Positions 1-64,000 of a DNA stretch of 64,000 bases are shown here, piece by piece. Within the stretch, counting starts at the first letter, position 1. Every line of letters begins with the position of its first letter. The notes below the pieces were generated by a model, which was not told the origin of the DNA, searched no databases, and worked only from the letters and a program-made list of their open reading frames with translations. Source of the stretch: Terriglobus roseus (GTDB lineage Bacteria; Acidobacteriota; Terriglobia; Terriglobales; Acidobacteriaceae); assembly GCF_900102185.1 (NCBI RefSeq), contig NZ_LT629690.1, positions 682,001 through 746,000 on the forward strand, written 5' to 3'. The position numbers were made by a program, and so were the translations under genes.

Positions 1-2816
1 AGGACATTGTTTGCAGCAATGGACTCGTGCTGTTAAACAACACGTCGACATCAAGCTCCACGCCGTTTACTGCTTCTAGCTCGTATGCGTTTCCTTACGA
101 CATCGCCAGTGGCAGCCCAGGGCCCAACCTTGCGCTTGGAGACATTAACAAGGACGGCCGCGTGGACCTTGTTGTGGGTGGTGGCGGCGTCGTGCACACG
201 TACCTCGGCAAGGGCGACGGCACCTTCACTCCCGGCCAGAGTTACGACTCCATCCCGTCGATTGGCTTTGTCACGATTGACGATCTCGACGGCGATGGCA
301 ATGCCGACATTTATGTCGGATTGGGAAACAACGGCGTCGATGAAGGCGATGGGTATTTCAACAATATGTCGTACGCCCTGATGGGCAATGGTGACGGCAG
401 CTTTCAGGGAGCGTACTCCGGTAGTGCAACGTATAACGGCACGAATATTGGTGATGTGAACGGAGACGGCATACCAGACATGGTGGCCGCGACGAGCTCT
501 CAGGCCAACAATGGATTCTTTGCCAGTTTCACTGTTCAGCTTGGCAATGGTAAGGGAGGTTTTACTGCTGGCTCTGCTGTGCCGCAGCCGGGAGCCTTTT
601 CTCTGAATGGTTATAGCTTTGCGGCAGGTAGTCTTTCAACTGCGCAAGTGCCTACCTATGCCCTTGGCGACATCGATGGCGATGGTAAAGCTGATCTTGT
701 ATTTATCGCGAATGGCCTGACTGCAACGAGCAGTGGTGGCTCTCTCGTTACGTATCCATATCCGGTGTACTTCACCGCTCACTCAAACGGCGACGGCACG
801 TTTGCTACGCCGATGCCTTATGCCTTCCCGCAGATTGCTCCTGCGGCTGACTTCGACAATCAGCTGTCGGTGACAAATCTCCAACTGGTGGATGTGACCA
901 ACGACGGCAAGTTGGATTTGGTGGCGAGTTACAACGCTATCGCTGGAACTGCATTTGGACAGCCTCCGGTCAATCCATACCAGGAGGGGATTGTTGTGCT
1001 GGCCGGAACGGGTACGGGCACGTTCAGCACTACACGAGTATTGACAAGCGTTTACTCAAGCACGACTGCACCGACCACTGCAGTTGTGCCTTACGTGGCA
1101 GGGCATGCCGACCTGAACGGCGATGGCAAGAACGATCTGATTGTGTACAACAGCACCTTCGCTGTTGTGAACGGCACGGGTGTAACGACTACGACGTATA
1201 GTGCCTTTTTGAGCAATGGTGACGGAACCTTCGCGGCACCTACTGTGCTGGCAACCGCAGCAAAACTAAACGACCTGACCATCAATGACTTCAATAATGA
1301 TGGACATCCTGATGTCGCGTACGTTGCTGAAGCGGTGAACGGTGGCCAGGCGACACTCAACATCGTTTTGGGTAATGGAAACGGTGGTGTTGGAGGGAAT
1401 CATTCCTACAATCTGAGCGGTGGAGACGCCGTAATGATCGCAGGCCTTGCAGCGGCTGACTTCGATGGCGATGGCAAGGCAGACCTTGCCTTGATCGGCA
1501 GCAATATCGTAAGTGGTGTGTTTTATGGCAACGGTGACGGCACATTCACGAACGTTGTGAGTAATAACCTTTCCTATCCGCGTGACCTCATCAACCTTTC
1601 TGGCGGTGGCGCTTCAACCGCTTTGGATTTGAATAAGGATGGGAAGCCAGACATCCTTACAGGCAGTACTGTGTTGCTGAATATGTATGGCTCCGCTCCA
1701 AGCCTGCTTGCAACGACGGCTACAGCACTCACAGCAAATGCATCAACCATTCCTGCAAACGGATCGGTTGTACTGACCACTACGATCACGTCAACAACTG
1801 CCGGGGCGCCGACGGGGACGGTGAAGTTCCTGGATGGATCGAACACTCTTGGTGTGGTGACGTTGGCTTCGGGAAGCGCTTCATTGACAGCGAAAAATCT
1901 AAGCGTTGGTTCGCATTCGATTACCGCTGTTTATTCAGGCGATAGCACATATGCCACGTCGACATCTTCGATTGTGACCTTGGCGGTTACGGCATCTGTA
2001 CCGACCATTGCAACCACCACAACCTTGACCGTCTCAGCCTCAAATGTGTTCGCTGGAACGAATGTTTCGTTTTCGGCTACTGTGGCGCCTGCCAGTGGTA
2101 CTGCAATACCAACGGGGGCGGTAACGTTCACCGATGGCTCTACAACGCTGGGCACTGCAAACCTGGATGCAACAGGTAGGGCGACCTATTCGACGGCAGC
2201 GCTTACTGTAGGCTCACACTCTGTGGTCGCGTCGTATGCGGGTGCCAGCACTTCAGCGGCGATCTTTACAGCGTCGGCTTCGTCGGCGGTTGCCGTGACA
2301 ATTACTCCCCCAGGGTTCACCATTGCGTTAGCTCAAAGCACGAGCACCGCTACGCGTGGTTCATCCGCTACAAACACTCTGTCCATTACGCCTGTGGGCG
2401 GATTTAATGCGGTGGTTAATCTGACCTGCACCGGCGCGCCCTCTGGTTCGACATGCACGATCAATCCTGCTTCTGTTACGCCGAATGGCTCGACTGCTTC
2501 GACTGCAACGATTACCTTGCAGACGAGTGCCAGCGCCTCCATTCGGTCTGGATCTTCTACTGTCTTGCTCTCTTTGCTCGGTCTTCCAGCAATCCTCGGG
2601 ATCGGTGTTTCGTTCACCCGATTCCGTCGCCATGGTTTCCGACTACTCGCGTTTAGCTTGCTCTCCATGCTGTTCGTGTTACCGGGCTGTGGCAGTAGTA
2701 CTCCTAACGGGAGCTCTACCGGCAGGGCTACGACAGCTAACCTGACGATCACTGCCACTTCATTAGGAGCCTCGCAGCCTCCAACTCCACTGACATGGAG
2801 CGTCAACATCCAGTGA
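1..2816 (+). CDS. FG-GAP/VCBS repeat surface protein with Ig-like domains, 5' truncated by window edge
   Basis: The reading frame is open to the first base of the window (codons from base 3 read DIVCSNGLVLLNN), so the N-terminus lies outside. About the first 560 residues are FG-GAP/VCBS repeats with calcium-binding-like signatures such as DINKDGRVDL, DLDGDGNADI and DFDGDGKADL, which in this family form a beta-propeller. Two Ig-like repeats follow (about 565-660 and 665-765), then a GFTIAL-type domain ending near 850. The C-terminus is a hydrophobic segment (LLSLLGLPAILGIGVSF), an Arg-rich stretch, a second hydrophobic segment ending in the lipobox-like LPGCG, and a short Ser/Thr tail. This is an exported, probably surface-attached protein; ligand unknown. 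Confidence 0.85.
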   Translation, partial: DIVCSNGLVLLNNTSTSSSTPFTASSSYAFPYDIASGSPGPNLALGDINKDGRVDLVVGGGGVVHTYLGKGDGTFTPGQSYDSIPSIGFVTIDDLDGDGNADIYVGLGNNGVDEGDGYFNNMSYALMGNGDGSFQGAYSGSATYNGTNIGDVNGDGIPDMVAATSSQANNGFFASFTVQLGNGKGGFTAGSAVPQPGAFSLNGYSFAAGSLSTAQVPTYALGDIDGDGKADLVFIANGLTATSSGGSLVTYPYPVYFTAHSNGDGTFATPMPYAFPQIAPAADFDNQLSVTNLQLVDVTNDGKLDLVASYNAIAGTAFGQPPVNPYQEGIVVLAGTGTGTFSTTRVLTSVYSSTTAPTTAVVPYVAGHADLNGDGKNDLIVYNSTFAVVNGTGVTTTTYSAFLSNGDGTFAAPTVLATAAKLNDLTINDFNNDGHPDVAYVAEAVNGGQATLNIVLGNGNGGVGGNHSYNLSGGDAVMIAGLAAADFDGDGKADLALIGSNIVSGVFYGNGDGTFTNVVSNNLSYPRDLINLSGGGASTALDLNKDGKPDILTGSTVLLNMYGSAPSLLATTATALTANASTIPANGSVVLTTTITSTTAGAPTGTVKFLDGSNTLGVVTLASGSASLTAKNLSVGSHSITAVYSGDSTYATSTSSIVTLAVTASVPTIATTTTLTVSASNVFAGTNVSFSATVAPASGTAIPTGAVTFTDGSTTLGTANLDATGRATYSTAALTVGSHSVVASYAGASTSAAIFTASASSAVAVTITPPGFTIALAQSTSTATRGSSATNTLSITPVGGFNAVVNLTCTGAPSGSTCTINPASVTPNGSTASTATITLQTSASASIRSGSSTVLLSLLGLPAILGIGVSFTRFRRHGFRLLAFSLLSMLFVLPGCGSSTPNGSSTGRATTANLTITATSLGASQPPTPLTWSVNIQ

Positions 2817-2946
2817 CGCCTGTGAAGAACAGTGTCTGAAATGGAAGGTCGAGAGTTTTCTACGATACGCAGAGATAGTTAAGACACAATTGACAACACA
2901 GCTGCTATGCCTTCTACGGTTGATGCTACCTATGTTGTTGATTTAT

Positions 2947-2992
2947 TTGGTGGACCTGAGCGGGATCGAACCGCTGACCTCCTCGTTGCGAA
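2947..2992. other. attL: duplicated 3' half of tRNA-Ala
   Basis: These 46 bases are identical to 40951-40996. They cover the CCA end, T-arm, variable loop and anticodon loop of the tRNA-Ala on the minus strand. Identity stops abruptly at 2993 (a versus c), and no complete tRNA can be drawn here. This is therefore the distal attachment site rather than a tRNA gene. Confidence 0.9.
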
Positions 2993-3071
2993 AACGCTGG
3001 GCAACGTATTTGCAACAACTTAGCTATACGAAACAAAGCAGTTTTAGGCACTAAAAAGCGGATCGAAATCC

Positions 3072-3108
3072 TTATTGGCCCCTTATTGGCCCCAGATTGG
3101 CCCCACGC
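3072..3108 (+). repeat. Putative integrase arm-type sites, left end (three copies)
   Basis: TTATTGGCCCC occurs at 3072-3082 (preceded by c) and 3083-3093, and GATTGGCCCCACGC at 3095-3108. The same motif in the same orientation occurs twice beside attR (40883-40897 and 40913-40927), and the longer form shares the ACGC extension. Short direct repeats on both flanks of attP are what tyrosine integrases of the lambda type bind with their N-terminal domain. That function is inferred. Confidence 0.6.
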
Positions 3109-3219
3109 TGGTACTTAATCCGCATCCACGCGGCATGACCGACAAGCCAGCTTTTCCGTTAGAGGGTTCAACAGAACCCACAAATCCTATTTCCTCAAAC
3201 CAACAACACATCTCCGATA

Positions 3220-4956
3220 ATGGCATTCGAGCAATTGACAGATACTCCCTCCCCCTACATACCATCCACCCCCTTAATGGTCTCTCCATCTGTACCGGAC
3301 TTGTCACCACCTCAGCCGCCGACCGCCCAAATATCTTCAGATCAGCCGGCAGCACCCGAAACTTCGCACAACGATGTATTTCGCCAAGTGGCTAAGGCAT
3401 TGATGGGACACGAGACCTCCTACTCCGTTGATGACAACGGCAATACCGTTGCCACCGAATCTCCAACAGTTCCTGGCCATTTCTTCAGAAATATCGTCAC
3501 CGCAGCACTTCTGGGCGGTGCCGCGGGAGCCAATGGCAATCCTGCTCAAGGCTTCTTTGGCGGAGTTGCTCGCGGTGGCGCCGCGGCCGTGAACGATTCC
3601 CGCCAGCAGGATTTGCTAAAGCGCCAGGAAGCCGAAGAGGAATTCCAGAACAACCAACGTTCCCAGCAGATGCAGTTGGAGAAGAATCGCGACCAACGTG
3701 AGCAGGACGCTTTCGCCACTCAGGAGACTTTGCGCAAGGCACAGGTCGCGCAGGCTAACTCGGAGACACTCCGTCTGAACATGTTGACTCAGGGCGCGGA
3801 TTTCGAACAACACGAGAAGACGGCGGAACAAGGTAAGCAGCACTTCTCCGACTTCGATGCCGCTGGTCTCGCGCCTGTCTTCAAAGGCATCCCGGAAACC
3901 GAGATGCAAGACCTCATCAAGAATCGCCCTGGTGCCTCCTCTTTCGATTGGGAGGCCACAGGTGTGAAGCTGGCTACCGGGGCCGATGGCAAACCGACCT
4001 ACCAGTACACATATTCCGCCTACGACCCGAAGGGCAAAGTGCCTGTGTCACAAGACACCATTGACCAGTGGAAGAAGGACGGGATGGACAAGTATTATCC
4101 CGAAGTCTTCAACATCCTGAAGCCCGGCAAGGAAATTGACGCAACACATTACATCGAGTTGAAGCGCCTCGACTCGAAGCTATTCGGCGACAACCTTGTT
4201 CGTCAGAAGGCCGACGAGCAAACGCAAGAGTTCAAATCCAAACAGGCTCTCGCTGCGGCGCAGACCGCGCATGCTTGGGCGGAGACAGCCGCGGCCCGGA
4301 AGCAAATGGAAATGGCCGGACTCGCTCTCAAGCAACAGCAGATGTTGCCGAAAGCACTGAAGGCCTTGACTGATTCCGGCGGTGACTTCCAGAAGCTGGA
4401 CGCAGGCGACAAGGTTGTTATCGGCGAGTCGCTCGGCAAGCTAATCGAAGGGGCCGAGAAAACCGTACATGATGTCCTCACCGCTGATCCCTCAGACAAG
4501 AACAATTACGCAGCAGAAGCAATGAGACAGATTGGTCAGTGGCGTGGTCTCGTAAATCAAGCGTTCACGGTATCCCAGAACCGACAAGACCGATTTGACA
4601 TGGGTCTAATCGATAAAGGCCTCGGCGTTTTGGGCAGGATGTCAAAGGCAGATGCCCTGGCTGCAATCAACTCCTCCAAGTCCTACACAAATGCAGAGAA
4701 GATGGCGCTTCGAAGCGCTATCAATAAGACACCTGCCACGTTTAGCTTCAATGGTCAGACATTTGCGAACATTCCTCCCGGCAAGGTCGCGCTGTTCCTT
4801 CAAACACACCCAGGTGCAGAGCAAGTCTCTGAGCCAGAAGATGGACCACAGCCCGGCGACAACAGCAGTTCGCAGTTCTATCGTGGAATCAGGCGATCTT
4901 TGGCTCCGACCCCTGACATTTCCGCACCCGCAGAGGCCGGGGCATTCGGTGGCTAA
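3220..4956 (+). CDS. Large coiled-coil protein, phage-like, function unknown
   Basis: 578 residues. The N-terminal 50 residues are Pro/Ser-rich. Then comes a small-residue-rich, possibly membrane-active stretch (IVTAALLGGAAGANG followed by a GG-AAA-rich segment, about 90-125). A long Gln/Glu/Lys/Arg-rich coiled coil follows (about 130-200), a globular middle, and a second Ala/Gln-rich helical region (about 330-380). No enzymatic motif is visible. Size and style resemble internal virion or ejection proteins of tailed phages, but that is only an analogy. It is the first gene inside attL; no strong ribosome-binding site was seen before the ATG. Unknown function. Confidence 0.55.
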   Translation: MAFEQLTDTPSPYIPSTPLMVSPSVPDLSPPQPPTAQISSDQPAAPETSHNDVFRQVAKALMGHETSYSVDDNGNTVATESPTVPGHFFRNIVTAALLGGAAGANGNPAQGFFGGVARGGAAAVNDSRQQDLLKRQEAEEEFQNNQRSQQMQLEKNRDQREQDAFATQETLRKAQVAQANSETLRLNMLTQGADFEQHEKTAEQGKQHFSDFDAAGLAPVFKGIPETEMQDLIKNRPGASSFDWEATGVKLATGADGKPTYQYTYSAYDPKGKVPVSQDTIDQWKKDGMDKYYPEVFNILKPGKEIDATHYIELKRLDSKLFGDNLVRQKADEQTQEFKSKQALAAAQTAHAWAETAAARKQMEMAGLALKQQQMLPKALKALTDSGGDFQKLDAGDKVVIGESLGKLIEGAEKTVHDVLTADPSDKNNYAAEAMRQIGQWRGLVNQAFTVSQNRQDRFDMGLIDKGLGVLGRMSKADALAAINSSKSYTNAEKMALRSAINKTPATFSFNGQTFANIPPGKVALFLQTHPGAEQVSEPEDGPQPGDNSSSQFYRGIRRSLAPTPDISAPAEAGAFGG

Positions 4957-5273
4957 TCCTTTCTGGAATGAGCAATAACAACTCGAGAAAATAATGTCGG
5001 AATACGTGGACTAAGTCTTGTCTATTGCTTCTGATAACGATGCGTAGTCACCCCGTCCAAGCTCTCTAGCCCTAACTGATTTCCTCTCCCCTAGGAGTTG
5101 GTTTTTCAACTTTCAAGGACGAGGTTTGATTTGGATGCGGTGAAGAGTGAGGACCAAAATCTACAACGAACGGGTTCACCGCCGTCGTGCTTCAACGATT
5201 TCTTGTCCTTCGTAAATTCTGTTTGCAAAATTACGACTTGATGGATACCCTCATGTCTCGACGAGGACAATTC
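4957..5273. other. Intergenic region, nothing recognised
   Basis: The 317 bases between the coiled-coil protein and the secreted Ig-like protein hold no convincing coding region, RNA or repeat. An in-frame extension upstream to 5187 exists, but the ATG at 5274 is better supported. Confidence 0.4.
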
Positions 5274-6026
5274 ATGTCATCGACTGCCAGGCTCTTCATC
5301 TCTTTCCTCTTTGTGGCACAGGCCACCGGCCAAGTGACGGATCTGAGGATCGAACCTCAACAAGTCGACGCTGGAAGTGCGGCGACGCTCCGCTGGAACC
5401 TCAAGGATGGTCAGGCCGCTTATATTCTTGGAGTTGGGGAGATAGCTGGCAGGGGCTCGATTCAGGTACGGCCACGACAAACCACAGCTTACACGCTACT
5501 AGTAATGTCGCAAACGGGAATAACTTCCAAGTCAGTGGAACTCGAGGTCAAAAACGCGGCGCGCGGCGACGACGACACCTGTTCACCTAGACAATCCGAC
5601 TATAAGTATCCGAAGACATTTACCTCAGCGGATACGTCGATCATTTCGGCTCTAGGCAGTATTCACCGAGTGTTGCAAGATCAAATGGGCTTGGTCGTAA
5701 GCGAAATTCAGACGCCACCATTGAAGCCTCACTTCTTCTTTAGTACCAATTGCGCTATCAAGGGCAATTTGGTCTTTCCCGGTGATGCGGCAACCTTTCC
5801 GGAAGACAAACACATAGGAGCTCGAAGAGTTTCCTATCAGGTTGAAATCTCAGAATCCTCTAGCGCGCGCAATCCCGGGCAACCACCCGAGTTGGGATAC
5901 AGGATAAGTACGTTCATTCAATATAGGAGAAAAATAGAATCGACTTGGCGAATCGAGCAGAATGAAACTGCATATGAGAGAGCCTCAGAGATGTTGCGGG
6001 GCTCGCTGCCATTCCTACATAACTAG
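5274..6026 (+). CDS. Secreted protein with one Ig-like domain, function unknown
   Basis: Start chosen at ATG 5274, with gagg 8-10 bases upstream. The first 20 residues (MSSTARLFISFLFVAQATGQ) form a Sec signal peptide. Residues about 22-95 look like a bacterial Ig-like domain of the ATLRWNLKDGQ...TTAYTLLV type, similar in style to the repeats of the chromosomal gene at 48419. The remaining 150 residues (Cys at DDDTCSPRQ and STNCAIKG, possibly a disulphide) resemble nothing I recognise. It heads a tight operon with a four-helix membrane protein (18-bp gap) and the caspase/deaminase-like protein, which suggests an extracytoplasmic partner role. Confidence 0.7.
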   Translation: MSSTARLFISFLFVAQATGQVTDLRIEPQQVDAGSAATLRWNLKDGQAAYILGVGEIAGRGSIQVRPRQTTAYTLLVMSQTGITSKSVELEVKNAARGDDDTCSPRQSDYKYPKTFTSADTSIISALGSIHRVLQDQMGLVVSEIQTPPLKPHFFFSTNCAIKGNLVFPGDAATFPEDKHIGARRVSYQVEISESSSARNPGQPPELGYRISTFIQYRRKIESTWRIEQNETAYERASEMLRGSLPFLHN

Positions 6027-6044
6027 GCTTCAGAGGGGAACGCA

Positions 6045-6470
6045 ATGAAGCGTCTGTCGGCTGCATCCGCAAGAGCCATATTGGCTGCGATCTGGGCGGC
6101 GTCTTTTCTCATTAACCTCACCATAGCCCTTTGTCTCTATTTGAATCATGATATTGGGGACGATAACTTTGAAAAGCTGACGACAACGCTGAATTCGTCT
6201 TACGTTACATACTTGGCTGCAGTCATTGGATGCTATGTGATCGTCTATACCAAGAAGCCAAAGACATCACTTAATCCGGGATTGTTCGTTGTGGCTTTGG
6301 TTTCCTCTCTCCTTTGGAATGGTGTTCTGAGTGCGTTTGTCTGGCCTCTCATCTTTGAGCGGGGAACCGTTGAGGGAGCAATTAAATACATCGGTTATTT
6401 CGCCCCTTTACTTTCCTGGATTGTGGCGCCGATTTTCACTGTATTTTTTGTGAAGAATGCTACGGAGTGA
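6045..6470 (+). CDS. Small integral membrane protein, four predicted helices
   Basis: 141 residues with four hydrophobic segments at about 10-32 (AAIWAASFLINLTIALCLYL), 52-68 (YVTYLAAVIGCYVIVYT), 79-102 (LFVVALVSSLLWNGVLSAFVW) and 118-137. Preceded by a strong Shine-Dalgarno (gaggggaa). It lies 18 bp after the secreted Ig-like gene and its stop region overlaps the leader of the caspase-like gene, so the three are almost certainly co-transcribed. Family not recognised; it could anchor or transmit a signal for the exported caspase-like protein. Confidence 0.75.
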   Translation: MKRLSAASARAILAAIWAASFLINLTIALCLYLNHDIGDDNFEKLTTTLNSSYVTYLAAVIGCYVIVYTKKPKTSLNPGLFVVALVSSLLWNGVLSAFVWPLIFERGTVEGAIKYIGYFAPLLSWIVAPIFTVFFVKNATE

Positions 6471-6475
6471 CATCG

Positions 6476-8890
6476 ATGCGGCGAATCTGTCCCGAATCCT
6501 TGTTCGGAATCCTCTTCCTTGCTATATGTCTGACTTTGGCTACTCCGGTTTACGGACAGGGTGCGAAGGGATATGCAATAGTGATTGGTCTTTCCGATTA
6601 CCCACTTTATCCTCAAGACCGTCAGATTCATTTCGGAAAGAACGACGCAATAGAATTCGCTAAGTACCTTAAGACTGCGCCGGGCGGCACGTTCGACACA
6701 ACCTTGCTTGTTAATTCGGAGGCGACAAGATCAGGCATCCTAACCGCAATTAAAAGCGTGGGAAAGGTCGCATCCAACAATGACCTCGTCTATATATTTT
6801 TTGCGGGACACGGTGCAGTTGACGATTCGGGCCAAGCGTATTTCATGCCGTATGACGCAGACTCAAAGTTTCCGGAAGGTCTTGGCATTCGTATGGACGA
6901 ACTCCTGGGGGATGTTGCAAAGAATATATCTTCAAACGTCGTATTTTTCATTGACGCATGTCATGCCGGAGCAGCGTTGCAGCCGGGGGCAAGAGGGGAT
7001 GAGAATGTTGTACCAAAGCTGACTGAGGAGTGGACAAGGGCGTTCAAGTTCAAAGGTGACAATCTGCTTTCGATGGGGTTTTTCGCTGCTAGTAGTAACG
7101 AAGTGTCGTGGGAAGATTCTGTCGCGGAACACGGTCTCTTCTCCGAATATCTATTGGAGGGAATTAAGGGAGCAGCGGACACAAATCCAATGGATGGCAG
7201 GATAACCGCCCAAGAACTATTTAGATATATAGAGCTTCATGTCCAGGCCGAATCGAAACGTAGGTTCAAATCGCAAAACCCCTTACGTTCCCCAATCTGG
7301 GTTGGTGACTTTCCGTTAGCACTGTATCCACCAAACCTGAAGTCACGAGCGGAGACGTTATCGGGCCACGTCAAAGGGAATCATCCGGACGTAGCCGCGA
7401 ATCAAGCTGAGTTGGCTCAAGCACACACCGAACAACGACTTGAGACGATAAGACGGGAACGTCCACTTCTCAGGCAGTTTATTCGAGAAATGCCCAAGGG
7501 AGCAGATCTGGAGACCCATAGCAGTGGATCTATCTCGCCAGAATTATGGATCGATTGGGCAGTGAAAGACGGTTTGTGCGTCGATTCCAAGACCTCTACA
7601 CTTCTTCCTCCGAGCGCAACGAACCGGTCTGGGCGGCCGGTCTGTGCTGAGGGAACCGTCGCGGCAGAATCAGCTTACAACGACGTGCGACTTTATCAAT
7701 CGATGGTCGATGCTTTCTCTATGCGCAAGTGGAGGCTGTCGGGTGAATCGGCATACGACCACTTCAATAACACGTTCGCTAAATTTAGCGGGGCCAGTCG
7801 ATCCCTCGGACGGATTTTAGCGGAGATGTCCAAGCGGGCGGTCAGCCAACACGAAATTTACCAAGAGATTCTCGTCACGCCTTCGATTCCAGTGGCGATG
7901 CTCCGTTATCTCAACTCCAATAGTGTGTTGAGCGATAACCCAAGCATTGAGGAGCTGGCACGCGTTCACAAGTTACTTAAAGAGAATGGCCTTGTAGAAG
8001 GTATGGCGGAGGCGATCGAGAAAGTTAACGAAGCAGAATCAGAACGGGATACTATTTTGCGTTGCAAATCTTCCACACCTGATCCAGCTTGTTCAGTTAA
8101 GCAAAGGTATCAATATCAGGTTCTCAGATCATCAATCACGTCTCAAGTGTACCCGCAAATGGTAATGGCGTTTGAGGTGGCATCTGTCGACCCACGGTTT
8201 ATAGGAATTGGTGTTGCTCAGCCGGAAGGGACCTATCATTCAATCCACGATTTTCAGCCGCAGATGCGGATGTTTGGATACCTACACACAATGTATCCTC
8301 TCGTTCGCATTGGCATCTCAGCCGGTCAATTGAGTGATGCATATTCGGACTTGTCCGATAGTTCTCATATTAGGGACGCAATTGAGATCGGGAAGGCCTC
8401 GAGGATCTCTCATGGGACATCATTGCAATATGAACAAAATCCTGAAGAACTTCTAAGATTTCTCAAAGAGAGGAAAGTTCCGATCGTCATAATGTTAACC
8501 AGCGACGATCTTCTCTTGGACGTGAAAGGAGAAGATCATCCTTTTCGTTGGTATTTAGAGAGAGGAGTTCTTCTTGCACTTTCCACTAGCGATGAAGGCG
8601 TTCTAGGAACTAATCTCACGCAAGAGTTCGCACGTGCCGTAGAATCCTACGGTTTGAGTTATGGCGAACTTAAGACACTGGCACGAAACAGTCTCACTGT
8701 AAGCTTCTTGGCCGGTGAGAGCCTTTGGGCAACACCTTATCAGGCGATCACAGTAAAGGACTGCGAGGGCGATATTCCGGGAGCTCCAAATCCTTCTATC
8801 AGCTGTGCTCAATTCCTTAGCAAGAGCGATAAGGCCAAGCTTCAATGGCAACTTGAAAGCCAGCTTCTGAAATTCGAAGCTAGTTTTTAG
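6476..8890 (+). CDS. Exported caspase-like (C14) protease fused to degenerate adenosine deaminase-like domain
   Basis: Start at ATG 6476 (ggag 9 bases upstream); the GTG at 6467 leaves no room for a ribosome-binding site. 804 residues. Residues 1-28 are a Sec signal peptide ending PVYGQ. Residues about 32-285 are a caspase/metacaspase domain with the catalytic pair His112 (FFAGHGA) and Cys162 (FIDACHAG). Residues about 328-800 follow the ADGF/ADA adenosine deaminase pattern: MPKGADLETHSSG, DAFSMRKW, SRISHG, ALSTSDEGV and LKTLARNSL. Key ligands are changed: HxH is E346/H348, HAGE is SAGQ (615-618), and the metal Asp is Ser705; H646 of the SHG motif stays. Deaminase activity is therefore unlikely, and a nucleoside-sensing role is inferred. 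Last gene of a three-gene operon. Confidence 0.85.
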   Translation: MRRICPESLFGILFLAICLTLATPVYGQGAKGYAIVIGLSDYPLYPQDRQIHFGKNDAIEFAKYLKTAPGGTFDTTLLVNSEATRSGILTAIKSVGKVASNNDLVYIFFAGHGAVDDSGQAYFMPYDADSKFPEGLGIRMDELLGDVAKNISSNVVFFIDACHAGAALQPGARGDENVVPKLTEEWTRAFKFKGDNLLSMGFFAASSNEVSWEDSVAEHGLFSEYLLEGIKGAADTNPMDGRITAQELFRYIELHVQAESKRRFKSQNPLRSPIWVGDFPLALYPPNLKSRAETLSGHVKGNHPDVAANQAELAQAHTEQRLETIRRERPLLRQFIREMPKGADLETHSSGSISPELWIDWAVKDGLCVDSKTSTLLPPSATNRSGRPVCAEGTVAAESAYNDVRLYQSMVDAFSMRKWRLSGESAYDHFNNTFAKFSGASRSLGRILAEMSKRAVSQHEIYQEILVTPSIPVAMLRYLNSNSVLSDNPSIEELARVHKLLKENGLVEGMAEAIEKVNEAESERDTILRCKSSTPDPACSVKQRYQYQVLRSSITSQVYPQMVMAFEVASVDPRFIGIGVAQPEGTYHSIHDFQPQMRMFGYLHTMYPLVRIGISAGQLSDAYSDLSDSSHIRDAIEIGKASRISHGTSLQYEQNPEELLRFLKERKVPIVIMLTSDDLLLDVKGEDHPFRWYLERGVLLALSTSDEGVLGTNLTQEFARAVESYGLSYGELKTLARNSLTVSFLAGESLWATPYQAITVKDCEGDIPGAPNPSISCAQFLSKSDKAKLQWQLESQLLKFEASF

Positions 8891-9073
8891 CCGACGCATA
8901 ATCTTCCGATTGGATTGGTATATCAACTGCGCCTAGCAGTGTTGTGGGACATTGGAAGCTAAATCGAATTTATCCCTGCCTTCGCTCGGCATGAATTCGC
9001 GTGCTAATATTACAAATTTCACGCGTCCAGGAGATATCAAGTGCGAAGCTTTGTTACCGCTTTCTACATCGCC

Positions 9074-9574
9074 TCAAATAGGTTCGAGCTTGATGTCTGT
9101 ATCCGCCGAATGGAAGCTAAGATGAAGACCCGCAGGAAAACCTTCGGTTCCGGCAATGAGGAGGAGTAATGCTGGAAGATGATGCCGCGACCCCCTGAAA
9201 ACGTTCCTGATGCTTAGCTGATCCGATCGAGACGGAGAGGGAATTTTCTGAGGGTGAGTGTGCCAGTCACCGATGAAGAGAAGACCCTCCTTAAACATTT
9301 CATTGATCTCATTTTGCTCTTTTGTGTGATCAGGAATGTAGCCATAGCGAGTCCGATGATCGGTCGGTCTCGGGCCAGTTGCTCTCAGAATGGAAATGCA
9401 AGAAGGACTGATACGTGCGAAAAGCTGGCCTCCGGCCTCATTGGCAAAAGGGGATGTTTGCTGATGCTGCACTATGTGGTTCAGGACGCAAGGGCTGATG
9501 GAGAGTTGCTGATCCCAATCTGGGATTCGGAAATGGAGCTTTCGTCGATACTTTTTGAGGAACAGGCAGGACAC
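9074..9574 (-). CDS. JAB/JAMM metallopeptidase (deubiquitinase-like)
   Basis: 166 residues with a complete JAMM zinc motif: Glu46 (NEAGGQLFA), His105 and His107 (GDWHTHP), then Ser115 and Asp118 (SRSD), fitting HxHx7SxxD. In the family this removes ubiquitin-like modifiers or processes precursors. The start is a GTG with ggag 11 bases upstream; the gene overlaps the 3' end of the E2-E1 gene by 94 bases in another frame, so translation is probably coupled. It is the last gene of the MBL/E2-E1/JAB operon, equivalent in role to Cap3 of type II CBASS. No CD-NTase is present. Confidence 0.88.
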   Translation of the reverse strand: MSCLFLKKYRRKLHFRIPDWDQQLSISPCVLNHIVQHQQTSPFANEAGGQLFARISPSCISILRATGPRPTDHRTRYGYIPDHTKEQNEINEMFKEGLLFIGDWHTHPQKIPSPSRSDQLSIRNVFRGSRHHLPALLLLIAGTEGFPAGLHLSFHSADTDIKLEPI

Positions 9575-11355
9575 TGCTCATTTTTCTCCCAGTTGATTTC
9601 AGTTTGCAAGCCACCAGTTGCCCGCTCTGCATATCCTTCAATCCAATTGGGGTTCCATTCTCCCCCCGCGCTCTTGAGAAAAGCAGTCGTCGTCTGTGAA
9701 ACGCGATGCACTGAACGCTTTGCGGGATCAATTAAGGCCTCAATCGCAAGGCCGGATGCCAGCGAAATAGTAGCCTGGAGTTCAATGAAGCCGTAAGGCT
9801 GGAAAACGGCCCCACAAGCGGGCTCCGTCAGTTCTCCGTCCCGCGAATCCGTCCAGATTGTCACATTCGTCTTCAATGCACCCTCTGTCGTCATGCCGCA
9901 TTGTAAGCATGGCGATTGCGCGCAGAGAAGCACCGCATGACCGGCACAGGCGTGCGGTTCGGTCCAGGTAAAAATCAAAGGCGCGTCAATCTCACCGCGA
10001 ATCCTCTGCGCGTTGAGAAGGTTCTCTGCCGTCCAATTGGCCGTGGCACTGATGATGAGCGATGCGCTTTGCAGTATTTCTAAATGCCTGAAGATGAACT
10101 CTTGATAGCTGAGATCGAATCCACGTACGGTCGCGTGAGGATGATCGCGTTGCAGCCTGCCCGCCATTCCGATCGCTTTATTCGTGCCGATGGATTCAGC
10201 GCCAAGTGGATGACGGCCAGTGTTTGCAGCCGTCAAAGCTTCTGGATCGATTATGTCGATACGTCCAACGCCTGCCTTCGTAAGTTGCTCCGCGATCGGT
10301 GCGCCCACAGAACCACAACCAATAACGATGACGTGCTTGAGCGCGAGAACTGGCTGATGCGGGTCGTGCCCACGTCCGTGAATCCAGTTTGCATCGACGC
10401 GGTCGATTCGAAGGCGTTGGGCCTTTACTGAAGACGAGAAGAGTCGCGCGGCAACAACCGCTTGCGGCATCTTGCCCTTCCTGAACCCATTCAAAGTTCC
10501 GTGCTTCCGAAATGTTCTGATCTCCGGAGTTTGTGGAGGCTGAGAAGAGACAGCTGCGAAACAGGGGCCGTTAGCTCCAGTGGCACCCAGAACAAAGTAA
10601 TAGGTTGACAGCTTGAGACGACTAAAGCGCTCCAGAAGCTCTTTGCCGTTGGAGACCATTCGGGCCAATGCCACTAAGTCGCTTGCTGAGCGAGGGAATT
10701 GATTTGGGAGAAGGACCTCTGGGAGCCAGAGTAGGCACGCAGGGACAGTCTTATCGAATTGGGGCTTGTTGCCCCACCGATGGCGCTGCCAAGTTAGAAC
10801 CTGTGCTTCGGACTCACCAACGATGCTCCGTGTCTCTCCCGGCCAAATACGGACAAATCTACTCGGAGCATTCGCATTGAGCAGGCTGAAGACCGATGCC
10901 GCATCATCCTCAAGACTGAAGTTCCAATAGGAGTAGAACTCCGCTTGAAAGTCTTCCAGGTTCAGACCGAGTTCACCCCGGCGAATTAGATCGACGACCT
11001 GCCCCAAGAGAACGCCGAGAACATCAGCCGGTTCGTTGGGCCGTAAAATGCGGTTCGTTCGCCGAAGACAGAGATTCCCATCTGGTTCGACATGAGGCCA
11101 TGAGGGAAAAGTTGGGACATCGGCCAGAAGGAACTTAGGTAGGGAGTACGGGAACTGGTGATCTACGATGACATGGCAGCGATAGACATTCTCTTCCGGC
11201 TGTACATAGAACTCCCAGCCCTCAATTGGTTCACGCGGGGCGTGTTTATTCAGTTCAGCTTTGGAGAGGCGACGTGCACACCAAGTTGAGGTTAAGAAGG
11301 CATCCGCTTTCGCAATGCCTTCCTCCTGCATTCGCCGTGCGATGCCTTCAGGCAT
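9481..11355 (-). CDS. E2-E1 fusion (ThiF-family ubiquitin-activating/conjugating-like enzyme)
   Basis: 624 residues from the ATG at 11355 (ggag 9 bases upstream; ATGCCTGA overlaps the MBL stop). A start at 11415 is possible. N-terminal E2-like domain (about 1-150) with candidate catalytic Cys96 (PDGNLCL). A linker domain follows, then an E1/ThiF adenylation domain with the nucleotide loop VIVIGCGSVGA (about 342-351) and candidate E1 Cys514 (EPACGAVF). Zinc-knuckle cysteines are C483/C486 (CLQC) and C595/C598 (CPAC). Architecture matches Cap2-like enzymes that conjugate a target's C-terminus or a ubiquitin-like protein in antiphage operons. The substrate is not evident, because no ubiquitin-like gene is adjacent. 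Confidence 0.88.
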   Translation of the reverse strand: MPEGIARRMQEEGIAKADAFLTSTWCARRLSKAELNKHAPREPIEGWEFYVQPEENVYRCHVIVDHQFPYSLPKFLLADVPTFPSWPHVEPDGNLCLRRTNRILRPNEPADVLGVLLGQVVDLIRRGELGLNLEDFQAEFYSYWNFSLEDDAASVFSLLNANAPSRFVRIWPGETRSIVGESEAQVLTWQRHRWGNKPQFDKTVPACLLWLPEVLLPNQFPRSASDLVALARMVSNGKELLERFSRLKLSTYYFVLGATGANGPCFAAVSSQPPQTPEIRTFRKHGTLNGFRKGKMPQAVVAARLFSSSVKAQRLRIDRVDANWIHGRGHDPHQPVLALKHVIVIGCGSVGAPIAEQLTKAGVGRIDIIDPEALTAANTGRHPLGAESIGTNKAIGMAGRLQRDHPHATVRGFDLSYQEFIFRHLEILQSASLIISATANWTAENLLNAQRIRGEIDAPLIFTWTEPHACAGHAVLLCAQSPCLQCGMTTEGALKTNVTIWTDSRDGELTEPACGAVFQPYGFIELQATISLASGLAIEALIDPAKRSVHRVSQTTTAFLKSAGGEWNPNWIEGYAERATGGLQTEINWEKNEQCPACSSKSIDESSISESQIGISNSPSALAS

Positions 11356-12580
11356 ACCTGCTATCTCCGCCTTTGGAGACAGGCTCCGATGATGCGGCTT
11401 TTCGTGCGATTTCATCCACCAGAGACTTTGTCATAACGTACGGCGCTTCAACGACCGCGCCACGGACAGACTTCTTTAGTTTTTGGTCCATGACCGTGAA
11501 TTCAAGTGGCTCAGGGGTCTTCTCATTGGGGCTTTCCCCCGTGCAAAAGAACTCGCCTTTTGCGTCACTTATAATGCCCTCGTATTCCTTCTTAGCCGCA
11601 TGCGAAGGGGGATCGCACTCGTCGTCCTTTATCGGGCAACTGCTGGACACAATACGTCCTCCGTCACGAATCTGAGACAAGGCGTTCTTCGCATCGGTAG
11701 AGACCTTGGCTTTGTCGCCGAGTTCAGAACGGCTGTCCCAGGAGAGCGTGTGCCACGAGCAATGATGGGGAGTTTCGAGCAAATCGTACTCTAGGATAGC
11801 GGGTGTATTTTTGTGTTTTGCCCATAGCTTTTCCCAGATGAGAACCTCGGCATCACCGCCATTGATGTAGTTCTTGATCGTTTTACGTGCTCCGCTATCA
11901 GCAAGCTCCATGTTGATGATGACGCTTGAGTGATTCTTGCGGAGCTTTTCTTCTTCCTCGTCATCGTCGGACTTCGGAAGTGGCGCCAGAAGCCGCGCCT
12001 TGAAAAGTTTGCTTGTTACCCCATTGACCTTCGTGATGTCTTCGTCGATCTTGACGACGATCTCCAGAATGTCGTCTGTCTTACCGTTTTCATCTTCTCC
12101 AAGAATCTGAATGCGGTCACCCTCGTCAATACCTGCGCACTTCTTGGTGCGAGCGATCTCTACGCGGCGTTTTGCCTCTGAATTGAAGGCCGTAGCGTCA
12201 TCACACAGTTTGTGGTCAGCACTCGCCCGTCGGAAAACGATAGGAGAAGACCATATTTCCTGAATCAGGATGTGCTTTTCCTTGTCGGCTTTCTTGTCAT
12301 CGGCGTAGTCGGCAGGCTTACCGAGATGGAAGTGGTTCTCGATACCGCGGCAATGGTCTTGGTCGGGGTGAGTTAACAGGAAAACGTCAACAAACGGGCG
12401 CCCAGCTTTGTCCTTCTTGAGCCGCGCGCGAAGGTCCTTAGCAACGTCTCGCGTGCTGTCTTTGGGGTCGTCAGCCGCCGCTGTGATGTTGCAATCAATC
12501 AAGATTGTTCGGCCATCGTCAAGGGTGACCAGAGTCATCCCCCCATTTCCGACGGGAAAGAATGTGATCGTAGTTGCCAT
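11348..12580 (-). CDS. Metallo-beta-lactamase-fold hydrolase of a ubiquitin-like operon
   Basis: 410 residues from ATG 12580 (taggag 8 bases upstream); the longer start at 12637 has no support. Early strand motif MTLVTLDDGRTILIDC, then the metal motif THPDQDH (H71, D73, D75, H76), the HxDxDH variant seen in ComEC-like MBL proteins, and a later ETPHHCSWH segment supplying further ligands. First gene of the operon, overlapping the E2-E1 gene by 8 bases. Comparative surveys by Iyer, Burroughs and Aravind reported MBL proteins in prokaryotic E1/E2/JAB neighbourhoods. Its substrate is unknown. Confidence 0.85.
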   Translation of the reverse strand: MATTITFFPVGNGGMTLVTLDDGRTILIDCNITAAADDPKDSTRDVAKDLRARLKKDKAGRPFVDVFLLTHPDQDHCRGIENHFHLGKPADYADDKKADKEKHILIQEIWSSPIVFRRASADHKLCDDATAFNSEAKRRVEIARTKKCAGIDEGDRIQILGEDENGKTDDILEIVVKIDEDITKVNGVTSKLFKARLLAPLPKSDDDEEEEKLRKNHSSVIINMELADSGARKTIKNYINGGDAEVLIWEKLWAKHKNTPAILEYDLLETPHHCSWHTLSWDSRSELGDKAKVSTDAKNALSQIRDGGRIVSSSCPIKDDECDPPSHAAKKEYEGIISDAKGEFFCTGESPNEKTPEPLEFTVMDQKLKKSVRGAVVEAPYVMTKSLVDEIARKAASSEPVSKGGDSRYA

Positions 12581-12661
12581 GCAGGAATCTCCTACGGAAC
12601 TGGCCTCGTCTTCAATGCGGCGGGGTCGTCCCTCCATCGACTAGAATACAGTTACTATACC

Positions 12662-12680
12662 CCATCTAGTTTCTAGATGG
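12662..12680. promoter_or_regulatory. Palindromic operator overlapping WYL start codon
   Basis: CCATCTAG-TTT-CTAGATGG is a perfect 8-bp inverted repeat with a 3-base spacer, lying between the divergent MBL operon and the WYL regulator. The right arm contains the regulator's ATG (12677). Family knowledge: BrxR/CapW repressors bind an inverted repeat in such promoters. Control of both directions is inferred. Confidence 0.65.
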
Positions 12681-13576
12681 TGAGTGTGGAAAAGAGGTAC
12701 GTATTGGAAATCAAGCAAAGAACGCCAGCACGCTGGGGGCAGGAGAGAAGGCTGGAGTTTATCGAGTTCCGCCTACAGTGGGAAGGGCGGGTGAATCGTG
12801 GAGATCTCGTTGACTTCTTTGGTATCTCGATTCCGCAAGCATCAGTCGATTTCGCAAGATACCGGGAGCTCGCACCAGAAAACGCGACTTACGACGTGCT
12901 TGAGCGTGCATACATCGCGAGCAAATCTTTCAGTCCAGTGTTGCTAAAGGTGTCCCCAGACGACTACCTGACCAGGTTGTGGGCAGTTTCTAGTGGCGTC
13001 GAAGCTGAAAATTCCTCATTTCTCGGATGGAAGCCGGAAACGGGTTTAGTAGCTGACCAAGCTCGTCCAGTCGATGGCGAGATTCTTCGGACCATTCTTG
13101 CTGCCACGCGAGATCGGAAGATTGTTCGTATCAAGTATCAGTCCGTCAGTAGTTCGAGCATTTCTTGTCGAAATATCAGCCCGCATGCTCTCGGGTTCAA
13201 TGGCAGTAGGTGGCACGCTCGTGCTTTTTGCCATGAGAGGAACGCGTTTCGAGATTTCGTGCTCGGACGAGTGAGAGAGGCACTTATTCAGGGGACATCG
13301 CCGATCGATCCAGCTTCTGATTCAGACTGGCACAACATGATCGCCGCAGTCATTGTTCCACATCCTAAACTTTCGGATGACCAGCGGCAGATTATCGAGG
13401 CGGACTATTGCATGACAGATGGCAAGCTGATCTTGCAGGTTCAAGAAGCCATGCTCTTCTATAACCTAGAACATCTCGGACTGCTGAACGACACACAGAA
13501 CCTCCGGAAGGGGCTAGCCCTCGCCAACCGATCCGAACTAAAGAGCTTTTACAGAAAACACGGCTTGCTGGATTGA
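12677..13576 (+). CDS. WYL-domain transcriptional regulator, BrxR/CapW-like
   Basis: 299 residues. N-terminal winged helix (about 15-75) with the family pattern FIEFRLQWEGRVNRGDL, then FGISIPQASVDFARY and NATYDVLERAY. A WYL domain (about 135-205) contains IVRIKYQS and the SPHALGFNGSRWHARAFC core, followed by a C-terminal WCX-like part. This family represses defence operons (CBASS, BREX) and is thought to respond to a ligand, perhaps nucleic acid, through WYL. It is divergent from the MBL/E2-E1/JAB operon and shares a palindromic operator with it. If the repressor binds there it would block its own initiation codon region. Confidence 0.85.
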   Translation: MVSVEKRYVLEIKQRTPARWGQERRLEFIEFRLQWEGRVNRGDLVDFFGISIPQASVDFARYRELAPENATYDVLERAYIASKSFSPVLLKVSPDDYLTRLWAVSSGVEAENSSFLGWKPETGLVADQARPVDGEILRTILAATRDRKIVRIKYQSVSSSSISCRNISPHALGFNGSRWHARAFCHERNAFRDFVLGRVREALIQGTSPIDPASDSDWHNMIAAVIVPHPKLSDDQRQIIEADYCMTDGKLILQVQEAMLFYNLEHLGLLNDTQNLRKGLALANRSELKSFYRKHGLLD

Positions 13577-13704
13577 AGCGAGTGCTACGCCTATTAGCTT
13601 GTGAACGAATCTTGGGGCACCCTCAATGCAGTTTCGGCAGATGTGCATTGAGAATTTGGACTGCAATTTATAAAAATCGCATTGACAATTTCGGAAGGAA
13701 CCTT

Positions 13705-14349
13705 ATGGAAGTTTCCAAATTGAAGGTTGAACTCTATGACGTCGCTGCGATTCTTTTGCCCGGCGTGTTCTTCATCATGGAAATATGGGCCACGCTTTTC
13801 GGGATGCATTCAGTGGTCACGACAGTCAAAGGTCTAAAAGGAACTGAGCTCACGGTAATGTTGCTCTGTAGCTTTGGAGTGGGCAACCTCGTGCAAGAAG
13901 CAGGGAATGTCTTGTTCACTCGTACGATGGGAAAACGGTTCTTCTATGCAGCCCGTGATGAATTTTGGAGCTCTCACGAAGCAGAACTCGTTCGTTCGAA
14001 GATCGAGCGGGAAGGATCGTGCAAGCTCGCCGATGTCGATTCTGCCTTCGAATACTGTCTCACTCGGGTAGCAGGAAAATTCCCGAAAAGGGACGTTTTC
14101 ATGGCCATCTCCGACTTTTCGCGCTCTCTCTTTGTGCTCTCGTTATTCGCGATATTTCCGTTGTATCGTTCCGTGCTGTATGCATATGGAACCGAAGTAC
14201 GCGTGAGAATCTCTGTTGCATATGCATGTCTCGTGCTTCTTACCGCGTGGCTAAGCTGGACGAGAATGCTTCGGTTCAGAAAGTATAGTGACAGACCTGT
14301 ATTCACGACTTTCCTCGCGTGCGGAGAAGAGGGCGGCGACAACAGTTGA
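13705..14349 (+). CDS. Membrane protein with about four helices, unknown
   Basis: 214 residues from ATG 13705 (ggaaggaa just upstream); the longer reading to 13573 is not supported. Hydrophobic segments at about 12-30 (VAAILLPGVFFIMEIWATLF), 45-65 (VMLLCSFGVGNLVQEAG), 140-160 (SLFVLSLFAIFPLY) and 170-190 (VAYACLVLLTAWLSW), with a charged cytoplasmic loop between helices 2 and 3. It follows the WYL gene on the same strand by 128 bases and may belong to the same defence cluster as a membrane effector; this is inference from position only. Family not recognised. Confidence 0.7.
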   Translation: MEVSKLKVELYDVAAILLPGVFFIMEIWATLFGMHSVVTTVKGLKGTELTVMLLCSFGVGNLVQEAGNVLFTRTMGKRFFYAARDEFWSSHEAELVRSKIEREGSCKLADVDSAFEYCLTRVAGKFPKRDVFMAISDFSRSLFVLSLFAIFPLYRSVLYAYGTEVRVRISVAYACLVLLTAWLSWTRMLRFRKYSDRPVFTTFLACGEEGGDNS

Positions 14350-14492
14350 AGACAAGAGCCACTCCGTGTAAATCGGGACCATCTGGTGTTTGATCGCACA
14401 TCGCTCTGCGAGGATAGCGGGCCTTTCCTAACACGTTGCGATCATTGAGATCGTTTCGACTTAAACAACGAAGCCACTGACTGGGGGGATAC

Positions 14493-14786
14493 CTATGGAG
14501 GGTTGTCCCCATCAGTTGCCACATACCAGGGAACCTTCTTCGACTGAAAGAGGTCAGGGTATCGAGTGGTAAGGAAGCCCAACATGCGCTTTGCGACTCG
14601 GGCGCTATGTTCTACTTCCTTTTCCCACTCTTCTCCCGCAAGCCCATCGCTGTGTGTGGCTTCCCACCGGATGGTGCGCATTCCCAAGATGAGACCCGCC
14701 GTAATAACCAGCGCAGGGCCAAGTTTTTGTTGATCCACCTCATTCCGATATCCGCCGATGTGTGATCCGTTATTAGTGGAAGTCAT
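14493..14786 (-). CDS. Small hypothetical protein coupled to dnaE2
   Basis: 97 residues. The start overlaps the last 14 bases of dnaE2, and an AGGTGA ribosome site lies 5-6 bases upstream, so it is translated with the mutasome genes. It contains one weakly hydrophobic stretch (LGPALVITAGLILGM) followed by a charged helix (EEWEKEVEHSARVAKRMLGFL). Not recognised. Its tight linkage suggests an accessory factor of the imuA-imuB-dnaE2 cassette. Confidence 0.65.
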   Translation of the reverse strand: MTSTNNGSHIGGYRNEVDQQKLGPALVITAGLILGMRTIRWEATHSDGLAGEEWEKEVEHSARVAKRMLGFLTTRYPDLFQSKKVPWYVATDGDNPP

Positions 14787-17700
14787 GGGAAGTCACCTGG
14801 AGGCGGCCCGAAGCTCCGTCAAGCGAAAGCTCCTTGAATGAACTGGCCATCACGTGAATGATCGGCCCTTCTTTCTGAAGGAGACCTTCAACCGCAATGA
14901 ACTTCGCTGTTGTGATCACCTGTCGGTTTTTCTCAAAGAATTCAGGGCCAACGAAGACGTTGAAGACGCCCGTCTCATCGGAGACGGAGAGGAATACCAC
15001 TCCTGACGCAGTCCCCGGCCGTTGTTTGGCGATCGCCAGGCCCGCAGTTCGGACATAAAAACCATCCGGGCGATGAGCGAGATCCACTGCGCGCAGATAG
15101 CCCTTCTGCTGAAGCTCCTGACGACGAAACCACATTGGATGCGGCCCTGTGGTCACGCTGCTGACGGCGTAATCTGCAACCAGCCGTTCTTCCGCTGTCA
15201 TGGGAAGCAGGGGAGACTCGGAGACTTCTTCCCGAAGCCAGCGGCTTTGCTGCATGAGTAGTGGACCTTCCGGTCTACCTGCTCGTTCGATCTGCCACAA
15301 TGCATCCCGTCGATGCACCACCCCATCCAGGCTGTTCAAAGCACCGACATTTGCTAGCAGAGATAGCTCCTTACGATTCAGTTGTGGAACTCGAAGAACG
15401 AGATCGTCGACCGAACTGAACCGTGCCTGCATTCGCGCTCGTACGATAGCTTCACTACATTGACTCCGTAGTCCGCGGACGTATCCGAGACCAAGGCGTA
15501 GAGACAAGGAGTGATCCGCCTCGTGTTCGACAGAGCACGGCCAATCTGAAATCTGGATATCGATGGGTTTTACTCGCAATCCGTGCCGTCGGGCATCCTC
15601 GACGATCACTGAAGGGCTATAGAAACCCATGGGCTGGTTGTTGAGCATCGCGCAGGTGAAGGCTGCCAGATACTTCACTTTGATGTAGGCGGAAGCATAG
15701 GCGATCAGTGCAAAGCTCGCCGCATGACTTTCCGGAAAGCCATAGAGCGCAAACGAACTGATGTTCTGAATGATAGTTTCCTGAGTCTCGGTATCGAGGC
15801 CATTCGCCGTCATTCCTTCGCGCAGACGGCCTTCAAGATTCTTCATGCGTTCCCAAGAACGACGCATGCCAACGGCACGTCGCAGTTCTTCCGCCTCGGA
15901 ACCAGTAAAATTTGCGACCACCATTGCCATGCGTAACAACTGTTCCTGAAAGAGAGGCACACCAAGCGTTCGCTTTAGTGTGGATTCCAGCGAAGGGTGT
16001 GGATAGCTCACCTCTTCCTGCTTTTGCCGCCGCCGCATGTAAGGGTGCATCATCTTGCCGACGATGGGACCGGGTCGAATGATGGCAACCTGAACTACCA
16101 AGTCATAAAACTTCTCGGGACGATTGCGCGGCAACGAGGACATCTGCGCTCGACTCTCAACCTGAAACATGCCGATGGTGTCCGCTCGTTGAAGTGTGCG
16201 ATACACCTCTTCGTCTTCGGGAAGTTGCGCGAGATCGAGTGGCTCTCCATAATGCTGTGGCACTAGCGTCAGGCAGTCTTTAAGAACAGCCATCATGCCT
16301 AGCCCTAAGAGATCGACTTTGATAATTCCAAGGTTGGCGCAGTCTTCCTTATCCCACTGCACAACGGTTCGCCCCGGCATTGACGCGCGTTCGAGGGGCA
16401 CGACCTTGTCGAGAGCTCCCTGACAGATCACCATGCCGCCAGAGTGTTGCCCAAGATGTCGTGGAAGGTCCTGAACCCTCATGCAGAGTTCGAGATACTT
16501 CGCGATGCGTGGATGCTGTACATCGAAGCCCGCATTCTGGAACGAACGGGCCATTGTGTCATTTGGGCCCTTCCATTCGTAATTCGCGACAAGTCCCGAG
16601 AGACGTTGGAGTGATTCTGGGTCGAAACCAAGAGCCTTCCCGACCTCGCGTGCCGCAGACTTGCCACGATACGTGATGACGTTGGCAGTCATAGCTGCCC
16701 CTAGCTGTCCATACCGCTCGTACACGTACTGGATGGCCTGTTCACGCTTTTCTTCCGAAGGAAGATCGAGGTCGATGTCAGGCCACTCACCACGACTCTC
16801 TGAGAGAAAGCGTTCGAAGAGCAGTTCCATGCCCACTGGATCGATCGCAGTGATCTCAAGGGCATAACAAACGGCTGAATTTGCTGCGCTCCCTCGTCCC
16901 TGAATGAGAATGCCGTGTCTCTTACAGAATTCGACTATGTCCCAGACGATGAGGAAGTAGCCTGCAAAACCTAATTTCGCAATCAGCTTCAGTTCATGTG
17001 CGACCTGTTTCTTGGCTCGTTCGAGAAGGCCTGCATTGCGTTTCGATCCATATCTCCGTGCAACACCTTCAGCAACGCGTTTCCCCAGATAGCTGTCCAT
17101 TGTCTCGCCATCGGGTACTGGATAGCGGGGAAATTCATATCCCAAATCAGAGAGCTGGAACTGGAGTCGTGATGAGAGTTCGACTGTATTTTCAATTGCT
17201 CCAGGCACATCGCGAAAGAGTGCTGCCATGCGGTTTGCTGGACGGAGATGCCGTTGATTATTTGTGGCTAAGAGGCGTCCCGCATCGTCGAGACGGGTGT
17301 GATTGCGCACTGCGGTGAAAAGGTCAGCAATCTCACGGTCGTATTTGGTTGCGTAACGTACTCCGTTGGTCGCTAGCACAGGCAGTCGAAGTGACTCTGC
17401 GATCCGCATGGAGGCATGGTTGCGCCACTCCTCCGCACGCTCTCGATGACGCTGCAATTCCACGTAGACATTGTTCGGACCGAAGATTCGAACGAGGTGC
17501 TCTACGGTTTCGCGGCCTGCGGATTCTCCCCCTCGCATGAGGGCAGCCGCGAGCGGTCCCTCGTCGCCACCGGTAAGACATATCAATCCACGCCCGTACT
17601 CTTCCATATCCGCAAGCTTGGCGGAGCCTTCCTGCTTGGTGCTCTCCCGCATCTTGAAACGCGTGATGAGTTGGCAAAGGTTTTGATAGCCCTCTCGTGT

Positions 17701-18000
17701 TTCACAAAGCAGAGGAAGGCGAACGGGTTCCGATAGATGTTGATGCGGAAGCCAAACGGGTGGAACGAGACGATGGCCGAAACCGGTGACGGCAACTTCA
17801 GCACCCACGTGCGCAATGATCTTGTTCTCCGAAGCGATCTTGTGAAATCTTGCAGAACCGTAAAAGCCGTTCCGGTCCATGAGAGCGATGGCTGGCATCT
17901 CAAGATCGAATGCACGCTCGGCGAGTTTCTCAGGTTGGGACCCTCCCTCAAGGAACGAGAATGCGCTCGCAGAATGAAGTTCGATATAACGATCAGTCAT
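14773..18000 (-). CDS. dnaE2: Error-prone DNA polymerase III alpha subunit DnaE2 (ImuC)
   Basis: 1075 residues from ATG 18000, normal for DnaE2. The start overlaps the imuB stop (ATGACTGA); an upstream extension to 18138 lies inside imuB and is rejected. N-terminal PHP domain begins YIELHSASAFSFLEGG. The C-family polymerase core carries the catalytic Asp cluster PDIDLDLPSE and FVGYFLIVWDIV-like palm motifs (here FAGYFLIVWDIVEFC). An OB-fold region ends in the typical ...SHDFH. With ImuA and ImuB it performs mutagenic translesion synthesis after DNA damage. It is carried on the mobile element as the third gene of the cassette. Confidence 0.93.
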   Translation of the reverse strand: MTDRYIELHSASAFSFLEGGSQPEKLAERAFDLEMPAIALMDRNGFYGSARFHKIASENKIIAHVGAEVAVTGFGHRLVPPVWLPHQHLSEPVRLPLLCETREGYQNLCQLITRFKMRESTKQEGSAKLADMEEYGRGLICLTGGDEGPLAAALMRGGESAGRETVEHLVRIFGPNNVYVELQRHRERAEEWRNHASMRIAESLRLPVLATNGVRYATKYDREIADLFTAVRNHTRLDDAGRLLATNNQRHLRPANRMAALFRDVPGAIENTVELSSRLQFQLSDLGYEFPRYPVPDGETMDSYLGKRVAEGVARRYGSKRNAGLLERAKKQVAHELKLIAKLGFAGYFLIVWDIVEFCKRHGILIQGRGSAANSAVCYALEITAIDPVGMELLFERFLSESRGEWPDIDLDLPSEEKREQAIQYVYERYGQLGAAMTANVITYRGKSAAREVGKALGFDPESLQRLSGLVANYEWKGPNDTMARSFQNAGFDVQHPRIAKYLELCMRVQDLPRHLGQHSGGMVICQGALDKVVPLERASMPGRTVVQWDKEDCANLGIIKVDLLGLGMMAVLKDCLTLVPQHYGEPLDLAQLPEDEEVYRTLQRADTIGMFQVESRAQMSSLPRNRPEKFYDLVVQVAIIRPGPIVGKMMHPYMRRRQKQEEVSYPHPSLESTLKRTLGVPLFQEQLLRMAMVVANFTGSEAEELRRAVGMRRSWERMKNLEGRLREGMTANGLDTETQETIIQNISSFALYGFPESHAASFALIAYASAYIKVKYLAAFTCAMLNNQPMGFYSPSVIVEDARRHGLRVKPIDIQISDWPCSVEHEADHSLSLRLGLGYVRGLRSQCSEAIVRARMQARFSSVDDLVLRVPQLNRKELSLLANVGALNSLDGVVHRRDALWQIERAGRPEGPLLMQQSRWLREEVSESPLLPMTAEERLVADYAVSSVTTGPHPMWFRRQELQQKGYLRAVDLAHRPDGFYVRTAGLAIAKQRPGTASGVVFLSVSDETGVFNVFVGPEFFEKNRQVITTAKFIAVEGLLQKEGPIIHVMASSFKELSLDGASGRLQVTSHDFH

Positions 18001-19504
18001 AAAGACCTGCCACGTGCCACTCATTCTGAACGAAATCCCTCGCCAACCTGCATGCGAGAAAGCTGCTGTCCGCGGATCGTGCAACGACATCCCACTGTTC
18101 GTTGCCCCAGATCGCTTCGTTCCACCAATCACCACCACTTAGCCAGGGGCCATAGGCCCTTTCCACGCCATAACGACGTGATCGAAAGTAGAACTCATAG
18201 GGGCGTCCCAAATGCACCTCGACGGTAGTTCGTTCCGCCGGACGAAGAGTGCGCAAACACAGACGCTCTGTTGCAGTGAAGGGAAGTAGTTCCGTGCACA
18301 CAATGGCAAAGGGTTCGACGTGGAAGTCATCTACTCGCCTCGTGTCATCGAGAACGGCTTGCCCTACATTGCCCTCCCCAACAATCGCCGCGATGCGAGC
18401 AAGGGTGACGTCTAGTCTTCCTGGCTCCGGTAACTGAGGTGAGAAGAGGCCAAGCTGTACCTTGTTCGTTGCACCTGGCTCGGCGTGCAGATGAACTTTC
18501 AGAATCGAAGCCTGTGGGGGATGTCCCTGTAGATTGAGATGAAGCAGCTTCAGCCAGAGCTGTTTGTCGTTGGTCGGTACGCGGGGATTCACAGTTCGTT
18601 CGTGACTTCCACCGCCTTCGAGATGCAGCGTAATCGTGATTGATGCCAAAGCATAGACGCGCGACTTCGCTCGTAGAATCAATTGTTCCAACATCGTCGA
18701 GAGGCCAAAGAGGAGCGACTCCAGATCATCGAGCGGAAAATCGAGATCTGCCTCTTCTTCCAAAACGAACGGCACATCAATGGGTTGCAGAAGATGGGGC
18801 CGTTCTCCACGCGCGAGTTGGAGCAGACGTTTGCCGTCTTGTCCGAGGCGCGAGATCAACGACGTTTCGGGTAGAGACGACAATGCACCCACGGTACGTA
18901 TGCCCCATGCACGAAACGTCTCTTCCTGGGTTTCGCTCATGTCCAGCACGGATAACGGAAGACCGGACAAGCCTTTCGCTTCATCACCTCGGCGCACCAC
19001 CTGAATCGGAATTCCGCCTCGTAGCCCTCGTGCCAAGCAGATAGAAGCATGAAGATTCGAGCTCACAGTAATCGATGCGGAGACGCCTATTGCGCGAAGC
19101 CGTTGTCTCAGCTGCTTCGCCAGCATGGCCGGTGGCCCGAATAGGCTTTCCGTTCCGGAAGCATCTAGGACACAAACAAAGATGCCGTTGACGCTTCGAT
19201 CTTCAATGCGAGGAGAGAAACAACCTGCGCACTCAAGGAGAATAGTTCGTACCGCATCTTCGGTGCATAGCGATCGATCCAGTACCGTGACACCTTCGAA
19301 GGTGTCCACTTCAACCTTCGTCATCCCGGGTCGAAGGCCTAGAAGTCGGGCGCGCGCATTCAGGGCACACACGGTTTGCTGTGGAGCCTCTCCTTCGAAG
19401 ACCACACACGGTTTCTCGCTCAGTTCTGGACGAAGGCGCAGAAGGGCTTGCGCGGGAAACTCCCGTGCGTAGACGCATACGTAGAGTTCGGAAGGCATCT
19501 TCAT
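17993..19504 (-). CDS. imuB: Y-family polymerase-like mutasome protein ImuB
   Basis: 503 residues from ATG 19504, whose ATGA overlaps the imuA stop. Y-family fold with palm/finger segments such as KPCVVFEGE, ALNARARLLGLRPGM and FVCVLDASGTESLFG, and little-finger region QPIDVPFVLEEEADLDFP. In this subfamily the catalytic acidic residues are poor (the first catalytic region reads YVCVYAREFPAQ), as expected of ImuB, which acts as an adaptor linking DnaE2 to the sliding clamp rather than as a polymerase. Middle gene of the SOS-type cassette. Confidence 0.9.
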   Translation of the reverse strand: MKMPSELYVCVYAREFPAQALLRLRPELSEKPCVVFEGEAPQQTVCALNARARLLGLRPGMTKVEVDTFEGVTVLDRSLCTEDAVRTILLECAGCFSPRIEDRSVNGIFVCVLDASGTESLFGPPAMLAKQLRQRLRAIGVSASITVSSNLHASICLARGLRGGIPIQVVRRGDEAKGLSGLPLSVLDMSETQEETFRAWGIRTVGALSSLPETSLISRLGQDGKRLLQLARGERPHLLQPIDVPFVLEEEADLDFPLDDLESLLFGLSTMLEQLILRAKSRVYALASITITLHLEGGGSHERTVNPRVPTNDKQLWLKLLHLNLQGHPPQASILKVHLHAEPGATNKVQLGLFSPQLPEPGRLDVTLARIAAIVGEGNVGQAVLDDTRRVDDFHVEPFAIVCTELLPFTATERLCLRTLRPAERTTVEVHLGRPYEFYFRSRRYGVERAYGPWLSGGDWWNEAIWGNEQWDVVARSADSSFLACRLARDFVQNEWHVAGLYD

Positions 19505-20532
19505 CTCGGCCCTACCCAACTCGTGCGTCGCTGCCAGCGCGCCTCTGTCGCACGTTGTGGAGGCTTACGCATCGGGATGACATTGGAAGGTGTTTGTACG
19601 AATCGCTGGCGCAACACTTGCACTCGTGCATTCAGTCCCGTGAATACAGTTCGTTCTTCATTCGTGTCGTCCATCGGATGCAGGCGAAGTTGCAACTCGG
19701 AACTACTCTTCGCGCACGGATATTGCGAGAGGAGAAGGATGCTGGACTGAGTATGTTCTGCCGCGACACGATAGCGATGCCAGGTGGAAAGTTCGATCCG
19801 CGCAGCGTGTTCCGGTGCGATGCCTCCAAGGTCGAGCACGATCGCACTGAAGCCACCTGTCTGAATCAAGAGATCCGCGGAACGCAATGCCTGCTCGATC
19901 GCATCGTAGGCCCGCGCACGACGCGTTATACGTTTCGTAGTCATCGTTGGGATCAGGCTCGGCTCGAAGGTTTGCGGAATCGGACGTGGCTTCGTAATCG
20001 GTTCGGCGCAACGAGCAGCAACGGCTTCATCTCCCAGGAATCGATCCACGGCTGCGGAAAGCCCCTTTGCTTCGGAACGTGGATGCGTCCCATGTCCGCC
20101 GCCGTGCAGACCTTTCGTTACAGCCTTTGGAGTGAAACACGCAGTTGGTAAAGAGAACTGCTTCGTTTCCTGCGCTTCGATGCGTTGCTGAACACCACAA
20201 CGTATCCAAAGCAAGCGCTTCAGATCGATCCCCACAGAAGCCGCCGAGGAGGGATGGAACGTGTTCGTTGCATCGATCCAGGCACAGACTCTTCCGGATG
20301 CAGTCACACGCGCAAGAAATGAAAGTACGACCGAAGTTCGACCGGAACACTCTTCGCCCACCAATTCCGTGAGTGCGCCGACTGGAAAACCACCTCGGAG
20401 CAATTCATCGAGCGTGGCTATACCGACCGCACTTGTAGGCCGAACGATCTTCGGCGGTGGAGTCAACGCAGACGGAATTCGGGAGGCTAAGGCAGCCTCC
20501 ACTTGTACCCGGATTGTGTTGGAGGAGGGCAT
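19501..20532 (-). CDS. imuA: RecA-like mutasome protein ImuA
   Basis: 343 residues from ATG 20532 (MPSSNTIRVQVEAAL); upstream codons to 20778 cross the promoter region and are not protein-like. RecA/SulA-like ATPase domain with IATLDELLRGGFPVGALTEL, the modified Walker A GEECSGRTS (Lys replaced by Arg, as is frequent in ImuA) and WIDATNTF. First gene of imuA-imuB-dnaE2, each overlapping the next. A perfect inverted repeat lies 53 bases upstream. In other bacteria LexA controls such cassettes; here the regulator is not identified. Confidence 0.88.
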   Translation of the reverse strand: MPSSNTIRVQVEAALASRIPSALTPPPKIVRPTSAVGIATLDELLRGGFPVGALTELVGEECSGRTSVVLSFLARVTASGRVCAWIDATNTFHPSSAASVGIDLKRLLWIRCGVQQRIEAQETKQFSLPTACFTPKAVTKGLHGGGHGTHPRSEAKGLSAAVDRFLGDEAVAARCAEPITKPRPIPQTFEPSLIPTMTTKRITRRARAYDAIEQALRSADLLIQTGGFSAIVLDLGGIAPEHAARIELSTWHRYRVAAEHTQSSILLLSQYPCAKSSSELQLRLHPMDDTNEERTVFTGLNARVQVLRQRFVQTPSNVIPMRKPPQRATEARWQRRTSWVGPR

Positions 20533-20584
20533 GGCGTCTTCGCCATATATTCGCCTATTGCAGTGGGGGATCGTCAAGTGGGAT

Positions 20585-20604
20585 TTGCACACCCAGATGT
20601 GCAA
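20585..20604. promoter_or_regulatory. Perfect inverted repeat upstream of imuA, candidate damage-response operator
   Basis: TTGCACA-N6-TGTGCAA lies in the divergent promoter region between imuA (minus, 53 bases away) and the proteasome-like gene (plus, 115 bases away). The position suits a repressor operator for the mutasome, perhaps a LexA-type site of unusual sequence. No lexA gene is in the window, so assignment is inference. Confidence 0.5.
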
Positions 20605-20718
20605 TGAGAACGTAAGTGTTGTGAAATAAAGGGGAAATTTTATATGAGCCTTTGACAAAACCCCGCCCTCTGCCTTGAAATCCAAGCCAAACATTTTCTT
20701 GCAGTGGGGTACTAGAGA

Positions 20719-21612
20719 GTGACAATTTGTGCGGGGTTCAAAAGCACGTACGGGGTGGTGCTTTGCGCGGATTCCCAAGAGACCACCGGCGCGATGAAAT
20801 TCGATGTATCAAAACTCGTAATAATGCCGCCTAACGGTGACGTCAATGATCAAGTTCGGATGATATTCACAGGGGCTGGGCATGGACCCCTCATAGATAA
20901 ATTGGTAGCAGCGATGTGGCAGGCGGCTTTGCAGGGCAGCGAAGACAAATCCCACGATGCCGTCCTATCGCGCATCGAAGATGCCGTGATAGCTGTCCAT
21001 CAAAAGTTGTGGCAACTCTATGACGACGCAAGTCGACCACATGCTGAAATTCTTTTCGCGCTCCACACGTATGGAGAGGTAAATCTCTACAGAGCGACAG
21101 GTCCTATCGTTTCGGGTGCTATTTCGAGTCACGCATGCATTGGCATCGGTGGAGAGTTAGGGAATTTCATTACTGCTCATTTTCGGTCTCCGAACGATGA
21201 TTTGGAGTCAGATGTCAGTACCGCACTTTATATCGTCGAAAACGCAAAGAGATACGTGGATGGTTGTGGTGGCGAGACGCAGATCGCCGCATTAATGCGG
21301 GATGGAACCATCAGCAAAATGTACGCATGGGAAGCAGGAAAAATGGCTGAAATACTGTTCTCGATGGGGGCCGAGGTGTTCAGTCTATTCGCGCTTGCAA
21401 GCAACCCCAAAACTACTCAAAAGGATCTTCGTGATTCGTGGCGTTCTGTCCTGAAGTATGTCAACGAAGACCGGATAAAGCTGAGGCAGGAGGTGCGCCA
21501 CATGATCAAAGTTAGCTCATCCCTAAAGAAATCACTTCAGATATTTTATCGACGTATTATGTGGCCTCCGACCAGATCGACGGTTTCTAGTAGTTCAGAG
21601 GATCAACAGTGA
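20719..21612 (+). CDS. Proteasome-like Ntn hydrolase
   Basis: 297 residues, GTG start. The N-terminus MTICAGFKSTYGVVLCADSQ fits the 20S proteasome/HslV/Anbu fold: removal of Met exposes Thr1, with Asp17 (CADSQ) in the standard place and a Lys at about position 31 (DVSKL) standing for Lys33. The body has family-like stretches (RMIFTGAGHG, CIGIGGELGNFI, CGGETQIAAL). The C-terminus is extended and basic. It is divergent from the mutasome and 9 bases before an SRAP gene. Predicted Thr protease; the partner ATPase is not obvious unless one of the downstream ATPases serves. Confidence 0.8.
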   Translation: MTICAGFKSTYGVVLCADSQETTGAMKFDVSKLVIMPPNGDVNDQVRMIFTGAGHGPLIDKLVAAMWQAALQGSEDKSHDAVLSRIEDAVIAVHQKLWQLYDDASRPHAEILFALHTYGEVNLYRATGPIVSGAISSHACIGIGGELGNFITAHFRSPNDDLESDVSTALYIVENAKRYVDGCGGETQIAALMRDGTISKMYAWEAGKMAEILFSMGAEVFSLFALASNPKTTQKDLRDSWRSVLKYVNEDRIKLRQEVRHMIKVSSSLKKSLQIFYRRIMWPPTRSTVSSSSEDQQ

Positions 21613-21621
21613 GGATCTTTG

Positions 21622-22266
21622 ATGTGCGGTCGATTCAAACGAGGCGCGGATAAGCAGCGCGTCGCCAAGGTCTTCAAGGTGACGGCTGGCTTGGATGAGA
21701 CAGTCTTTGATGAAGGCGACGATCTGCGACCGCAATCCATGCAGCCCGTCATCTACACCAACGATGGGGGCGAACGTAAGATCGAGTTGATGCGTTGGGC
21801 GTTCAAGCTGCCCGATCGCCTTCTCTTCAATGCGCGTTCCGAAGGCATCAATCACTCGAAGTTTTGGAAAGACGCGTTCCAAACCGGGCGCTGCATTCTT
21901 CCGGGCGATGCGATCTATGAGTGGCAGAAGGTCGAGCGGGGAAAGAAACCGAAATGGGAATTCACTATTCCTGATCAACATCCGTTCGGCATGGCTGCAG
22001 TTTGGAAGCTGTGGAAGAATCCAAAGTCCGAACACTGGGAGAAGACCTTTGCAGTACTCACTGGAGAGCCGAATGAACTGATGGCGCCGATCCATAATCG
22101 AATGACGACTTTTCTAGAGCCCAAGGACTATGAAGAATACCTTGCCCCTTCGGCACGACCTCCGGTTCATTTGCTTCGCATTCTTCCAGCGGACAAGATG
22201 AAAGCTGAACTTGTGGGTGCATCTCCTATTAGCGATGCGCAGGTGAGTTTCTTCGATAGCCAATGA
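21622..22266 (+). CDS. SRAP-domain protein (YedK/HMCES-like abasic-site DNA-protein crosslinker)
   Basis: 214 residues from ATG 21622 (gagg 7 bases upstream), giving the obligatory MCGRF N-terminus with Cys2. Conserved active-site residues are all present: Asn70 and Arg72 (FNARSE), Glu100 (AIYEW) and His158 (PIHNRM). The family forms a thiazolidine crosslink with abasic sites in single-stranded DNA, protecting them. It lies 9 bases after the Ntn hydrolase gene, so the two are co-transcribed, and beside the translesion cassette, so the cluster is a damage-tolerance module. Confidence 0.9.
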   Translation: MCGRFKRGADKQRVAKVFKVTAGLDETVFDEGDDLRPQSMQPVIYTNDGGERKIELMRWAFKLPDRLLFNARSEGINHSKFWKDAFQTGRCILPGDAIYEWQKVERGKKPKWEFTIPDQHPFGMAAVWKLWKNPKSEHWEKTFAVLTGEPNELMAPIHNRMTTFLEPKDYEEYLAPSARPPVHLLRILPADKMKAELVGASPISDAQVSFFDSQ

Positions 22267-22762
22267 CGGACCAATGGCTTTCTGAACCTAATGGTCGCGT
22301 AAAGTGGCATTTCGTTATATGAAGTTACATAGCGTGTGAGATTGACGGATCGGTGTGCAAGTTCGGTTCCGCCTTCCTCGATCAGTGCATGGGCGTGAAA
22401 TCGGAAGCCAAGTAAGCTGGTTCACCCTGGCGGCGTATTCAACCAGATTGAGGCATCTGCGTACGCGAAAGCCTGGTCGATGACGAGTGTCTGACTGATC
22501 AGGGGTTTGCCATTAGGAGGCAGCGAGATGCCGGGAGAACTAGTGACAGTTCCGAAAAAATTGATACATATGTTCTAGATCATCTCAGAAGGAGTGGCAC
22601 GCATAAGTTCCCATTTCCGAGGCTCGAGTACTTAGAAGCAATTCTGCAAATGGATATCCCCTCGGGACGTTCCGAAAGCCCCTTCTGCCACGCTTCCACA
22701 TAAATTCCGGAGATAACAGTGAGTTTTGACACTGGTCCTAGCTATAATCTGTCCACATTGCC
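22267..22762. other. Intergenic region before the ATPase operon
   Basis: 496 bases with no convincing coding sequence. TATAAT at 22743-22748 lies only 14 bases before the KAP ATPase ATG, so the mRNA leader may be very short. TTGACA at 22726-22731 is only 11 bases from it, too close to be its -35 element. Confidence 0.4.
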
Positions 22763-24061
22763 ATGAGCTCCTTGTCCATTCTCTCCGACGCAGCGGTAGG
22801 CAGTACACGCGATTACCTTTCATTCGAAAGGTACACGGATCCTCTGATTGAAATCCTTTCCGACCCGAATGCAGAGACCCCGTTTACTGTTGGCATCTTC
22901 GGAGCCTGGGGCAGCGGAAAATCGAGCTTGCTTCAAATGCTCGATGAGAAGCTCGAAGCCAAAGATCCGAAAGGTTTCGTCCGCGTTCATTTCAATCCCT
23001 GGGTCTATCGTGGAGAAAAAAATATCCTCATCCCACTTCTACATACCCTCCAAGACACTCTTGAGGAGGATGTGATGCATCGCTTTACAGAGTCAGCGAA
23101 GAAGATCGGAGATGTTCTGCTGCGCCTTGGCGCCGACGTGCTGCTCAAGAGACTTACCGCGGACTCGGTATCGCTAGAAAAGCTGGAAAAGCTCGAAGCG
23201 AAATACCTTGAGCATAAGGGACAGGTTGAGAGTCAGATTCGAAAACTCCGACTCACCCTGCAAGCGGAAGCCGACAACATCGCCGCAAAGGGGGCGCGTC
23301 TGGTCTTTTTTGTGGACGATCTGGATCGTTGTGAACCTGAAGAGATCATCAATCTACTGGAATCCATCAAGCTCTTCTTGGATTTGAAGAATGTGTTCGT
23401 AGTACTTGCGGTTGATAAGGAAGTGATTGATCGCGGAATCGAGGTCAAGTACAGCGCGTTTCAGTTCGAGAAGTCGCGCAAACTGGCAGTTGGGGCTGAA
23501 TACATCGAAAAGATGGTCCAACTCCCCCTTCAGCTCTATCCGCTGCATAAGAAACAGATCCTATGGTTCATGAATAGATTCGGGCCTGGGGAGGCGGTGA
23601 AACCGCACCTTTCCCTACTGGAGAGCATCGTTCTACCCAATCCGAGGAAAATTAAACGCATACTTAATATCCTTGCCGTCAGCTCCCATATCGCCGATCA
23701 GACACAAGGCATAGAAAATCTCGACCGGAGTTTGCTGGCGAGGCTAGCTGTTCTTCAGGTCCAAGCTGGGGACCTTTATTCGCAGATTGTGCGCATGCCG
23801 GACGCCCTCTTTGCATTCGACGGTTTGGCGGCGGATCCTCCAACGTTCGATGTTCACAATCCGGGTACCTTCGCGCGCTTCGGTGCCCGTAGAGATGCCA
23901 TAGTGCAGCTCTGCAAGGATTACTACAGGCCGGAATCATTTCTTAGTGCGTTGTTCCGAGGCGACGAAATCACGGTTGGCGGAAAGAAGTCGACTCCTGG
24001 GGCATTCTCAAACCTGCGCCCGGACGATTTGTCGATGTACCTTTCGATGTTGGGTGCTTAA
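22763..24061 (+). CDS. KAP-family P-loop NTPase
   Basis: 432 residues. Walker A GAWGSGKSS (47-55), followed by the KAP signature VHFNPWVYRGEKNILIPLL, and Walker B FFVDDLDRC (183-190) with the usual continuation EEIINLLESIKLFLD and VFVVLAVDKEVI. No clear transmembrane insert between the Walker motifs, so it is probably soluble or peripheral. KAP ATPases are widespread in bacterial defence loci. First gene of a three-ATPase operon (3-base gap to the next). No other in-frame ATG exists near the start; the ribosome site is weak and a leaderless or short-leader transcript is possible. Confidence 0.87.
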   Translation: MSSLSILSDAAVGSTRDYLSFERYTDPLIEILSDPNAETPFTVGIFGAWGSGKSSLLQMLDEKLEAKDPKGFVRVHFNPWVYRGEKNILIPLLHTLQDTLEEDVMHRFTESAKKIGDVLLRLGADVLLKRLTADSVSLEKLEKLEAKYLEHKGQVESQIRKLRLTLQAEADNIAAKGARLVFFVDDLDRCEPEEIINLLESIKLFLDLKNVFVVLAVDKEVIDRGIEVKYSAFQFEKSRKLAVGAEYIEKMVQLPLQLYPLHKKQILWFMNRFGPGEAVKPHLSLLESIVLPNPRKIKRILNILAVSSHIADQTQGIENLDRSLLARLAVLQVQAGDLYSQIVRMPDALFAFDGLAADPPTFDVHNPGTFARFGARRDAIVQLCKDYYRPESFLSALFRGDEITVGGKKSTPGAFSNLRPDDLSMYLSMLGA

Positions 24062-24064
24062 GAG

Positions 24065-25033
24065 ATGCCCCCTCCTGAATTCTTGACCCAATACGGCCTT
24101 CATCGAGATCCCTTTGAGCTTCGCGAACTGAATCCTCTTATGAGGCCGAGCGATGGCGAACTTCTCAACGAGATTGTGGATTGCGTACCTGCTTATTCGG
24201 AGCTGCGCCGGATAGATACATATCTCAGAGAGAACGCCGCAGGAGATGAGCCGCTCTTCCTTTTAGTCAAAGGAGCGGATGGTTGTGGCCGATCCTCCGT
24301 CGCGAATTGGCTGCTATCCCGTTATTGCTTTCATCGCGGCATCGATCCCGCACATTTCTTTGTCCCGAAGCGGTCTTTCGGAAACAACGATGGTTTCGGA
24401 ATCCTAAAAGAATGGCTGGGTCTGTTAGTCGACGAGATTGAGGACCAGGCAGTTCAAGGGCCTGATGTCACTGAATTCTGGGAGAGGCGGAAGAGGGCCA
24501 CGCCTGACGATGTCCTCCCGTGGCGATCTCTCGCGCGGAACATCGCTTCTCAGTTAGGTTCAGTCGCCGGCGGTCCCTATGGATACGGGGTGTGCCTTGA
24601 AGATATCGGTGTTCCGGCGGTGGTCGACACGGCACTGACCGTCTTTGCCAAGGCACGCACGGTATGTATCTTCACCGTGGGCGACTATGAAGGTGAAAAG
24701 AAGAAGGTCGTCTCGTTTTTCGAGAGCTATCAGGAACCTGTAAAGAGAGAAGTCCTTCGCATTGGTCCGCTCAACGGTCTTGACATTCGCCATCTAGTTC
24801 ACAAGCGTTGGGATCTGGTGACAAATCGGACAACCCAGCCTCCTTTCCCACCGGACATGGAGTTGGCCTGGGCGGATAAACAACGCCCCGTCAAACGAGT
24901 GATGTTCCTAATTAGTAAGCTTCTGCAGCTGAAGACCACGGATTACGAAAGCAAGCGTTGGCCCCACGATACTGTGCTAGCTTTCGCGAACCAGGAGATC
25001 GAACAAAAGATAAAAATTCTGGATACGATATGA
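24065..25033 (+). CDS. P-loop ATPase with Arg in Walker A, operon partner
   Basis: 322 residues. N-terminal helices, then a Walker A-like loop VKGADGCGRSS in which the invariant Lys is Arg76. Asp-containing strand TVCIFTVGDYEG stands near the Walker B position but lacks the usual acidic pair, so hydrolysis may be impaired. It starts 3 bases after the KAP gene and its stop overlaps the next start (ATGA). It looks like an AAA-type adaptor or inactive subunit paired with the two active ATPases. Not recognised as a named family. Confidence 0.8.
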   Translation: MPPPEFLTQYGLHRDPFELRELNPLMRPSDGELLNEIVDCVPAYSELRRIDTYLRENAAGDEPLFLLVKGADGCGRSSVANWLLSRYCFHRGIDPAHFFVPKRSFGNNDGFGILKEWLGLLVDEIEDQAVQGPDVTEFWERRKRATPDDVLPWRSLARNIASQLGSVAGGPYGYGVCLEDIGVPAVVDTALTVFAKARTVCIFTVGDYEGEKKKVVSFFESYQEPVKREVLRIGPLNGLDIRHLVHKRWDLVTNRTTQPPFPPDMELAWADKQRPVKRVMFLISKLLQLKTTDYESKRWPHDTVLAFANQEIEQKIKILDTI

Positions 25034-27831
25034 GGCGCTTCTATCCATCCCGCAATCCTTTTCCTTACCAGGGCGCACTCAGCGTTGCCGATGAGGAACT
25101 TCCCGAGTCCGAGAAAGAGTTCGATTCCACGCCGACCCTTCCGCTCGCACCTGTTGCGAGACTGGTGACGCTCACCCAGGAATATCTTGACCGTTTTGAT
25201 CCAATTCAGAAAAAGCGCGGTCAAATCGTGGCTCTTCGCGGCGAAGCTGGCACTGGAAAGACGCATACTATCCATTACGCGCAGCGCGTGACCTATCGCC
25301 CAAAAGGGTCCCCGGCAGGTCAGTTGCCGGTGCAGCTCTACGCTAGCGCCGACAGTCCCGACTTCTTTCGAATTTACGTTTCACTGTTGACGGGCATCGA
25401 TCTCGAGACGATGCGCGGGATCGGTGAACGTTTCACAGCCGTTCTGACCGGTGAGGAATTGGACCCGCACGGTGGAACTTCAGACCGAGTCGCCAATACT
25501 CTTCGCGAGGATCCCGATCAAGCCCAGCGTCTGTTTGCTGAAGGAGCGGTGGAACGGGGCAAAATCGAAGAACGCCAAGAGGAAGAACTTCGGAAGGTTT
25601 CAGGTGGCGCTGGAGAAGATCTTCGACGTGCGTTGCCGTTTCTTTCGGCCAGTCCAGCGATGGCAGAAACCGCTTTCAAATGGGTGACTGGACAGGCTGT
25701 CAGTGCGGAACAGATTCGACAGCTTGGTGTGTCCGGCCCCATGACGGCCGAAGTGGCGCGCGCCGCGCTCCGACTTTTTGCGCGAGTTTTCCGGCGTGCT
25801 GGCCGGCCCCTCATCTTGTGCATCGATCAATATGAGAATCTGATCGACAGTGCTGACGCGAAGGCGAATGCCGCCAATATTGGGTGGATTCAGAACCTTA
25901 TGGACGATGCCGCGGCCGAGAACGGCATGGTCGTAATTTCTGGGAACGAGAAGGCCTGGCGGGAGCTTCCGGGCTACATCCAGTCTCGAGTACCTGATCT
26001 TAACCTGATCACATTGCAGGCGTGGAGCCCAAGCGAGATTGAACAGGTAATCAGTTTGTATCTCCATCCCTTCGATCAAATATCGGAACAACCCGGTGAA
26101 GACGATCTATTTCCGTTCACGAAGGGAGCGACTCTGCGGATGTGCGAGTACAGCGGTGGCAATATACGTCGCGTTCTTCAAGTCGCCGCCGCAGTTTTCG
26201 ACAAAGCGCAAACGGGAGAATTGCTCATTGAGCCCGTTGTGGTAGAGAGCGTATTGCTTACCGGAAGCCGGATGTTTTTTACGGAATCTTCGGTCCGCGC
26301 CGAAATTAAACAAATCATCCTGGAGCAAACGCTGCCATTCACTACAGAGGCAGAGGTCTACGATAGCCGGATCGATTTCTGTATCTCAGGGCCCGATGGT
26401 CATCCACGACTTCTAGTCATGGTTAGCAAAGCCATCTTTTACGCGGACGAAGCCGATACGGCGCTCCGTCATTTGGATCTCATCCGTAAACTCCAATACC
26501 ACAAGGATCCGGCGCGCTTTCTCCTGGTGGTATTGGGATACGTTAGTCCCCAAGTGACACCACGTCTGCTACCTTTCGTCCACGAACTGATTGTGTACCG
26601 AGCCGATACGTTCCGTGGTAATTTCACGAATGCGCTGAAGCATATGCCACCGGTGATATCTCTTTCGTCTCCGTCGCCGAAGGTTCTTGAGAGTTTCGAA
26701 AAACAGATTCAGGTACTGCAAAGCAGTATTGAGGATCTTCGCCGTGAAAGGCAGTGGGAGCAACAGCAGTTGGAGCACAACAGTCTCGGGTTGCTCTCTC
26801 GGCAGGAGGCCAAACGTGATGTTTGGCGTGGAATTCGCACGGGATGGGCGGAGGAGCGAGCGAAACTGGAAGACAGGATCTCCGCTAAACACGCCGAATA
26901 CCGTTTGCGGGACCAGCAGGAGATGGAAGCCCTGCGGGCCCGCTCCGAGCGTGAGCTGTGGATTCGCGTTGGCTCTCAGGTTTTGTTTGCCTCTGTTTTG
27001 CTCGCGGGAGCGATGCTGCTCTGGTTCCAGATCTTTTATCGAAGGCTTGAAGCTCTAAACCAACTCGTTTGGATAGGAACGGCGCTTGGAGGGCTGGTGG
27101 CTTCAGTTGCACTTGCGCGTTTTTTTCAGGGTTCCGCTTACCGCGAGTTGACGGCCAGTGTGAGCAGCCGCTCTGAATTGGATCGCTTGGCGAGCGCCTA
27201 CAACCTGAGGAAAGGGGCTGACCGGAGAAGCGTGGTCAGAGGTTTGCGTGCTTCCAACCCGCATCTCCGCTACGCCTCCGCACTTGTTGCCGCAGATCGA
27301 GGTGTAGATCAAGAGCAAATCTCCGCAGCTCTGGCATCGGAGCGCTCTGCTATTGTCCGGCAAGCATTGGCATATTCGTTGGCGCGCCGTTACAACCAGA
27401 TCTCCTTTTGGAGTAAAGGAACAAGAGCAGACGTGGCCCTAGAGGTGGGATATTACATTGAGGAAGCTGGCTCTCATCCAGACGAGTTTCCTCCGGGAAG
27501 TGGATTCCGGGTTCTCGCATGCCTGAGGAGCCCCGACATATCTCCCGCTACGCTTGCAGAACAGCTTGCCAAGAGCATAGGCATAGCAGGCAATGAAGAC
27601 GCTGTCTCGGTCGCGTTCCGTGGAGGCCTTACCGCCTCCAATGTTTCCGTTACGGCACAATGGTCAGATTTTGAGGTGCGTCAGGCTTCCGCGCTTCTCA
27701 ATCCTGAAGATGAGCGATCGATCACCAGTCAATACAATCTCAAGAGCATCGCGACGCTCAAAGAGATGTATTTGTTCTTTCGTCAGATCGAGTTCGTGCG
27801 GAGCCGCGATGAAACCTATGGACGTTTATGA
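25030..27831 (+). CDS. Large membrane AAA ATPase with coiled coil and C-terminal helical repeats
   Basis: 933 residues from ATG 25030 (ATGA overlap with the preceding stop). Walker A GEAGTGKT (71-78), Walker B LILCIDQYE (261-269, Asp266), and a sensor-like segment VVISGNEKAW. Residues about 425-530 have an alpha/beta pattern (RIDFCISGPDGHPRLLVMVSK) faintly like a PD-(D/E)xK core lacking the acidic residue. Coiled coil about 550-645, two transmembrane helices about 647-668 and 676-698, then Arg/Ala-rich helices resembling HEAT repeats (about 705-830). Last gene of the operon. The layout suggests a membrane-anchored effector driven by the other two ATPases; function unknown. Confidence 0.82.
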   Translation: MRRFYPSRNPFPYQGALSVADEELPESEKEFDSTPTLPLAPVARLVTLTQEYLDRFDPIQKKRGQIVALRGEAGTGKTHTIHYAQRVTYRPKGSPAGQLPVQLYASADSPDFFRIYVSLLTGIDLETMRGIGERFTAVLTGEELDPHGGTSDRVANTLREDPDQAQRLFAEGAVERGKIEERQEEELRKVSGGAGEDLRRALPFLSASPAMAETAFKWVTGQAVSAEQIRQLGVSGPMTAEVARAALRLFARVFRRAGRPLILCIDQYENLIDSADAKANAANIGWIQNLMDDAAAENGMVVISGNEKAWRELPGYIQSRVPDLNLITLQAWSPSEIEQVISLYLHPFDQISEQPGEDDLFPFTKGATLRMCEYSGGNIRRVLQVAAAVFDKAQTGELLIEPVVVESVLLTGSRMFFTESSVRAEIKQIILEQTLPFTTEAEVYDSRIDFCISGPDGHPRLLVMVSKAIFYADEADTALRHLDLIRKLQYHKDPARFLLVVLGYVSPQVTPRLLPFVHELIVYRADTFRGNFTNALKHMPPVISLSSPSPKVLESFEKQIQVLQSSIEDLRRERQWEQQQLEHNSLGLLSRQEAKRDVWRGIRTGWAEERAKLEDRISAKHAEYRLRDQQEMEALRARSERELWIRVGSQVLFASVLLAGAMLLWFQIFYRRLEALNQLVWIGTALGGLVASVALARFFQGSAYRELTASVSSRSELDRLASAYNLRKGADRRSVVRGLRASNPHLRYASALVAADRGVDQEQISAALASERSAIVRQALAYSLARRYNQISFWSKGTRADVALEVGYYIEEAGSHPDEFPPGSGFRVLACLRSPDISPATLAEQLAKSIGIAGNEDAVSVAFRGGLTASNVSVTAQWSDFEVRQASALLNPEDERSITSQYNLKSIATLKEMYLFFRQIEFVRSRDETYGRL

Positions 27832-28096
27832 CTGGACATCTGAGGTGTAGACAAGAAACTTAGTTTCCGAGGCGAAGGCGTAATCGCTGATGCACGTTTT
27901 GAGTAAGGTTCGTACAGACCGAATTATGGGGAGCGTTCCCCAAGCGGCATGGAAAGTTATTGCGAGGGCCCCCCATACCGCTACTCCTTTGCAAATGGAG
28001 TAATGTCCAATCTCTTCGAAGTGAAATCGGTTCAGAGCTCAGTAGCGGTATGAGAGACTACTCCGGAAAATGGACGTCACGGTTCACCAGTTGAAC

Positions 28097-28396
28097 CTAC
28101 TGCACAGAAGGGTCGAGGAGCAATGTTTCTATCGATGGTATGGGCGTACTACTTTTCCTGGCCAAGAAGAATTCCAAGCGAGACATGGCGGACGTTTTCA
28201 ACCAATCCGATATCGCTTCGTTCAATGAGTCGAGCACCGATGCTCCCGTTGCATCACAATATGCTTGGACTTCTGCGATCAAGGCGATGTCAGCATTGAT
28301 AGCTGTCACAAGCTTCTGCTTGCGGGGCGTGCGATGGGCGCTAGAAGATCTGGAGTGGCGGACGGAAGGAATTGGATTTAGGGTATGGGAAGCCAT
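28097..28396 (-). CDS. Small protein with RHH-like C-terminal helix pair, putative DNA-binding
   Basis: 99 residues from ATG 28396 (GGAG 7-8 bases upstream); the extension to 28558 lacks a ribosome site. Basic N-terminus (HSRSSSAHRTPRKQK), then VTAINADIALIAEVQAYCDATGASVLDSLNEAI in short form, which resembles the strand-helix-helix pattern of CopG-type proteins. Isolated on the minus strand between operons. Could be a small regulator; moderate certainty. Confidence 0.5.
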   Translation of the reverse strand: MASHTLNPIPSVRHSRSSSAHRTPRKQKLVTAINADIALIAEVQAYCDATGASVLDSLNEAISDWLKTSAMSRLEFFLARKSSTPIPSIETLLLDPSVQ

Positions 28397-28862
28397 TGCA
28401 TGTCTCCTATATAGACTGCTGCGGTTAGGAGCGTTCTTGTACTCGCAATACGAGAGCGCTCTGTTTATTTTCACTGACAATAGCGCGAACTTTATCGGTA
28501 TGGCAAGTAGGAAGATTGATATAAACGTTCTTGTCTTTTGTCCATGCTGAGGTGTCAACGCGAGTTGCGCCTATGTAGGAACGAGTTTGCAGTGTGGTGA
28601 AACGATCCTCGCCACGGAGGATTGCCAATCAACCTCTCGCGTAAGTTCGCACGTCGTGACAAGTCCTTCTTCGACTGAGAGAAATACGTCGAAAACAGGT
28701 CGTCTGTCTTTGACGTTAGAGAGGCTGAGTGGCAGAAATCGTTGAAGTCGAGAGGCTGGTTGGCAATTTAGCCTTCGGACGGCTCCTATCCCTCTTCAAT
28801 TGATTCGGTCTCATTTTTCGAAATCTGAGGTTAGTCCTTGAGCTCGATACATTGCGGCAAGG
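28397..28862. other. Intergenic region, nothing recognised
   Basis: 466 bases between two minus-strand genes. No open frame with a ribosome site, no clear terminator and no repeat was found. Confidence 0.35.
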
Positions 28863-29333
28863 TCACTTCTTGTTGGGGCAAAACTGCTCTAAGCCGTCCA
28901 GATCGTAGTAGCGAGCGTTTGGATTGGCGTTACAGAAGATATCTCTCATCTTTGGCCAGTATTCCCGAGCTCCAGTCAGAGCGATTAGTTGCATTCCGCT
29001 TGGCTTGCTTACGGCTTGGAGGATATGTATGCCTTGCCTCATCTCCTCCATTAAGGCGCGTGCTTGCTGAGCGGGTGTTTGGTCAAAGCGAAAGCTACCG
29101 TCCTTGAAGATGAGCAGGTTGGGTTCATTGAGTTTCTGCACGGGCTCTTGCTTCTCCATTCTGAAGCTAGGATCGTCGGTTAGCTTCATGACATAGGCTG
29201 TTTGGATGTTTTTAGCGACGATGGCTCCTTTCAGGAGTGTTTGCGACATGTCCACAGATGGTTCTTGCGAGTGAGTGCAAGTGGATAAAACAACCGTGAT
29301 GACAGCAGGCAGTAAGCGAAGAAGGAATCGCAA
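28863..29333 (-). CDS. Exported small protein, unknown
   Basis: 156 residues, TTG start with GGGAG 6 bases upstream. The N-terminus MRFLLRLLPAVITVVLSTC is a signal sequence; LSTC is a poor lipobox, so either lipidation or cleavage near THSQ is possible. The mature part is polar, with FKDGSFRFD and Cys in DIFCNANPN and EQFCPNKK that could form a disulphide. No family recognised. Confidence 0.6.
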   Translation of the reverse strand: MRFLLRLLPAVITVVLSTCTHSQEPSVDMSQTLLKGAIVAKNIQTAYVMKLTDDPSFRMEKQEPVQKLNEPNLLIFKDGSFRFDQTPAQQARALMEEMRQGIHILQAVSKPSGMQLIALTGAREYWPKMRDIFCNANPNARYYDLDGLEQFCPNKK

Positions 29334-29439
29334 CTGGGTCTCCCTCTCAAAATGAACTCAAAACTCGCGCGCGTCGCGCAACAGCGAATTGATCCTAACG
29401 TCAAAACGAGTGAAGGAAGAAAAGATTCGAAGAGGATTC

Positions 29440-29574
29440 ATGAGCCAGTCCATCATTAAGCGTTTGCGTCGCGTGCTGTTTGAAGTGGTCGAGGACCACG
29501 ATCTTCCGCCTGCGCTCCGGCGAAAGGCTCGCGGTGTTTTATTGGAAATGATTGTCGACGGCGGCGTTCTGTAG
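29440..29574 (+). CDS. Possible 44-residue basic protein
   Basis: Short frame (MSQSIIKRLRRVLFEVVEDH...) with AGAGGA immediately upstream (spacing slightly short). Predicted almost entirely helical and basic, ending before two hairpins that precede the replication-initiator-like gene. Could be a small regulator of that gene. Coding status uncertain. Confidence 0.4.
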   Translation: MSQSIIKRLRRVLFEVVEDHDLPPALRRKARGVLLEMIVDGGVL

Positions 29575-29618
29575 GGCTCATACCAAAGAATTCAAGATTC
29601 AGTGGGTAACTACTGGAT

Positions 29619-29703
29619 GCCGAGGACCTAAGAGAACCTCGGCTTGAGAGGTTTGCCTTGGGGCGGTCTCTTCGACCACGCACGTCATCCCGCGTGCGTG
29701 GTC
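29619..29703. terminator. Two tandem hairpins upstream of the initiator-like gene
   Basis: First hairpin: GCCGAGG (29619-29625) pairs with CCTCGGC (29637-29643). Second: GACCACGCACG (29674-29684) pairs with CGTGCGTGGTC (29693-29703), an 11-bp perfect stem followed by a T-rich stretch (tgctgtttctc). It may terminate the small upstream frame or act as an attenuator or antisense-RNA region for the initiator gene 32 bases downstream. Confidence 0.5.
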
Positions 29704-29735
29704 TGCTGTTTCTCTAGGGATTGGGAGTAGCAAAG

Positions 29736-30815
29736 ATGTCGAAGAGTGATGACAGTGGCCGACTGAGAGCACTGTTCGATCTGACAGATGTGCCTTCTGT
29801 GGTCTATGCAGATGGCCCGGATTTCGTTGAGAGGGGTAGACGAAAGGCTAGCGGGAATTATCTGCGTAAAGAGATCATCCTGGCTTTGGCTAAACGTGCC
29901 AATTCCGATGGTACTAATGCGTATCCATCTATCAACACGCTCGTTGAAGCGACACAGAAGGCGCGAAGCTCAGTTCAGCTAGCAATTAGTGACTTGGAGC
30001 GTCTGGGATTTCTCACCATCCACAGCAAGCAGGGCGCCCGTGTTCGTACTGACCATGGTTTCGGTCGTACCAATCTGTATGACCTCAATCTCTCATTGAT
30101 TCTCGAAAGGCATAGGGAACTGAAATCGAAATCACGAGGAGCATTCGATTCAGCAAACGGAGATGGCCCGATTTACCCAACGAGATCGCCCGATTTTGAT
30201 ATGCGAGATCGCCCGATTGTTGCAGAAGGATCGCCCGATTTCGACAGGAGATCGCCCGATCCAGTCGGGCATAACCGTCCTTATGACCGCCCCTCAATAC
30301 CGCCCAAGAAAGAACCGACAGGTGTCGCGTCGAATACGACGGCCATTTCATCTTCTCTCCCTCTTGAACAATCTGAAGGACAGGAACGGACACACCGCAT
30401 GGTGCACGGTCTTGCGAAAACCGGGCTAGGTGAGGCCAAGGCGGTTGCGATGGAACTCGCATACGTTTCGAACAACACGGTGGCCTTCACGGACCGCGAG
30501 AAGCGTCGGATCGGTACACTCTTGTCCGAGGGTTACACGCAAGACGAGATCGTATCCGCTTTCCGGATATTCCTGGAAGGCAAGGACAAGGACAACCTGA
30601 AGGACATGGGCTTCGCCGCCAGGAACTTCGTGGAGACCGCTGATCAGTTGGTCTACACCGCGCGACGCAAGAAGCAGGAACGCGCTGAGGAACAGGCCCG
30701 TGTAGACGCTGGCCGCCAACGCTTCCTAGAAGAGGGACAGCGGGGGATGGAAGAGCACCAGCGCCGTCGTGCCGCAGAAGAGGCTCAGGTGGAAGAGGTA
30801 CTGAGTGCCGACTGA
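29736..30815 (+). CDS. Winged-helix replication-initiator-like protein (HTH_36 type)
   Basis: 359 residues from ATG 29736 (GGGAG 8 bases upstream). Residues about 38-115 form a winged helix of the type found in plasmid and phage initiators: LRKEIILALAKRANSDG..AYPSINTLVEAT, ARSSVQLAISDLERLGFLTI. Residues about 140-180 are a Pro/Arg/Asp linker encoded by iteron-like DNA repeats. The C-terminal half is helical, ending in a long Glu/Arg/Gln coiled coil. An initiator with its iterons inside its own gene recalls lambda O. Replication of the element is inferred. Confidence 0.7.
   Translation: MSKSDDSGRLRALFDLTDVPSVVYADGPDFVERGRRKASGNYLRKEIILALAKRANSDGTNAYPSINTLVEATQKARSSVQLAISDLERLGFLTIHSKQGARVRTDHGFGRTNLYDLNLSLILERHRELKSKSRGAFDSANGDGPIYPTRSPDFDMRDRPIVAEGSPDFDRRSPDPVGHNRPYDRPSIPPKKEPTGVASNTTAISSSLPLEQSEGQERTHRMVHGLAKTGLGEAKAVAMELAYVSNNTVAFTDREKRRIGTLLSEGYTQDEIVSAFRIFLEGKDKDNLKDMGFAARNFVETADQLVYTARRKKQERAEEQARVDAGRQRFLEEGQRGMEEHQRRRAAEEAQVEEVLSAD
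30162..30261. repeat. Five intragenic iteron-like repeats (GATCGCCCGATT)
   Basis: Units start at 30162 (one change: GATGGCCCGATT), 30184, 30207, 30229 and 30250 (last base changed), spaced 22, 23, 22 and 21 bases, about two helical turns. They fall in two different reading frames of the gene (encoding DGPI or DRPI in one, SPDF or SPDP in the other), so conservation is at the DNA level. Each unit has ATCG-CC-CGAT dyad symmetry. Confidence 0.75.
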
Positions 30816-30894
30816 AGGGCGTGTAACGCTTCAAAGCCTGGTTCGGTATAGACGCAGAATTCAGTTTCCCAGCCCGGCGGCACGGGAAGTTGCC

Positions 30895-31010
30895 CATACA
30901 GGGAATGCCAAGGCCATACGGGGTATGACGATCCCGGCCATACAGGGAATGACGAGGTCATACAGGGAGGGACGATAGGCGCGTACAGGGAAGGCCGAAT
31001 TTGCCAGGGA
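30895..31010. repeat. Second iteron-like array (CATACAGGGAATGACGA)
   Basis: Five related units start at 30895, 30915, 30939, 30959 and 30982, and a weak sixth near 31003, spaced 20-24 bases, directly downstream of the initiator-like gene. They are followed by an AT-rich stretch. The arrangement resembles an iteron origin with an unwinding region, though origin function is inferred. Confidence 0.65.
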
Positions 31011-31611
31011 GAGAGCATGGTATCTGGCTGCGATGAATTCGTTTAATTTCCTTCTAACTCTGTAATTGCATGGGTTTATATGGAGAGTTGAGCAGTTGAA
31101 GAGCTCTGGGCCATGAGCGAAAGATCGTCATTCCACGTATGACATCGAGCATTGCCTGTACACACTGATTGTCCCTCCCGGTATGCGCACGATTCTCGTC
31201 CAGGCCCGAAAACCAATCAAGAAGTGATTGTCTAAGCTACGGATGAATGCAGTACACTGCCCGCAGTCTGGCGAGCGATCTCGCACCCGTCGGATTAGTT
31301 TCGCCGGTTTACCCAAGCGGCAGGTAAGCCCGCGCGGCCAACCATGGCAGCTTCGCGGTGACTGAAAGGTGGACTTGCAGCGTGAACTGCATCCTTCCTC
31401 CGTGTTGTCAGTAGACCGTAGCCCTTGCTTGAACAGGGGCTACGTGTCGCCTCACCGGCTGCGAAACTCCCATAAGAATCTGCGCGACGTGCTCCGCCAT
31501 CCATCGAGAAACTTTCGTTCTCTCTCCTAGTAGTAAATCGAAGGCGAGTGTCGATTATGGACTTAGATAGCCGCAGACCAGCACAAATGGGCCTGCCTCG
31601 TCCTGAAGTCT
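31011..31611. other. AT-rich candidate unwinding region and non-coding stretch
   Basis: 31033-31090 is clearly richer in A+T than its surroundings (gaattcgtttaatttcc and tttatatgg included) and follows the second repeat array. The rest, to 31611, has no convincing gene. A small hairpin, GTAGCCC with GGGCTAC, lies around 31419-31443. Confidence 0.45.
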
Positions 31612-31803
31612 ATGCCCAACCTTCGCACAACGCGCGTGCAGATCACCCTCGAACAGTTAAGCCTTCTTGACCGCATATCCCGCTCTGTTGGGTGCAGTCG
31701 TAGCGAGGCTATTCGAAGGCTGATCTCTATCGGCCTTGAGAGCTGTGGAGGTGAACTGAGTCCAGTTCCCGGACAGCAAACAATCCAGCCCGCAAATTCA
31801 TAA
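31612..31803 (+). CDS. Ribbon-helix-helix DNA-binding protein
   Basis: 63 residues. VQITLEQLSLLDRISRSVG and CSRSEAIRRLISIGL give the beta strand, helix A and helix B of the CopG/MetJ fold. The tail is unstructured. It lies between the origin-like region and the fibre gene, so a role in copy control or partition is plausible but not shown. Confidence 0.7.
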   Translation: MPNLRTTRVQITLEQLSLLDRISRSVGCSRSEAIRRLISIGLESCGGELSPVPGQQTIQPANS

Positions 31804-31889
31804 AAGCTGTGGCTTGGCGCGCCGGTCTTCTGGCATTCACCGGTGCGCCCCAGATAGCAGCACAAGATCCCCTCAAAGTTTTCTACTGC

Positions 31890-34800
31890 ATGAAGCGTCG
31901 TTTACTGTTTCTCTTTCTCCTCATCTTTTCCATTCCGGCTTTCGCCCAAGGAACCCATCGCCAGAGTGAAGTCTTGACCATTGGTCAGGGCACCGCGGCG
32001 AACTTGGTTCCATTCGCGAAGATCAAGGTCTGCGTTGCCGGCACCCTGTGTCAGCAGCAAGTCACTGTGTACAGTGACATCGCGCTCACGCAGGTGCTAC
32101 AGCAGCCCCTGACTGCCGATGCTGTCGGAAATTACGACTATTACATTGCGCCGGGTTGCTATGACGAGCAGTACACTGCACCGGCCATCAAGTTGTCTCT
32201 ACGCAAGAATGTCTGCACGGGTCCTACTACGGCGACGGCACCCGGCGGCAACACTTGCAACCAGCAGTACAAGGGTTCCGACGGAACGCTAAAGGGGGAC
32301 ACCGGATCTTGCACTGACGGTGCAGGAAACGTATCAGTGTCGACTCTGCTTCTGGCTGCCGACCCTGTTCAGCCTCTGCAATCTGCGACTAAGCAGTATG
32401 TGGACAATCACACAGGAAGTCCTTCTGCTGGTACTCCAGTGCAGAAGGGGAACGGGAGCGGTGGATTCTCGAATGCCACCATTGCCGACCTGAATCTTTA
32501 CACTCCAAAGTACGCCAACACTCAGGGCAGCACCTATGCGGCTCTCTATGCGGCAGGTAATCAGGTGACCACGGGCGGTCCCACCGGCCCTACGGATACA
32601 CCCTGTGCCCCTTTCAATCAAGGTGGGTCGGCGGCGGGACACTCTTTCAATTACATCTACGGCACCCAGACGGACTGCTATATGGGAGCTGCCGCTGCGG
32701 GCCACATACAGAACGTCACCGCCCGCTATTTCTCCAATGCCGCAGACTTAACGGGGCAGGGAAGGATCATTGGAACTGTCGATTACTTCTACGACTCCAC
32801 GCTGGGACGCAGTTACTCGGGCATCTGGCACAACGCCACCAACCACAACGAAATTTTTCAGTCCTCGGCGGCGGGCATCAAGCAGCTACGGTCCGGGGGC
32901 TGCTTCATCACAGGTGTCGGTGACAACTCCTGCAGCCAATACAAGTACAACAATGTGATCTCGGGAACCGCCGATACCGGTTCCGATGAGGGTACGGAGG
33001 ATGACATCATCCAGCACGTATCCCTCGGCTCTTATTTCTCGACTGCGAATTCGGCCTATCCCCAATCGACCACAGAGATATACACAAACGCTATTACAGG
33101 ATGTGGGCAGAATGCAGTGAGTTTCCGGTGTGCGGGTGCTGGACGCCCCCTGCTGAAAGTGAGCTCGGCGCAGAGCGTGACGGTTACCGGAGCCACCGCC
33201 TCTCCGACCTTCACCGGCTGGCTCCAACTCACCACTACCGAGAACCTGACTCCCTCGATCTCGGGTTGGGGTGTCGTGGCAGCCGCTTCTCCTACTGCCG
33301 TGACGAATCTCTACACGGGTGATGCCTTCTCCTCCACCGTGTCCGTCTCGTCGGGTTCCTTTCCCGCGTCTGGGATCGGCTGCTGGGCTGGCCAATCAGG
33401 TACTCTTCAGAACTTTACCCATGAAGAAGTTAGCTACACATATTCCGGCGGAACTCTTTCGATCTCAGACCGCCGAACTTATCATCCGGCTAACTCCGTA
33501 TTTTTCGCTGGTCCATGTCGTTGGTTTGCCCCGACGCTCGACACTGCGCTGAATGGGTCATCCAGCGCATGGCTTGCAATCATCACCGATGCAAACACGA
33601 TCATCGTGACCACACAGTTCACCGGGCAGGCAAACGCCACATGGCTTACAGCAAATGGCTACTCCGCTTTCATGCCAAGCTCTGGAGTAACAGCCCGGCA
33701 GATGGGCAAGGTATATCAGGGCGCGGATGTCGTCTCCGTATCGGATCCGAGCCTCTCTACTGCCCCCTCGAACTACGTTGTCGGCGGTCAGGACAACAAC
33801 GGGTTCTTCAAACTGAGTGCGCACGAGTTCTCCATCGCCTCGGGCGACATCTTCGAACAGGCGATTCTCCCCGTAGATGTGACAAAGGTGAGGACCACCA
33901 CATGCGGCAACCTCCAACCTTCGTCCGGATCCAACCCTTCTACTTGCCAGGGAACTCTTGTCACCAACTACACCAATTCTGTGTACAGCACTGGCATCGC
34001 GTTGCCATATTCGAGGTTCAACACCAGTCCTAGCACGCCGGGATACGTTAATCCTCCAAATATCTTTGACTTCTTTGTCTACGGTTCCTCCGCCCCCTAC
34101 AACAACCTCTTCCATTTCGGAAACGGCGCGGCTCCCGTGAAGGCTGTCTTCCAATGGGACACCGTGGGTCCGACAAGCAAGGTATGGCTGATGAATCCGA
34201 ACGGTCATTCGCTTTGGTACGATCCCACGATGACGCCCGGTCTCCTGCCGGAGTGGGGGGCGGATGGTGGGTTCCAGACCCCGAGTGGACGCGTATACAC
34301 CATGGGAGTCCAGATCCCTCTTGGTAATAATCTGAGCTATGGTTGGTCGAACTGCGGCTCGCTCACTATCTTCTGCACTACGCAGACTGCCGGACTGAAC
34401 TCTACGTCAGCGGGCAACGTGACCTGCGACACCACCACATCGGGTAACGCTCTCTGCAATTTCAAAGCGGGAACGGTATCCGTTGCCGCTAACCCCACCA
34501 CTGCGCTTCAGGTCACTCCCAAGCAGTATGTAGACGCTCTGAGCAGGCTGGTACCGGCGAACAACCTTAGCGACCTGACATCGGCATCCACGGCACGCAC
34601 CAATCTCGGACTGGGGACTATGGCGACACAGAATGCTAACTCCGTCGCCATTACTGGAGGGACGGCGGCTCTTACGTCAGGTACTGTCGGGGGCAGCAAC
34701 ATTTGTACCGCGGCCAATGGCCTTTGCTCCTCCACCGCTGTCACCTTCCAGACCAACGGCAGCACGAATCCATCCCAGACTGTTCTCAATCACCAGAATG

Positions 34801-35255
34801 GAACGAACACCACAGTCACCAATCCATCCAGCGGCAATGTGCAAGTCAATGTCACGTCGCTGAACAATGCTCCTGTGGGTAACACAACTCCGTCGACGGG
34901 TGTGTTCACCACTGCTTCCGCGAGCGTGTACAAGTTATCTGGAGCGGGCACGCTCTCCACGACTACTGGAGTATCTGGAGGAACGGTAGGGTCGTTTGGA
35001 ACTCAGAATGGTGGAACCGTGAGTGCCACCGTTGGCAGTTCCACAACAATCACGGCCGGTACGGTACTCGTCTCCGTGACCTATGCGACTCCCTATTCAA
35101 CAGGTTCTTCGGTCACGATCACACCCACAGATATCGGAACATCGACTCAAGGAACTTACTACGTCGCCGCAACCAATTCCGGATTCTCCATCCTCGCCGC
35201 ACAATCGCAAACCAGTGCGGCTTGGAATTTCAATTTCACTGCTGCTGGATGGTAG
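31890..35255 (+). CDS. Tail-fibre-like protein with Sec signal peptide
   Basis: 1121 residues from ATG 31890; an upstream extension to 31809 is not protein-like. Residues 1-20 (MKRRLLFLFLLIFSIPAFAQ) are a signal peptide. The body carries phage fibre motifs: LQSATKQYVDN near 175, LQVTPKQYVDALSR near 870, then NLSDLTSASTARTNLGLG, typical of tail-fibre repeats. A long Gly/Ser/Thr-rich beta region and a C-terminal NFTAAGW follow. A signal peptide on a fibre is unusual and suggests export to the cell surface, as an adhesin or receptor mask. Possible phage-derived cell-surface protein. Confidence 0.72.
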   Translation: MKRRLLFLFLLIFSIPAFAQGTHRQSEVLTIGQGTAANLVPFAKIKVCVAGTLCQQQVTVYSDIALTQVLQQPLTADAVGNYDYYIAPGCYDEQYTAPAIKLSLRKNVCTGPTTATAPGGNTCNQQYKGSDGTLKGDTGSCTDGAGNVSVSTLLLAADPVQPLQSATKQYVDNHTGSPSAGTPVQKGNGSGGFSNATIADLNLYTPKYANTQGSTYAALYAAGNQVTTGGPTGPTDTPCAPFNQGGSAAGHSFNYIYGTQTDCYMGAAAAGHIQNVTARYFSNAADLTGQGRIIGTVDYFYDSTLGRSYSGIWHNATNHNEIFQSSAAGIKQLRSGGCFITGVGDNSCSQYKYNNVISGTADTGSDEGTEDDIIQHVSLGSYFSTANSAYPQSTTEIYTNAITGCGQNAVSFRCAGAGRPLLKVSSAQSVTVTGATASPTFTGWLQLTTTENLTPSISGWGVVAAASPTAVTNLYTGDAFSSTVSVSSGSFPASGIGCWAGQSGTLQNFTHEEVSYTYSGGTLSISDRRTYHPANSVFFAGPCRWFAPTLDTALNGSSSAWLAIITDANTIIVTTQFTGQANATWLTANGYSAFMPSSGVTARQMGKVYQGADVVSVSDPSLSTAPSNYVVGGQDNNGFFKLSAHEFSIASGDIFEQAILPVDVTKVRTTTCGNLQPSSGSNPSTCQGTLVTNYTNSVYSTGIALPYSRFNTSPSTPGYVNPPNIFDFFVYGSSAPYNNLFHFGNGAAPVKAVFQWDTVGPTSKVWLMNPNGHSLWYDPTMTPGLLPEWGADGGFQTPSGRVYTMGVQIPLGNNLSYGWSNCGSLTIFCTTQTAGLNSTSAGNVTCDTTTSGNALCNFKAGTVSVAANPTTALQVTPKQYVDALSRLVPANNLSDLTSASTARTNLGLGTMATQNANSVAITGGTAALTSGTVGGSNICTAANGLCSSTAVTFQTNGSTNPSQTVLNHQNGTNTTVTNPSSGNVQVNVTSLNNAPVGNTTPSTGVFTTASASVYKLSGAGTLSTTTGVSGGTVGSFGTQNGGTVSATVGSSTTITAGTVLVSVTYATPYSTGSSVTITPTDIGTSTQGTYYVAATNSGFSILAAQSQTSAAWNFNFTAAGW

Positions 35256-35410
35256 AGCACTGCGGAAGCGAACTACGTCCAGATAATGGACAGGCTTGAT
35301 ATCTGGGAACCATGGCGTGCCGGTCTTTTCTCCTTGGGACGTTCCCGGCGCGCTTCCCAGACCCATCACTCACACCACTGCAAGCTGATTGCTGTGACTA
35401 AGGACTCTTA

Positions 35411-35776
35411 ATGATTCTTGTAGCCCACGAACGCACCACAAGTTTGGGTGAAATCTCAGCCATCGGCCAACCGATTCTCTTCGGGATCGAGCAGGGAGAT
35501 GGAATGCACCGCCACAATCAGCTTTTGATCTGTGCCACGTCAGGAACTCTAACCTGCGCCGAACCAGCGCTCGAAGTGAGCCTTGACGAGGGAGGGAGTT
35601 GGTTTGCGTTGAAGCCGCATTCGAGCGACCTGACTGCCGAAGTAAGCGGAGACCTCGTACCTGTCGCCGGTATCTGCAAGTTCAATATCCTTGGTCTGCA
35701 TGACGCTCAGTACCGTTTCTGCTTTAGCGCAGGGGTGGTCAATGTTCCCGTCATGATTCTGGCGACGGTGGCATGA
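35411..35776 (+). CDS. Small protein after the fibre gene, unknown
   Basis: 121 residues, beta-rich in appearance (CATSGTLTCAEPALEVSLDEG), no signal peptide. It follows the tail-fibre-like gene by 155 bases on the same strand and may be an accessory structural or chaperone protein. Not recognised. Confidence 0.55.
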   Translation: MILVAHERTTSLGEISAIGQPILFGIEQGDGMHRHNQLLICATSGTLTCAEPALEVSLDEGGSWFALKPHSSDLTAEVSGDLVPVAGICKFNILGLHDAQYRFCFSAGVVNVPVMILATVA

Positions 35777-36090
35777 TGCCCACCTGCTTAGGGCGTTGTT
35801 CCACTTGTCCAGAAAATCGACGGTACACCATCTTGCTCCAGACAGCCGCACACCGTAACAGGCTTCAATAGGGGAGACAGAGATCAATCTCCTATGCGAG
35901 GAGAGCATTGTTTGGGAGACGCAGAGTGAGTCGAGTACCGAAAGTAGAACCGAAGCCTGGCGTTTGACTGGTGTATCGGGCTTCTTGGTAAGAGTGGGTT
36001 ACTTGGCTGAACATCTGATGTTTCGTCTGAAATTTCGTGGATTCCGGATCGCGGAAACTGAAATCGTTCCGATGACCCAAGCGACACCGC
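35777..36090. other. Convergent intergenic region, nothing recognised
   Basis: 314 bases between the convergent small protein and serine-recombinase genes. No strong terminator hairpin and no obvious inverted recombination sites were found by eye. Confidence 0.35.
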
Positions 36091-36684
36091 TTATTCGATG
36101 ACCTTGATGAGTTTCTGCACGGTCGTCGGCGAGATCTCCAGCTTGTCTGCTATTTCCCTGACAGAATGGCCGCCCTTCCTAAGGCGTTTAAAAGACTTCA
36201 CGATCTTGGGATCATCTTCAACCCTGGGACGGCCCCCGATTCGACCTTGGGTACGTGCTCTGGCCAGTCCAGCCAACGTTCTTTCGGAAATGCGAGCACG
36301 CTCCAAGCTTGCGAATGTTGCAAAAGCCGAGATCATGAATTCCTTGAAAGGTCCGGCACTATCGAAGAACGGTTCCTGATAGCTGCGAAATCCAATGCGA
36401 TAGCTCGTTAGTTGCCTAATGTATGCAAGCGTGGCTTCGATACCTTCGCGTGAGAAGCGATCCATCGCCCAAAAGAGGACGTTGTCGAATTTGCGCTTGG
36501 ACGCGTCTGTCATCATCCTTCTGAAGTTCACTCGATCGCTGCGTTTGCCACTGGCGTGATCTACATAAACTTCCACGAGATCCCATCCTTGCTTCGAGCA
36601 GAAGGCCTTCAATTCCCGGAGTTGGTTCTCTGGGTCCTGTGTGCCGTCACTCTTGCTCACCCGCACATAGATCGCAGTTTTCAT
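36091..36684 (-). CDS. Serine recombinase (resolvase/invertase family)
   Basis: 197 residues from ATG 36684 (AGGAG 9 bases upstream); the longer frame is unsupported. Catalytic domain: AIYVRVSKSD with Ser10, NQLRELKAFC, VDHASGKRSDRVNFRRMM and WAMDRFSREG. E-helix region MISAFATFASLERARISERT, then GRIGGRPR and a C-terminal HTH (GHSVREIADKLEISPTTVQKL). Length fits small resolvases and DNA invertases. It could resolve dimers of a replicating form, or invert DNA near the adjacent fibre gene. Confidence 0.9.
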   Translation of the reverse strand: MKTAIYVRVSKSDGTQDPENQLRELKAFCSKQGWDLVEVYVDHASGKRSDRVNFRRMMTDASKRKFDNVLFWAMDRFSREGIEATLAYIRQLTSYRIGFRSYQEPFFDSAGPFKEFMISAFATFASLERARISERTLAGLARARTQGRIGGRPRVEDDPKIVKSFKRLRKGGHSVREIADKLEISPTTVQKLIKVIE

Positions 36685-37499
36685 TCGATCTTGCTCCTGT
36701 CCAGTGTGTACCACATAACGACCGTTATATGGAACACTCTGTAGACACCGAAAATTCCACGCCAATGCACGGTTTCGCTGAGACCGTTTTATGGCACAGA
36801 TTTCTTTTCGACTCACCCCAAGCGGCACAGACCGCATGAGTCGATACACCAGAGGAGAGCGAATTGCTCACCATCTCTGGGCGCCAGTGAACGGCGGATG
36901 CACACGCGGAATGTTCACTAAGCCCGACGCATAAGGGCCGATGTTCTGCACATTGGTTGTCGCGACGCGAAGTGACGCCAATACGCCTCAGACTGAGGAG
37001 GCGATCAACCCGGACGGCTCAGATACAGTACACCGTCTTTCACCGTGCGGCCTCTTGGGCAGGAGGCCAGCACTTCCACTCAACGCACAGCCGCGAGAAA
37101 CTGCGCGGTTGCCCATTGCTTGAGGCCCCCTCTCGTGGCTGAGTGTGAATTGTCTCAGCCGCGATTGCGCAAGGCCTGGACGAAGAACAACAGCACACCG
37201 ATAGTGAGATCGTTGTTGCCCGACGCGAACATATCGGTGTTGAAGGGAAGGTTCCTGGAGGCTCAATGCCATACCCCGGCCTGTCCCCCCTGGATGCTGC
37301 TCTACGCCCCCTTCCATTACTTAGAAACCCCACCTTCTTTCCAAAAGCACTTTCCCGCCCTGCAAGTGGGCAAGCTTCCGATCAACGAGCACCCCTTAGC
37401 AAATTTTAAAAATCTGCAAATGAGAAGATCTGGTCCGATTTCGGGTCCGACTCGGACTCGGATTGAACCGTACTTGCACTTTCTCTAGGAAACCGCTTC
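36685..37499. other. Long intergenic region upstream of the xis-int operon
   Basis: 815 bases with no gene I can support. Short palindrome GTCCGA-C-TCGGAC at 37445-37457 lies 43 bases before the next gene and could be an operator. An open frame at 37045-37488 has no ribosome site or family character and was left out. Confidence 0.4.
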
Positions 37500-37739
37500 G
37501 TGCCCCCCACCAACGTCTCTCGCGTCATGCGAAAGCTCGCTCTTAACCCGCGGGCGGCACAGGCCGCTCGACTCCACGCATTGAAATTCCTCGGGACGCG
37601 AATGTCGTTCCGGTGCCTGGAGGCGATCGTGTCTGACAAAGCCACCCCAGGTAGGGTTGCCGCTTACGCCGCTCGACTGTATTCGCTCAAGGCCGCTCAA
37701 CTTCAGATGAAAGAACAACAGACATGCCCGAACAACTAA
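37500..37739 (+). CDS. Small basic protein opening the xis-int operon, unknown
   Basis: 79 residues, GTG start with AGGAAA upstream; ATG at 37527 is an alternative. Helical and Ala/Arg/Leu-rich (NPRAAQAARLHALKFLG, AAYAARLYSLKAAQLQ). It overlaps the next gene by 16 bases. Not recognised. Position resembles a small phage or plasmid early gene. Confidence 0.5.
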   Translation: MPPTNVSRVMRKLALNPRAAQAARLHALKFLGTRMSFRCLEAIVSDKATPGRVAAYAARLYSLKAAQLQMKEQQTCPNN

Positions 37740-38215
37740 CACCAGAACAACTAGCCGTTGTCCTGGGAACCGCTCCGTCACCACCGACTAAGAAGCAAAG
37801 CCCTCTCTCACCATCTGACGACGTCTTCGCTCTAGCTTCCGGTGAACTATATAGTTCCCGATTCGACAACGAAGTCCTCTTCTATCTCGACAACAGCAAC
37901 CAGCCATTCGAAAGCAAACTTTACGGCGGACCTGCTTGGCCGCCCATCGGTGGTGTGGGGCTATGGGCGCGTGTCCTATCCGGGGTGTTCTTGATGAACG
38001 GCACCGAAGGAGCGTCGGAAGTAGAACGGTACCTTTCCATCCTGAAGCACACTGCATCAGGTGAACTCAAAAGTCGCGCCATCGACGCGCTACAGGGCGT
38101 GGCTCGGTTCAATCAGAAAATATCTGCCGACCTGATGCTGCGCGTTGAAGACACTTTGGCTAGGGCTTTCAGTCCGGAAAATCAGCAGATCACTGCTTCG
38201 GAGAAATCGCTGTGA
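37724..38215 (+). CDS. Operon protein, unknown
   Basis: 163 residues. N-terminus Pro/Ser-rich, then aromatic/glycine-rich (FYLDNSNQPFESKLYGGPAW), then helical. No domain recognised. It overlaps both neighbours (16 and 4 bases), so it belongs to the compact five-to-six-gene operon ending in the integrase. Confidence 0.6.
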   Translation: MPEQLTPEQLAVVLGTAPSPPTKKQSPLSPSDDVFALASGELYSSRFDNEVLFYLDNSNQPFESKLYGGPAWPPIGGVGLWARVLSGVFLMNGTEGASEVERYLSILKHTASGELKSRAIDALQGVARFNQKISADLMLRVEDTLARAFSPENQQITASEKSL

Positions 38216-38469
38216 ACCAAGAAATCACTGATCTCATACTTGGCCTTTCCCAAAGTGTTGAAGAGACTCAGAACCTCCTAAGCATCTTGGAGAATCCCGC
38301 GACACCCTCCGAACAAATCAGCCTCGTTCTCGCGATCTTCGCCGATCGCTTTAGCGGCACTTCGCGTATGGCTGATGAAGAGCGAACTCGCTTGAACCGT
38401 GTGCTTTCACATCTGTTGAGCCGCGCCGACAACAACTTCTTGAAACACAGTGAGAATAGATATGTCTGA
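38212..38469 (+). CDS. Small helical operon protein, unknown
   Basis: 85 residues with GTG start in a GTGA overlap with the preceding stop. Predicted helical (ITDLILGLSQSVEETQNLLSI), acidic. Its 3' end overlaps the next start (ATGTCTGA). Not recognised. Confidence 0.55.
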   Translation: MNQEITDLILGLSQSVEETQNLLSILENPATPSEQISLVLAIFADRFSGTSRMADEERTRLNRVLSHLLSRADNNFLKHSENRYV

Positions 38470-39427
38470 TGAATTGAATAATCTTTGGTTGGCCGGCGAC
38501 GCCAATGTAGATCTTACGGGCTTTCGTCGCCCCGAAGAGTCAGAAGAAAACACTGCGGACCTCTGGCGGCAATCAAAACACGGCTTTGAGCCGCGGCTAG
38601 CAGATCAGACCCTCGCCCCGAAGATCACCTTCGCCGAAGCGCTGGCGCAAGACCCAGGTTTGGCCGAAGAGGCCGCACGGCGTGATCCAAAGGCCTTTCG
38701 TGAGTACGCCGACTCGGAGACCGAACGCATCGCGCTCGCTTTTCGCAAAGCCCACCCTGCCTACATGAACACTGAGAAGAATTCCGCGGCGATGCTGCGG
38801 CACCTCTGTGAACGATTTCTTAATGGTGTCGATCACTTGAGAGACGAAGAAGTCATATTCGAGCTCTTCCGATCCGGGGATTTTACGGAAGTCAATCTGA
38901 GGGCCGCATTTGAGGCTTTGCTTCGCAGAGGCGCTCTGGATGTCGGCGAGGGACACGTAAAACAATTGAGCCGGGAAGAGCTTCTGACTGTGATTGCCGA
39001 TCTTCGCACGCACGGCGCGGCGCAGGCGATCGCGACCTACTTGAAGTTCTCGTTGGGTACCCGCACGGTCGACGTGCGGAAAGTCATGGTCACCAACGCG
39101 GATCTGTTGAAGAAGGCTTGCTCGACGGTATGGTTTCACAGCAAAGCGGGAAGCGTGACGGCTGATCAGTTCAAAGAGTTTGCCGCACGACGACTATCCA
39201 CCATCCAGCTTCCGACGATTGAGCAGATCGAAGCGGCTTGGTTCGCCCACCAGTTGGAAACGCATGAGGAGACCGACCAACCGGCACAACCCAAACTGGC
39301 AACCGATGAAGAGATAAATCGCCTCTCCGACGAAGATCTGGAGAACGCGATGGCTGCTGCCAGGAAAGAATTCTCTGTCCAGCGCCGTCGCCGTCGAACA
39401 GGGATACCCATCTCAACGTCTCAGTAA
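38462..39427 (+). CDS. Operon protein of 321 residues, unknown
   Basis: Start at ATG 38462, overlapping the previous stop by 8 bases. Mainly helical and charged; segments such as AQDPGLAEEAARRDPKAFRE and LRAAFEALLRRGALDVG suggest a helical repeat or scaffold-like protein. A basic C-terminus (VQRRRRRTG) could bind nucleic acid. No enzymatic motif. It lies 8 bases before the excisionase-like gene, so it is probably expressed with excision functions. Confidence 0.6.
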   Translation: MSDELNNLWLAGDANVDLTGFRRPEESEENTADLWRQSKHGFEPRLADQTLAPKITFAEALAQDPGLAEEAARRDPKAFREYADSETERIALAFRKAHPAYMNTEKNSAAMLRHLCERFLNGVDHLRDEEVIFELFRSGDFTEVNLRAAFEALLRRGALDVGEGHVKQLSREELLTVIADLRTHGAAQAIATYLKFSLGTRTVDVRKVMVTNADLLKKACSTVWFHSKAGSVTADQFKEFAARRLSTIQLPTIEQIEAAWFAHQLETHEETDQPAQPKLATDEEINRLSDEDLENAMAAARKEFSVQRRRRRTGIPISTSQ

Positions 39428-39435
39428 CAGAACCC

Positions 39436-39714
39436 ATGAAGCCGTCTGTCGAACAGCCCACAGCCAACCATCAACAAGCACTCCTGTTGTCCCACCAGTC
39501 TATTGAACGTCCTCTGACTGCCCAACAGCTCGCTCAACTCGTGCCGTTGCATCCTGTGACGCTCCTTCGCTGGGCTCGTGAAAACAGAATCCCACACCGT
39601 CGTCTGAGCGCTCGAAGAATTGTTTTCATACCTTCTCAGATCAACCACTGGCTCGCTTCCGAGTATTCTGAAAGCGTCGGTCATGTCGCCCAACCCGAAA
39701 GGACGGCAACATGA
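39436..39714 (+). CDS. Excisionase-like HTH protein
   Basis: 92 residues with a MerR/Xis-type helix-turn-helix: LTAQQLAQLVPLHPVTLLRW, then ARENRIPHRRLSARRIVF and a closing helix INHWLASEY. Stop overlaps the integrase start (ATGA). In lambda-like systems Xis directs excision by binding the attR arm. It probably also regulates. Confidence 0.8.
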   Translation: MKPSVEQPTANHQQALLLSHQSIERPLTAQQLAQLVPLHPVTLLRWARENRIPHRRLSARRIVFIPSQINHWLASEYSESVGHVAQPERTAT

Positions 39715-40874
39715 ACCTCATCCACAAACGTACGCGCTTTCAGCTTGGCTCTTTGACAACAGAGGGACGGACCAATGGCCCAGCAGTTTGGGTTTATCGT
39801 TGGCGCGAGAAGAGTGGCAACCTTACTGTTAAACGCAAGGTTGTTCTCGGCACCATCAAAGAGCTGAACAAGTCACAGGCTCAGAAGAAGGCCGACGGAT
39901 ATCGCCAGCTTGCTAATACTCCTCAACATGAACGAGGTGCTGATCTAACAGTGAACCAACTGGTGGATCACTACAGCGAACATGAGTTGGGAGTCGGTTC
40001 AGGAAAAGCAGAGAAGCCTCGCAAGGCGTATCTCTATATCTTCAAGAACTACATCTTGCCGACTTGGGGTGAACTACCGCTTGAAGGTGTTAAGGCGGTT
40101 GCCGTTGAACACTGGCTCAAGACGTTGCCGCTAGCTAACGGCTCCAAGGCAAAGGTCAGAGAAGTGTTCGGGGCTGCCTTCCGCCACGCAATGCGGCACG
40201 AGTTGCATCCTGTCAATCCAATAGCCAGTGTTCGACAAGTCAGGAAAAGGGCTATAGAGCCTGAAATTCTCGAACCCGCCGAAACGGCTGCTCTCCTTCG
40301 AGAGCTTGAAGGAGTTGAACCGGTTCGGACAGCATTCCTTATCGCTGCTGTTATGGGTATGAGGCGGGGAGAAATCTTCGGCCTCAAGTGGGCAGACGTG
40401 GATTTCGAACGTGCGATTTTGCATGTTCGACGGTCATACGTCGATGGTGTTGAGGGACCTCCTAAAACAGATTCCTCTCGCCGTCCACTGCCAATTCCAC
40501 AACAAGCCTTGGAAGCATTCAAGGCGTGGAAGGCGAAGGCTACCTATACCTCATCCAGTGATTGGGTATTCGCTTCAAACGTGTCTTTCGGCAAACAGCC
40601 GTATTGGCCGGGGACGTTATGGCGTAGAAATGTGGCTCCGGCAATTGAACGCGCTGGTATCACTAAGCCCAAGCTCGGATGGCATACCCTTCGCCGCAGC
40701 TACGCGAGTTTGCTGTTGTCGAGCGGTGTGAGTCTAAGAGTGAGTATGGAGCTGATGCGGCATTCCACACCGGATATGACGCTAGGCACGTACGCGCAAA
40801 CCGTGGGCAATGAGAAGAGAGACGCAGGCAGCAAGATCGCTTCACTCTTGCTGGGAAGTGAACAAGCAGCCTAG
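39711..40874 (+). CDS. Tyrosine recombinase / site-specific integrase
   Basis: 387 residues. N-terminal arm-binding-like region, core-binding domain (about 80-170), and catalytic domain with Arg218 (GMRRGEIFGL), His325 and Arg328 (WHTLRRSYAS), His351 (LMRHST) and nucleophile Tyr361 (LGTYAQ). Phage-type integrase oriented toward the tRNA-Ala 77 bases downstream, which is its target. Arm-like repeats follow its stop directly. All catalytic residues present, so it should be functional. Confidence 0.93.
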   Translation: MNLIHKRTRFQLGSLTTEGRTNGPAVWVYRWREKSGNLTVKRKVVLGTIKELNKSQAQKKADGYRQLANTPQHERGADLTVNQLVDHYSEHELGVGSGKAEKPRKAYLYIFKNYILPTWGELPLEGVKAVAVEHWLKTLPLANGSKAKVREVFGAAFRHAMRHELHPVNPIASVRQVRKRAIEPEILEPAETAALLRELEGVEPVRTAFLIAAVMGMRRGEIFGLKWADVDFERAILHVRRSYVDGVEGPPKTDSSRRPLPIPQQALEAFKAWKAKATYTSSSDWVFASNVSFGKQPYWPGTLWRRNVAPAIERAGITKPKLGWHTLRRSYASLLLSSGVSLRVSMELMRHSTPDMTLGTYAQTVGNEKRDAGSKIASLLLGSEQAA

Positions 40875-40882
40875 TGGACCCT

Positions 40883-40927
40883 TAATGGCCCCACGCGTTC
40901 AAAAGCCTCGCTTATTGGCCCCACGCT
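40883..40927 (+). repeat. Putative integrase arm-type sites, right end (two copies)
   Basis: TTAATGGCCCCACGC (40883-40897) and TTATTGGCCCCACGC (40913-40927) lie between the integrase stop and attR, 30 bases apart. They match the left-end repeats at 3072-3108 in sequence and orientation. Role as integrase-binding sites is inferred. Confidence 0.6.
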
Positions 40928-40950
40928 TTCAAGTTAAATGCTTGGTTTTA

Positions 40951-40996
40951 TTGGTGGACCTGAGCGGGATCGAACCGCTGACCTCCTCGTTGCGAA
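40951..40996. other. attR: 46-bp core within tRNA-Ala
   Basis: Identical to 2947-2992 and spanning from the CCA end to the anticodon loop of the tRNA-Ala gene. The flanking bases differ on both sides (a/t before, c/a after), which defines the core. Confidence 0.9.
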
Positions 40997-41027
40997 CGAG
41001 GCGCTCTCCCAGCTGAGCTACAGGCCC
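40952..41027 (-). tRNA. tRNA-Ala(CGC)
   Basis: 76 nucleotides including encoded CCA. The acceptor stem GGGCCTG pairs with CAGGTCC and contains the G3-U70 wobble that identifies alanine tRNAs. The anticodon loop TTCGCAA gives anticodon CGC, and GGTTCGATCC forms the T loop. The integration event has preserved the complete gene. Confidence 0.95.
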
Positions 41028-41176
41028 TTGGTGTGGACGGATGTTTGGTCCGCCTACTTGTCGCTCCAGCGGCGCATACTGCGGCGCGAGCAACACCCAG
41101 AGTGTATCAGGAAGCGTCTCGGTGCTCAAAGTTGTACCGCGACACTTCGAAAGCGCGTTGAAATCACCAAACGGGA

Positions 41177-42424
41177 TTAGGGAAGCGAAGCGCGTAGTGT
41201 GTTCAGCAGCGATTCGGCTTGTTCCACTGGGACTGCTCCCTGTGCCATCTCAGCACTGCCACCCCCACGTGCTCCCAACGTGTTCAGAGCGGTTCGCAGA
41301 GTGGTTCCGCAGTCGAGCACGCCGGGCTTTGCAGCCAGAACCGCATTAGCTCGCTCGTTATCGATGGCAACGATGTATGCGACCTGCGTAGCTGTTTCGC
41401 GGACCAGTTTGGACGCCAGCAATTTCGCATAAGCAGCGTCACGGTCTGGTGGCAGGGAATGGATGACACTTCCATCCGCAGTAGAGGCCAGCTTCGTTGC
41501 TTCAAGGGATGCGATCTGTTCCAGTAGATTGGCGCGTTCCTTTTGCAGCGCGCGATTTTCCGTGCGTATGCGTTCGATGCTGGCGGCAATTTCGGACGGC
41601 GCTGTCGTAAGCATGGATGCTGCCTCTTGCAACCTGCGGAAGTCAGCATTGACTGCGGCGAGTGCCCGGTTTCCGCAGACAAAGGAGAGGCGCAGATTGC
41701 CACGCACCTTTTCCGTTCCGCGTAGTAACAGTGGGCCGATCTCCGCAGTCGTTGCGACGTGTGTTCCGCCACAGGCGTTGGTGTCGATGCCGGGAATCTC
41801 AATGATGCGAATCTTCCCCGAACGGGGAGGCAGCTTGCGTAGCAGCCCTTGTTCTTTCATTGCCGCAGCTTCTTCACTTGTCACGTAGCGGATGCTGAGT
41901 GGCAGCGCCGCGGCGATGATCCGATTGGCTTCCGCTGCGGCCGATTGCAGTTGCGCATCCGTGAGCGCAGGGCCTTCCAGATCGATGGTCGAAATCTCGT
42001 CTCCCAAGTGGAAGGAAACGGTCCGTGCGGCGAAGTCGCGATCGAGAATCGCAGAAAGAAGATGCTGGCCGCTGTGTTGCTGCATGTGGTCGCGACGACG
42101 CGCTGTTTCGATGCGACCGGAGACGACTGTGCCTTCCTGCAACGGCTTGGAGGTGGTATGCCACACCTCACCAGCTTCATCTTCTTCAACGTTCGTAATG
42201 GGCACTTCCAGTGAAGCGCCGGAACGCGCGGTCGCTATGAGAACACCCATGTCGTAGGGCTGGCCACCACTGGTGGGGTAAAAAGCGGTACGGTCCAGCG
42301 CGATCTGCCACACCTGCTGGCCATCCACTCTCGCCAGTTCGCGGATAGCTGTGACTTCGGCTGTAAACTCCAGCGTTCCAGGCTCGTCGTAGTAAATGCG
42401 ATTGGCTGACTGAACTTCCGTCAC
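41177..42424 (-). CDS. Free-standing Ala-tRNA editing protein (AlaX, long form with DHHA1)
   Basis: 415 residues. Contains the alanyl-tRNA synthetase editing domain without an aminoacylation domain: early [13 protein letters not shown], zinc ligands HSGQH and CGGTH. A coiled coil ([20 protein letters not shown]) and a C-terminal DHHA1 domain ending in the Gly-rich [16 protein letters not shown] follow. It hydrolyses Ser- or Gly-mischarged tRNA-Ala. It lies 150 bases from a tRNA-Ala gene and 1 base after the fructose bisphosphatase gene, probably co-transcribed with it. Confidence 0.88.
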
Positions 42425-42425
42425 A

Positions 42426-43394
42426 CTACTCCCTTGGTGAGATGGAAATCAGTCCGCCGATCGCAGCCACTTCCGACTGGCTGCCAATGATTAGGGGAGT
42501 GCGCACGTGCGGTTCCGTCGGCACGATCTCCAGGATGCGATAGCGTCCGTTACTTGCGGCGCCTCCGGCCTGTTCTGCAATGAAGCTCAGAGGGTTCGCT
42601 TCATACAGCAGGCGCAGCTTGCCGTTGGGAGCTTTCTTGGTTGGCGGATACAGGAACACGCCACCCTTCAGCAGTGTGCGGTGAAAGTCCGCAATGAACG
42701 ATCCCACATAGCGAGAACTATATTTCTTGCCACCCACCAACGTACCGTCGCGGAAACGTGAGATGGCCTTGCCATACACCAGCTGTGATTCGCCGATGTT
42801 GCCCTCGTTCATGGAGTAGTACGGTCCCTGCTCTGGCATCTTCATGTCTTCGCTGCTCAGCAGGAATTCACCTTCGGCGAGCGTGAATGCATGTACGCCA
42901 TTGCCGGCGGTGTAAACCAGGATTGTGGATGGGCCGTAGTTCACATAGAGTGCGGCGATCTGTTCGGTGCCGGGCTGCAGGATGGCTTCTCTGACGGAGA
43001 CACCCGGCTTCAATGCCTGAATAGAAACAATCGTTCCCACGTTGACATTGACGTCAATGTTGGAAGAGCCATCAAGAGGATCAAAGATCGCGATGAACTT
43101 TGCGTTCGGACGGCCTTCGAAGATCACTGGTTCTTCATCTTCTTCGCTGACAACAGCAGCTACAGACGGAAGAGCCTTCAGGACTTCAATCAGAGTGTTG
43201 TCAGCCAGAACGTCCAGCTTCTGTTGCGCTTCGCCTTGCACATTTTCGCTGCCGGCTGCGCCCAGAATATCGTCCAGGCCGGCGGTGCGAATCCTACGTT
43301 CAATGGTTGCCGCACCATCGGCAATCGCGGTGATCAGCGCCGCCAACTCAGGCGTGTGGCGCTGGCGCACATGTTGAAAAAGGGTCATCGCCAT
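42426..43394 (-). CDS. fbp: Fructose-1,6-bisphosphatase class I
   Basis: 322 residues from ATG 43394 (MAMTLFQHV); ATG 43388 is also possible. Metal and substrate motifs: VSEEDEEP, FDPLDGSSNIDVN, LVYGKA-like segment and GGVFLYPPTKKAPNGKLRLLYEANP. Cytosolic enzyme of gluconeogenesis hydrolysing the 1-phosphate. Followed immediately by the AlaX gene. Confidence 0.92.
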   Translation of the reverse strand: MAMTLFQHVRQRHTPELAALITAIADGAATIERRIRTAGLDDILGAAGSENVQGEAQQKLDVLADNTLIEVLKALPSVAAVVSEEDEEPVIFEGRPNAKFIAIFDPLDGSSNIDVNVNVGTIVSIQALKPGVSVREAILQPGTEQIAALYVNYGPSTILVYTAGNGVHAFTLAEGEFLLSSEDMKMPEQGPYYSMNEGNIGESQLVYGKAISRFRDGTLVGGKKYSSRYVGSFIADFHRTLLKGGVFLYPPTKKAPNGKLRLLYEANPLSFIAEQAGGAASNGRYRILEIVPTEPHVRTPLIIGSQSEVAAIGGLISISPRE

Positions 43395-43464
43395 GGCATT
43401 AAGCGTAGCACTCGAGAAAGAATTTCGTGTGTGCAACCGTTATACCCGTCGACAGATGCAGGCG

Positions 43465-44748
43465 TTATGCGCGTTGTGCGCCGCCTGGGAAGATGGTTAG
43501 CCGTGAAGGTGACGGCGGAACTGGAGCGGAGCACACACGATTTCTTCCTTCCTGTTTTGCCCGATACATAGCAGCGTCCGCATCTGCAATCAGTTGTGCT
43601 GGGTCGCTGCCTGGATGCGCGGGCCACAGGGTCGCCACGCCACAACTGACCGTGGTCCACACCTCATGATGTAGTGTCGTATCTCGCTGAAGTGCGGGCG
43701 AACCAGCCACCTGCACCAGTGTGCGGATACGTTCGGCTACCTTAATCGCGAAAGCGGAATCGGTATGAGGCAGCAGGACCAGGAATTCTTCGCCTCCTAT
43801 ACGTGCCACAAAATCATCTTCCTCGCGGAGCGCCTGTTGTAGCAGGGAAGCGACGCGTTGCAGAACGCGATCGCCATAGGGGTGACCGTACGTATCGTTC
43901 ACAAGTTTGAAATGATCCACGTCCACCATCACCGCGCTTAAAGGTGTACGGCTCTCTTGGGTCATCTTCCATATATGCCCAAGTCGCGAATCGTATGCCA
44001 ATCGGTTCGGTAATCCAGTAAGACGGTCGGTGGATGAAAGTGCGACAAGCTCCGCGTTCGCATCGGCCAGCATGCCCCTCTGTAATCTTCCATGTAGTTG
44101 AAGCAGGTAGGAAAACCTACGATCACGTGCAATGGCGTAGTTGGCCGCGAGAGTCAGGAGTACCGACCATGCCATCATGCCGCCTAGCACCAATTTGTGC
44201 GTTAAGGGGAGAAAGCCGTCATTCTTCAGCCACAACACATCCGCAACAGCTAATACGAACGTCGTTGCGGTCGCATATACAAGCTCAAGGCGGATCAGGC
44301 AATTCATGCCCAGCAGCATGAGAATCAGCCCCAACTGCGCCTCAATCGAAACTGTGGTGTTTATCTCATGATGCAAATAAAGGATGCCCAAGGCTCCTGT
44401 CAGGCAGGCGAAAGCTACGCTCAGTTCACGCAGCGCCACGTTCGACTGGTAACGAACAATAGCCGCGGCCAGAAGCATGATGGGCGTGAAGATCAGAAGG
44501 CGTACGAGCACGGCGCGGAGTATATGGTCCGGTGCCATGAAGTAGTCGCTGAGCAGGAAAAAGTCATACACGATGCCCGCGAACAGGCCGTGAGTCAGCA
44601 GCGTGCTTGCACGCGACGCAGCCGTATCGCGCAAATAGCGCTTCTCCACCTCTGGGGTGAAATGCAGCCACGCCACATGGCCCGTCTCAAAGCGACGGAT
44701 CTCCTCGTTGAGCAGCGGCGTGATATCAGCTTGAGTCTGATTTTCCAT
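43465..44748 (-). CDS. Membrane GGDEF diguanylate cyclase
   Basis: 427 residues. N-terminal soluble stretch, about six hydrophobic helices between residues 45 and 215, then a GGDEF domain: DRLTGLPNRLAYD, MVDVDHFKLVNDTYGHPYGD and the active-site RIGGEEF. It should make cyclic di-GMP. The EHxxH-type inhibitory RxxD site was not clearly seen. The C-terminus is basic/Pro-rich. Divergent from aroC. Confidence 0.9.
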   Translation of the reverse strand: MENQTQADITPLLNEEIRRFETGHVAWLHFTPEVEKRYLRDTAASRASTLLTHGLFAGIVYDFFLLSDYFMAPDHILRAVLVRLLIFTPIMLLAAAIVRYQSNVALRELSVAFACLTGALGILYLHHEINTTVSIEAQLGLILMLLGMNCLIRLELVYATATTFVLAVADVLWLKNDGFLPLTHKLVLGGMMAWSVLLTLAANYAIARDRRFSYLLQLHGRLQRGMLADANAELVALSSTDRLTGLPNRLAYDSRLGHIWKMTQESRTPLSAVMVDVDHFKLVNDTYGHPYGDRVLQRVASLLQQALREEDDFVARIGGEEFLVLLPHTDSAFAIKVAERIRTLVQVAGSPALQRDTTLHHEVWTTVSCGVATLWPAHPGSDPAQLIADADAAMYRAKQEGRNRVCSAPVPPSPSRLTIFPGGAQRA

Positions 44749-44945
44749 ATGTTTACAGGAAATAGCCTAGTCTCCACCCTTCAGGTGATCTATGCCACAG
44801 CAGAGCCAAACTGACCCACCTTTCGGGTCAGACGCTGTAGCGTCTTTACACAAATTAAGTAAGCGTTGCGAGTGATCGTCTTGGGGAGTCACCCTGAAAG
44901 AGCTAGATGCTACTTGTTACAATCGAGTTTTGATCAGGGTGGAAG

Positions 44946-46130
44946 ATGCTTCAATTCTCTACAGCCGGTGAAAGCCACGGAGAGGCTCTTGTGGCCATGC
45001 TCAGCGGCCTCCCCGCCGGGGTTCCGGTGGACAGCGCATTCCTTGCACGTGAACTTTGGCGTCGCCAGCAGGGCTTCGGCCGTGGCGGTCGCATGCGTAT
45101 TGAGACGGATACAGCGCATATCCTCTCCGGTGTTCGTCACGGTAAAACAATTGGGTCGCCCATTGCGATGACCATTGCCAACCGCGACTGGAAGAACTGG
45201 GAAGAAATCCTTCCAGTAGAAGAAGGTGATCCTTCGCGGCATAAGGCAGTGGCGTCGCCGCGTCCAGGTCATGCCGATTTGGCCGGAGCTCTGAAGTACA
45301 ACTTCGCTGACGCCCGTTACATTCTGGAGCGCGCCTCTGCACGCGAATCCACGGCACGCGTTGCTGCCGGCGCCATTGCCAAAATGTTCCTCCGTTCGCT
45401 GGGTGTTGAGGTGCTTTCGCATGTCGTCCGTGTCGGTGCTGTGGAACTGCAGCGCCCTTACCAGTGGGATGAGATTGTTGCCAGTACTGCTCGCGAAACC
45501 GTTCTTCTGAACTGCATCGACCCTGAAGTTGAGCAGCAGATGAAGGGTGAGGTGGATAAGGCTCTGCGTACTGGCGATACCGTGGGTGGGGTCTTTGAGG
45601 TGGTAGTGCATGGCCTGCCTGCCGGCATTGGCAGCCACGTGACGTGGGAAGGCCGTCTGGATGGCTTACTAGCGCAGGCTGTGATGAGCCTGCAGGCGGT
45701 GAAGGCGGTTGAGATTGGCCGCGGTGTGACGGCTGCGGAGTCCATGGGATCCACCGTTCACGACGCTATTCACTATGCCACGCAAGAGGAAGCTTCCGCC
45801 GCGCATACCCGCTTCACCCGCGAGAGCAACAACGCGGGCGGTATTGAAGGTGGCATCTCCAACGGTCAGGACGTGACTGTACGCGGATACCTGAAGCCCA
45901 TCAGCACATTGCGTCGTCCGCTGGCGTCGGTGAACTTCGAGACCCGCGAACCGGTGAAGGCGGCGTATGAACGCAGCGACGTCTGCGTGGTCCCCGCTGC
46001 TGGTGTAGCGGCGGAGGCGATGGTTGCCATCACAATGGCAAAGCTGGTGCTGGAGAAGTTCGGCGGCGACAGTCTGGTGGAAACGCAGCGCAACCTCAAC
46101 GGTTATCTTGAGCAGATCCGGAAGTTCTAA
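44946..46130 (+). CDS. aroC: Chorismate synthase
   Basis: 394 residues, normal length. Signatures include FSTAGESHGEALVAMLSGLPAGVP, GFGRGGRMRIETD, ILSGVRHGKTIGSPIAM, RPGHADLAGALKYNF and RESTARVAAGAI. Makes chorismate from EPSP using reduced FMN. First gene of aroC-def-fmt (4-base gap to def). Confidence 0.95.
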   Translation: MLQFSTAGESHGEALVAMLSGLPAGVPVDSAFLARELWRRQQGFGRGGRMRIETDTAHILSGVRHGKTIGSPIAMTIANRDWKNWEEILPVEEGDPSRHKAVASPRPGHADLAGALKYNFADARYILERASARESTARVAAGAIAKMFLRSLGVEVLSHVVRVGAVELQRPYQWDEIVASTARETVLLNCIDPEVEQQMKGEVDKALRTGDTVGGVFEVVVHGLPAGIGSHVTWEGRLDGLLAQAVMSLQAVKAVEIGRGVTAAESMGSTVHDAIHYATQEEASAAHTRFTRESNNAGGIEGGISNGQDVTVRGYLKPISTLRRPLASVNFETREPVKAAYERSDVCVVPAAGVAAEAMVAITMAKLVLEKFGGDSLVETQRNLNGYLEQIRKF

Positions 46131-46134
46131 GGCA

Positions 46135-46644
46135 ATGATCTATCCCATCGTGAAGTATCCGGAGTCGGTGTTGCTGAAGAAGGCACAGCCCGTCACCGAG
46201 TTCAACGCCGACCTGAAGAAGCTGGCGGACGACATGTTTGAGAGCATGTATGCCGCCGAGGGCATCGGCCTGGCTGCGCCGCAGATTGGTATCAGCAAGC
46301 GCATGTACGTGGTAGACCTGTCCGTGGGGAAGAACCCGGAAGAGCGCCTTGTCCTTATCAACCCTGAGATCATCGAGAAGGAAGGGAAGCAGACCGAGGA
46401 AGAGGGCTGCCTCTCGTTGCCGGATATCCGCGACAAGGTGAACCGTCACTTCCGCGTGCGTATGCGTGCGCAGGACGTGGATGGCAAGTGGTTCGAGATC
46501 GACGGCGAGGAACTACTGTCTCGGGCGTTCCAGCATGAGCTGGATCATCTTGATGGCATCCTGTTCATCGACCGCCTTTCGCGGCTGAAGAAGGACCTGA
46601 TTTTGCGGCGCATTCGTAAGCTCATCAAGAACGGCGAGTGGTAA
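46135..46644 (+). CDS. def: Peptide deformylase
   Basis: 169 residues from ATG 46135. The three metal-site motifs are intact: GIGLAAPQIG, EEGCLSLPDI and QHELDHLDGILF. It removes the N-formyl group from nascent proteins. An earlier in-frame extension lies inside aroC and is rejected. Four bases separate it from fmt, the gene for the matching formylation step. Confidence 0.95.
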   Translation: MIYPIVKYPESVLLKKAQPVTEFNADLKKLADDMFESMYAAEGIGLAAPQIGISKRMYVVDLSVGKNPEERLVLINPEIIEKEGKQTEEEGCLSLPDIRDKVNRHFRVRMRAQDVDGKWFEIDGEELLSRAFQHELDHLDGILFIDRLSRLKKDLILRRIRKLIKNGEW

Positions 46645-46648
46645 TCGC

Positions 46649-47584
46649 ATGAAGCTGGTCTTTTGCGGCACTCCTGTTTTTGCTGTTCCGACGCTTGAGG
46701 CGTTGATTGGGGCGGGGCATGGGGTGGAGCTGGTGCTGTCGCAGCCGGATAAGCCGGTGGGGCGGAGTGGTGAGGTGAATCCCACGCCGGTGAAGGTGGC
46801 GGCTACGGCGCACGGTATCCCGGTACTGCAGCCGGAGAAGCTCAAGACCAACCAGGCGCTTCGCTCCTCGCTGGAAGCCATTGCGCCCGATGCCATCATC
46901 GTGGTCGCCTATGGCCGCATCATCCCACAGTGGATGCTGGACTTGCCTAAGTATGGCTGCCTGAACGGGCATGGTTCGCTGTTGCCGCGCTGGCGAGGCG
47001 CTGCGCCTATTCAGTGGGCGATTGCGGCGGGCGATGCGGAGACCGGCGTGACGACGATGCTGCTCAACGCAGGGCTCGATACCGGACCGATGCTGCTGAA
47101 GCGGTCTATTCCTGTTACCGATACGACCACTTCGCCGGAGCTGTTCGTATCGCTGGCGCAGATTGGTGCGGAGCTGATGGTGGAGACGCTTGCCGGACTG
47201 GAAGCGGGAACCATCACGCCGGAGGAGCAGGACGATTCGCTGGCGACCCTTGCGCCGCTCCTGACGCGGGACGATGCACGTATCGACTTCAGTCTCACCT
47301 CTCGTGAGATCGATCAGCGGTTCCGTGGCTTCCAGCCCTGGCCAGGAGCTTTCACCGCTCTTCGCGGTAAGAAGCTGATTGTGCACGGAATGCACGTTGT
47401 TGAGGAGCATAGCGTTACGGCTCCCGGAACTTTGACGATCCGCGATGGAGCGATGGAAGTGGCCTGCGGTTCGGGTTCTGCCATCGTTTTCGATGAAGTG
47501 CAGCTTGAGGGGAAGAAGCGGATGCCTGCGGCCGACTTCCTGCGCGGATTTCAATTGAAGAGTGGCGAATTGCTCGGCGGGTAA
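46649..47584 (+). CDS. fmt: Methionyl-tRNA formyltransferase
   Basis: 311 residues. MKLVFCGTPVFAVPTLEAL opens the formyltransferase fold; NGHGSLLPRWRGAAPIQWAI carries the SLLP catalytic region, and the C-terminal OB-like domain follows. It formylates initiator Met-tRNA using 10-formyl-THF. Co-transcribed with def. Confidence 0.95.
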   Translation: MKLVFCGTPVFAVPTLEALIGAGHGVELVLSQPDKPVGRSGEVNPTPVKVAATAHGIPVLQPEKLKTNQALRSSLEAIAPDAIIVVAYGRIIPQWMLDLPKYGCLNGHGSLLPRWRGAAPIQWAIAAGDAETGVTTMLLNAGLDTGPMLLKRSIPVTDTTTSPELFVSLAQIGAELMVETLAGLEAGTITPEEQDDSLATLAPLLTRDDARIDFSLTSREIDQRFRGFQPWPGAFTALRGKKLIVHGMHVVEEHSVTAPGTLTIRDGAMEVACGSGSAIVFDEVQLEGKKRMPAADFLRGFQLKSGELLGG

Positions 47585-47590
47585 ACGGGC

Positions 47591-47713
47591 TACCCCACCC
47601 CCCTCCCCCCCCATTTCTCTAAAATCGTCTTTCTATTGGGGTTACGGCGTTGGTGGCTGTAAAATCGTCTATCCATTGGGGTTAGAGGCAAAATCGTCTT
47701 TCTAAAAGAGTTA
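47591..47713. repeat. Pyrimidine tract and three AAAATCGTCT direct repeats after fmt
   Basis: A C-rich tract (47595-47612) is followed by related units starting AAAATCGTCT at 47621, 47661 and 47690. The first two continue to ATTGGGGTTA, and the third runs into the terminator hairpin. Function unknown; such units look like a lineage-specific intergenic repeat. Confidence 0.6.
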
Positions 47714-47739
47714 GGGCCGCGCTATGCGCGGCCCTAACT
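47709..47739 (+). terminator. Strong hairpin, probable fmt terminator
   Basis: AGTTAGGGCCGCGC (47709-47722) pairs perfectly with GCGCGGCCCTAACT (47726-47739) around a 3-base loop. Only a modest T-rich stretch (gtctatttctt) follows, but position after aroC-def-fmt fits termination. Confidence 0.7.
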
Positions 47740-48418
47740 GTCTATTTCTTATTGTAGCTGTTTGAGCTAAATACCATGCCAGCTGGAACCATCCTGTTTT
47801 GTGGCGGTTGTGCGATTCAGGGCTTGACAGCATTTGGATCGGGCTCGGTCCCACCATGTCCCCGGCCAGGTTAGTCGCTGGTTTCTGTCCGATCTGGGGA
47901 GGGGGCCTTCGATGCTTCTGACTGCCGCTTCCCGTTTCGATTCTCCCGTTTCGCGTCTCTTTGAGCCGACAACCTGCTTTTGATCAGGTCGACTCCCTCG
48001 CGATGGAAGTTCGTTTTTATCTCGCTATCATCTGGTGAAAAAAGATGAGGTTATTGTGCGGTTAATTAATCCAAATGGTTGCTTCTGGCGAGGCGGTTAT
48101 ATGTTCACGCGATCGACATAATCGCTCATGGATAAGATCGCATTTTTTGCAATTAATTTTGTTCACACTCAATTATTGAGTTTTCGGAGTCATATTTTGA
48201 TGTTTTATCCCTTGCGCGGAAAGTTGACTTATCGGCAAAAACCTTAATTAGGCAGGATTCTCCGGAAGAAGTTACCGATAACTGCGCAGAATTTTTCCGC
48301 GCCTTCTCTTTGATGCTTCTAAGTTGCTCATACCACACACAAAATATTCAGGTCATTTGCGGCCACCGAAATGCAATTACCCGGGCAAGTAATGTATCTC
48401 CCCCTGGAGTAATTCAGT
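47740..48418. other. Intergenic region upstream of the Ig/beta-helix protein
   Basis: About 680 bases with no coding sequence I can support. It includes AT-rich stretches (48055-48200) that may hold the promoter and a long leader for the downstream surface protein. No riboswitch was recognised. Confidence 0.4.
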
Positions 48419-50764
48419 TTGACAGTTCACAGAAGTCGTCTAGCAGCTTTATGCATCGGTGTGTCTATACTCATTGGCGGCGGCCAGGGTATATCTGCAC
48501 AGCGCCATTCGGGACATGGGTCCTATGTATCGGCGAGTATTAGTGCCTCACCTACCTCTATTACGTCGGGCAAAAGCTCAACGCTTACCTGGAGCACGAC
48601 ATCGGCTACGTCTGTGACACTTAATGGTGCTACGGTCGCTTCGTCAGGTTCGAAAACTGTTTCCCCAACATCGACTACGACATATTCGCTCGTTGCCAAG
48701 AACGGAAGCTCAAGCAAGACTGCTACAACTTCTGTGTCAGTCACGGCACCGGCAGCGACACCAACAGCAACCATTACAGCTTCGCCAACCTCGATCACTT
48801 CAGGTTCGAAATCAACTCTTACCTGGAGCACGACATCTGCGACATCTGTAACGCTTAACGGTACGGCTGTAGCTACTTCCGGCTCGATGAGTGTTTCGCC
48901 AACAGCGACCACTTCGTATTCGCTGGTTGCCAGCAACGGAAGCACGAGCAAGACTGCGACGACATCCGTTGCAGTAACTTCAGCAGCGACACCAACCGCA
49001 ACTATTACAGCTTCGCCTACTTCGATCACTTCAGGTCAGAGCTCGACTCTTACCTGGAGCACGACGTCTGCGACATCCGTAACGCTTAACGGTACGGCTG
49101 TAGCTACGTCCGGCTCGATGAGTGTTTCGCCAACAGCGACCACTTCGTATTCGCTGGTTGCCAGCAACGGAAGCACGAGCAAGACCGCATCGACATCTGT
49201 TGCAGTGACTGCATCGCAGCCCTCTGGTGGTAGTTCCACAACTGGCGCGCCGCACATTAACTACACGGATCTTAACGTTGGCGCAGGCACGGGCGGTGAC
49301 AACGGAAACGGCGTGTATGTCCGCATCTTCGGTAGCCATTTCGGAGCATCGCAGGGATCAAGCACCGTAACACTCGGTGGATACCTTGTAACCAACTGCA
49401 CCCTGTGCTCGTGGAGTGACACGGTTATTGTTGCTCAGCTTGGATCAGCAGCAAAGACCGGCAACATTGTTGTGACTGCGAACGGACTTGCATCCAACGG
49501 CTCTCCGTTCACTGTTACGCCGACGACGATCGTTTTCGTATCGCCCAATGGCGTGGATACAAACGATGGCAGCTTCGCAGCTCCGTTCAAGACGTGGCGC
49601 GCAGCCTTTAACTCTGTAACGTCCAAGGACTCTTCTTCTCCTTCGCAGAACACCGTGATCTATCTGATGCCGGGAGCGAACGTCAGCATGGATGATGGTC
49701 GCGGATACAACGCTGCAATTTCAACGGATCTTGGCGGTAAGTCGACAACCAGCCAGCTCTCGATTGTTGGCTACCCTGGCGGTACTGTGAATGTTGGCAG
49801 CACCAGCATTTCGAACGGTGTCAAGGGATGGGGCAAGTACATCACCATTGCTAACCTCAACATTGTTGGTCAGAGCTCTGCGATTGATGCAGAGGCTGGC
49901 AACATCCGCATCATCAACAACAGCCTTTCGTGCCCTGCTCCTCCTTCGGGTCTTGGCGGAACGGCATGTGTTCTTGCTGAAACCACCACCACTTCTGACA
50001 CCTGGGCATTCCAGGGAAACAATGTTCACGATACCGGCGGAAACGTAGACAAGACTTACCATGCTGTCTACTTCTCTTCGAACGCGAACCACGCAGATGT
50101 GGGCTGGAACACGATTGGTCAGAACTTCAAGGGCTACTGCCGCAGCATTATGTTCCATGCGACGACAGGTGGCAACCAGTATGACCTGCACGTGCATGAC
50201 AACAACATCACGGGTGGATACTGCGATGGCATCCAGCTCGCATCGGTTGATCCTTCGCTAGGAACGGTTGAGATCTATAACAACGTTGTCTCTCACGTTG
50301 CGATTGCCTCTAACCCCTACGGTGTGGCGAACGAAGCCGGTATTGCTATCAACTCTGATCCTCCGGCTTCAACCAGCGGTACGGTGCAGATCTATAACAA
50401 TACGGTTGTGGATGCGGGTGCATACACGACTGGCAACCAGAATGGATGCTTTGGTGTGGTCTATGCCGGAGCAGGCATCAACTTGACCAACAACATCTGT
50501 GTTCAGCCTTCTTCGGCACAGCCTTACATTCAGCCGAAGAGCGCAGGTGTAACGGGTACGAACAACCTGTGGTCCGGTGCTGGAGCTGCTCCGTCGTTCG
50601 ATTCACGACCGGTAACAACTGCACCGAGCTTTGTATCCACCACCAACTTCGCTCTGCAGTCGAGCTCAGCTGGTAAGTCGGCAGGAACTTCCTCCAAGAT
50701 GTCTGCAGTCGACATTATTGGAAATCAGCGTGGTACCACCCCGTCGATGGGAGCTTACCAATAA
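48419..50764 (+). CDS. Exported Ig-repeat / parallel beta-helix surface protein
   Basis: 781 residues, TTG start with GGAG 9 bases upstream. Signal peptide about 1-27 (LCIGVSILIGGGQGISAQ). Three Ig-like repeats of 77-78 residues (about 38-265), each SPTSITSG..STLTWSTTSATSVTLNG, then an IPT-like domain (YVRIFGSHFGASQG). A right-handed beta-helix with many Asn-rich turns (IRIINNSLS, VQIYNNTVV, NLTNNICVQ) follows from about 370 to 740. Such folds often bind or cleave polysaccharide; no catalytic set identified. Confidence 0.8.
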   Translation: MTVHRSRLAALCIGVSILIGGGQGISAQRHSGHGSYVSASISASPTSITSGKSSTLTWSTTSATSVTLNGATVASSGSKTVSPTSTTTYSLVAKNGSSSKTATTSVSVTAPAATPTATITASPTSITSGSKSTLTWSTTSATSVTLNGTAVATSGSMSVSPTATTSYSLVASNGSTSKTATTSVAVTSAATPTATITASPTSITSGQSSTLTWSTTSATSVTLNGTAVATSGSMSVSPTATTSYSLVASNGSTSKTASTSVAVTASQPSGGSSTTGAPHINYTDLNVGAGTGGDNGNGVYVRIFGSHFGASQGSSTVTLGGYLVTNCTLCSWSDTVIVAQLGSAAKTGNIVVTANGLASNGSPFTVTPTTIVFVSPNGVDTNDGSFAAPFKTWRAAFNSVTSKDSSSPSQNTVIYLMPGANVSMDDGRGYNAAISTDLGGKSTTSQLSIVGYPGGTVNVGSTSISNGVKGWGKYITIANLNIVGQSSAIDAEAGNIRIINNSLSCPAPPSGLGGTACVLAETTTTSDTWAFQGNNVHDTGGNVDKTYHAVYFSSNANHADVGWNTIGQNFKGYCRSIMFHATTGGNQYDLHVHDNNITGGYCDGIQLASVDPSLGTVEIYNNVVSHVAIASNPYGVANEAGIAINSDPPASTSGTVQIYNNTVVDAGAYTTGNQNGCFGVVYAGAGINLTNNICVQPSSAQPYIQPKSAGVTGTNNLWSGAGAAPSFDSRPVTTAPSFVSTTNFALQSSSAGKSAGTSSKMSAVDIIGNQRGTTPSMGAYQ
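48545..49215 (+). repeat. Three tandem ~231-234-bp coding repeats
   Basis: Corresponding positions fall at about 48557, 48791 and 49022. Units two and three are nearly identical at DNA level across most of their length, which suggests recent duplication or gene conversion. They encode the Ig-like domains of the surface protein. Confidence 0.8.
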
Positions 50765-50770
50765 CCTAAG

Positions 50771-50800
50771 TTGGGTCGCCGTAGAAATTCGGCGGCCCAA
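50771..50800 (+). terminator. Rho-independent-like terminator of the beta-helix gene
   Basis: TTGGGTCGCCG (50771-50781) pairs with CGGCGGCCCAA (50790-50800) with one G-T pair, 8-base loop, followed by tttaatt. It lies 7 bases after the stop. Confidence 0.7.
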
Positions 50801-50906
50801 TTTAATTACGCGGGAGTTTTACCTGTAATTGGGTAGTTATTAATCTCACGCGGGAAGTTATCAGGATGAATGATCTGCCGTAAGTTAATTGCGGAAGATT
50901 TCATGC

Positions 50907-50947
50907 GGCCACTTATGTCCATAAGACAACTTATGGGATAAGTGGCC
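50907..50947. terminator. Long imperfect hairpin between convergent genes
   Basis: GGCCACTTATGTCCATAAG (50907-50925) pairs with CTTATGGGATAAGTGGCC (50930-50947) over almost its whole length with a 4-base loop. It lies 51 bases beyond the rsmB stop and may terminate rsmB on the minus strand. Confidence 0.55.
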
Positions 50948-50997
50948 GATTCATTTTCCGTGTGTATTTGTCCTTGTCCCCGCGTGGGTGGATTTCC

Positions 50998-52230
50998 TTA
51001 TTCAGCGGGGCTTGTCTCCAGCAGGGCGGCGAAGAAGCCGTCGCAGGGCTGGGTGCCGGGGAGCGTTCGAAGTGTGCCATCGATTGCTGCCGCTGAGACG
51101 GACTGGGGAAGCAGGGATGTGAGGTCGATGGTGCGGTGGGATCCGGTGGTTACCGCGTTTACGACTTCGAGGTTTTCTTCTGGTTCCAGAGAGCAGGTGG
51201 AGTAGATCAGTCGTCCGCCGGGTGCCAGTAGCAGCAGGGCCTGGTTCAGGATGGCCTTTTGACGGTCTGCCTGGCGGGGTAGGTCGCTTTGTCTTAACCT
51301 GTGCCGAATCTCGGGGTTACGGGATAGAGTCCCGGTTCCGCTGCACGGTGCGTCGCAGAGGATGAGGTCGAATTTTCCGGCTTGCAGCTCGGCTGGAGGG
51401 GCGGTCATGTCGGCCAGGAGCGTCTTCACGTGCTTGGTGGATTCGGAGCGGTCCATGCGTTTGCGCATGGCTTCGAGGCGCTTGGGGCTGATGTCGCAGG
51501 CGATGATTTCTGCCTGCGGATGGCGGATGGCCAGCACGGCGGTTTTGCCGCCGGGGGCAGCGCAGCAGTCGAGGATTCGCTTGGGGTTGGGGACGGCGGC
51601 GGCAGTGATTTCGGCGATGGCGCGTGAGCCGTCGTCGATCTGCGGCAGGCCTTCTTCCGGGGTGTAGAGCTGGCCGGAGGGTGGCTCCTGCTGGTCGTAG
51701 GTGGCGATGCGTCGGGTGGCGGCGGTGCCGAAGTTTTTGCGCCAGCGGGTTATCAGCCACTCAGGGTGCGCCTGCTCTTCGGGTGTCATGGTGACGATCA
51801 GCGGCGTGCGTTTGGGGGATTCCTTTTCGCGCTGGACGCGGCGAAGGATCGCGTTGACCATGCCGGCGGCGTGGGGTGCCCCGTTGTCTCGCGCCATTTC
51901 CACGCTTTCGTTGATGGCGGCGTGCGGCGGGATGCGGTCCATGTGCAGCAGCTGGAAGATGCCGAGGCGAAGGGCGAGCAGGGCGGCGGGGTGGAGTTCC
52001 GCGTCGGGGCGCTGCAGCATGGGGCGCATGACGGCGTCGAGTTGCGACTGCCAACGGAGGACGCCGAGGACGAGCGCGGTGGTGAGGTTGCGGTCTTCTG
52101 GGGAGAGGCGGTTGACGGCGGGGGAGTGCAGCAGGTCGTCAGAGTGCGCCGCGCTGGACATGACGCGATAGAGGATCTGGATGGCGGCGTCGCGGGCGGG
52201 GGAGATGGCGGGTTGGTTCTGTGATTTCAC
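50998..52230 (-). CDS. rsmB: 16S rRNA m5C967 methyltransferase RsmB
   Basis: 410 residues, GTG start. N-terminal NusB-like RNA-binding domain (ARDAAIQILYRVM, VLGVLRWQSQLDAVM) then SAM methyltransferase domain: CCAAPGGKTAVLA, ACDISPKRLEAMRKR, the motif IV DAPCSGTGT and the motif VI STCSLEPEEN with the catalytic Cys. Often linked to def-fmt; here separated from fmt by the beta-helix gene. It lies 7 bases after the MFS gene. Confidence 0.92.
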   Translation of the reverse strand: MKSQNQPAISPARDAAIQILYRVMSSAAHSDDLLHSPAVNRLSPEDRNLTTALVLGVLRWQSQLDAVMRPMLQRPDAELHPAALLALRLGIFQLLHMDRIPPHAAINESVEMARDNGAPHAAGMVNAILRRVQREKESPKRTPLIVTMTPEEQAHPEWLITRWRKNFGTAATRRIATYDQQEPPSGQLYTPEEGLPQIDDGSRAIAEITAAAVPNPKRILDCCAAPGGKTAVLAIRHPQAEIIACDISPKRLEAMRKRMDRSESTKHVKTLLADMTAPPAELQAGKFDLILCDAPCSGTGTLSRNPEIRHRLRQSDLPRQADRQKAILNQALLLLAPGGRLIYSTCSLEPEENLEVVNAVTTGSHRTIDLTSLLPQSVSAAAIDGTLRTLPGTQPCDGFFAALLETSPAE

Positions 52231-52237
52231 GCTCGTT

Positions 52238-53434
52238 TCAGGATACGAGGTTTGCTTCCTGCTGGTTGGATCTAGCGGGGTTTGCTGTGCGCTCCGACGA
52301 CTCCTCGGTGGAGAATTTTGTGAAGCGCGGACCCGCTGCCACGATGAGGCCGGCGGTGATGATGAGGATTAGGGCGAAGCGCAGGGTGGTGGCGTGCGCT
52401 ACCCAGCCGATGAGTGGTGGCCCGGCTAGCAGACCGAAGTAGCCGACGGTGGAGACCATGGAGATGGCTGCGCCTGCGCTCATGCGGGTGGATCGTTCCG
52501 ATGCCTTGATGACGATGGGGACGATGTTGGCCATACCCACGCCTGTGAGTCCCAGACCTGCAAAGCCTAGTGGCCACGTGGGCGCGAGCAGGAAGGTGCT
52601 GAAGCCGATTGCGACGAGGACGCCGCTGCCGAAGAGCACGTTGGCCTCAGAAAAGCGCGCGAGAAGCCAGCCGCCGGTGAAGCGTGACGCTGCCATGCAG
52701 ATGGCGTATCCGGCGTAGCCTGCGGCCGCCCAGGAGAGGGTGGTGCCGATGTTTAGGTGGAGATAGACCGCGGCCCAGTCGCCCACCGAGCCCTCGGCGA
52801 AGAGGCCGAAGAAGGCGAGTATGGCGAGTTTGATGAGATACGGGTCAAAGCGCGAACCGCCCGATTCTTGTTTGGGAGAGAACGGATCCGCGACCAGGCC
52901 GCCTTTGAATGACGGAAGGCAGACGAGGAAGAGGACGGCGGCGCAGAGGAAGAGGTCGGTGCTGGCTGTGAAGTGGTGATGCAGCAGGACGCTGGAGATT
53001 CCGGAACCGAAGAGGCCCCCGACGCTCCAGCAGCCCTGGCAAAAGTTGATGCATGAGCGTTGCTCATGTGCCTCTACGGCAAGTGCCTGTGCATTTACTG
53101 AAACATCGAGTGCGCCTTTGGATGCGCCAAATAGGCCCGCTCCCAACATGAATGCCCAATGCGATTTGAAGGCGGCGAGTAGCGCGATGGCGAGGATGTA
53201 GCATGCGGCTGCGACCCGTACCGTGGCGCGGCTACTGAACTTTGTGATGAAGAATCCGGCGAGCGGCATGGACAGGATCGACCCGGCGACGAGGCTCAGC
53301 AGGATGAACGAGAGTCCGGCGGTGTCCAGGTGCAGGTTTGTCTGAATCACGGGAACATGTGCCGCCCAAACGCCGAATCCAATGCCATCGGCCAGGAAGA
53401 GGGAAGCGATTGCCCATTTTGCGGTACGGCTCAT
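52238..53434 (-). CDS. MFS transporter
   Basis: 398 residues with about 12 hydrophobic helices; the N-terminal half opens WAIASLFLADGIGFGVWAAHVPV and has the loop ITKFSSRATVRVAAA. Single-component secondary transporter of the inner membrane; substrate unknown. Divergent from a LysR-type regulator 71 bases away, which probably controls it. Confidence 0.85.
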   Translation of the reverse strand: MSRTAKWAIASLFLADGIGFGVWAAHVPVIQTNLHLDTAGLSFILLSLVAGSILSMPLAGFFITKFSSRATVRVAAACYILAIALLAAFKSHWAFMLGAGLFGASKGALDVSVNAQALAVEAHEQRSCINFCQGCWSVGGLFGSGISSVLLHHHFTASTDLFLCAAVLFLVCLPSFKGGLVADPFSPKQESGGSRFDPYLIKLAILAFFGLFAEGSVGDWAAVYLHLNIGTTLSWAAAGYAGYAICMAASRFTGGWLLARFSEANVLFGSGVLVAIGFSTFLLAPTWPLGFAGLGLTGVGMANIVPIVIKASERSTRMSAGAAISMVSTVGYFGLLAGPPLIGWVAHATTLRFALILIITAGLIVAAGPRFTKFSTEESSERTANPARSNQQEANLVS

Positions 53435-53505
53435 GCTTTTATTAGAGGGGCAACAGGGCTCGTTCTGATGATGAATTATTCGTCACATCTTGATAGCTTT
53501 TGGGA

Positions 53506-54393
53506 ATGAGCGTGAATCTGGATGCACTGCGATCGTTCGTTGTTCTTGCAGAGGAACTGCATTTTGGAAGAGCAGCGAAGCGTCTTTATGTTGCGCAACC
53601 GACTCTAACGAAACAGATACAGCGACTTGAGAGTGAGCTTGCTGTTTCGCTGTTTACGCGGACGACCGGGCAGGTGAGCCTTACCTCTGCTGGGACGGTT
53701 TTACTCGAAAGAGCAGCAGAGCTTGTTCGTGCAGGCGCCAGCTTTGAGGGCTTTGCGCGTGAGGCGAGCACAGGAGAAGTTGGTACGCTTCGGATTGGGT
53801 TTGGTATTGCGACGTTGAGCGATCTGTTGCCGCAGTCGGTGATTGCGTATCGTGCTGCGTTTCCGAAGATGCGTTTGGAGATGCAGGACATGAGTAGTCG
53901 CGCGCAGATGGATGCGCTACTGGAAGGCTCGATTGATCTTGGGTTTGTTCGTATGCCAGTACGGCACAGCAAGATGAAGACGCTCGTGGTGCTTCGAGAA
54001 GAATTGCTTATTGCAGTCGCTGCTTCTGGCAAGCATGCCGCCACAGCTTCGTTACGTGACCTGCGTGACGAGCCGTTTGTGTTGATTGGCAGATCGACTT
54101 CCGCAACGTACCACAGCCATGCTTTGAGCCTTTGTGCGTTGGCTGGATTTCAGCCGAACGTGGTTCAAGAAGCGAAGGAACTATTCACAGTGTTGAGCCT
54201 GGTGCGTGCGGGACTTGGTGTGAGTCTTGTTCCTTCGACTGCTCGACGTATGCGGGTTCCCGGTGTGGCCTTTCATCCTGTTCGGAAGACAGAGGCTCGT
54301 TGGGATATAGCGATGGCCTGGAGACGTGATCGGGAACGGATTGTTGAGCCGTTCGCCAAACTGGTGCGTGACACCGCGAAGTCGGCGAAGTGA
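53506..54393 (+). CDS. LysR-family transcriptional regulator
   Basis: 295 residues from ATG 53506. N-terminal HTH: LDALRSFVVLAEELHFGRAAKRL and QPTLTKQIQRLESEL, followed by a periplasmic-binding-like effector domain (TLRIGFGIATLSDLLP). Divergent from the MFS gene. Confidence 0.9.
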   Translation: MSVNLDALRSFVVLAEELHFGRAAKRLYVAQPTLTKQIQRLESELAVSLFTRTTGQVSLTSAGTVLLERAAELVRAGASFEGFAREASTGEVGTLRIGFGIATLSDLLPQSVIAYRAAFPKMRLEMQDMSSRAQMDALLEGSIDLGFVRMPVRHSKMKTLVVLREELLIAVAASGKHAATASLRDLRDEPFVLIGRSTSATYHSHALSLCALAGFQPNVVQEAKELFTVLSLVRAGLGVSLVPSTARRMRVPGVAFHPVRKTEARWDIAMAWRRDRERIVEPFAKLVRDTAKSAK

Positions 54394-54575
54394 GGCAGGT
54401 GCGTTTGATTTTCTTGGGTTGTTGACAGGAGGGCGAAGGCAGCGGCGTAACGTTGATCGGGTGGCAAATGGGGAGCAAGACGCTTGCTGTAACGAATACT
54501 ACATAGCCATGATCCGGTTCCTATGTTATTTTTTCGCCAGCTAATGATTCGCCATCTTCATGCAGGTGAAGTTCG

Positions 54576-55445
54576 ATGAGAATAGCGTCACGCTCAGTGC
54601 TTGTTCCCTTACTTGGGGGAATTCTTTGTTTTTTCATGGGGACTTCTGCTGTGTCCCAAGTGAACAATGCAGTCGATGATGCCAAATCTCTGAAATTTGA
54701 TGTGGTCTCGATCCGACTATCGAGTGCAAGCCCAAAGGAGCAGCATCTCTACATCACGCCGGATGGCTATGAGGCCATAGGATTTCCAATCGAAACGACG
54801 CTGCTGGTTGCGTATGCCGATGCGCCCTTTTTCAAACATCTGGAGGAATTGAAGGGTGTGCCTTCGTGGGGTGGGAGTGAACGTTATGACATCCGCGCGA
54901 AACTGGCTGCCGCGGATGTTGCTGCGTGGCACAACCTGAATCAGAATATCTTCCGAACGGCCCCGGTGTTGCAACATATGCTGCAACAGGTGTTGGCGGA
55001 GCGTTGCAACTTACGCATCCATGGTGTGGAAACGAAGGTGGATGGGCTCGCCCTGCACATTGGTGCGAAGTCGCCCGCGTTGGTGGAAGATTCCACCGTG
55101 CCGGCTGGTGGGGCGGGAAGCCAACTGCTGGATGGGGCAAGGTTTGTCTACACCAAGCAGAATGACGATCAGACATGGACGTTTTACAACACTTCCATGT
55201 CTGTTCTTGCGAACTGGCTCACTGTCAGTTCTAAGTACCAGGTGGAGGACCGGACAGGATTGCAAGGCAGATATAGGTTTGTGTTGCGTCGCCTGGCCGA
55301 GCAACCTGCGGAGGGCGATTCGACCACACAAGTGGATGCGCCTATGCCTTGGGATTTGCATGCGGTGGGATTGAAGGTGGATCGCGAGAAGATGCCTTCG
55401 AAGATCTGGATTATCGACAGTATCGAACGGCCTAGTTCGAATTAG
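54576..55445 (+). CDS. TIGR03435-type soil-associated exported protein
   Basis: 289 residues with signal peptide (VLVPLLGGILCFFMGTSAVSQ). Typical pattern: LKFDVVSIRLS, GYEAIGFPIETTLLVAYAD, RYDIRAKL, LQHMLQQVLAERCNLRIH, TKVDGLALHIG, SMSVLANWLT and DRTGLQGRYRFVL. This family is strongly expanded in Acidobacteria; function unknown. Confidence 0.88.
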   Translation: MRIASRSVLVPLLGGILCFFMGTSAVSQVNNAVDDAKSLKFDVVSIRLSSASPKEQHLYITPDGYEAIGFPIETTLLVAYADAPFFKHLEELKGVPSWGGSERYDIRAKLAAADVAAWHNLNQNIFRTAPVLQHMLQQVLAERCNLRIHGVETKVDGLALHIGAKSPALVEDSTVPAGGAGSQLLDGARFVYTKQNDDQTWTFYNTSMSVLANWLTVSSKYQVEDRTGLQGRYRFVLRRLAEQPAEGDSTTQVDAPMPWDLHAVGLKVDREKMPSKIWIIDSIERPSSN

Positions 55446-55475
55446 GTACTTCGTACCGTTCTCGACGCTTCGCGT
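55446..55475. repeat. Dispersed repeat, partial copy C
   Basis: Begins right after the TIGR03435 stop with the palindrome GGTAC-TTC-GTACC and continues GTTCTCGACGCTTCGCGTG. It matches the first 30 bases of the copies at 58023 and 59581, then diverges. Confidence 0.65.
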
Positions 55476-55521
55476 GTTCTTGCCTCGCGCGATGAGCTTA
55501 GTGTTGCTGGTGCCTTATCGG

Positions 55522-56148
55522 TCAGTTTTTGTTGCGTTTGCTTGTGGGTAGCAGGGGTTCGAGGTAACGGAGCACCGCGTCGTGCATGGCTTGTTGGAGG
55601 CGTGGGCGTGTGGTGCGTGTGGCTGTGGTGAGTTCGTCGAGGATGCCGCGGAAGATGAGTAGTGCTATCTGGGCGTGATGTGTGCGTTCTGCGCGGGACA
55701 GGTTGGGTTGTGCACGATGCAGGCGCTCTGCGATGAAGTCTACGAAGACCTGGCCTAGCTGGTGTTTTTCGTGGCGTGCGTCATCGGAGAGCGGTGCGTT
55801 CAGGACCAGCGTGTGGAACTCTGGCTTCTCGCGGTTGTAGCGCATGCAGAGGTCGAGCAGAGCGTGGATGGCTTCGTGGAAGTCTAAGGAAAATTCCGGG
55901 TCGAGTGCGCGTTCTGCGTCGGCCATTTCGCGCGCGTATGACGCAGTGAGCGCGCTGGCGATGGCGTCTTTATTGGGAAAGAACTGATAGAGCGTGGCGG
56001 GGGAGACGCCTGCTTCCGCAGCGATGGCGTTGGTGGTGGTCTCGTGATAACCAAGGCGTGCGAAGACGGTGGCGGCTGCATGTAGCAGTTCCTGCTGACG
56101 TTGTTCGCCGCGCGCGTTTCGTTTCCGGTTGGGGTCAAAGACTGCCAC
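55522..56148 (-). CDS. TetR-family transcriptional regulator
   Basis: 208 residues if the GTG at 56148 is used; an ATG at 56193 gives 223 and would overlap an operator-like repeat. HTH: LLHAAATVFARLGYHETTTNAIAAEAGVSPATLYQFFPNKDAI in family form (shown abbreviated as ATVFARLGYHETTTNAIA). Divergent from the NmrA-type gene, which it probably represses. Confidence 0.87.
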   Translation of the reverse strand: MAVFDPNRKRNARGEQRQQELLHAAATVFARLGYHETTTNAIAAEAGVSPATLYQFFPNKDAIASALTASYAREMADAERALDPEFSLDFHEAIHALLDLCMRYNREKPEFHTLVLNAPLSDDARHEKHQLGQVFVDFIAERLHRAQPNLSRAERTHHAQIALLIFRGILDELTTATRTTRPRLQQAMHDAVLRYLEPLLPTSKRNKN

Positions 56149-56177
56149 GTTGTGATTTTCGCAGAATTTGCAAACGT

Positions 56178-56224
56178 AAGTAAAAACTTGCATCCATTCT
56201 TGGAATACAAGTATCTACTTGCAT
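56178..56224. promoter_or_regulatory. Two operator-like repeats between tetR-type and NmrA-type genes
   Basis: AAGTAAAAACTTGCAT (56178-56193) and AAGTATCTACTTGCAT (56209-56224) differ at 3 of 16 bases and are 31 bases apart (three helical turns). The second includes the palindrome CAAGTA-TC-TACTTG. This fits two TetR-dimer sites; binding is inferred. Confidence 0.6.
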
Positions 56225-56239
56225 AGGAGGTGAGCGGAC

Positions 56240-57106
56240 ATGTTCACGGTGATGGGAATTACGGGCAGGGTTGGCGGAGCGGTTGCGGAGAATCTGTTGG
56301 TGGCGGGCAAGAAGGTGCGCGGCGTTGTTCGCAATGTGGAAAAGGCCAACGCGTGGGCTGAAAAGGGTGTGGAGTTGGTGCAGTCTGCGTATGACGACGC
56401 GCAGGGATTGGCGAAGGCATTTGTGGGAGCCGAGGGTGTGTTTGCGATGATTCCGCCGGACTTTGCGCCTGATCCTGCATTGCCTGACCAGAAGCGCACG
56501 ATTGCTGCGATTCATGATGCGTTGGAGCAAGCGAAGCCGGGCAAGGCGGTGTTTCTCTCGTCGATTGGTTCGGAGCAGCCGAGTGGTTTGGGGTTGATTA
56601 CGTCGACGCACCTGATGGAAGAGGCGATGCGCACGCTACAGATTCCCGTTGCTTATCTGCGTGCGGGCAGCTTCATGGAGAACTGGATGGGTGCGTTGGA
56701 TCACATCCGTGCGACAGGCGAGATGCCGTTCTTCTATACGCCTCTGGATCGCAAGTTTCCGCTGGTGGCTACGCGTGACATTGGGCTGGTGGGTGCGCAG
56801 GTGTTGCAGGAAAGCTGGAACGGAGAGCGCGTGCTTGAGGTGGATGGGCCGAAGGGCGGAACGGATCTGTACGAGGTTGCTGCTGCGTTCGGTAAGGCGC
56901 TGGGGCGTGAGGTGAAGGGCGTGGCACTCCCCGAGGTGGCGTGGCAGGGTGTCTTGGAGGCAATGGGTACGCCTGCGGATCGGACCGGTTTGTATATCGA
57001 GATGGTGAAGAGTTTTAACTCAGGCTGGATTCACTTTGGGAATCCTGACACGGAGAAGTTCTATGGGCCGACTACGATTGAGGCCTTTGCAGACGGGCTC
57101 AGGTAG
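56240..57106 (+). CDS. NmrA-like NAD(P)-binding oxidoreductase/regulator
   Basis: 288 residues, strong ribosome site (ggaggtgag). N-terminal Rossmann loop GITGRVGGAVAENLL, GVVRNVEK, and AVFLSSIGSEQPSG with STHLMEEAMR. Atypical short-chain dehydrogenase fold of the NmrA/HSCARG type. Substrate unknown; likely TetR-controlled detoxification. Confidence 0.87.
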   Translation: MFTVMGITGRVGGAVAENLLVAGKKVRGVVRNVEKANAWAEKGVELVQSAYDDAQGLAKAFVGAEGVFAMIPPDFAPDPALPDQKRTIAAIHDALEQAKPGKAVFLSSIGSEQPSGLGLITSTHLMEEAMRTLQIPVAYLRAGSFMENWMGALDHIRATGEMPFFYTPLDRKFPLVATRDIGLVGAQVLQESWNGERVLEVDGPKGGTDLYEVAAAFGKALGREVKGVALPEVAWQGVLEAMGTPADRTGLYIEMVKSFNSGWIHFGNPDTEKFYGPTTIEAFADGLR

Positions 57107-57118
57107 GAGTGCTCGAGG

Positions 57119-58009
57119 CTAACGTGGCTTCACTGCGGGTGGGGTCGCGTTCGCTGCGGGCGTTGCTGTGATGAGCGTCGTGGGGTCGGAGATGGCGGCT
57201 GCTGCGCTCATTTTGACCTTGGCTATGTCTGCTGCGGTGACTCGGGCGCCTGCGGTTGGCGTTTGCGAGAGGACGTAGCCTGCCGGGGCCATGGGGACGG
57301 GTGGCGGCGCGGGGATGCTTGGGTCGGCCGATGCGGGAGGCGCGGGTATCGGGACGATGGCGTAGACGCGGAGTTCGATCTCGCGCATTTTTGCGGAGGC
57401 AGCGGAGTAGCTCATGCCGACGAGGTTGGGCATGACCCATGCCTTGGGTTGCGCGGTGTACGGCTCGGTGAGCAGGAGGCTGACTTCGGGTTTATCGACG
57501 CCCTCGGCATTGGCCGGTGGGGTTTGCGCGAGTACGGTGTCGGATAGGCCGGGTGAGGGAATGTGGGCCATTGCTCCGGGATCGAGCGAGGCGCGGCGGA
57601 TTGCCATGCCTGCGTCGTGCTCGTTCATGCCCACTGTGTCAGGAATGGTGGCGCGCTGGGGGCCGAGGCTTTCGGTGATGCGCATGTGCCAACCCTTGCG
57701 GACGGTGGCTCCGGCGGCGGGCGATTGCGAGAGGACGCGTCCGGCGGGAACGGTGGTGGAGTAGAAACGGTTCTCCACGGTGAGGTTGAGCTTGCGATTG
57801 TTGGAGGCGTTCGCAGCTTCTTCAAGTGTCATGCCGGTGAGGCTGGGCGTTTCCACTTCGCCGGTGTGAATAGCGAGGCGCATGGTGATGAGCGCGGAGA
57901 ACAGCGCTACGGTGGACATGGCGAGGACGGTGGTGCCGATGCGGAAGGAACGCGCGGCCCATGCGGAGACTTCGCCTGAGTTGTCGTGGTAGCGGATGCG
58001 AATCTTCAC
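57119..58009 (-). CDS. Membrane-anchored protein with PASTA domains
   Basis: 296 residues: cytoplasmic N-terminus, one transmembrane helix (about 25-47), then three PASTA repeats beginning ETPSLTGMTLEEAANA, ATIPDTVGMNEHDAGMAI and VMPNLVGMSYSAASAKM. PASTA domains bind peptidoglycan or beta-lactams, here without the usual kinase domain. A Pro-rich linker precedes the last part. Confidence 0.87.
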   Translation of the reverse strand: MKIRIRYHDNSGEVSAWAARSFRIGTTVLAMSTVALFSALITMRLAIHTGEVETPSLTGMTLEEAANASNNRKLNLTVENRFYSTTVPAGRVLSQSPAAGATVRKGWHMRITESLGPQRATIPDTVGMNEHDAGMAIRRASLDPGAMAHIPSPGLSDTVLAQTPPANAEGVDKPEVSLLLTEPYTAQPKAWVMPNLVGMSYSAASAKMREIELRVYAIVPIPAPPASADPSIPAPPPVPMAPAGYVLSQTPTAGARVTAADIAKVKMSAAAAISDPTTLITATPAANATPPAVKPR

Positions 58010-58022
58010 TGTGGGTATCTTA

Positions 58023-58114
58023 GTACTTCGTACCGTTCTCGACGCTACGCGTGGACGAACTGCGTTCGTATGAGCTTCGCGTTGCGAAGCCTGGTCGTGC
58101 GTCTCAAACGCGAG
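58023..58114. repeat. Dispersed repeat, copy A
   Basis: About 92 bases matching 59581-59672 closely. Contains short dyads: GTAC-TTC-GTAC and GCTTCGC-GTT-GCGAAGC (58074-58090). Fills the gap between the PASTA and CDF genes. Confidence 0.75.
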
Positions 58115-59569
58115 CTAGCGGTCGTTGTCCGTGGCTGGTTCGGGGTGGATGAGGAGGCGGTCGACCTCAGGGCGCTCGCGGAGGAAGGCGGCTTCCATCT
58201 GCGTGATGACGCGGTGGACGATGCCCATGGGCAGGTCGTCGTCCATGGAGCAGTGGCAGCTCATTTGGAGATGGTCGCCGCTGCGGAGGGTGACGATGTT
58301 ATGGACATCGAGAACCTCAGGGAAGCCTTCGGCGGCGCGGCGGACGGCGTCTTCCAGGTCGCGGTCGTGCTGCAGGCGGACGGCGGGTTCGATGGTGCTT
58401 TCTTCTGACTCGATGTGCGTGATGACGGAGCGGATTTCGGGGACTTCCTGCTTCATCTCCGACTCGACGCGGGTGACGGTGTCATGTGCGTCGCGGAGTG
58501 GCATGTGCTCGGGGAGTTCGAGATGGAGTTCGACGGCTAGGCCGCCTTCGACGTCCTGCACGGAGACGTCGTGGATGGAGAGGTTGTTGCGCAGGGCTAC
58601 GGCGCGGACGCGGTCAAAGACGCTTTCGCTGCGGCCCGCGTAGGGAATGGTGCGGATCACGACGTCGGTGCCGGGCATGGTTTTCTGCACGGCTTCGGTG
58701 GCGGTGGCGACGATCTGCTGCGAGCGCTGGAGGGTGGTGTTGCGACGAATGCCGATGGCGACGTCGGCGAAGTAGCGTGTGCCGGCGCGTCGCATGCGGA
58801 GGTTGTTCACTGAAGCCACGCCTTCGACGTTGCGGATGGCGTCAACGAGTTGCTTGCGCATCTCCGGGGTGGTGGCGTCGAGCAGGGCGTCGACTGTTTC
58901 GCGCGCGAGAGTGTACGTGACTTTCAGGATGATGAGCGAGACGACGAGCGCGGCGATGGGGTCGGCAAGTTCCAGCGCGGGGATGCCGAGGCGTTTGCCG
59001 AGGAAGGCTGCGAGCAGGCCAATGAGGACCGCGGTGCCGGACCAGATGTCCGTGCCGAAGTGCAGGGCTTCGGCTTCGAGGGCCTGGGAGTGGGCTTCCT
59101 TGGCGACTTTGGCGAGGGCGCGCGAGCGTGTGTAGTCGACCGCGATGGAGAGCAGCAGGACGACGACGGGCCAGATGGAGGCTTCCAGATCGAGGCTCTG
59201 GCCGTGGGCGTAGCGCAGGATGCGGTGGATTGCCTCGTAGACGATCCAGATGGACGAGGCGAGCATGAAGCCGGTTTCGATGAAGGCCGACAGGCTTTCC
59301 ACGCGGCCGTGGCCGTAGGTGTGGTCCTCGTCGGCCGGGCGGTCGGAGAGTCGAAGGCTGAAGAGTGTGAGGCAGGAGGCGACGAGATCGATGGCGGAGT
59401 GCGCTGCCTCGCTGAGCATGCCGAGCGAGCCGGTGGAGAGGCCGGTGATGATCTTCAGCAGCGTGATGCCGCTGGCGGCCAGGACACTGCGCAGCGCGGT
59501 GTTGCGCTTCAGCTCAGAGGCTTCGGCCAGGCTCGGTTCCATTTCGGGGGTGGTCTGGCCGGAACGCAT
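58115..59569 (-). CDS. Cation diffusion facilitator (CDF) transporter
   Basis: 484 residues. Six-helix CDF core (about 20-215) with metal site HSAIDL in helix 2, DEDHTYGHGRVE after it, and a matching helix-5 segment SGTAVLIGLLAAFLG. Longer than usual: two successive cytoplasmic ferredoxin-like domains at the C-terminus (about 215-295 and 310-480). Exports divalent metals such as Zn, Mn or Fe; specificity not assigned. Confidence 0.9.
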   Translation of the reverse strand: MRSGQTTPEMEPSLAEASELKRNTALRSVLAASGITLLKIITGLSTGSLGMLSEAAHSAIDLVASCLTLFSLRLSDRPADEDHTYGHGRVESLSAFIETGFMLASSIWIVYEAIHRILRYAHGQSLDLEASIWPVVVLLLSIAVDYTRSRALAKVAKEAHSQALEAEALHFGTDIWSGTAVLIGLLAAFLGKRLGIPALELADPIAALVVSLIILKVTYTLARETVDALLDATTPEMRKQLVDAIRNVEGVASVNNLRMRRAGTRYFADVAIGIRRNTTLQRSQQIVATATEAVQKTMPGTDVVIRTIPYAGRSESVFDRVRAVALRNNLSIHDVSVQDVEGGLAVELHLELPEHMPLRDAHDTVTRVESEMKQEVPEIRSVITHIESEESTIEPAVRLQHDRDLEDAVRRAAEGFPEVLDVHNIVTLRSGDHLQMSCHCSMDDDLPMGIVHRVITQMEAAFLRERPEVDRLLIHPEPATDNDR

Positions 59570-59580
59570 GGAGTATCAGT

Positions 59581-59690
59581 GTACTTCGTATGGTTCTCCA
59601 CGCTGCGCGTGGACGAACTTCGTTCGTATGAGCTTCGCGTTGCGAAGCTGGCCCCACGTCTCAGGAGCGAGACGTGAGGCACCCGAGTTT
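59581..59690. repeat. Dispersed repeat, copy B
   Basis: Matches copy A from the GTACTTCGTA start to GCGAAGC, then has an extra hairpin ACGTCTC-AGGAGC-GAGACGT. It occupies the gap between the CDF and serine-hydrolase genes. Confidence 0.75.
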
Positions 59691-59701
59691 TGGGTAGTTA
59701 T

Positions 59702-61174
59702 TTACCGCTGTTTGTGATGGACGGTGTGCGGCTTTGGTTTTGCGCTTCCAGTGCTGGCGGTGGTTCGCTTGGCCGTTGTCGACTTGGCCGGTTTTGCGGC
59801 TGGCTTTGCTGCTGCAGCGGCGTGTGTTGGCTTCGCGGACTTTGTTGTCTTGGCGGAGGCTTTGCCGTGGCGGATGCCGCGAAGTTTTGCGTTGGCCTCG
59901 CGGAGTTCCTCAGCAGTGAGTTCACGCTCGGGGTCGTTCATGTCTTCCGGCACAGGAGGCAGGTTCACCATGGCCAGGAGCATGTCGTTGGCTTCGCGGA
60001 ACATGTTGCCAGCGGGGCGTCGGCCATCGGTACGTGCGAAGAAAACGCCTACGTGACGTGCGGGATTGAGTGCGATGTAGGTCTGGAAGCCTGCGCCGCC
60101 ACCGGTCTTCTGCACGATGCGCGAGGGACCGTAGTCCTTGTTGATTTCGATCCAGCCGAGGCCGAGACCGTCGGGCAGACCTGCGTGTCCGAGACCCTGA
60201 ATGCTGTGGAGGTTGGCGGGGTCGATGACGGTTTGCGTGGCGAGTTCGTTGGCGTGGACGGGGACCCCAGGCAGGTTGAGGAAGTAGCGCAACATCTTCG
60301 CCATGTCCTGCGCGGTGGAGTACATGCCTCCGGAGCCTGCTGCGGCCTGCGTGTCCGTGCATTCGATGGGTTCGTGCATGCCCCCCATCAGGCGGCTGCA
60401 TTCGTCCGGTGTGGGCGTGAGGGTGGTGTCTTTCAGGCCCAGCGGCTGTGCTGTCTGCTGCTGGAAGAACTGGAGGTAGCTCATGCCGCTGGCGGAGGCG
60501 ACGGCGTCACCCAGAAGATCAAAGCCGATGTTGGAGTAATGCGCAGCGGTTCCGGGCTGCGAACGCATGCGGTACTGCGGCAGCCACTGCCAGCGGTAGT
60601 CGAAGTCCGGGAAGGTGAAGTGTGCTGCGCCCTGCGGTGGGTATGCAATTTCGCGCGGCATGCCTGCGGTGTGTGTGGCGAGATCGATCAACTCAACCGG
60701 GCGATCAGCGGGGCCGCGCGCTGTCATGGTGGGTACAGTCACGTTCTGCGGAGCGAACTTCTGCAGCGGGTCGTCGAGCGACACCTTTTTCATGGCGACG
60801 AGCTTGGAGAGCAGGTCCGTCGCGAGGATCTTGGAGATGGAGCAGAGGCGGAAGAGGGTGTCAGCTTGTGGGGTGTCGTGGTTTGCGGGGGAGACGTGTC
60901 CGTAGCCCGCCATCCATGTTTCATCGCCACGGACGACGACAGCGATCATGCCGGTGGAGGCGGTGCGCTGGAAGATGCGGTAGGCGTAGTCGTTCGCGGT
61001 CTCGATGGGCGGCCCGAGTGGTTCGGGCTTGGGCTTCTTCTGCGCCTTGGCTACGGCTGCAGCCTGTGCCTTCTTCTGCTTTTCTTCCTGGTGGCGAAAG
61101 TATTTGCAGCCCTGAAGTGAGCTGGTGACGGCGACAAGAGCAAGGCAGAGGGAAGCAGAACGGCGACGCGACAA
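59702..61174 (-). CDS. Beta-lactamase-family serine hydrolase lipoprotein
   Basis: 490 residues, TTG start (GGAG 5 bases upstream). Lipobox LQGC at residue about 23. The catalytic SxxK is SISK (LFRLCSISKILATD) and the YxN is YSN (AHYSNIGFDLLG), as in class C beta-lactamase/esterase/PBP-like enzymes; HTAGMPRE is a usual neighbour. The C-terminal 70 residues are Ala/Lys/Thr-rich and low in complexity, perhaps binding the cell wall. Substrate unknown. Confidence 0.88.
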   Translation of the reverse strand: MSRRRSASLCLALVAVTSSLQGCKYFRHQEEKQKKAQAAAVAKAQKKPKPEPLGPPIETANDYAYRIFQRTASTGMIAVVVRGDETWMAGYGHVSPANHDTPQADTLFRLCSISKILATDLLSKLVAMKKVSLDDPLQKFAPQNVTVPTMTARGPADRPVELIDLATHTAGMPREIAYPPQGAAHFTFPDFDYRWQWLPQYRMRSQPGTAAHYSNIGFDLLGDAVASASGMSYLQFFQQQTAQPLGLKDTTLTPTPDECSRLMGGMHEPIECTDTQAAAGSGGMYSTAQDMAKMLRYFLNLPGVPVHANELATQTVIDPANLHSIQGLGHAGLPDGLGLGWIEINKDYGPSRIVQKTGGGAGFQTYIALNPARHVGVFFARTDGRRPAGNMFREANDMLLAMVNLPPVPEDMNDPERELTAEELREANAKLRGIRHGKASAKTTKSAKPTHAAAAAKPAAKPAKSTTAKRTTASTGSAKPKPHTVHHKQR

Positions 61175-61294
61175 CAGAACTCCAGAAGAATTGGACTGAT
61201 TTCAGGCTAACGGATGGGATGCGGTGGAAAGCGGTGCGTTGGACGATGTGGGGAATCTGGCGGGGAACACCTTAGTGGATTACAAAAATACGAA

Positions 61295-61321
61295 GCCCCG
61301 TCTGTTGGACTCAGACGGGGC
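61295..61321 (-). terminator. Rho-independent terminator of the beta-barrel gene
   Basis: GCCCCGTCTG (61295-61304) pairs with CAGACGGGGC (61312-61321). Read on the minus strand the stem is followed by cgtatttttgta, a good T run, 22 bases beyond the stop. Confidence 0.85.
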
Positions 61322-61342
61322 CTGCGAAGTTAGAGGAACGAG

Positions 61343-62332
61343 TTAGAAGCGGAGACCGAAGGTAACCGGGATGTAGCCGGTGTGACGACGGTTGAAGGGG
61401 AAGAAGGGATCCTGCGCGAAGCCTTCATCCTTGATGGGCACCCAGTGGTAGCGCGCGTCTACGAAGAGGCGTTCGCTGGAAAACTCGCTGAGTTTGTAGG
61501 TGAGACCGAAGCCGACGTTCCAGCCGAAGGCGTTGGCGCTATACGAATCGAAGTTGTATGTGCTGTAGAAGGTCTGGCAATAGTAGTAATTGCAACCTGT
61601 TTGCGCGGTGGGCAGCGTGAAGTTGGTGCTCTTGCGATACCAGCCACCACCGCCTGTCACGTAAGCGCCCATCTTGCTGCGCGGATCCGAGAAGTTGACG
61701 ATGGGGTTCACCGTCAACGAAAGCACGTGCGCATTGGCGTCGAAACCGGCTAGGTCGTTCGGGCCGTAACCGTATTGCTCAATGTAGTTCAGTACGTTGT
61801 TGTACTCGTAGTTGATGGCTCCGCCGGTGACGCCCATGCGGTCATAGTGGAACTCGCCGAGGACGCCGAACATGCGGTTGAAGTTCCATCCACCACCGAA
61901 AGCAACCGTCCAGCTAGGGGTGTAGTACTTTGCCGTGTCGCCGGTGGGGACGGTCATGCCAGCGCCTGCCATGAAGGCGATTTTTGTCGAACCATCAGCA
62001 TTGTGCAGGTGGTCCTGATAGCGCGAACGTCCGTACGAGCGGCGTCCCGGAGGCGGCTGTGTGCCGGTGTCAAAGTGCAACGACGCGGAGGGATCTGCCG
62101 CTGCAATCGCATCATCTGAGCTGCTGCTGATGCCGGAAGGCTGGTAGTGGAAGTCGTCTGAGGAGACGCTGACAGCATTGGGATTGAAGAGGGGAGCTGG
62201 CGTGAGGGATTTTGGGGTGTCCGGTGTCGATGGGCCTGCAGCCAAGGCGGTTGGAGCAAGCGAAATCGCTGACAGAGCCACCGCTGCAGCACAGAGGCCA
62301 TGAAGATAAAAGGACCGTTTCATAGGGATCAC
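61343..62332 (-). CDS. Outer-membrane beta-barrel protein
   Basis: 329 residues from GTG 62332 (AGGAG 4 bases upstream), or ATG 62323. Signal peptide (AAAVALSAISLAPTALA), Pro/Ser-rich linker, then a barrel: FMAGAGMTVPTGDTA, alternating Tyr/aromatic strands and the C-terminal IPVTFGLRF ending in Phe, the usual barrel-assembly signal. OmpA/porin-like; function unknown. Confidence 0.82.
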   Translation of the reverse strand: MIPMKRSFYLHGLCAAAVALSAISLAPTALAAGPSTPDTPKSLTPAPLFNPNAVSVSSDDFHYQPSGISSSSDDAIAAADPSASLHFDTGTQPPPGRRSYGRSRYQDHLHNADGSTKIAFMAGAGMTVPTGDTAKYYTPSWTVAFGGGWNFNRMFGVLGEFHYDRMGVTGGAINYEYNNVLNYIEQYGYGPNDLAGFDANAHVLSLTVNPIVNFSDPRSKMGAYVTGGGGWYRKSTNFTLPTAQTGCNYYYCQTFYSTYNFDSYSANAFGWNVGFGLTYKLSEFSSERLFVDARYHWVPIKDEGFAQDPFFPFNRRHTGYIPVTFGLRF

Positions 62333-62507
62333 TGAACTCCTGTAAGTAAAGCCGTGCGTATGTCAGAAACACGCTTGTTTCGATTTAGTTGTGGGACGCT
62401 CCGTGCGCCATTTTGGCTTCCTGAGAATTTAGATGCTTCTGGAGGGATAAACCCACGGATTTTCGGGATGGGGGTGCTTTGAGCATTTTCATCGCCCAAA
62501 ATGCATG

Positions 62508-62535
62508 ATGCCCAGGTGGGTTTTCACCTGGGCAT
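62508..62535 (-). terminator. Hairpin downstream of mqnC
   Basis: ATGCCCAGGTG (62508-62518) pairs perfectly with CACCTGGGCAT (62525-62535) around a 6-base loop, 10 bases beyond the mqnC stop on the minus strand. A short T run (gcatttt) follows. Confidence 0.7.
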
Positions 62536-62545
62536 CTGAATCGGA

Positions 62546-63592
62546 TTAATTCAGGAAGTAAGTGGTGTAGAGGGTGTCGCGCTGCACTGGTTTGAAGCCT
62601 GCTCCGCGGATGATGCGGCGAAGCTCCTCTTCCGTGGTGCAGTTGGCGGTGCCTGCCGCCTTGACCACGTTTTCTTCCAGCATGACGGAACCAACATCGT
62701 TGCCGCCGAAGCGGAGGCCCATCTGCAGCACCTTCAGGCCCTGCGTGACCCACGAACTTTGCACGTTGTTGATGTTGTCCAGGTACATGCGGCTGATGGC
62801 GAGAGTCTTCAGATATTCGACGCTCGTAGCTTCGTCCCATCCGCGACCACCGAGGGCGGTGTTGTGCGGCTGGAAGCTCCAGGGGATAAATGCGGTGAAG
62901 CCACCGGTTTCTTCCTGAAGCTGGCGTACCACTTCGAAGTGGTTCACGCGCTGCTCCATGGTTTCACCCACACCGAACATCATGGTGGCGGTGGTGCGCA
63001 TGCCGAGCGAGTGTGCCGTGCGATGGACGCTGACCCAGTCTTCTGTGCGGCACTTGAGGCGTGCGATGCGCTTGCGGACATCGTCGTCAAGAATCTCAGC
63101 GCCACCACCGGGGATGGACTGCAGACCTGCATCGCGCAGACGCATGATGGTGTCGCGCAGGCTGATTTCGCTGTACTCCGCAATGGCGAGGATTTCGCTG
63201 GCGGAGAGGCAGTGCAGCCAGATGTTGGGGAAGCGCGTCTTGATGCCGGTGAACAGCTTCTCAAACCAGTCGATCTTCAGGTCAGGGTGAATGCCGCCCT
63301 GCATCAGCACGCCGGTGCCGCCCATCTCTTCTGTTTCGCGAATCTTGTCGTAGATGGTGTCGAAGTCGAGGATGTATCCTTCGCTGGCGAGCTTGCCCTT
63401 CAGCGGACGATAGAACGCGCAGAAGGTGCAGTATTCCGTGCAGAAATTGGTGTAGTTGATGTTGCGGTCGATGATGTAGCTGACCACACCTTCGGGATGC
63501 AGGCGGCGGCGCACTGCGTCGGCTTCCATGCCGATGCCGATAAGGTCGTCTGAAGCGAAGCAGTCAAGGGCCTGTTGCCGCGTGATTCCCAT
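62546..63592 (-). CDS. mqnC: Cyclic dehypoxanthinyl futalosine synthase (radical SAM)
   Basis: 348 residues. Radical-SAM cluster motif CTEYCTFCAFYR (CxxxCxxC), then GVLMQGGIHPDL, LQSIPGGGAEIL, TATMMFGVGETMEQRV and PWSFQPHNTALGG. It performs a ring-closing step of the futalosine route to menaquinone. The related MqnE/CofH types remain an alternative, but the motifs fit MqnC best. Confidence 0.85.
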   Translation of the reverse strand: MGITRQQALDCFASDDLIGIGMEADAVRRRLHPEGVVSYIIDRNINYTNFCTEYCTFCAFYRPLKGKLASEGYILDFDTIYDKIRETEEMGGTGVLMQGGIHPDLKIDWFEKLFTGIKTRFPNIWLHCLSASEILAIAEYSEISLRDTIMRLRDAGLQSIPGGGAEILDDDVRKRIARLKCRTEDWVSVHRTAHSLGMRTTATMMFGVGETMEQRVNHFEVVRQLQEETGGFTAFIPWSFQPHNTALGGRGWDEATSVEYLKTLAISRMYLDNINNVQSSWVTQGLKVLQMGLRFGGNDVGSVMLEENVVKAAGTANCTTEEELRRIIRGAGFKPVQRDTLYTTYFLN

Positions 63593-63597
63593 GCTTT

Positions 63598-63795
63598 TTA
63601 GTTTACCGCTTGCTCACAGAGCTTGCAGAGAAGGGTGTGGCCCAGCATGGACTGGCGGCCTTCTTCTGTCTGTGTCCAGGGGCGGGATTGCCAGGGCGGA
63701 TCGTGGCGGACGTGCTGCGTGTGGCCGCAGGCGAGGTCGGCGATCCAGTGGCCTTCTTCGTCCTGATGGAAGCCGGTGATGGGCTGCGGGATCAT
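63598..63795 (-). CDS. DUF3565 domain protein
   Basis: 65 residues from ATG 63795, whose ATGA overlaps the stop of the upstream membrane protein. GFHQDEEGHWIADLACGHTQ, HVRHDPPWQSRPW and CKLC are characteristic; the Cys/His residues probably bind a metal. Function unknown. A longer start at 63852 would run through the upstream gene and is rejected. Confidence 0.85.
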   Translation of the reverse strand: MIPQPITGFHQDEEGHWIADLACGHTQHVRHDPPWQSRPWTQTEEGRQSMLGHTLLCKLCEQAVN

Positions 63796-64000
63796 GCGTG
63801 GCTGCCGAGCAGATGGATCAACGAGCCGTAGAGCACCAACAGGCAGATGCACAACACCACGAGGATAGAAATGAGCACTACCAGCAGCCGCATCTTCGCT
63901 GCCATCGCGTTCATCTGTTGTTTTGTGGCTGTGATCTGCGTTGCCTGTGCCTCGGTGATGGACCGTAGGCGCGCTACGTCAGACGAGAGATGGCCGAGGC
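63792..64000 (-). CDS. C-terminal part of a membrane protein, truncated by window edge
   Basis: A frame open to the right edge reads LGHLSSDVARLRSITEAQ, then QQMNAMAAKMRLLVVLISILVV and further hydrophobic residues, and ends GSLIHLLGSHA. One transmembrane helix near the C-terminus after a helical region. Its stop overlaps the DUF3565 start by 4 bases, which supports both. Too short to assign. Confidence 0.65.
   Translation of the reverse strand, partial: LGHLSSDVARLRSITEAQATQITATKQQMNAMAAKMRLLVVLISILVVLCICLLVLYGSLIHLLGSHA

Follow-up and report, generated by a model that had tools for sequence, protein, structure and literature searches.

Bacterial caspases are best known as intracellular executioners that are joined to sensors. 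A deaminase domain in a conflict-type context is found in the CRISPR-associated adenosine deaminase Cad1 (CARF-ADA), which PMC9704534 describes as a predicted ATP-depleting effector. Here we analyze a locus of Terriglobus roseus where a caspase homologue and an altered deaminase are fused in one, probably exported, protein. In the published literature searched, no layout of an exported caspase with a pseudo-deaminase was found, in agreement with the sequence-only reading, which did not know it as a described system. All positions refer to the window, i.e. the whole stretch of 64,000 nucleotides that was analyzed.

A three-gene operon carried by an integrative element

The interval 6045-8890 holds two genes, one for a hydrophobic protein of 141 residues and one for an 807-residue protein with a GTG start, and the two reading frames overlap by four bases (GTGA), which bears out the proposed operon with a membrane protein. 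The complete operon consists of three tightly packed genes with the fusion last, the first encoding an Ig-like protein whose likely start is codon 30 (ATG 5274) of the 279-codon frame. It is cargo of a 38-kb integrative element, defined by 46-bp repeats at a tRNA-Ala gene and an integrase, and the element is lower in GC than its flank.

Table 1 Features of the T. roseus locus (window positions).
Feature	Position	Strand	Basis or remark
Ig-like protein, probably exported (279 aa counted from GTG)	5187..6026	+	Ig-like N-half at about aa 52-122
Small integral membrane protein (141 aa) with 3 or 4 helices	6045..6470	+	Hydropathy; homology to MAG protein
Caspase/pseudo-deaminase fusion, 807 aa	6467..8890	+	Pfam domains; GTG start in a 4-base overlap with the end of the preceding gene
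Predicted signal peptide, about aa 1-31	6467..6559	+	Hydrophobic stretch aa 7-25; cleavage site by eye
Caspase (C14) domain, aa 34-272	6566..7282	+	Pfam, conservation, AlphaFold, Foldseek; H115 = 6809-6811, C165 = 6959-6961
Predicted pseudo-adenosine-deaminase domain, about aa 313-807	7403..8887	+	Pfam and alignments
Altered deaminase positions	E349 7511-7513, S618 8318-8320, Q621 8327-8329, S708 8588-8590	+	Homologue alignment
att-like repeat, left end of element	2947..2992		46-bp perfect repeat of tRNA-Ala 3' part
att-like repeat, right end of element	40951..40996		Overlaps tRNA-Ala 40952-41027
Tyrosine integrase of element	39711..40874	+	Phage_integrase, E 1.5e-20
6A-MBL-type anti-phage gene set (JAB, E2-E1 fusion, MBL enzyme)	9074..12637	-	NCBIfam and PADLOC; convergent neighbour

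The N-terminal half is a caspase homologue

The fusion matches Peptidase_C14 over residues 34-272 (Pfam, E 1.4e-15; score 58.1 bits, cut-off 21.4), and in an alignment of 28 caspases, our own included, H115 is invariant and C165 is at least 90% conserved. The AlphaFold model of this domain is confident, with pLDDT mostly above 90 and a dip at residues 171-200, and the best Foldseek matches, from a run on the whole model in which some rows have a large rmsd, were GSU0716 (E 6e-12) and MALT1, followed by metacaspases. By score, dyad and modelled fold the N-terminal half belongs to the Peptidase C14 superfamily, and it is a predicted protease. Residues 7-25 are hydrophobic (mean hydropathy 2.09) and resemble a signal peptide; on this hydropathy judgement the protein is probably exported, as its earlier placement outside the cytoplasm had it.

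The C-terminal half is a deaminase homologue with lost metal ligands

The A_deaminase family is matched at residues 632-749 (Pfam, E 1.1e-17; score 64.6 bits, cut-off 27). From about residue 306 the protein is 34-44% identical to stand-alone deaminases among the long matches listed, one of which (L002, 42% over residues 313-805) comes from the T. roseus genome itself, and solved adenosine deaminases (ADAs) were matched by sequence with E 5.6e-9 for the fused protein alone and 3e-21 for a profile that included the fused row. Judged by sequence, this half is a member of the A_deaminase superfamily by descent. Its model has pLDDT values mostly below 60, except at about residues 361-410, and gives no confident AlphaFold structure, so that the deaminase fold is a prediction from homology.

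The fusion has E349, S618, Q621 and S708 where all 46 homologues in the alignment, which are the best-scoring loci and not a random sample, have H, H, E and D, while H351, H649 and D709 are kept and likewise invariant (46/46). We take the lost positions to be three of the four zinc ligands and the catalytic Glu, and the kept residues are presumably equivalent to the mouse ADA substrate contacts H17, H238 and D296. The HxH motif, the His and Glu of HAGE and the beta-8 Asp, all expected of an active adenosine deaminase, are not intact in the fusion, and we regard the fused domain as a putative pseudo-deaminase, inactive by its residues. The caspase dyad joined to an altered deaminase, as first described, is thus seen in both Pfam domains, in H115 and C165 and in the residue losses; the count of four altered positions out of six was right as to the four losses, which come to 4/7 against the seven positions used here. 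Homologues with full metal ligands and deaminase activity had been named as an argument against the proposal. The stand-alone paralogues do keep these ligands, but since it is in the fused domain that they are missing, this does not refute a pseudo-deaminase.

It would be highly improbable that the domain has turned into a hydrolase of a new type, its altered metal site being formed by E349, H351, H649 and D709. Several polar residues are indeed left in the site, but the beta-8 Asp and the beta-5 His, which known amidohydrolase-superfamily enzymes need, are both Ser in the fusion. A purine sensor is easier to reconcile with the pattern and still unlikely: a zinc-free pseudo-deaminase would bind adenosine outside the cell, or a nucleoside or nucleotide related to it, and switch the periplasmic caspase on or off. 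With E621 conservatively replaced by Q, and H349, H618 and D708 lost, substrate contacts are among the residues kept and most of those lost are zinc ligands (in mouse ADA numbering), as in an enzyme turned binder. Near the motifs, however, further positions that are invariant in the 46 homologues are changed (G648S, E674V, N680D and R714G) and the pocket may be remodelled, and the module persists elsewhere without the deaminase domain (see below). The pseudo-deaminase may gate the protease, as originally suggested.

At 113 columns, 93% or more of the 46 homologues agree, and the fused domain keeps 82 of these columns, five cysteines among them. Active-site positions were lost at 4/7 and other conserved columns at 27/106, a difference that is not significant (one-sided Fisher P 0.09). 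In the deaminase tree the branch of the fused domain has 1.62 changes per site against a median of 0.17, approximately 500 codons stay open despite this large divergence, and the two halves of the fusion resemble each other in codon-position composition. The retained columns, the like codon composition and the long branch without a stop fit a domain that is kept for its fold and is not decaying. We considered whether the domain is a recent copy of L002 and rejected this with caution: L002 falls within a supported clade of the genus from which the fused domain is separate, though the placement of the fused domain is unsure given the tree program's warning that so long a row can be excluded from a group in error.

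The fusion is known from one genome and the module from two

Among the matches listed, the fusion was absent from the 199 other genomes of the family (up to five candidates scored per genome) and the 348 other genomes of the class (two candidates per genome), and it was also absent from the 18 other genomes of the genus, where all candidates were scored; the three samples overlap. None of the deaminase matches listed in these searches outside the fusion gene also covers the caspase part, none of 129 matching plasmid records or 3 matching phage records covers 80% of the query, and a search of viral contigs for relatives led nowhere. A widespread fusion is therefore rejected for the samples searched. 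A fusion unique to one genome, the outcome that the sequence-only reading had named in advance as counting against it, is what these samples gave, and its expectation of a conserved system was not supported; the caspase and its two partners do recur, without the deaminase.

Confinement to one genome, in the samples searched, would be expected if a deaminase gene had been joined to the caspase by accident and its catalytic site were decaying without a role; the long branch and the mobile, GC-poorer element agree with this. Against it stand the long open frame and the retained columns, and the domain does not resemble a recent duplicate of L002, though subject to its own unsure placement in the tree. 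We give an accidental fusion little credence, as little as the purine sensor.

A scan of contigs gave 40 loci, one of which has the three-gene module: in a Bryobacterales MAG (locus L069, genome G469) homologues of all three genes are adjacent in a different order, and the caspase there is without a deaminase domain. The Ig-like proteins are 24% identical (E 4e-12), as are the small membrane proteins (ungapped, E 5e-7). Because the three genes recur with a deaminase-free caspase, it looks as if a caspase module acquired the pseudo-deaminase in the T. roseus lineage, where the domain would be a lineage-specific add-on.

The small membrane protein has three stretches above the hydropathy threshold, with a fourth near residues 52-68 by eye, and no match in Pfam, PADLOC or NCBIfam. 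The Ig-like protein is matched in 139 of 396 genomes of the phylum, all listed matches other than its own being confined to positions 23-169, mostly 50-125. Its C-half was found in the two module genomes (G000 and G469) and in two weak matches, G366 (E 7e-5) and G106 (E 0.002), neither with a caspase or membrane protein nearby; the former was judged spurious because its frame is antisense to a longer one. A known family was rejected for this partner, as its N-half is common and its C-half, bar the two weak matches, restricted to the module genomes. All matches in PHROGs were weak, the strongest being to a virion protein (E 6e-7) and in the N-half, and the structure model has a mean pLDDT of 36.7. 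The MAG homologue has a hydrophobic N-terminus (residues 7-25, mean 2.51); the T. roseus protein has no N-terminal stretch above the threshold and a signal peptide by eye only, so its export is uncertain.

Genomic surroundings and the question of defence

Next to the operon lies a 6A-MBL-type set, recognized by NF058524 at 424.6 bits (cut-off 220); its E2-E1 and JAB proteins are below their own NCBIfam cut-offs and match PADLOC models (E1-E2, E 5e-179; JAB, E 8e-52). The MBL, E2-E1 and JAB genes are convergent on the minus strand and the fusion is not part of their operon. Of six loci with a slot beside a related ImuA/ImuB/DnaE2 cassette, one (L164, genome G194) has SspB, SspC and SspD, and the other five lack a clear defence set, with RecD-like matches in L160 and L163, a mad8 match in L160 as well, and no match for nine proteins from L161, L162 and L165 in the defence-gene check.

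The MAG module is chromosomal, among genes that by eye are peroxiredoxin-, ABC-transporter- and dioxygenase-like. Two of its nine neighbouring proteins match PADLOC models (mad3/mad8 and CARF-LolE); both are ABC-transporter-like by eye and the matches are probably generic, and no defence context was seen among these nine in PADLOC. The checks of the sister slots and of the MAG surroundings weaken a defence reading, to which we still give the same modest odds as before, and a phage-defence role of the operon is an association only. The setting of the MAG copy, with no PADLOC defence set, would suit a module for envelope maintenance, for instance the regulated processing of an exported protein, and long-frame caspases, some of them with a start that by eye resembles a signal peptide, occur widely among related genomes (148 of 200 in the family of G469 at E 1e-20 or better). 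Envelope maintenance is nevertheless doubtful, if the least unlikely of the alternatives, since the T. roseus copy is integrative-element cargo adjoining an anti-phage gene set.

Interpretation

Our preferred explanation, held tentatively and at somewhat less than even chances, is that the mobile element carries an envelope module in which an exported protease of the caspase family is combined with a small membrane protein and an exported Ig-like protein, and that in the T. roseus lineage the protease gained a deaminase-derived domain that would have lost deamination and kept its fold. The pseudo-deaminase may serve as a recognition or regulatory domain for a small ligand or a protein partner and may control or aim the protease in the periplasm, where the three proteins would form a complex to the benefit of host or element, e.g. 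in defence against phage or competitors. A more specific version, periplasmic danger sensing, appears quite improbable: the zinc-free domain would read extracellular purines from lysed neighbours or phage lysis and trigger envelope proteolysis together with the Ig-like and membrane proteins, the bare three-gene module being ancestral.

With a probably exported caspase that ends in a dead metabolic enzyme, and a small caspase module present in two lineages, caspase signalling would be extended to the periplasm, and the fusion would allow a clean test of the idea that bacterial pseudo-deaminases sense purines. Even without a role, the deaminase domain would be instructive as a case of a domain captured on a mobile element.

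Comparison with known systems

Compared with Cad1, the fusion has no CARF match in Pfam, its deaminase is predicted to be inactive by residue and it is probably exported; the CARF-ADA match in PADLOC is weak (E 8e-6) and limited to the deaminase part. The top NCBIfam caspase model is the EACC1-associated type (NF047832), where the fusion scores 66.7 bits, below the cut-off of 140, and no EACC1 protein was found among the neighbours scanned. Stand-alone adenosine deaminases of this bacterial family such as L002, whose start is signal-peptide-like by eye as in the fusion, share the five conserved cysteines; L002 and 45 others retain all seven metal and catalytic positions, whereas the fused domain does not.

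Some long-frame caspases have, by eye, a signal-peptide-like start and repeats, the repeats being TPR by Pfam in one locus (L103) and identified by eye in the others. With such Peptidase C14 homologues of related genomes the fusion has in common the GHG and DxC dyad, the caspase fold and probable export; it differs from them in carrying a C-terminal pseudo-deaminase, so predicted, in the place of repeats, and in being partnered with an Ig-like protein and a small membrane protein.

Organization of the operon and the caspase half

The fusion between a caspase and an adenosine deaminase-like domain is encoded in a tight operon, which is located in an integrative element (see table). Its 807-aa product is read from a single stop-free frame, in a genome represented by one contig of 4.85 Mb, and carries a caspase domain at aa 34-272 (Pfam, E 1.4e-15) and an adenosine deaminase match at aa 632-749 (Pfam, E 1.1e-17), with deaminase homology running from about aa 306 through the C-terminus. 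The N-terminal hydrophobic stretch is signal peptide-like by hydropathy, and the fused protein is probably exported. For the Ig-like protein export is less certain: no stretch in it exceeded the hydropathy threshold used, although its homologue in the Bryobacterales MAG G469 (see below) starts hydrophobic.

Features of the integrative element and the operon region (window coordinates)
Feature	Position	Strand	Remarks
Integrative element	2947-40996		38 kb, tRNA-Ala; 46-bp repeats and tyrosine integrase
46-bp perfect repeat, left	2947-2992
46-bp perfect repeat, right	40951-40996		Inside tRNA-Ala; 38,004 bp from left copy
578-aa ORF	3220-4956		Left end of element
Ig-like, probably exported protein	5187-6026 (likely start 5274)	+	Tight operon
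Small membrane protein	6045-6470	+	Same tight operon
807-aa caspase/deaminase fusion	6467-8890	+	GTG start overlaps preceding stop by 4 bases
6A-MBL-type anti-phage set	9074-12637	-	E2-E1, JAB, MBL; convergent to operon
Divergent WYL-domain protein	12677-13576	+	Beside 6A-MBL-type set
ImuA/ImuB/DnaE2-like cassette	14773-20778		Within element; names by eye
KAP NTPase and BrxC/D-like ATPase	22763-27831		Possible defence operon
Resolvase	36091-36849		Within element
Tyrosine integrase	39711-40874

The intact caspase dyad claimed in the sequence-only reading was borne out: across 28 aligned caspases H115 never varies and C165 is conserved in at least 90%, and by sequence the caspase half is intact. 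Confidence in the AlphaFold model of this half is high apart from a drop at aa 171-200; Foldseek matched it to GSU0716 (3bij), MALT1 and metacaspases.

Residue losses mark the deaminase half as a pseudoenzyme

Deaminase-half matches were found in 152/200 family-sample genomes, own included. Besides the fusion, the own genome has L002, a stand-alone deaminase 42% identical to the fused half across aa 313-805, and L003, a shorter match (36%, aa 633-749). We aligned 46 stand-alone homologues, taken as the loci of best matches (L002, 29 from the family, 7 from the genus, 6 from the class and 3 further; the duplicate locus L074 was dropped). In the fusion E349, S618, Q621 and S708 replace His, His, Glu and Asp, every lost key residue being invariant in the homologues examined (46/46), whereas H351, H649 and D709 are shared by the fusion and all 46. 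We take these key positions, from mouse ADA, to be zinc ligands and catalytic residues. The altered motifs reported earlier are thus confirmed against intact homologues, and judged by its residues the deaminase half is a pseudoenzyme. Where at least 93% of the homologues agree, in 113 columns, the fusion retains the residue in 82, five cysteines among them. The losses do not cluster significantly at the active site: 4/7 key positions were lost versus 27/106 of the other conserved columns (P 0.09).

A profile of 21 sequences, fused row included (A5), matches solved adenosine deaminases at E 3e-21, with HAGE, RIGHG and TDD in register and HxH aligned only in separate weak stretches. AlphaFold gave mostly pLDDT <60 for this half, except at about aa 361-410, from an alignment without deaminase homologues, and because of this poor model the proposed fold rests on sequence. 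A 50-sequence tree gave the fused domain no firm place and a branch of 1.62 against a median end branch of 0.17; L002 falls separately, within a well-supported genus clade.

The most economical reading is that an exported protease would act with two envelope partners, and that a deaminase-derived domain may have been added to it as a recognition or regulatory part. One form of this is the purine sensor gating the protease that was proposed earlier, which we consider improbable: by comparison with mouse ADA, some of the kept residues correspond to substrate contacts, and most of those lost to metal ligands, but the invariant G648, E674, N680 and R714 are likewise changed.

Search for further fusions

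Caspase matches occurred in 32/200 family genomes, own included. A match to both halves was found in none of 18 other genus genomes (all candidates scored, full list) and, among the matches listed, in none of 199 other family genomes (at most five candidates scored per genome) or 348 other class genomes (two scored per genome), these three samples overlapping. Since the listings were sorted by E-value, a fused relative would be expected at their top. In retrieved DNA, no deaminase match at E 1e-20 was seen near the caspase in the 19 other family loci returned, nor in 40 loci from a scan of genome contigs. The fusion matched 129 plasmid records, none covering 80% among the 15 matches listed, and three phage records, none covering 80%; no fusion relative was found among viral contigs. 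The fusion is so far unique to its own genome, and the idea of a recurring layout did not hold in these samples. A decaying passenger domain without a role would also fit a single fused sequence, but about 500 codons have stayed open despite the divergence described above, and we regard such decay as unlikely.

A deaminase-free module in G469

Among the matches listed for class genomes, the closest caspase (182 bits; next 118) is a 418-aa protein of G469, 37% identical to the window caspase over 292 aa (E 2e-57), with GHS and DACQSA replacing GHG and DACHAG and the dyad retained. It adjoins homologues of both operon partners, the Ig-like protein (24% identity, E 4e-12) and the membrane protein (24%, ungapped; E 5e-7), in the order caspase, Ig-like, membrane, where the window has Ig-like, membrane, caspase. 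The proposed check on whether the fusion and its two upstream genes are conserved together therefore comes out positive for the three genes, which recur in G469, and negative for the deaminase fusion, which is absent there.

The Ig-like C-half matched in 4/349 class genomes, namely the two module genomes and two weak cases (E 7e-5 and 0.002) with the other two genes not nearby. The membrane protein matched in 3/200 family genomes, its own and two weak ones with internal stops, and neither matched among plasmids. Partner-specific parts are thus confined to the two module genomes among what was searched. When the window and G469 sequences were combined into a caspase profile, which gives G469 its 856 bits by construction, 148/200 genomes of G469's family matched, the next-best score being 154 bits among the matches listed. 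Tandem runs of two or three caspase genes were also seen on Pelagibacteraceae and SAR116-type contigs (including L096, L097, L100, L113, L118 and other marine loci).

Integrative element and neighbouring genes

GC content falls from 58.1% in the flank (41.1-64 kb) to 53.1% across the element and 48.8% within the operon. The MBL enzyme of the convergent set scores above the cut-off of the NCBIfam 6A-MBL model (424.6 vs 220), and the E2-E1 and JAB proteins have strong matches only in PADLOC. The KAP NTPase matches QatA/PDC-S20 models and, with the BrxC/D-like ATPase, possibly forms another defence operon. The 578-aa ORF, with a coiled-coil-like middle by eye, gave no convincing family match.

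Elsewhere in the own genome DnaE2 has two more relatives, one at 96% over part and the other at 64%, as well as a distant match at 30%. Six 19.9-kb regions surrounding related DnaE2 genes (L160-L165) were compared with the window, five of them from three genus relatives and the sixth from the own genome; all they have in common with it is the ImuA/ImuB/DnaE2 cassette (window about 14510-20615). A PADLOC scan of 10 proteins from L160, L163 and L164 matched SspB, SspC and SspD and ThsA-like and NsnA-like proteins in the L164 slot of a genus relative (1923-9481; the NsnA match DUF262-like by eye), RecD-like proteins in L160 and L163, and mad8 in L160; for nine of the larger proteins in L161, L162 and L165 there was no PADLOC match. 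From these differing contents, the slot beside the cassette is variable cargo, clearly defence in one of six. Around the G469 module two of nine scanned proteins match PADLOC models, both ordinary ABC transporter-like in look, and this counts against a defence role at that locus.

Comparison with known systems

No description of a caspase with an adenosine deaminase domain was found in the open-access full-text literature searched. A survey of prokaryotic caspase homologues (PMC3501461) counts 112 domain architectures, and its main text does not contain the word deaminase. Exported bacterial caspases are already known, since the survey regards helices N-terminal to caspase domains as likely signal peptides. 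In the relevant part of a review (PMC9704534), CARF-deaminases and the type III-E caspase are separate effectors.
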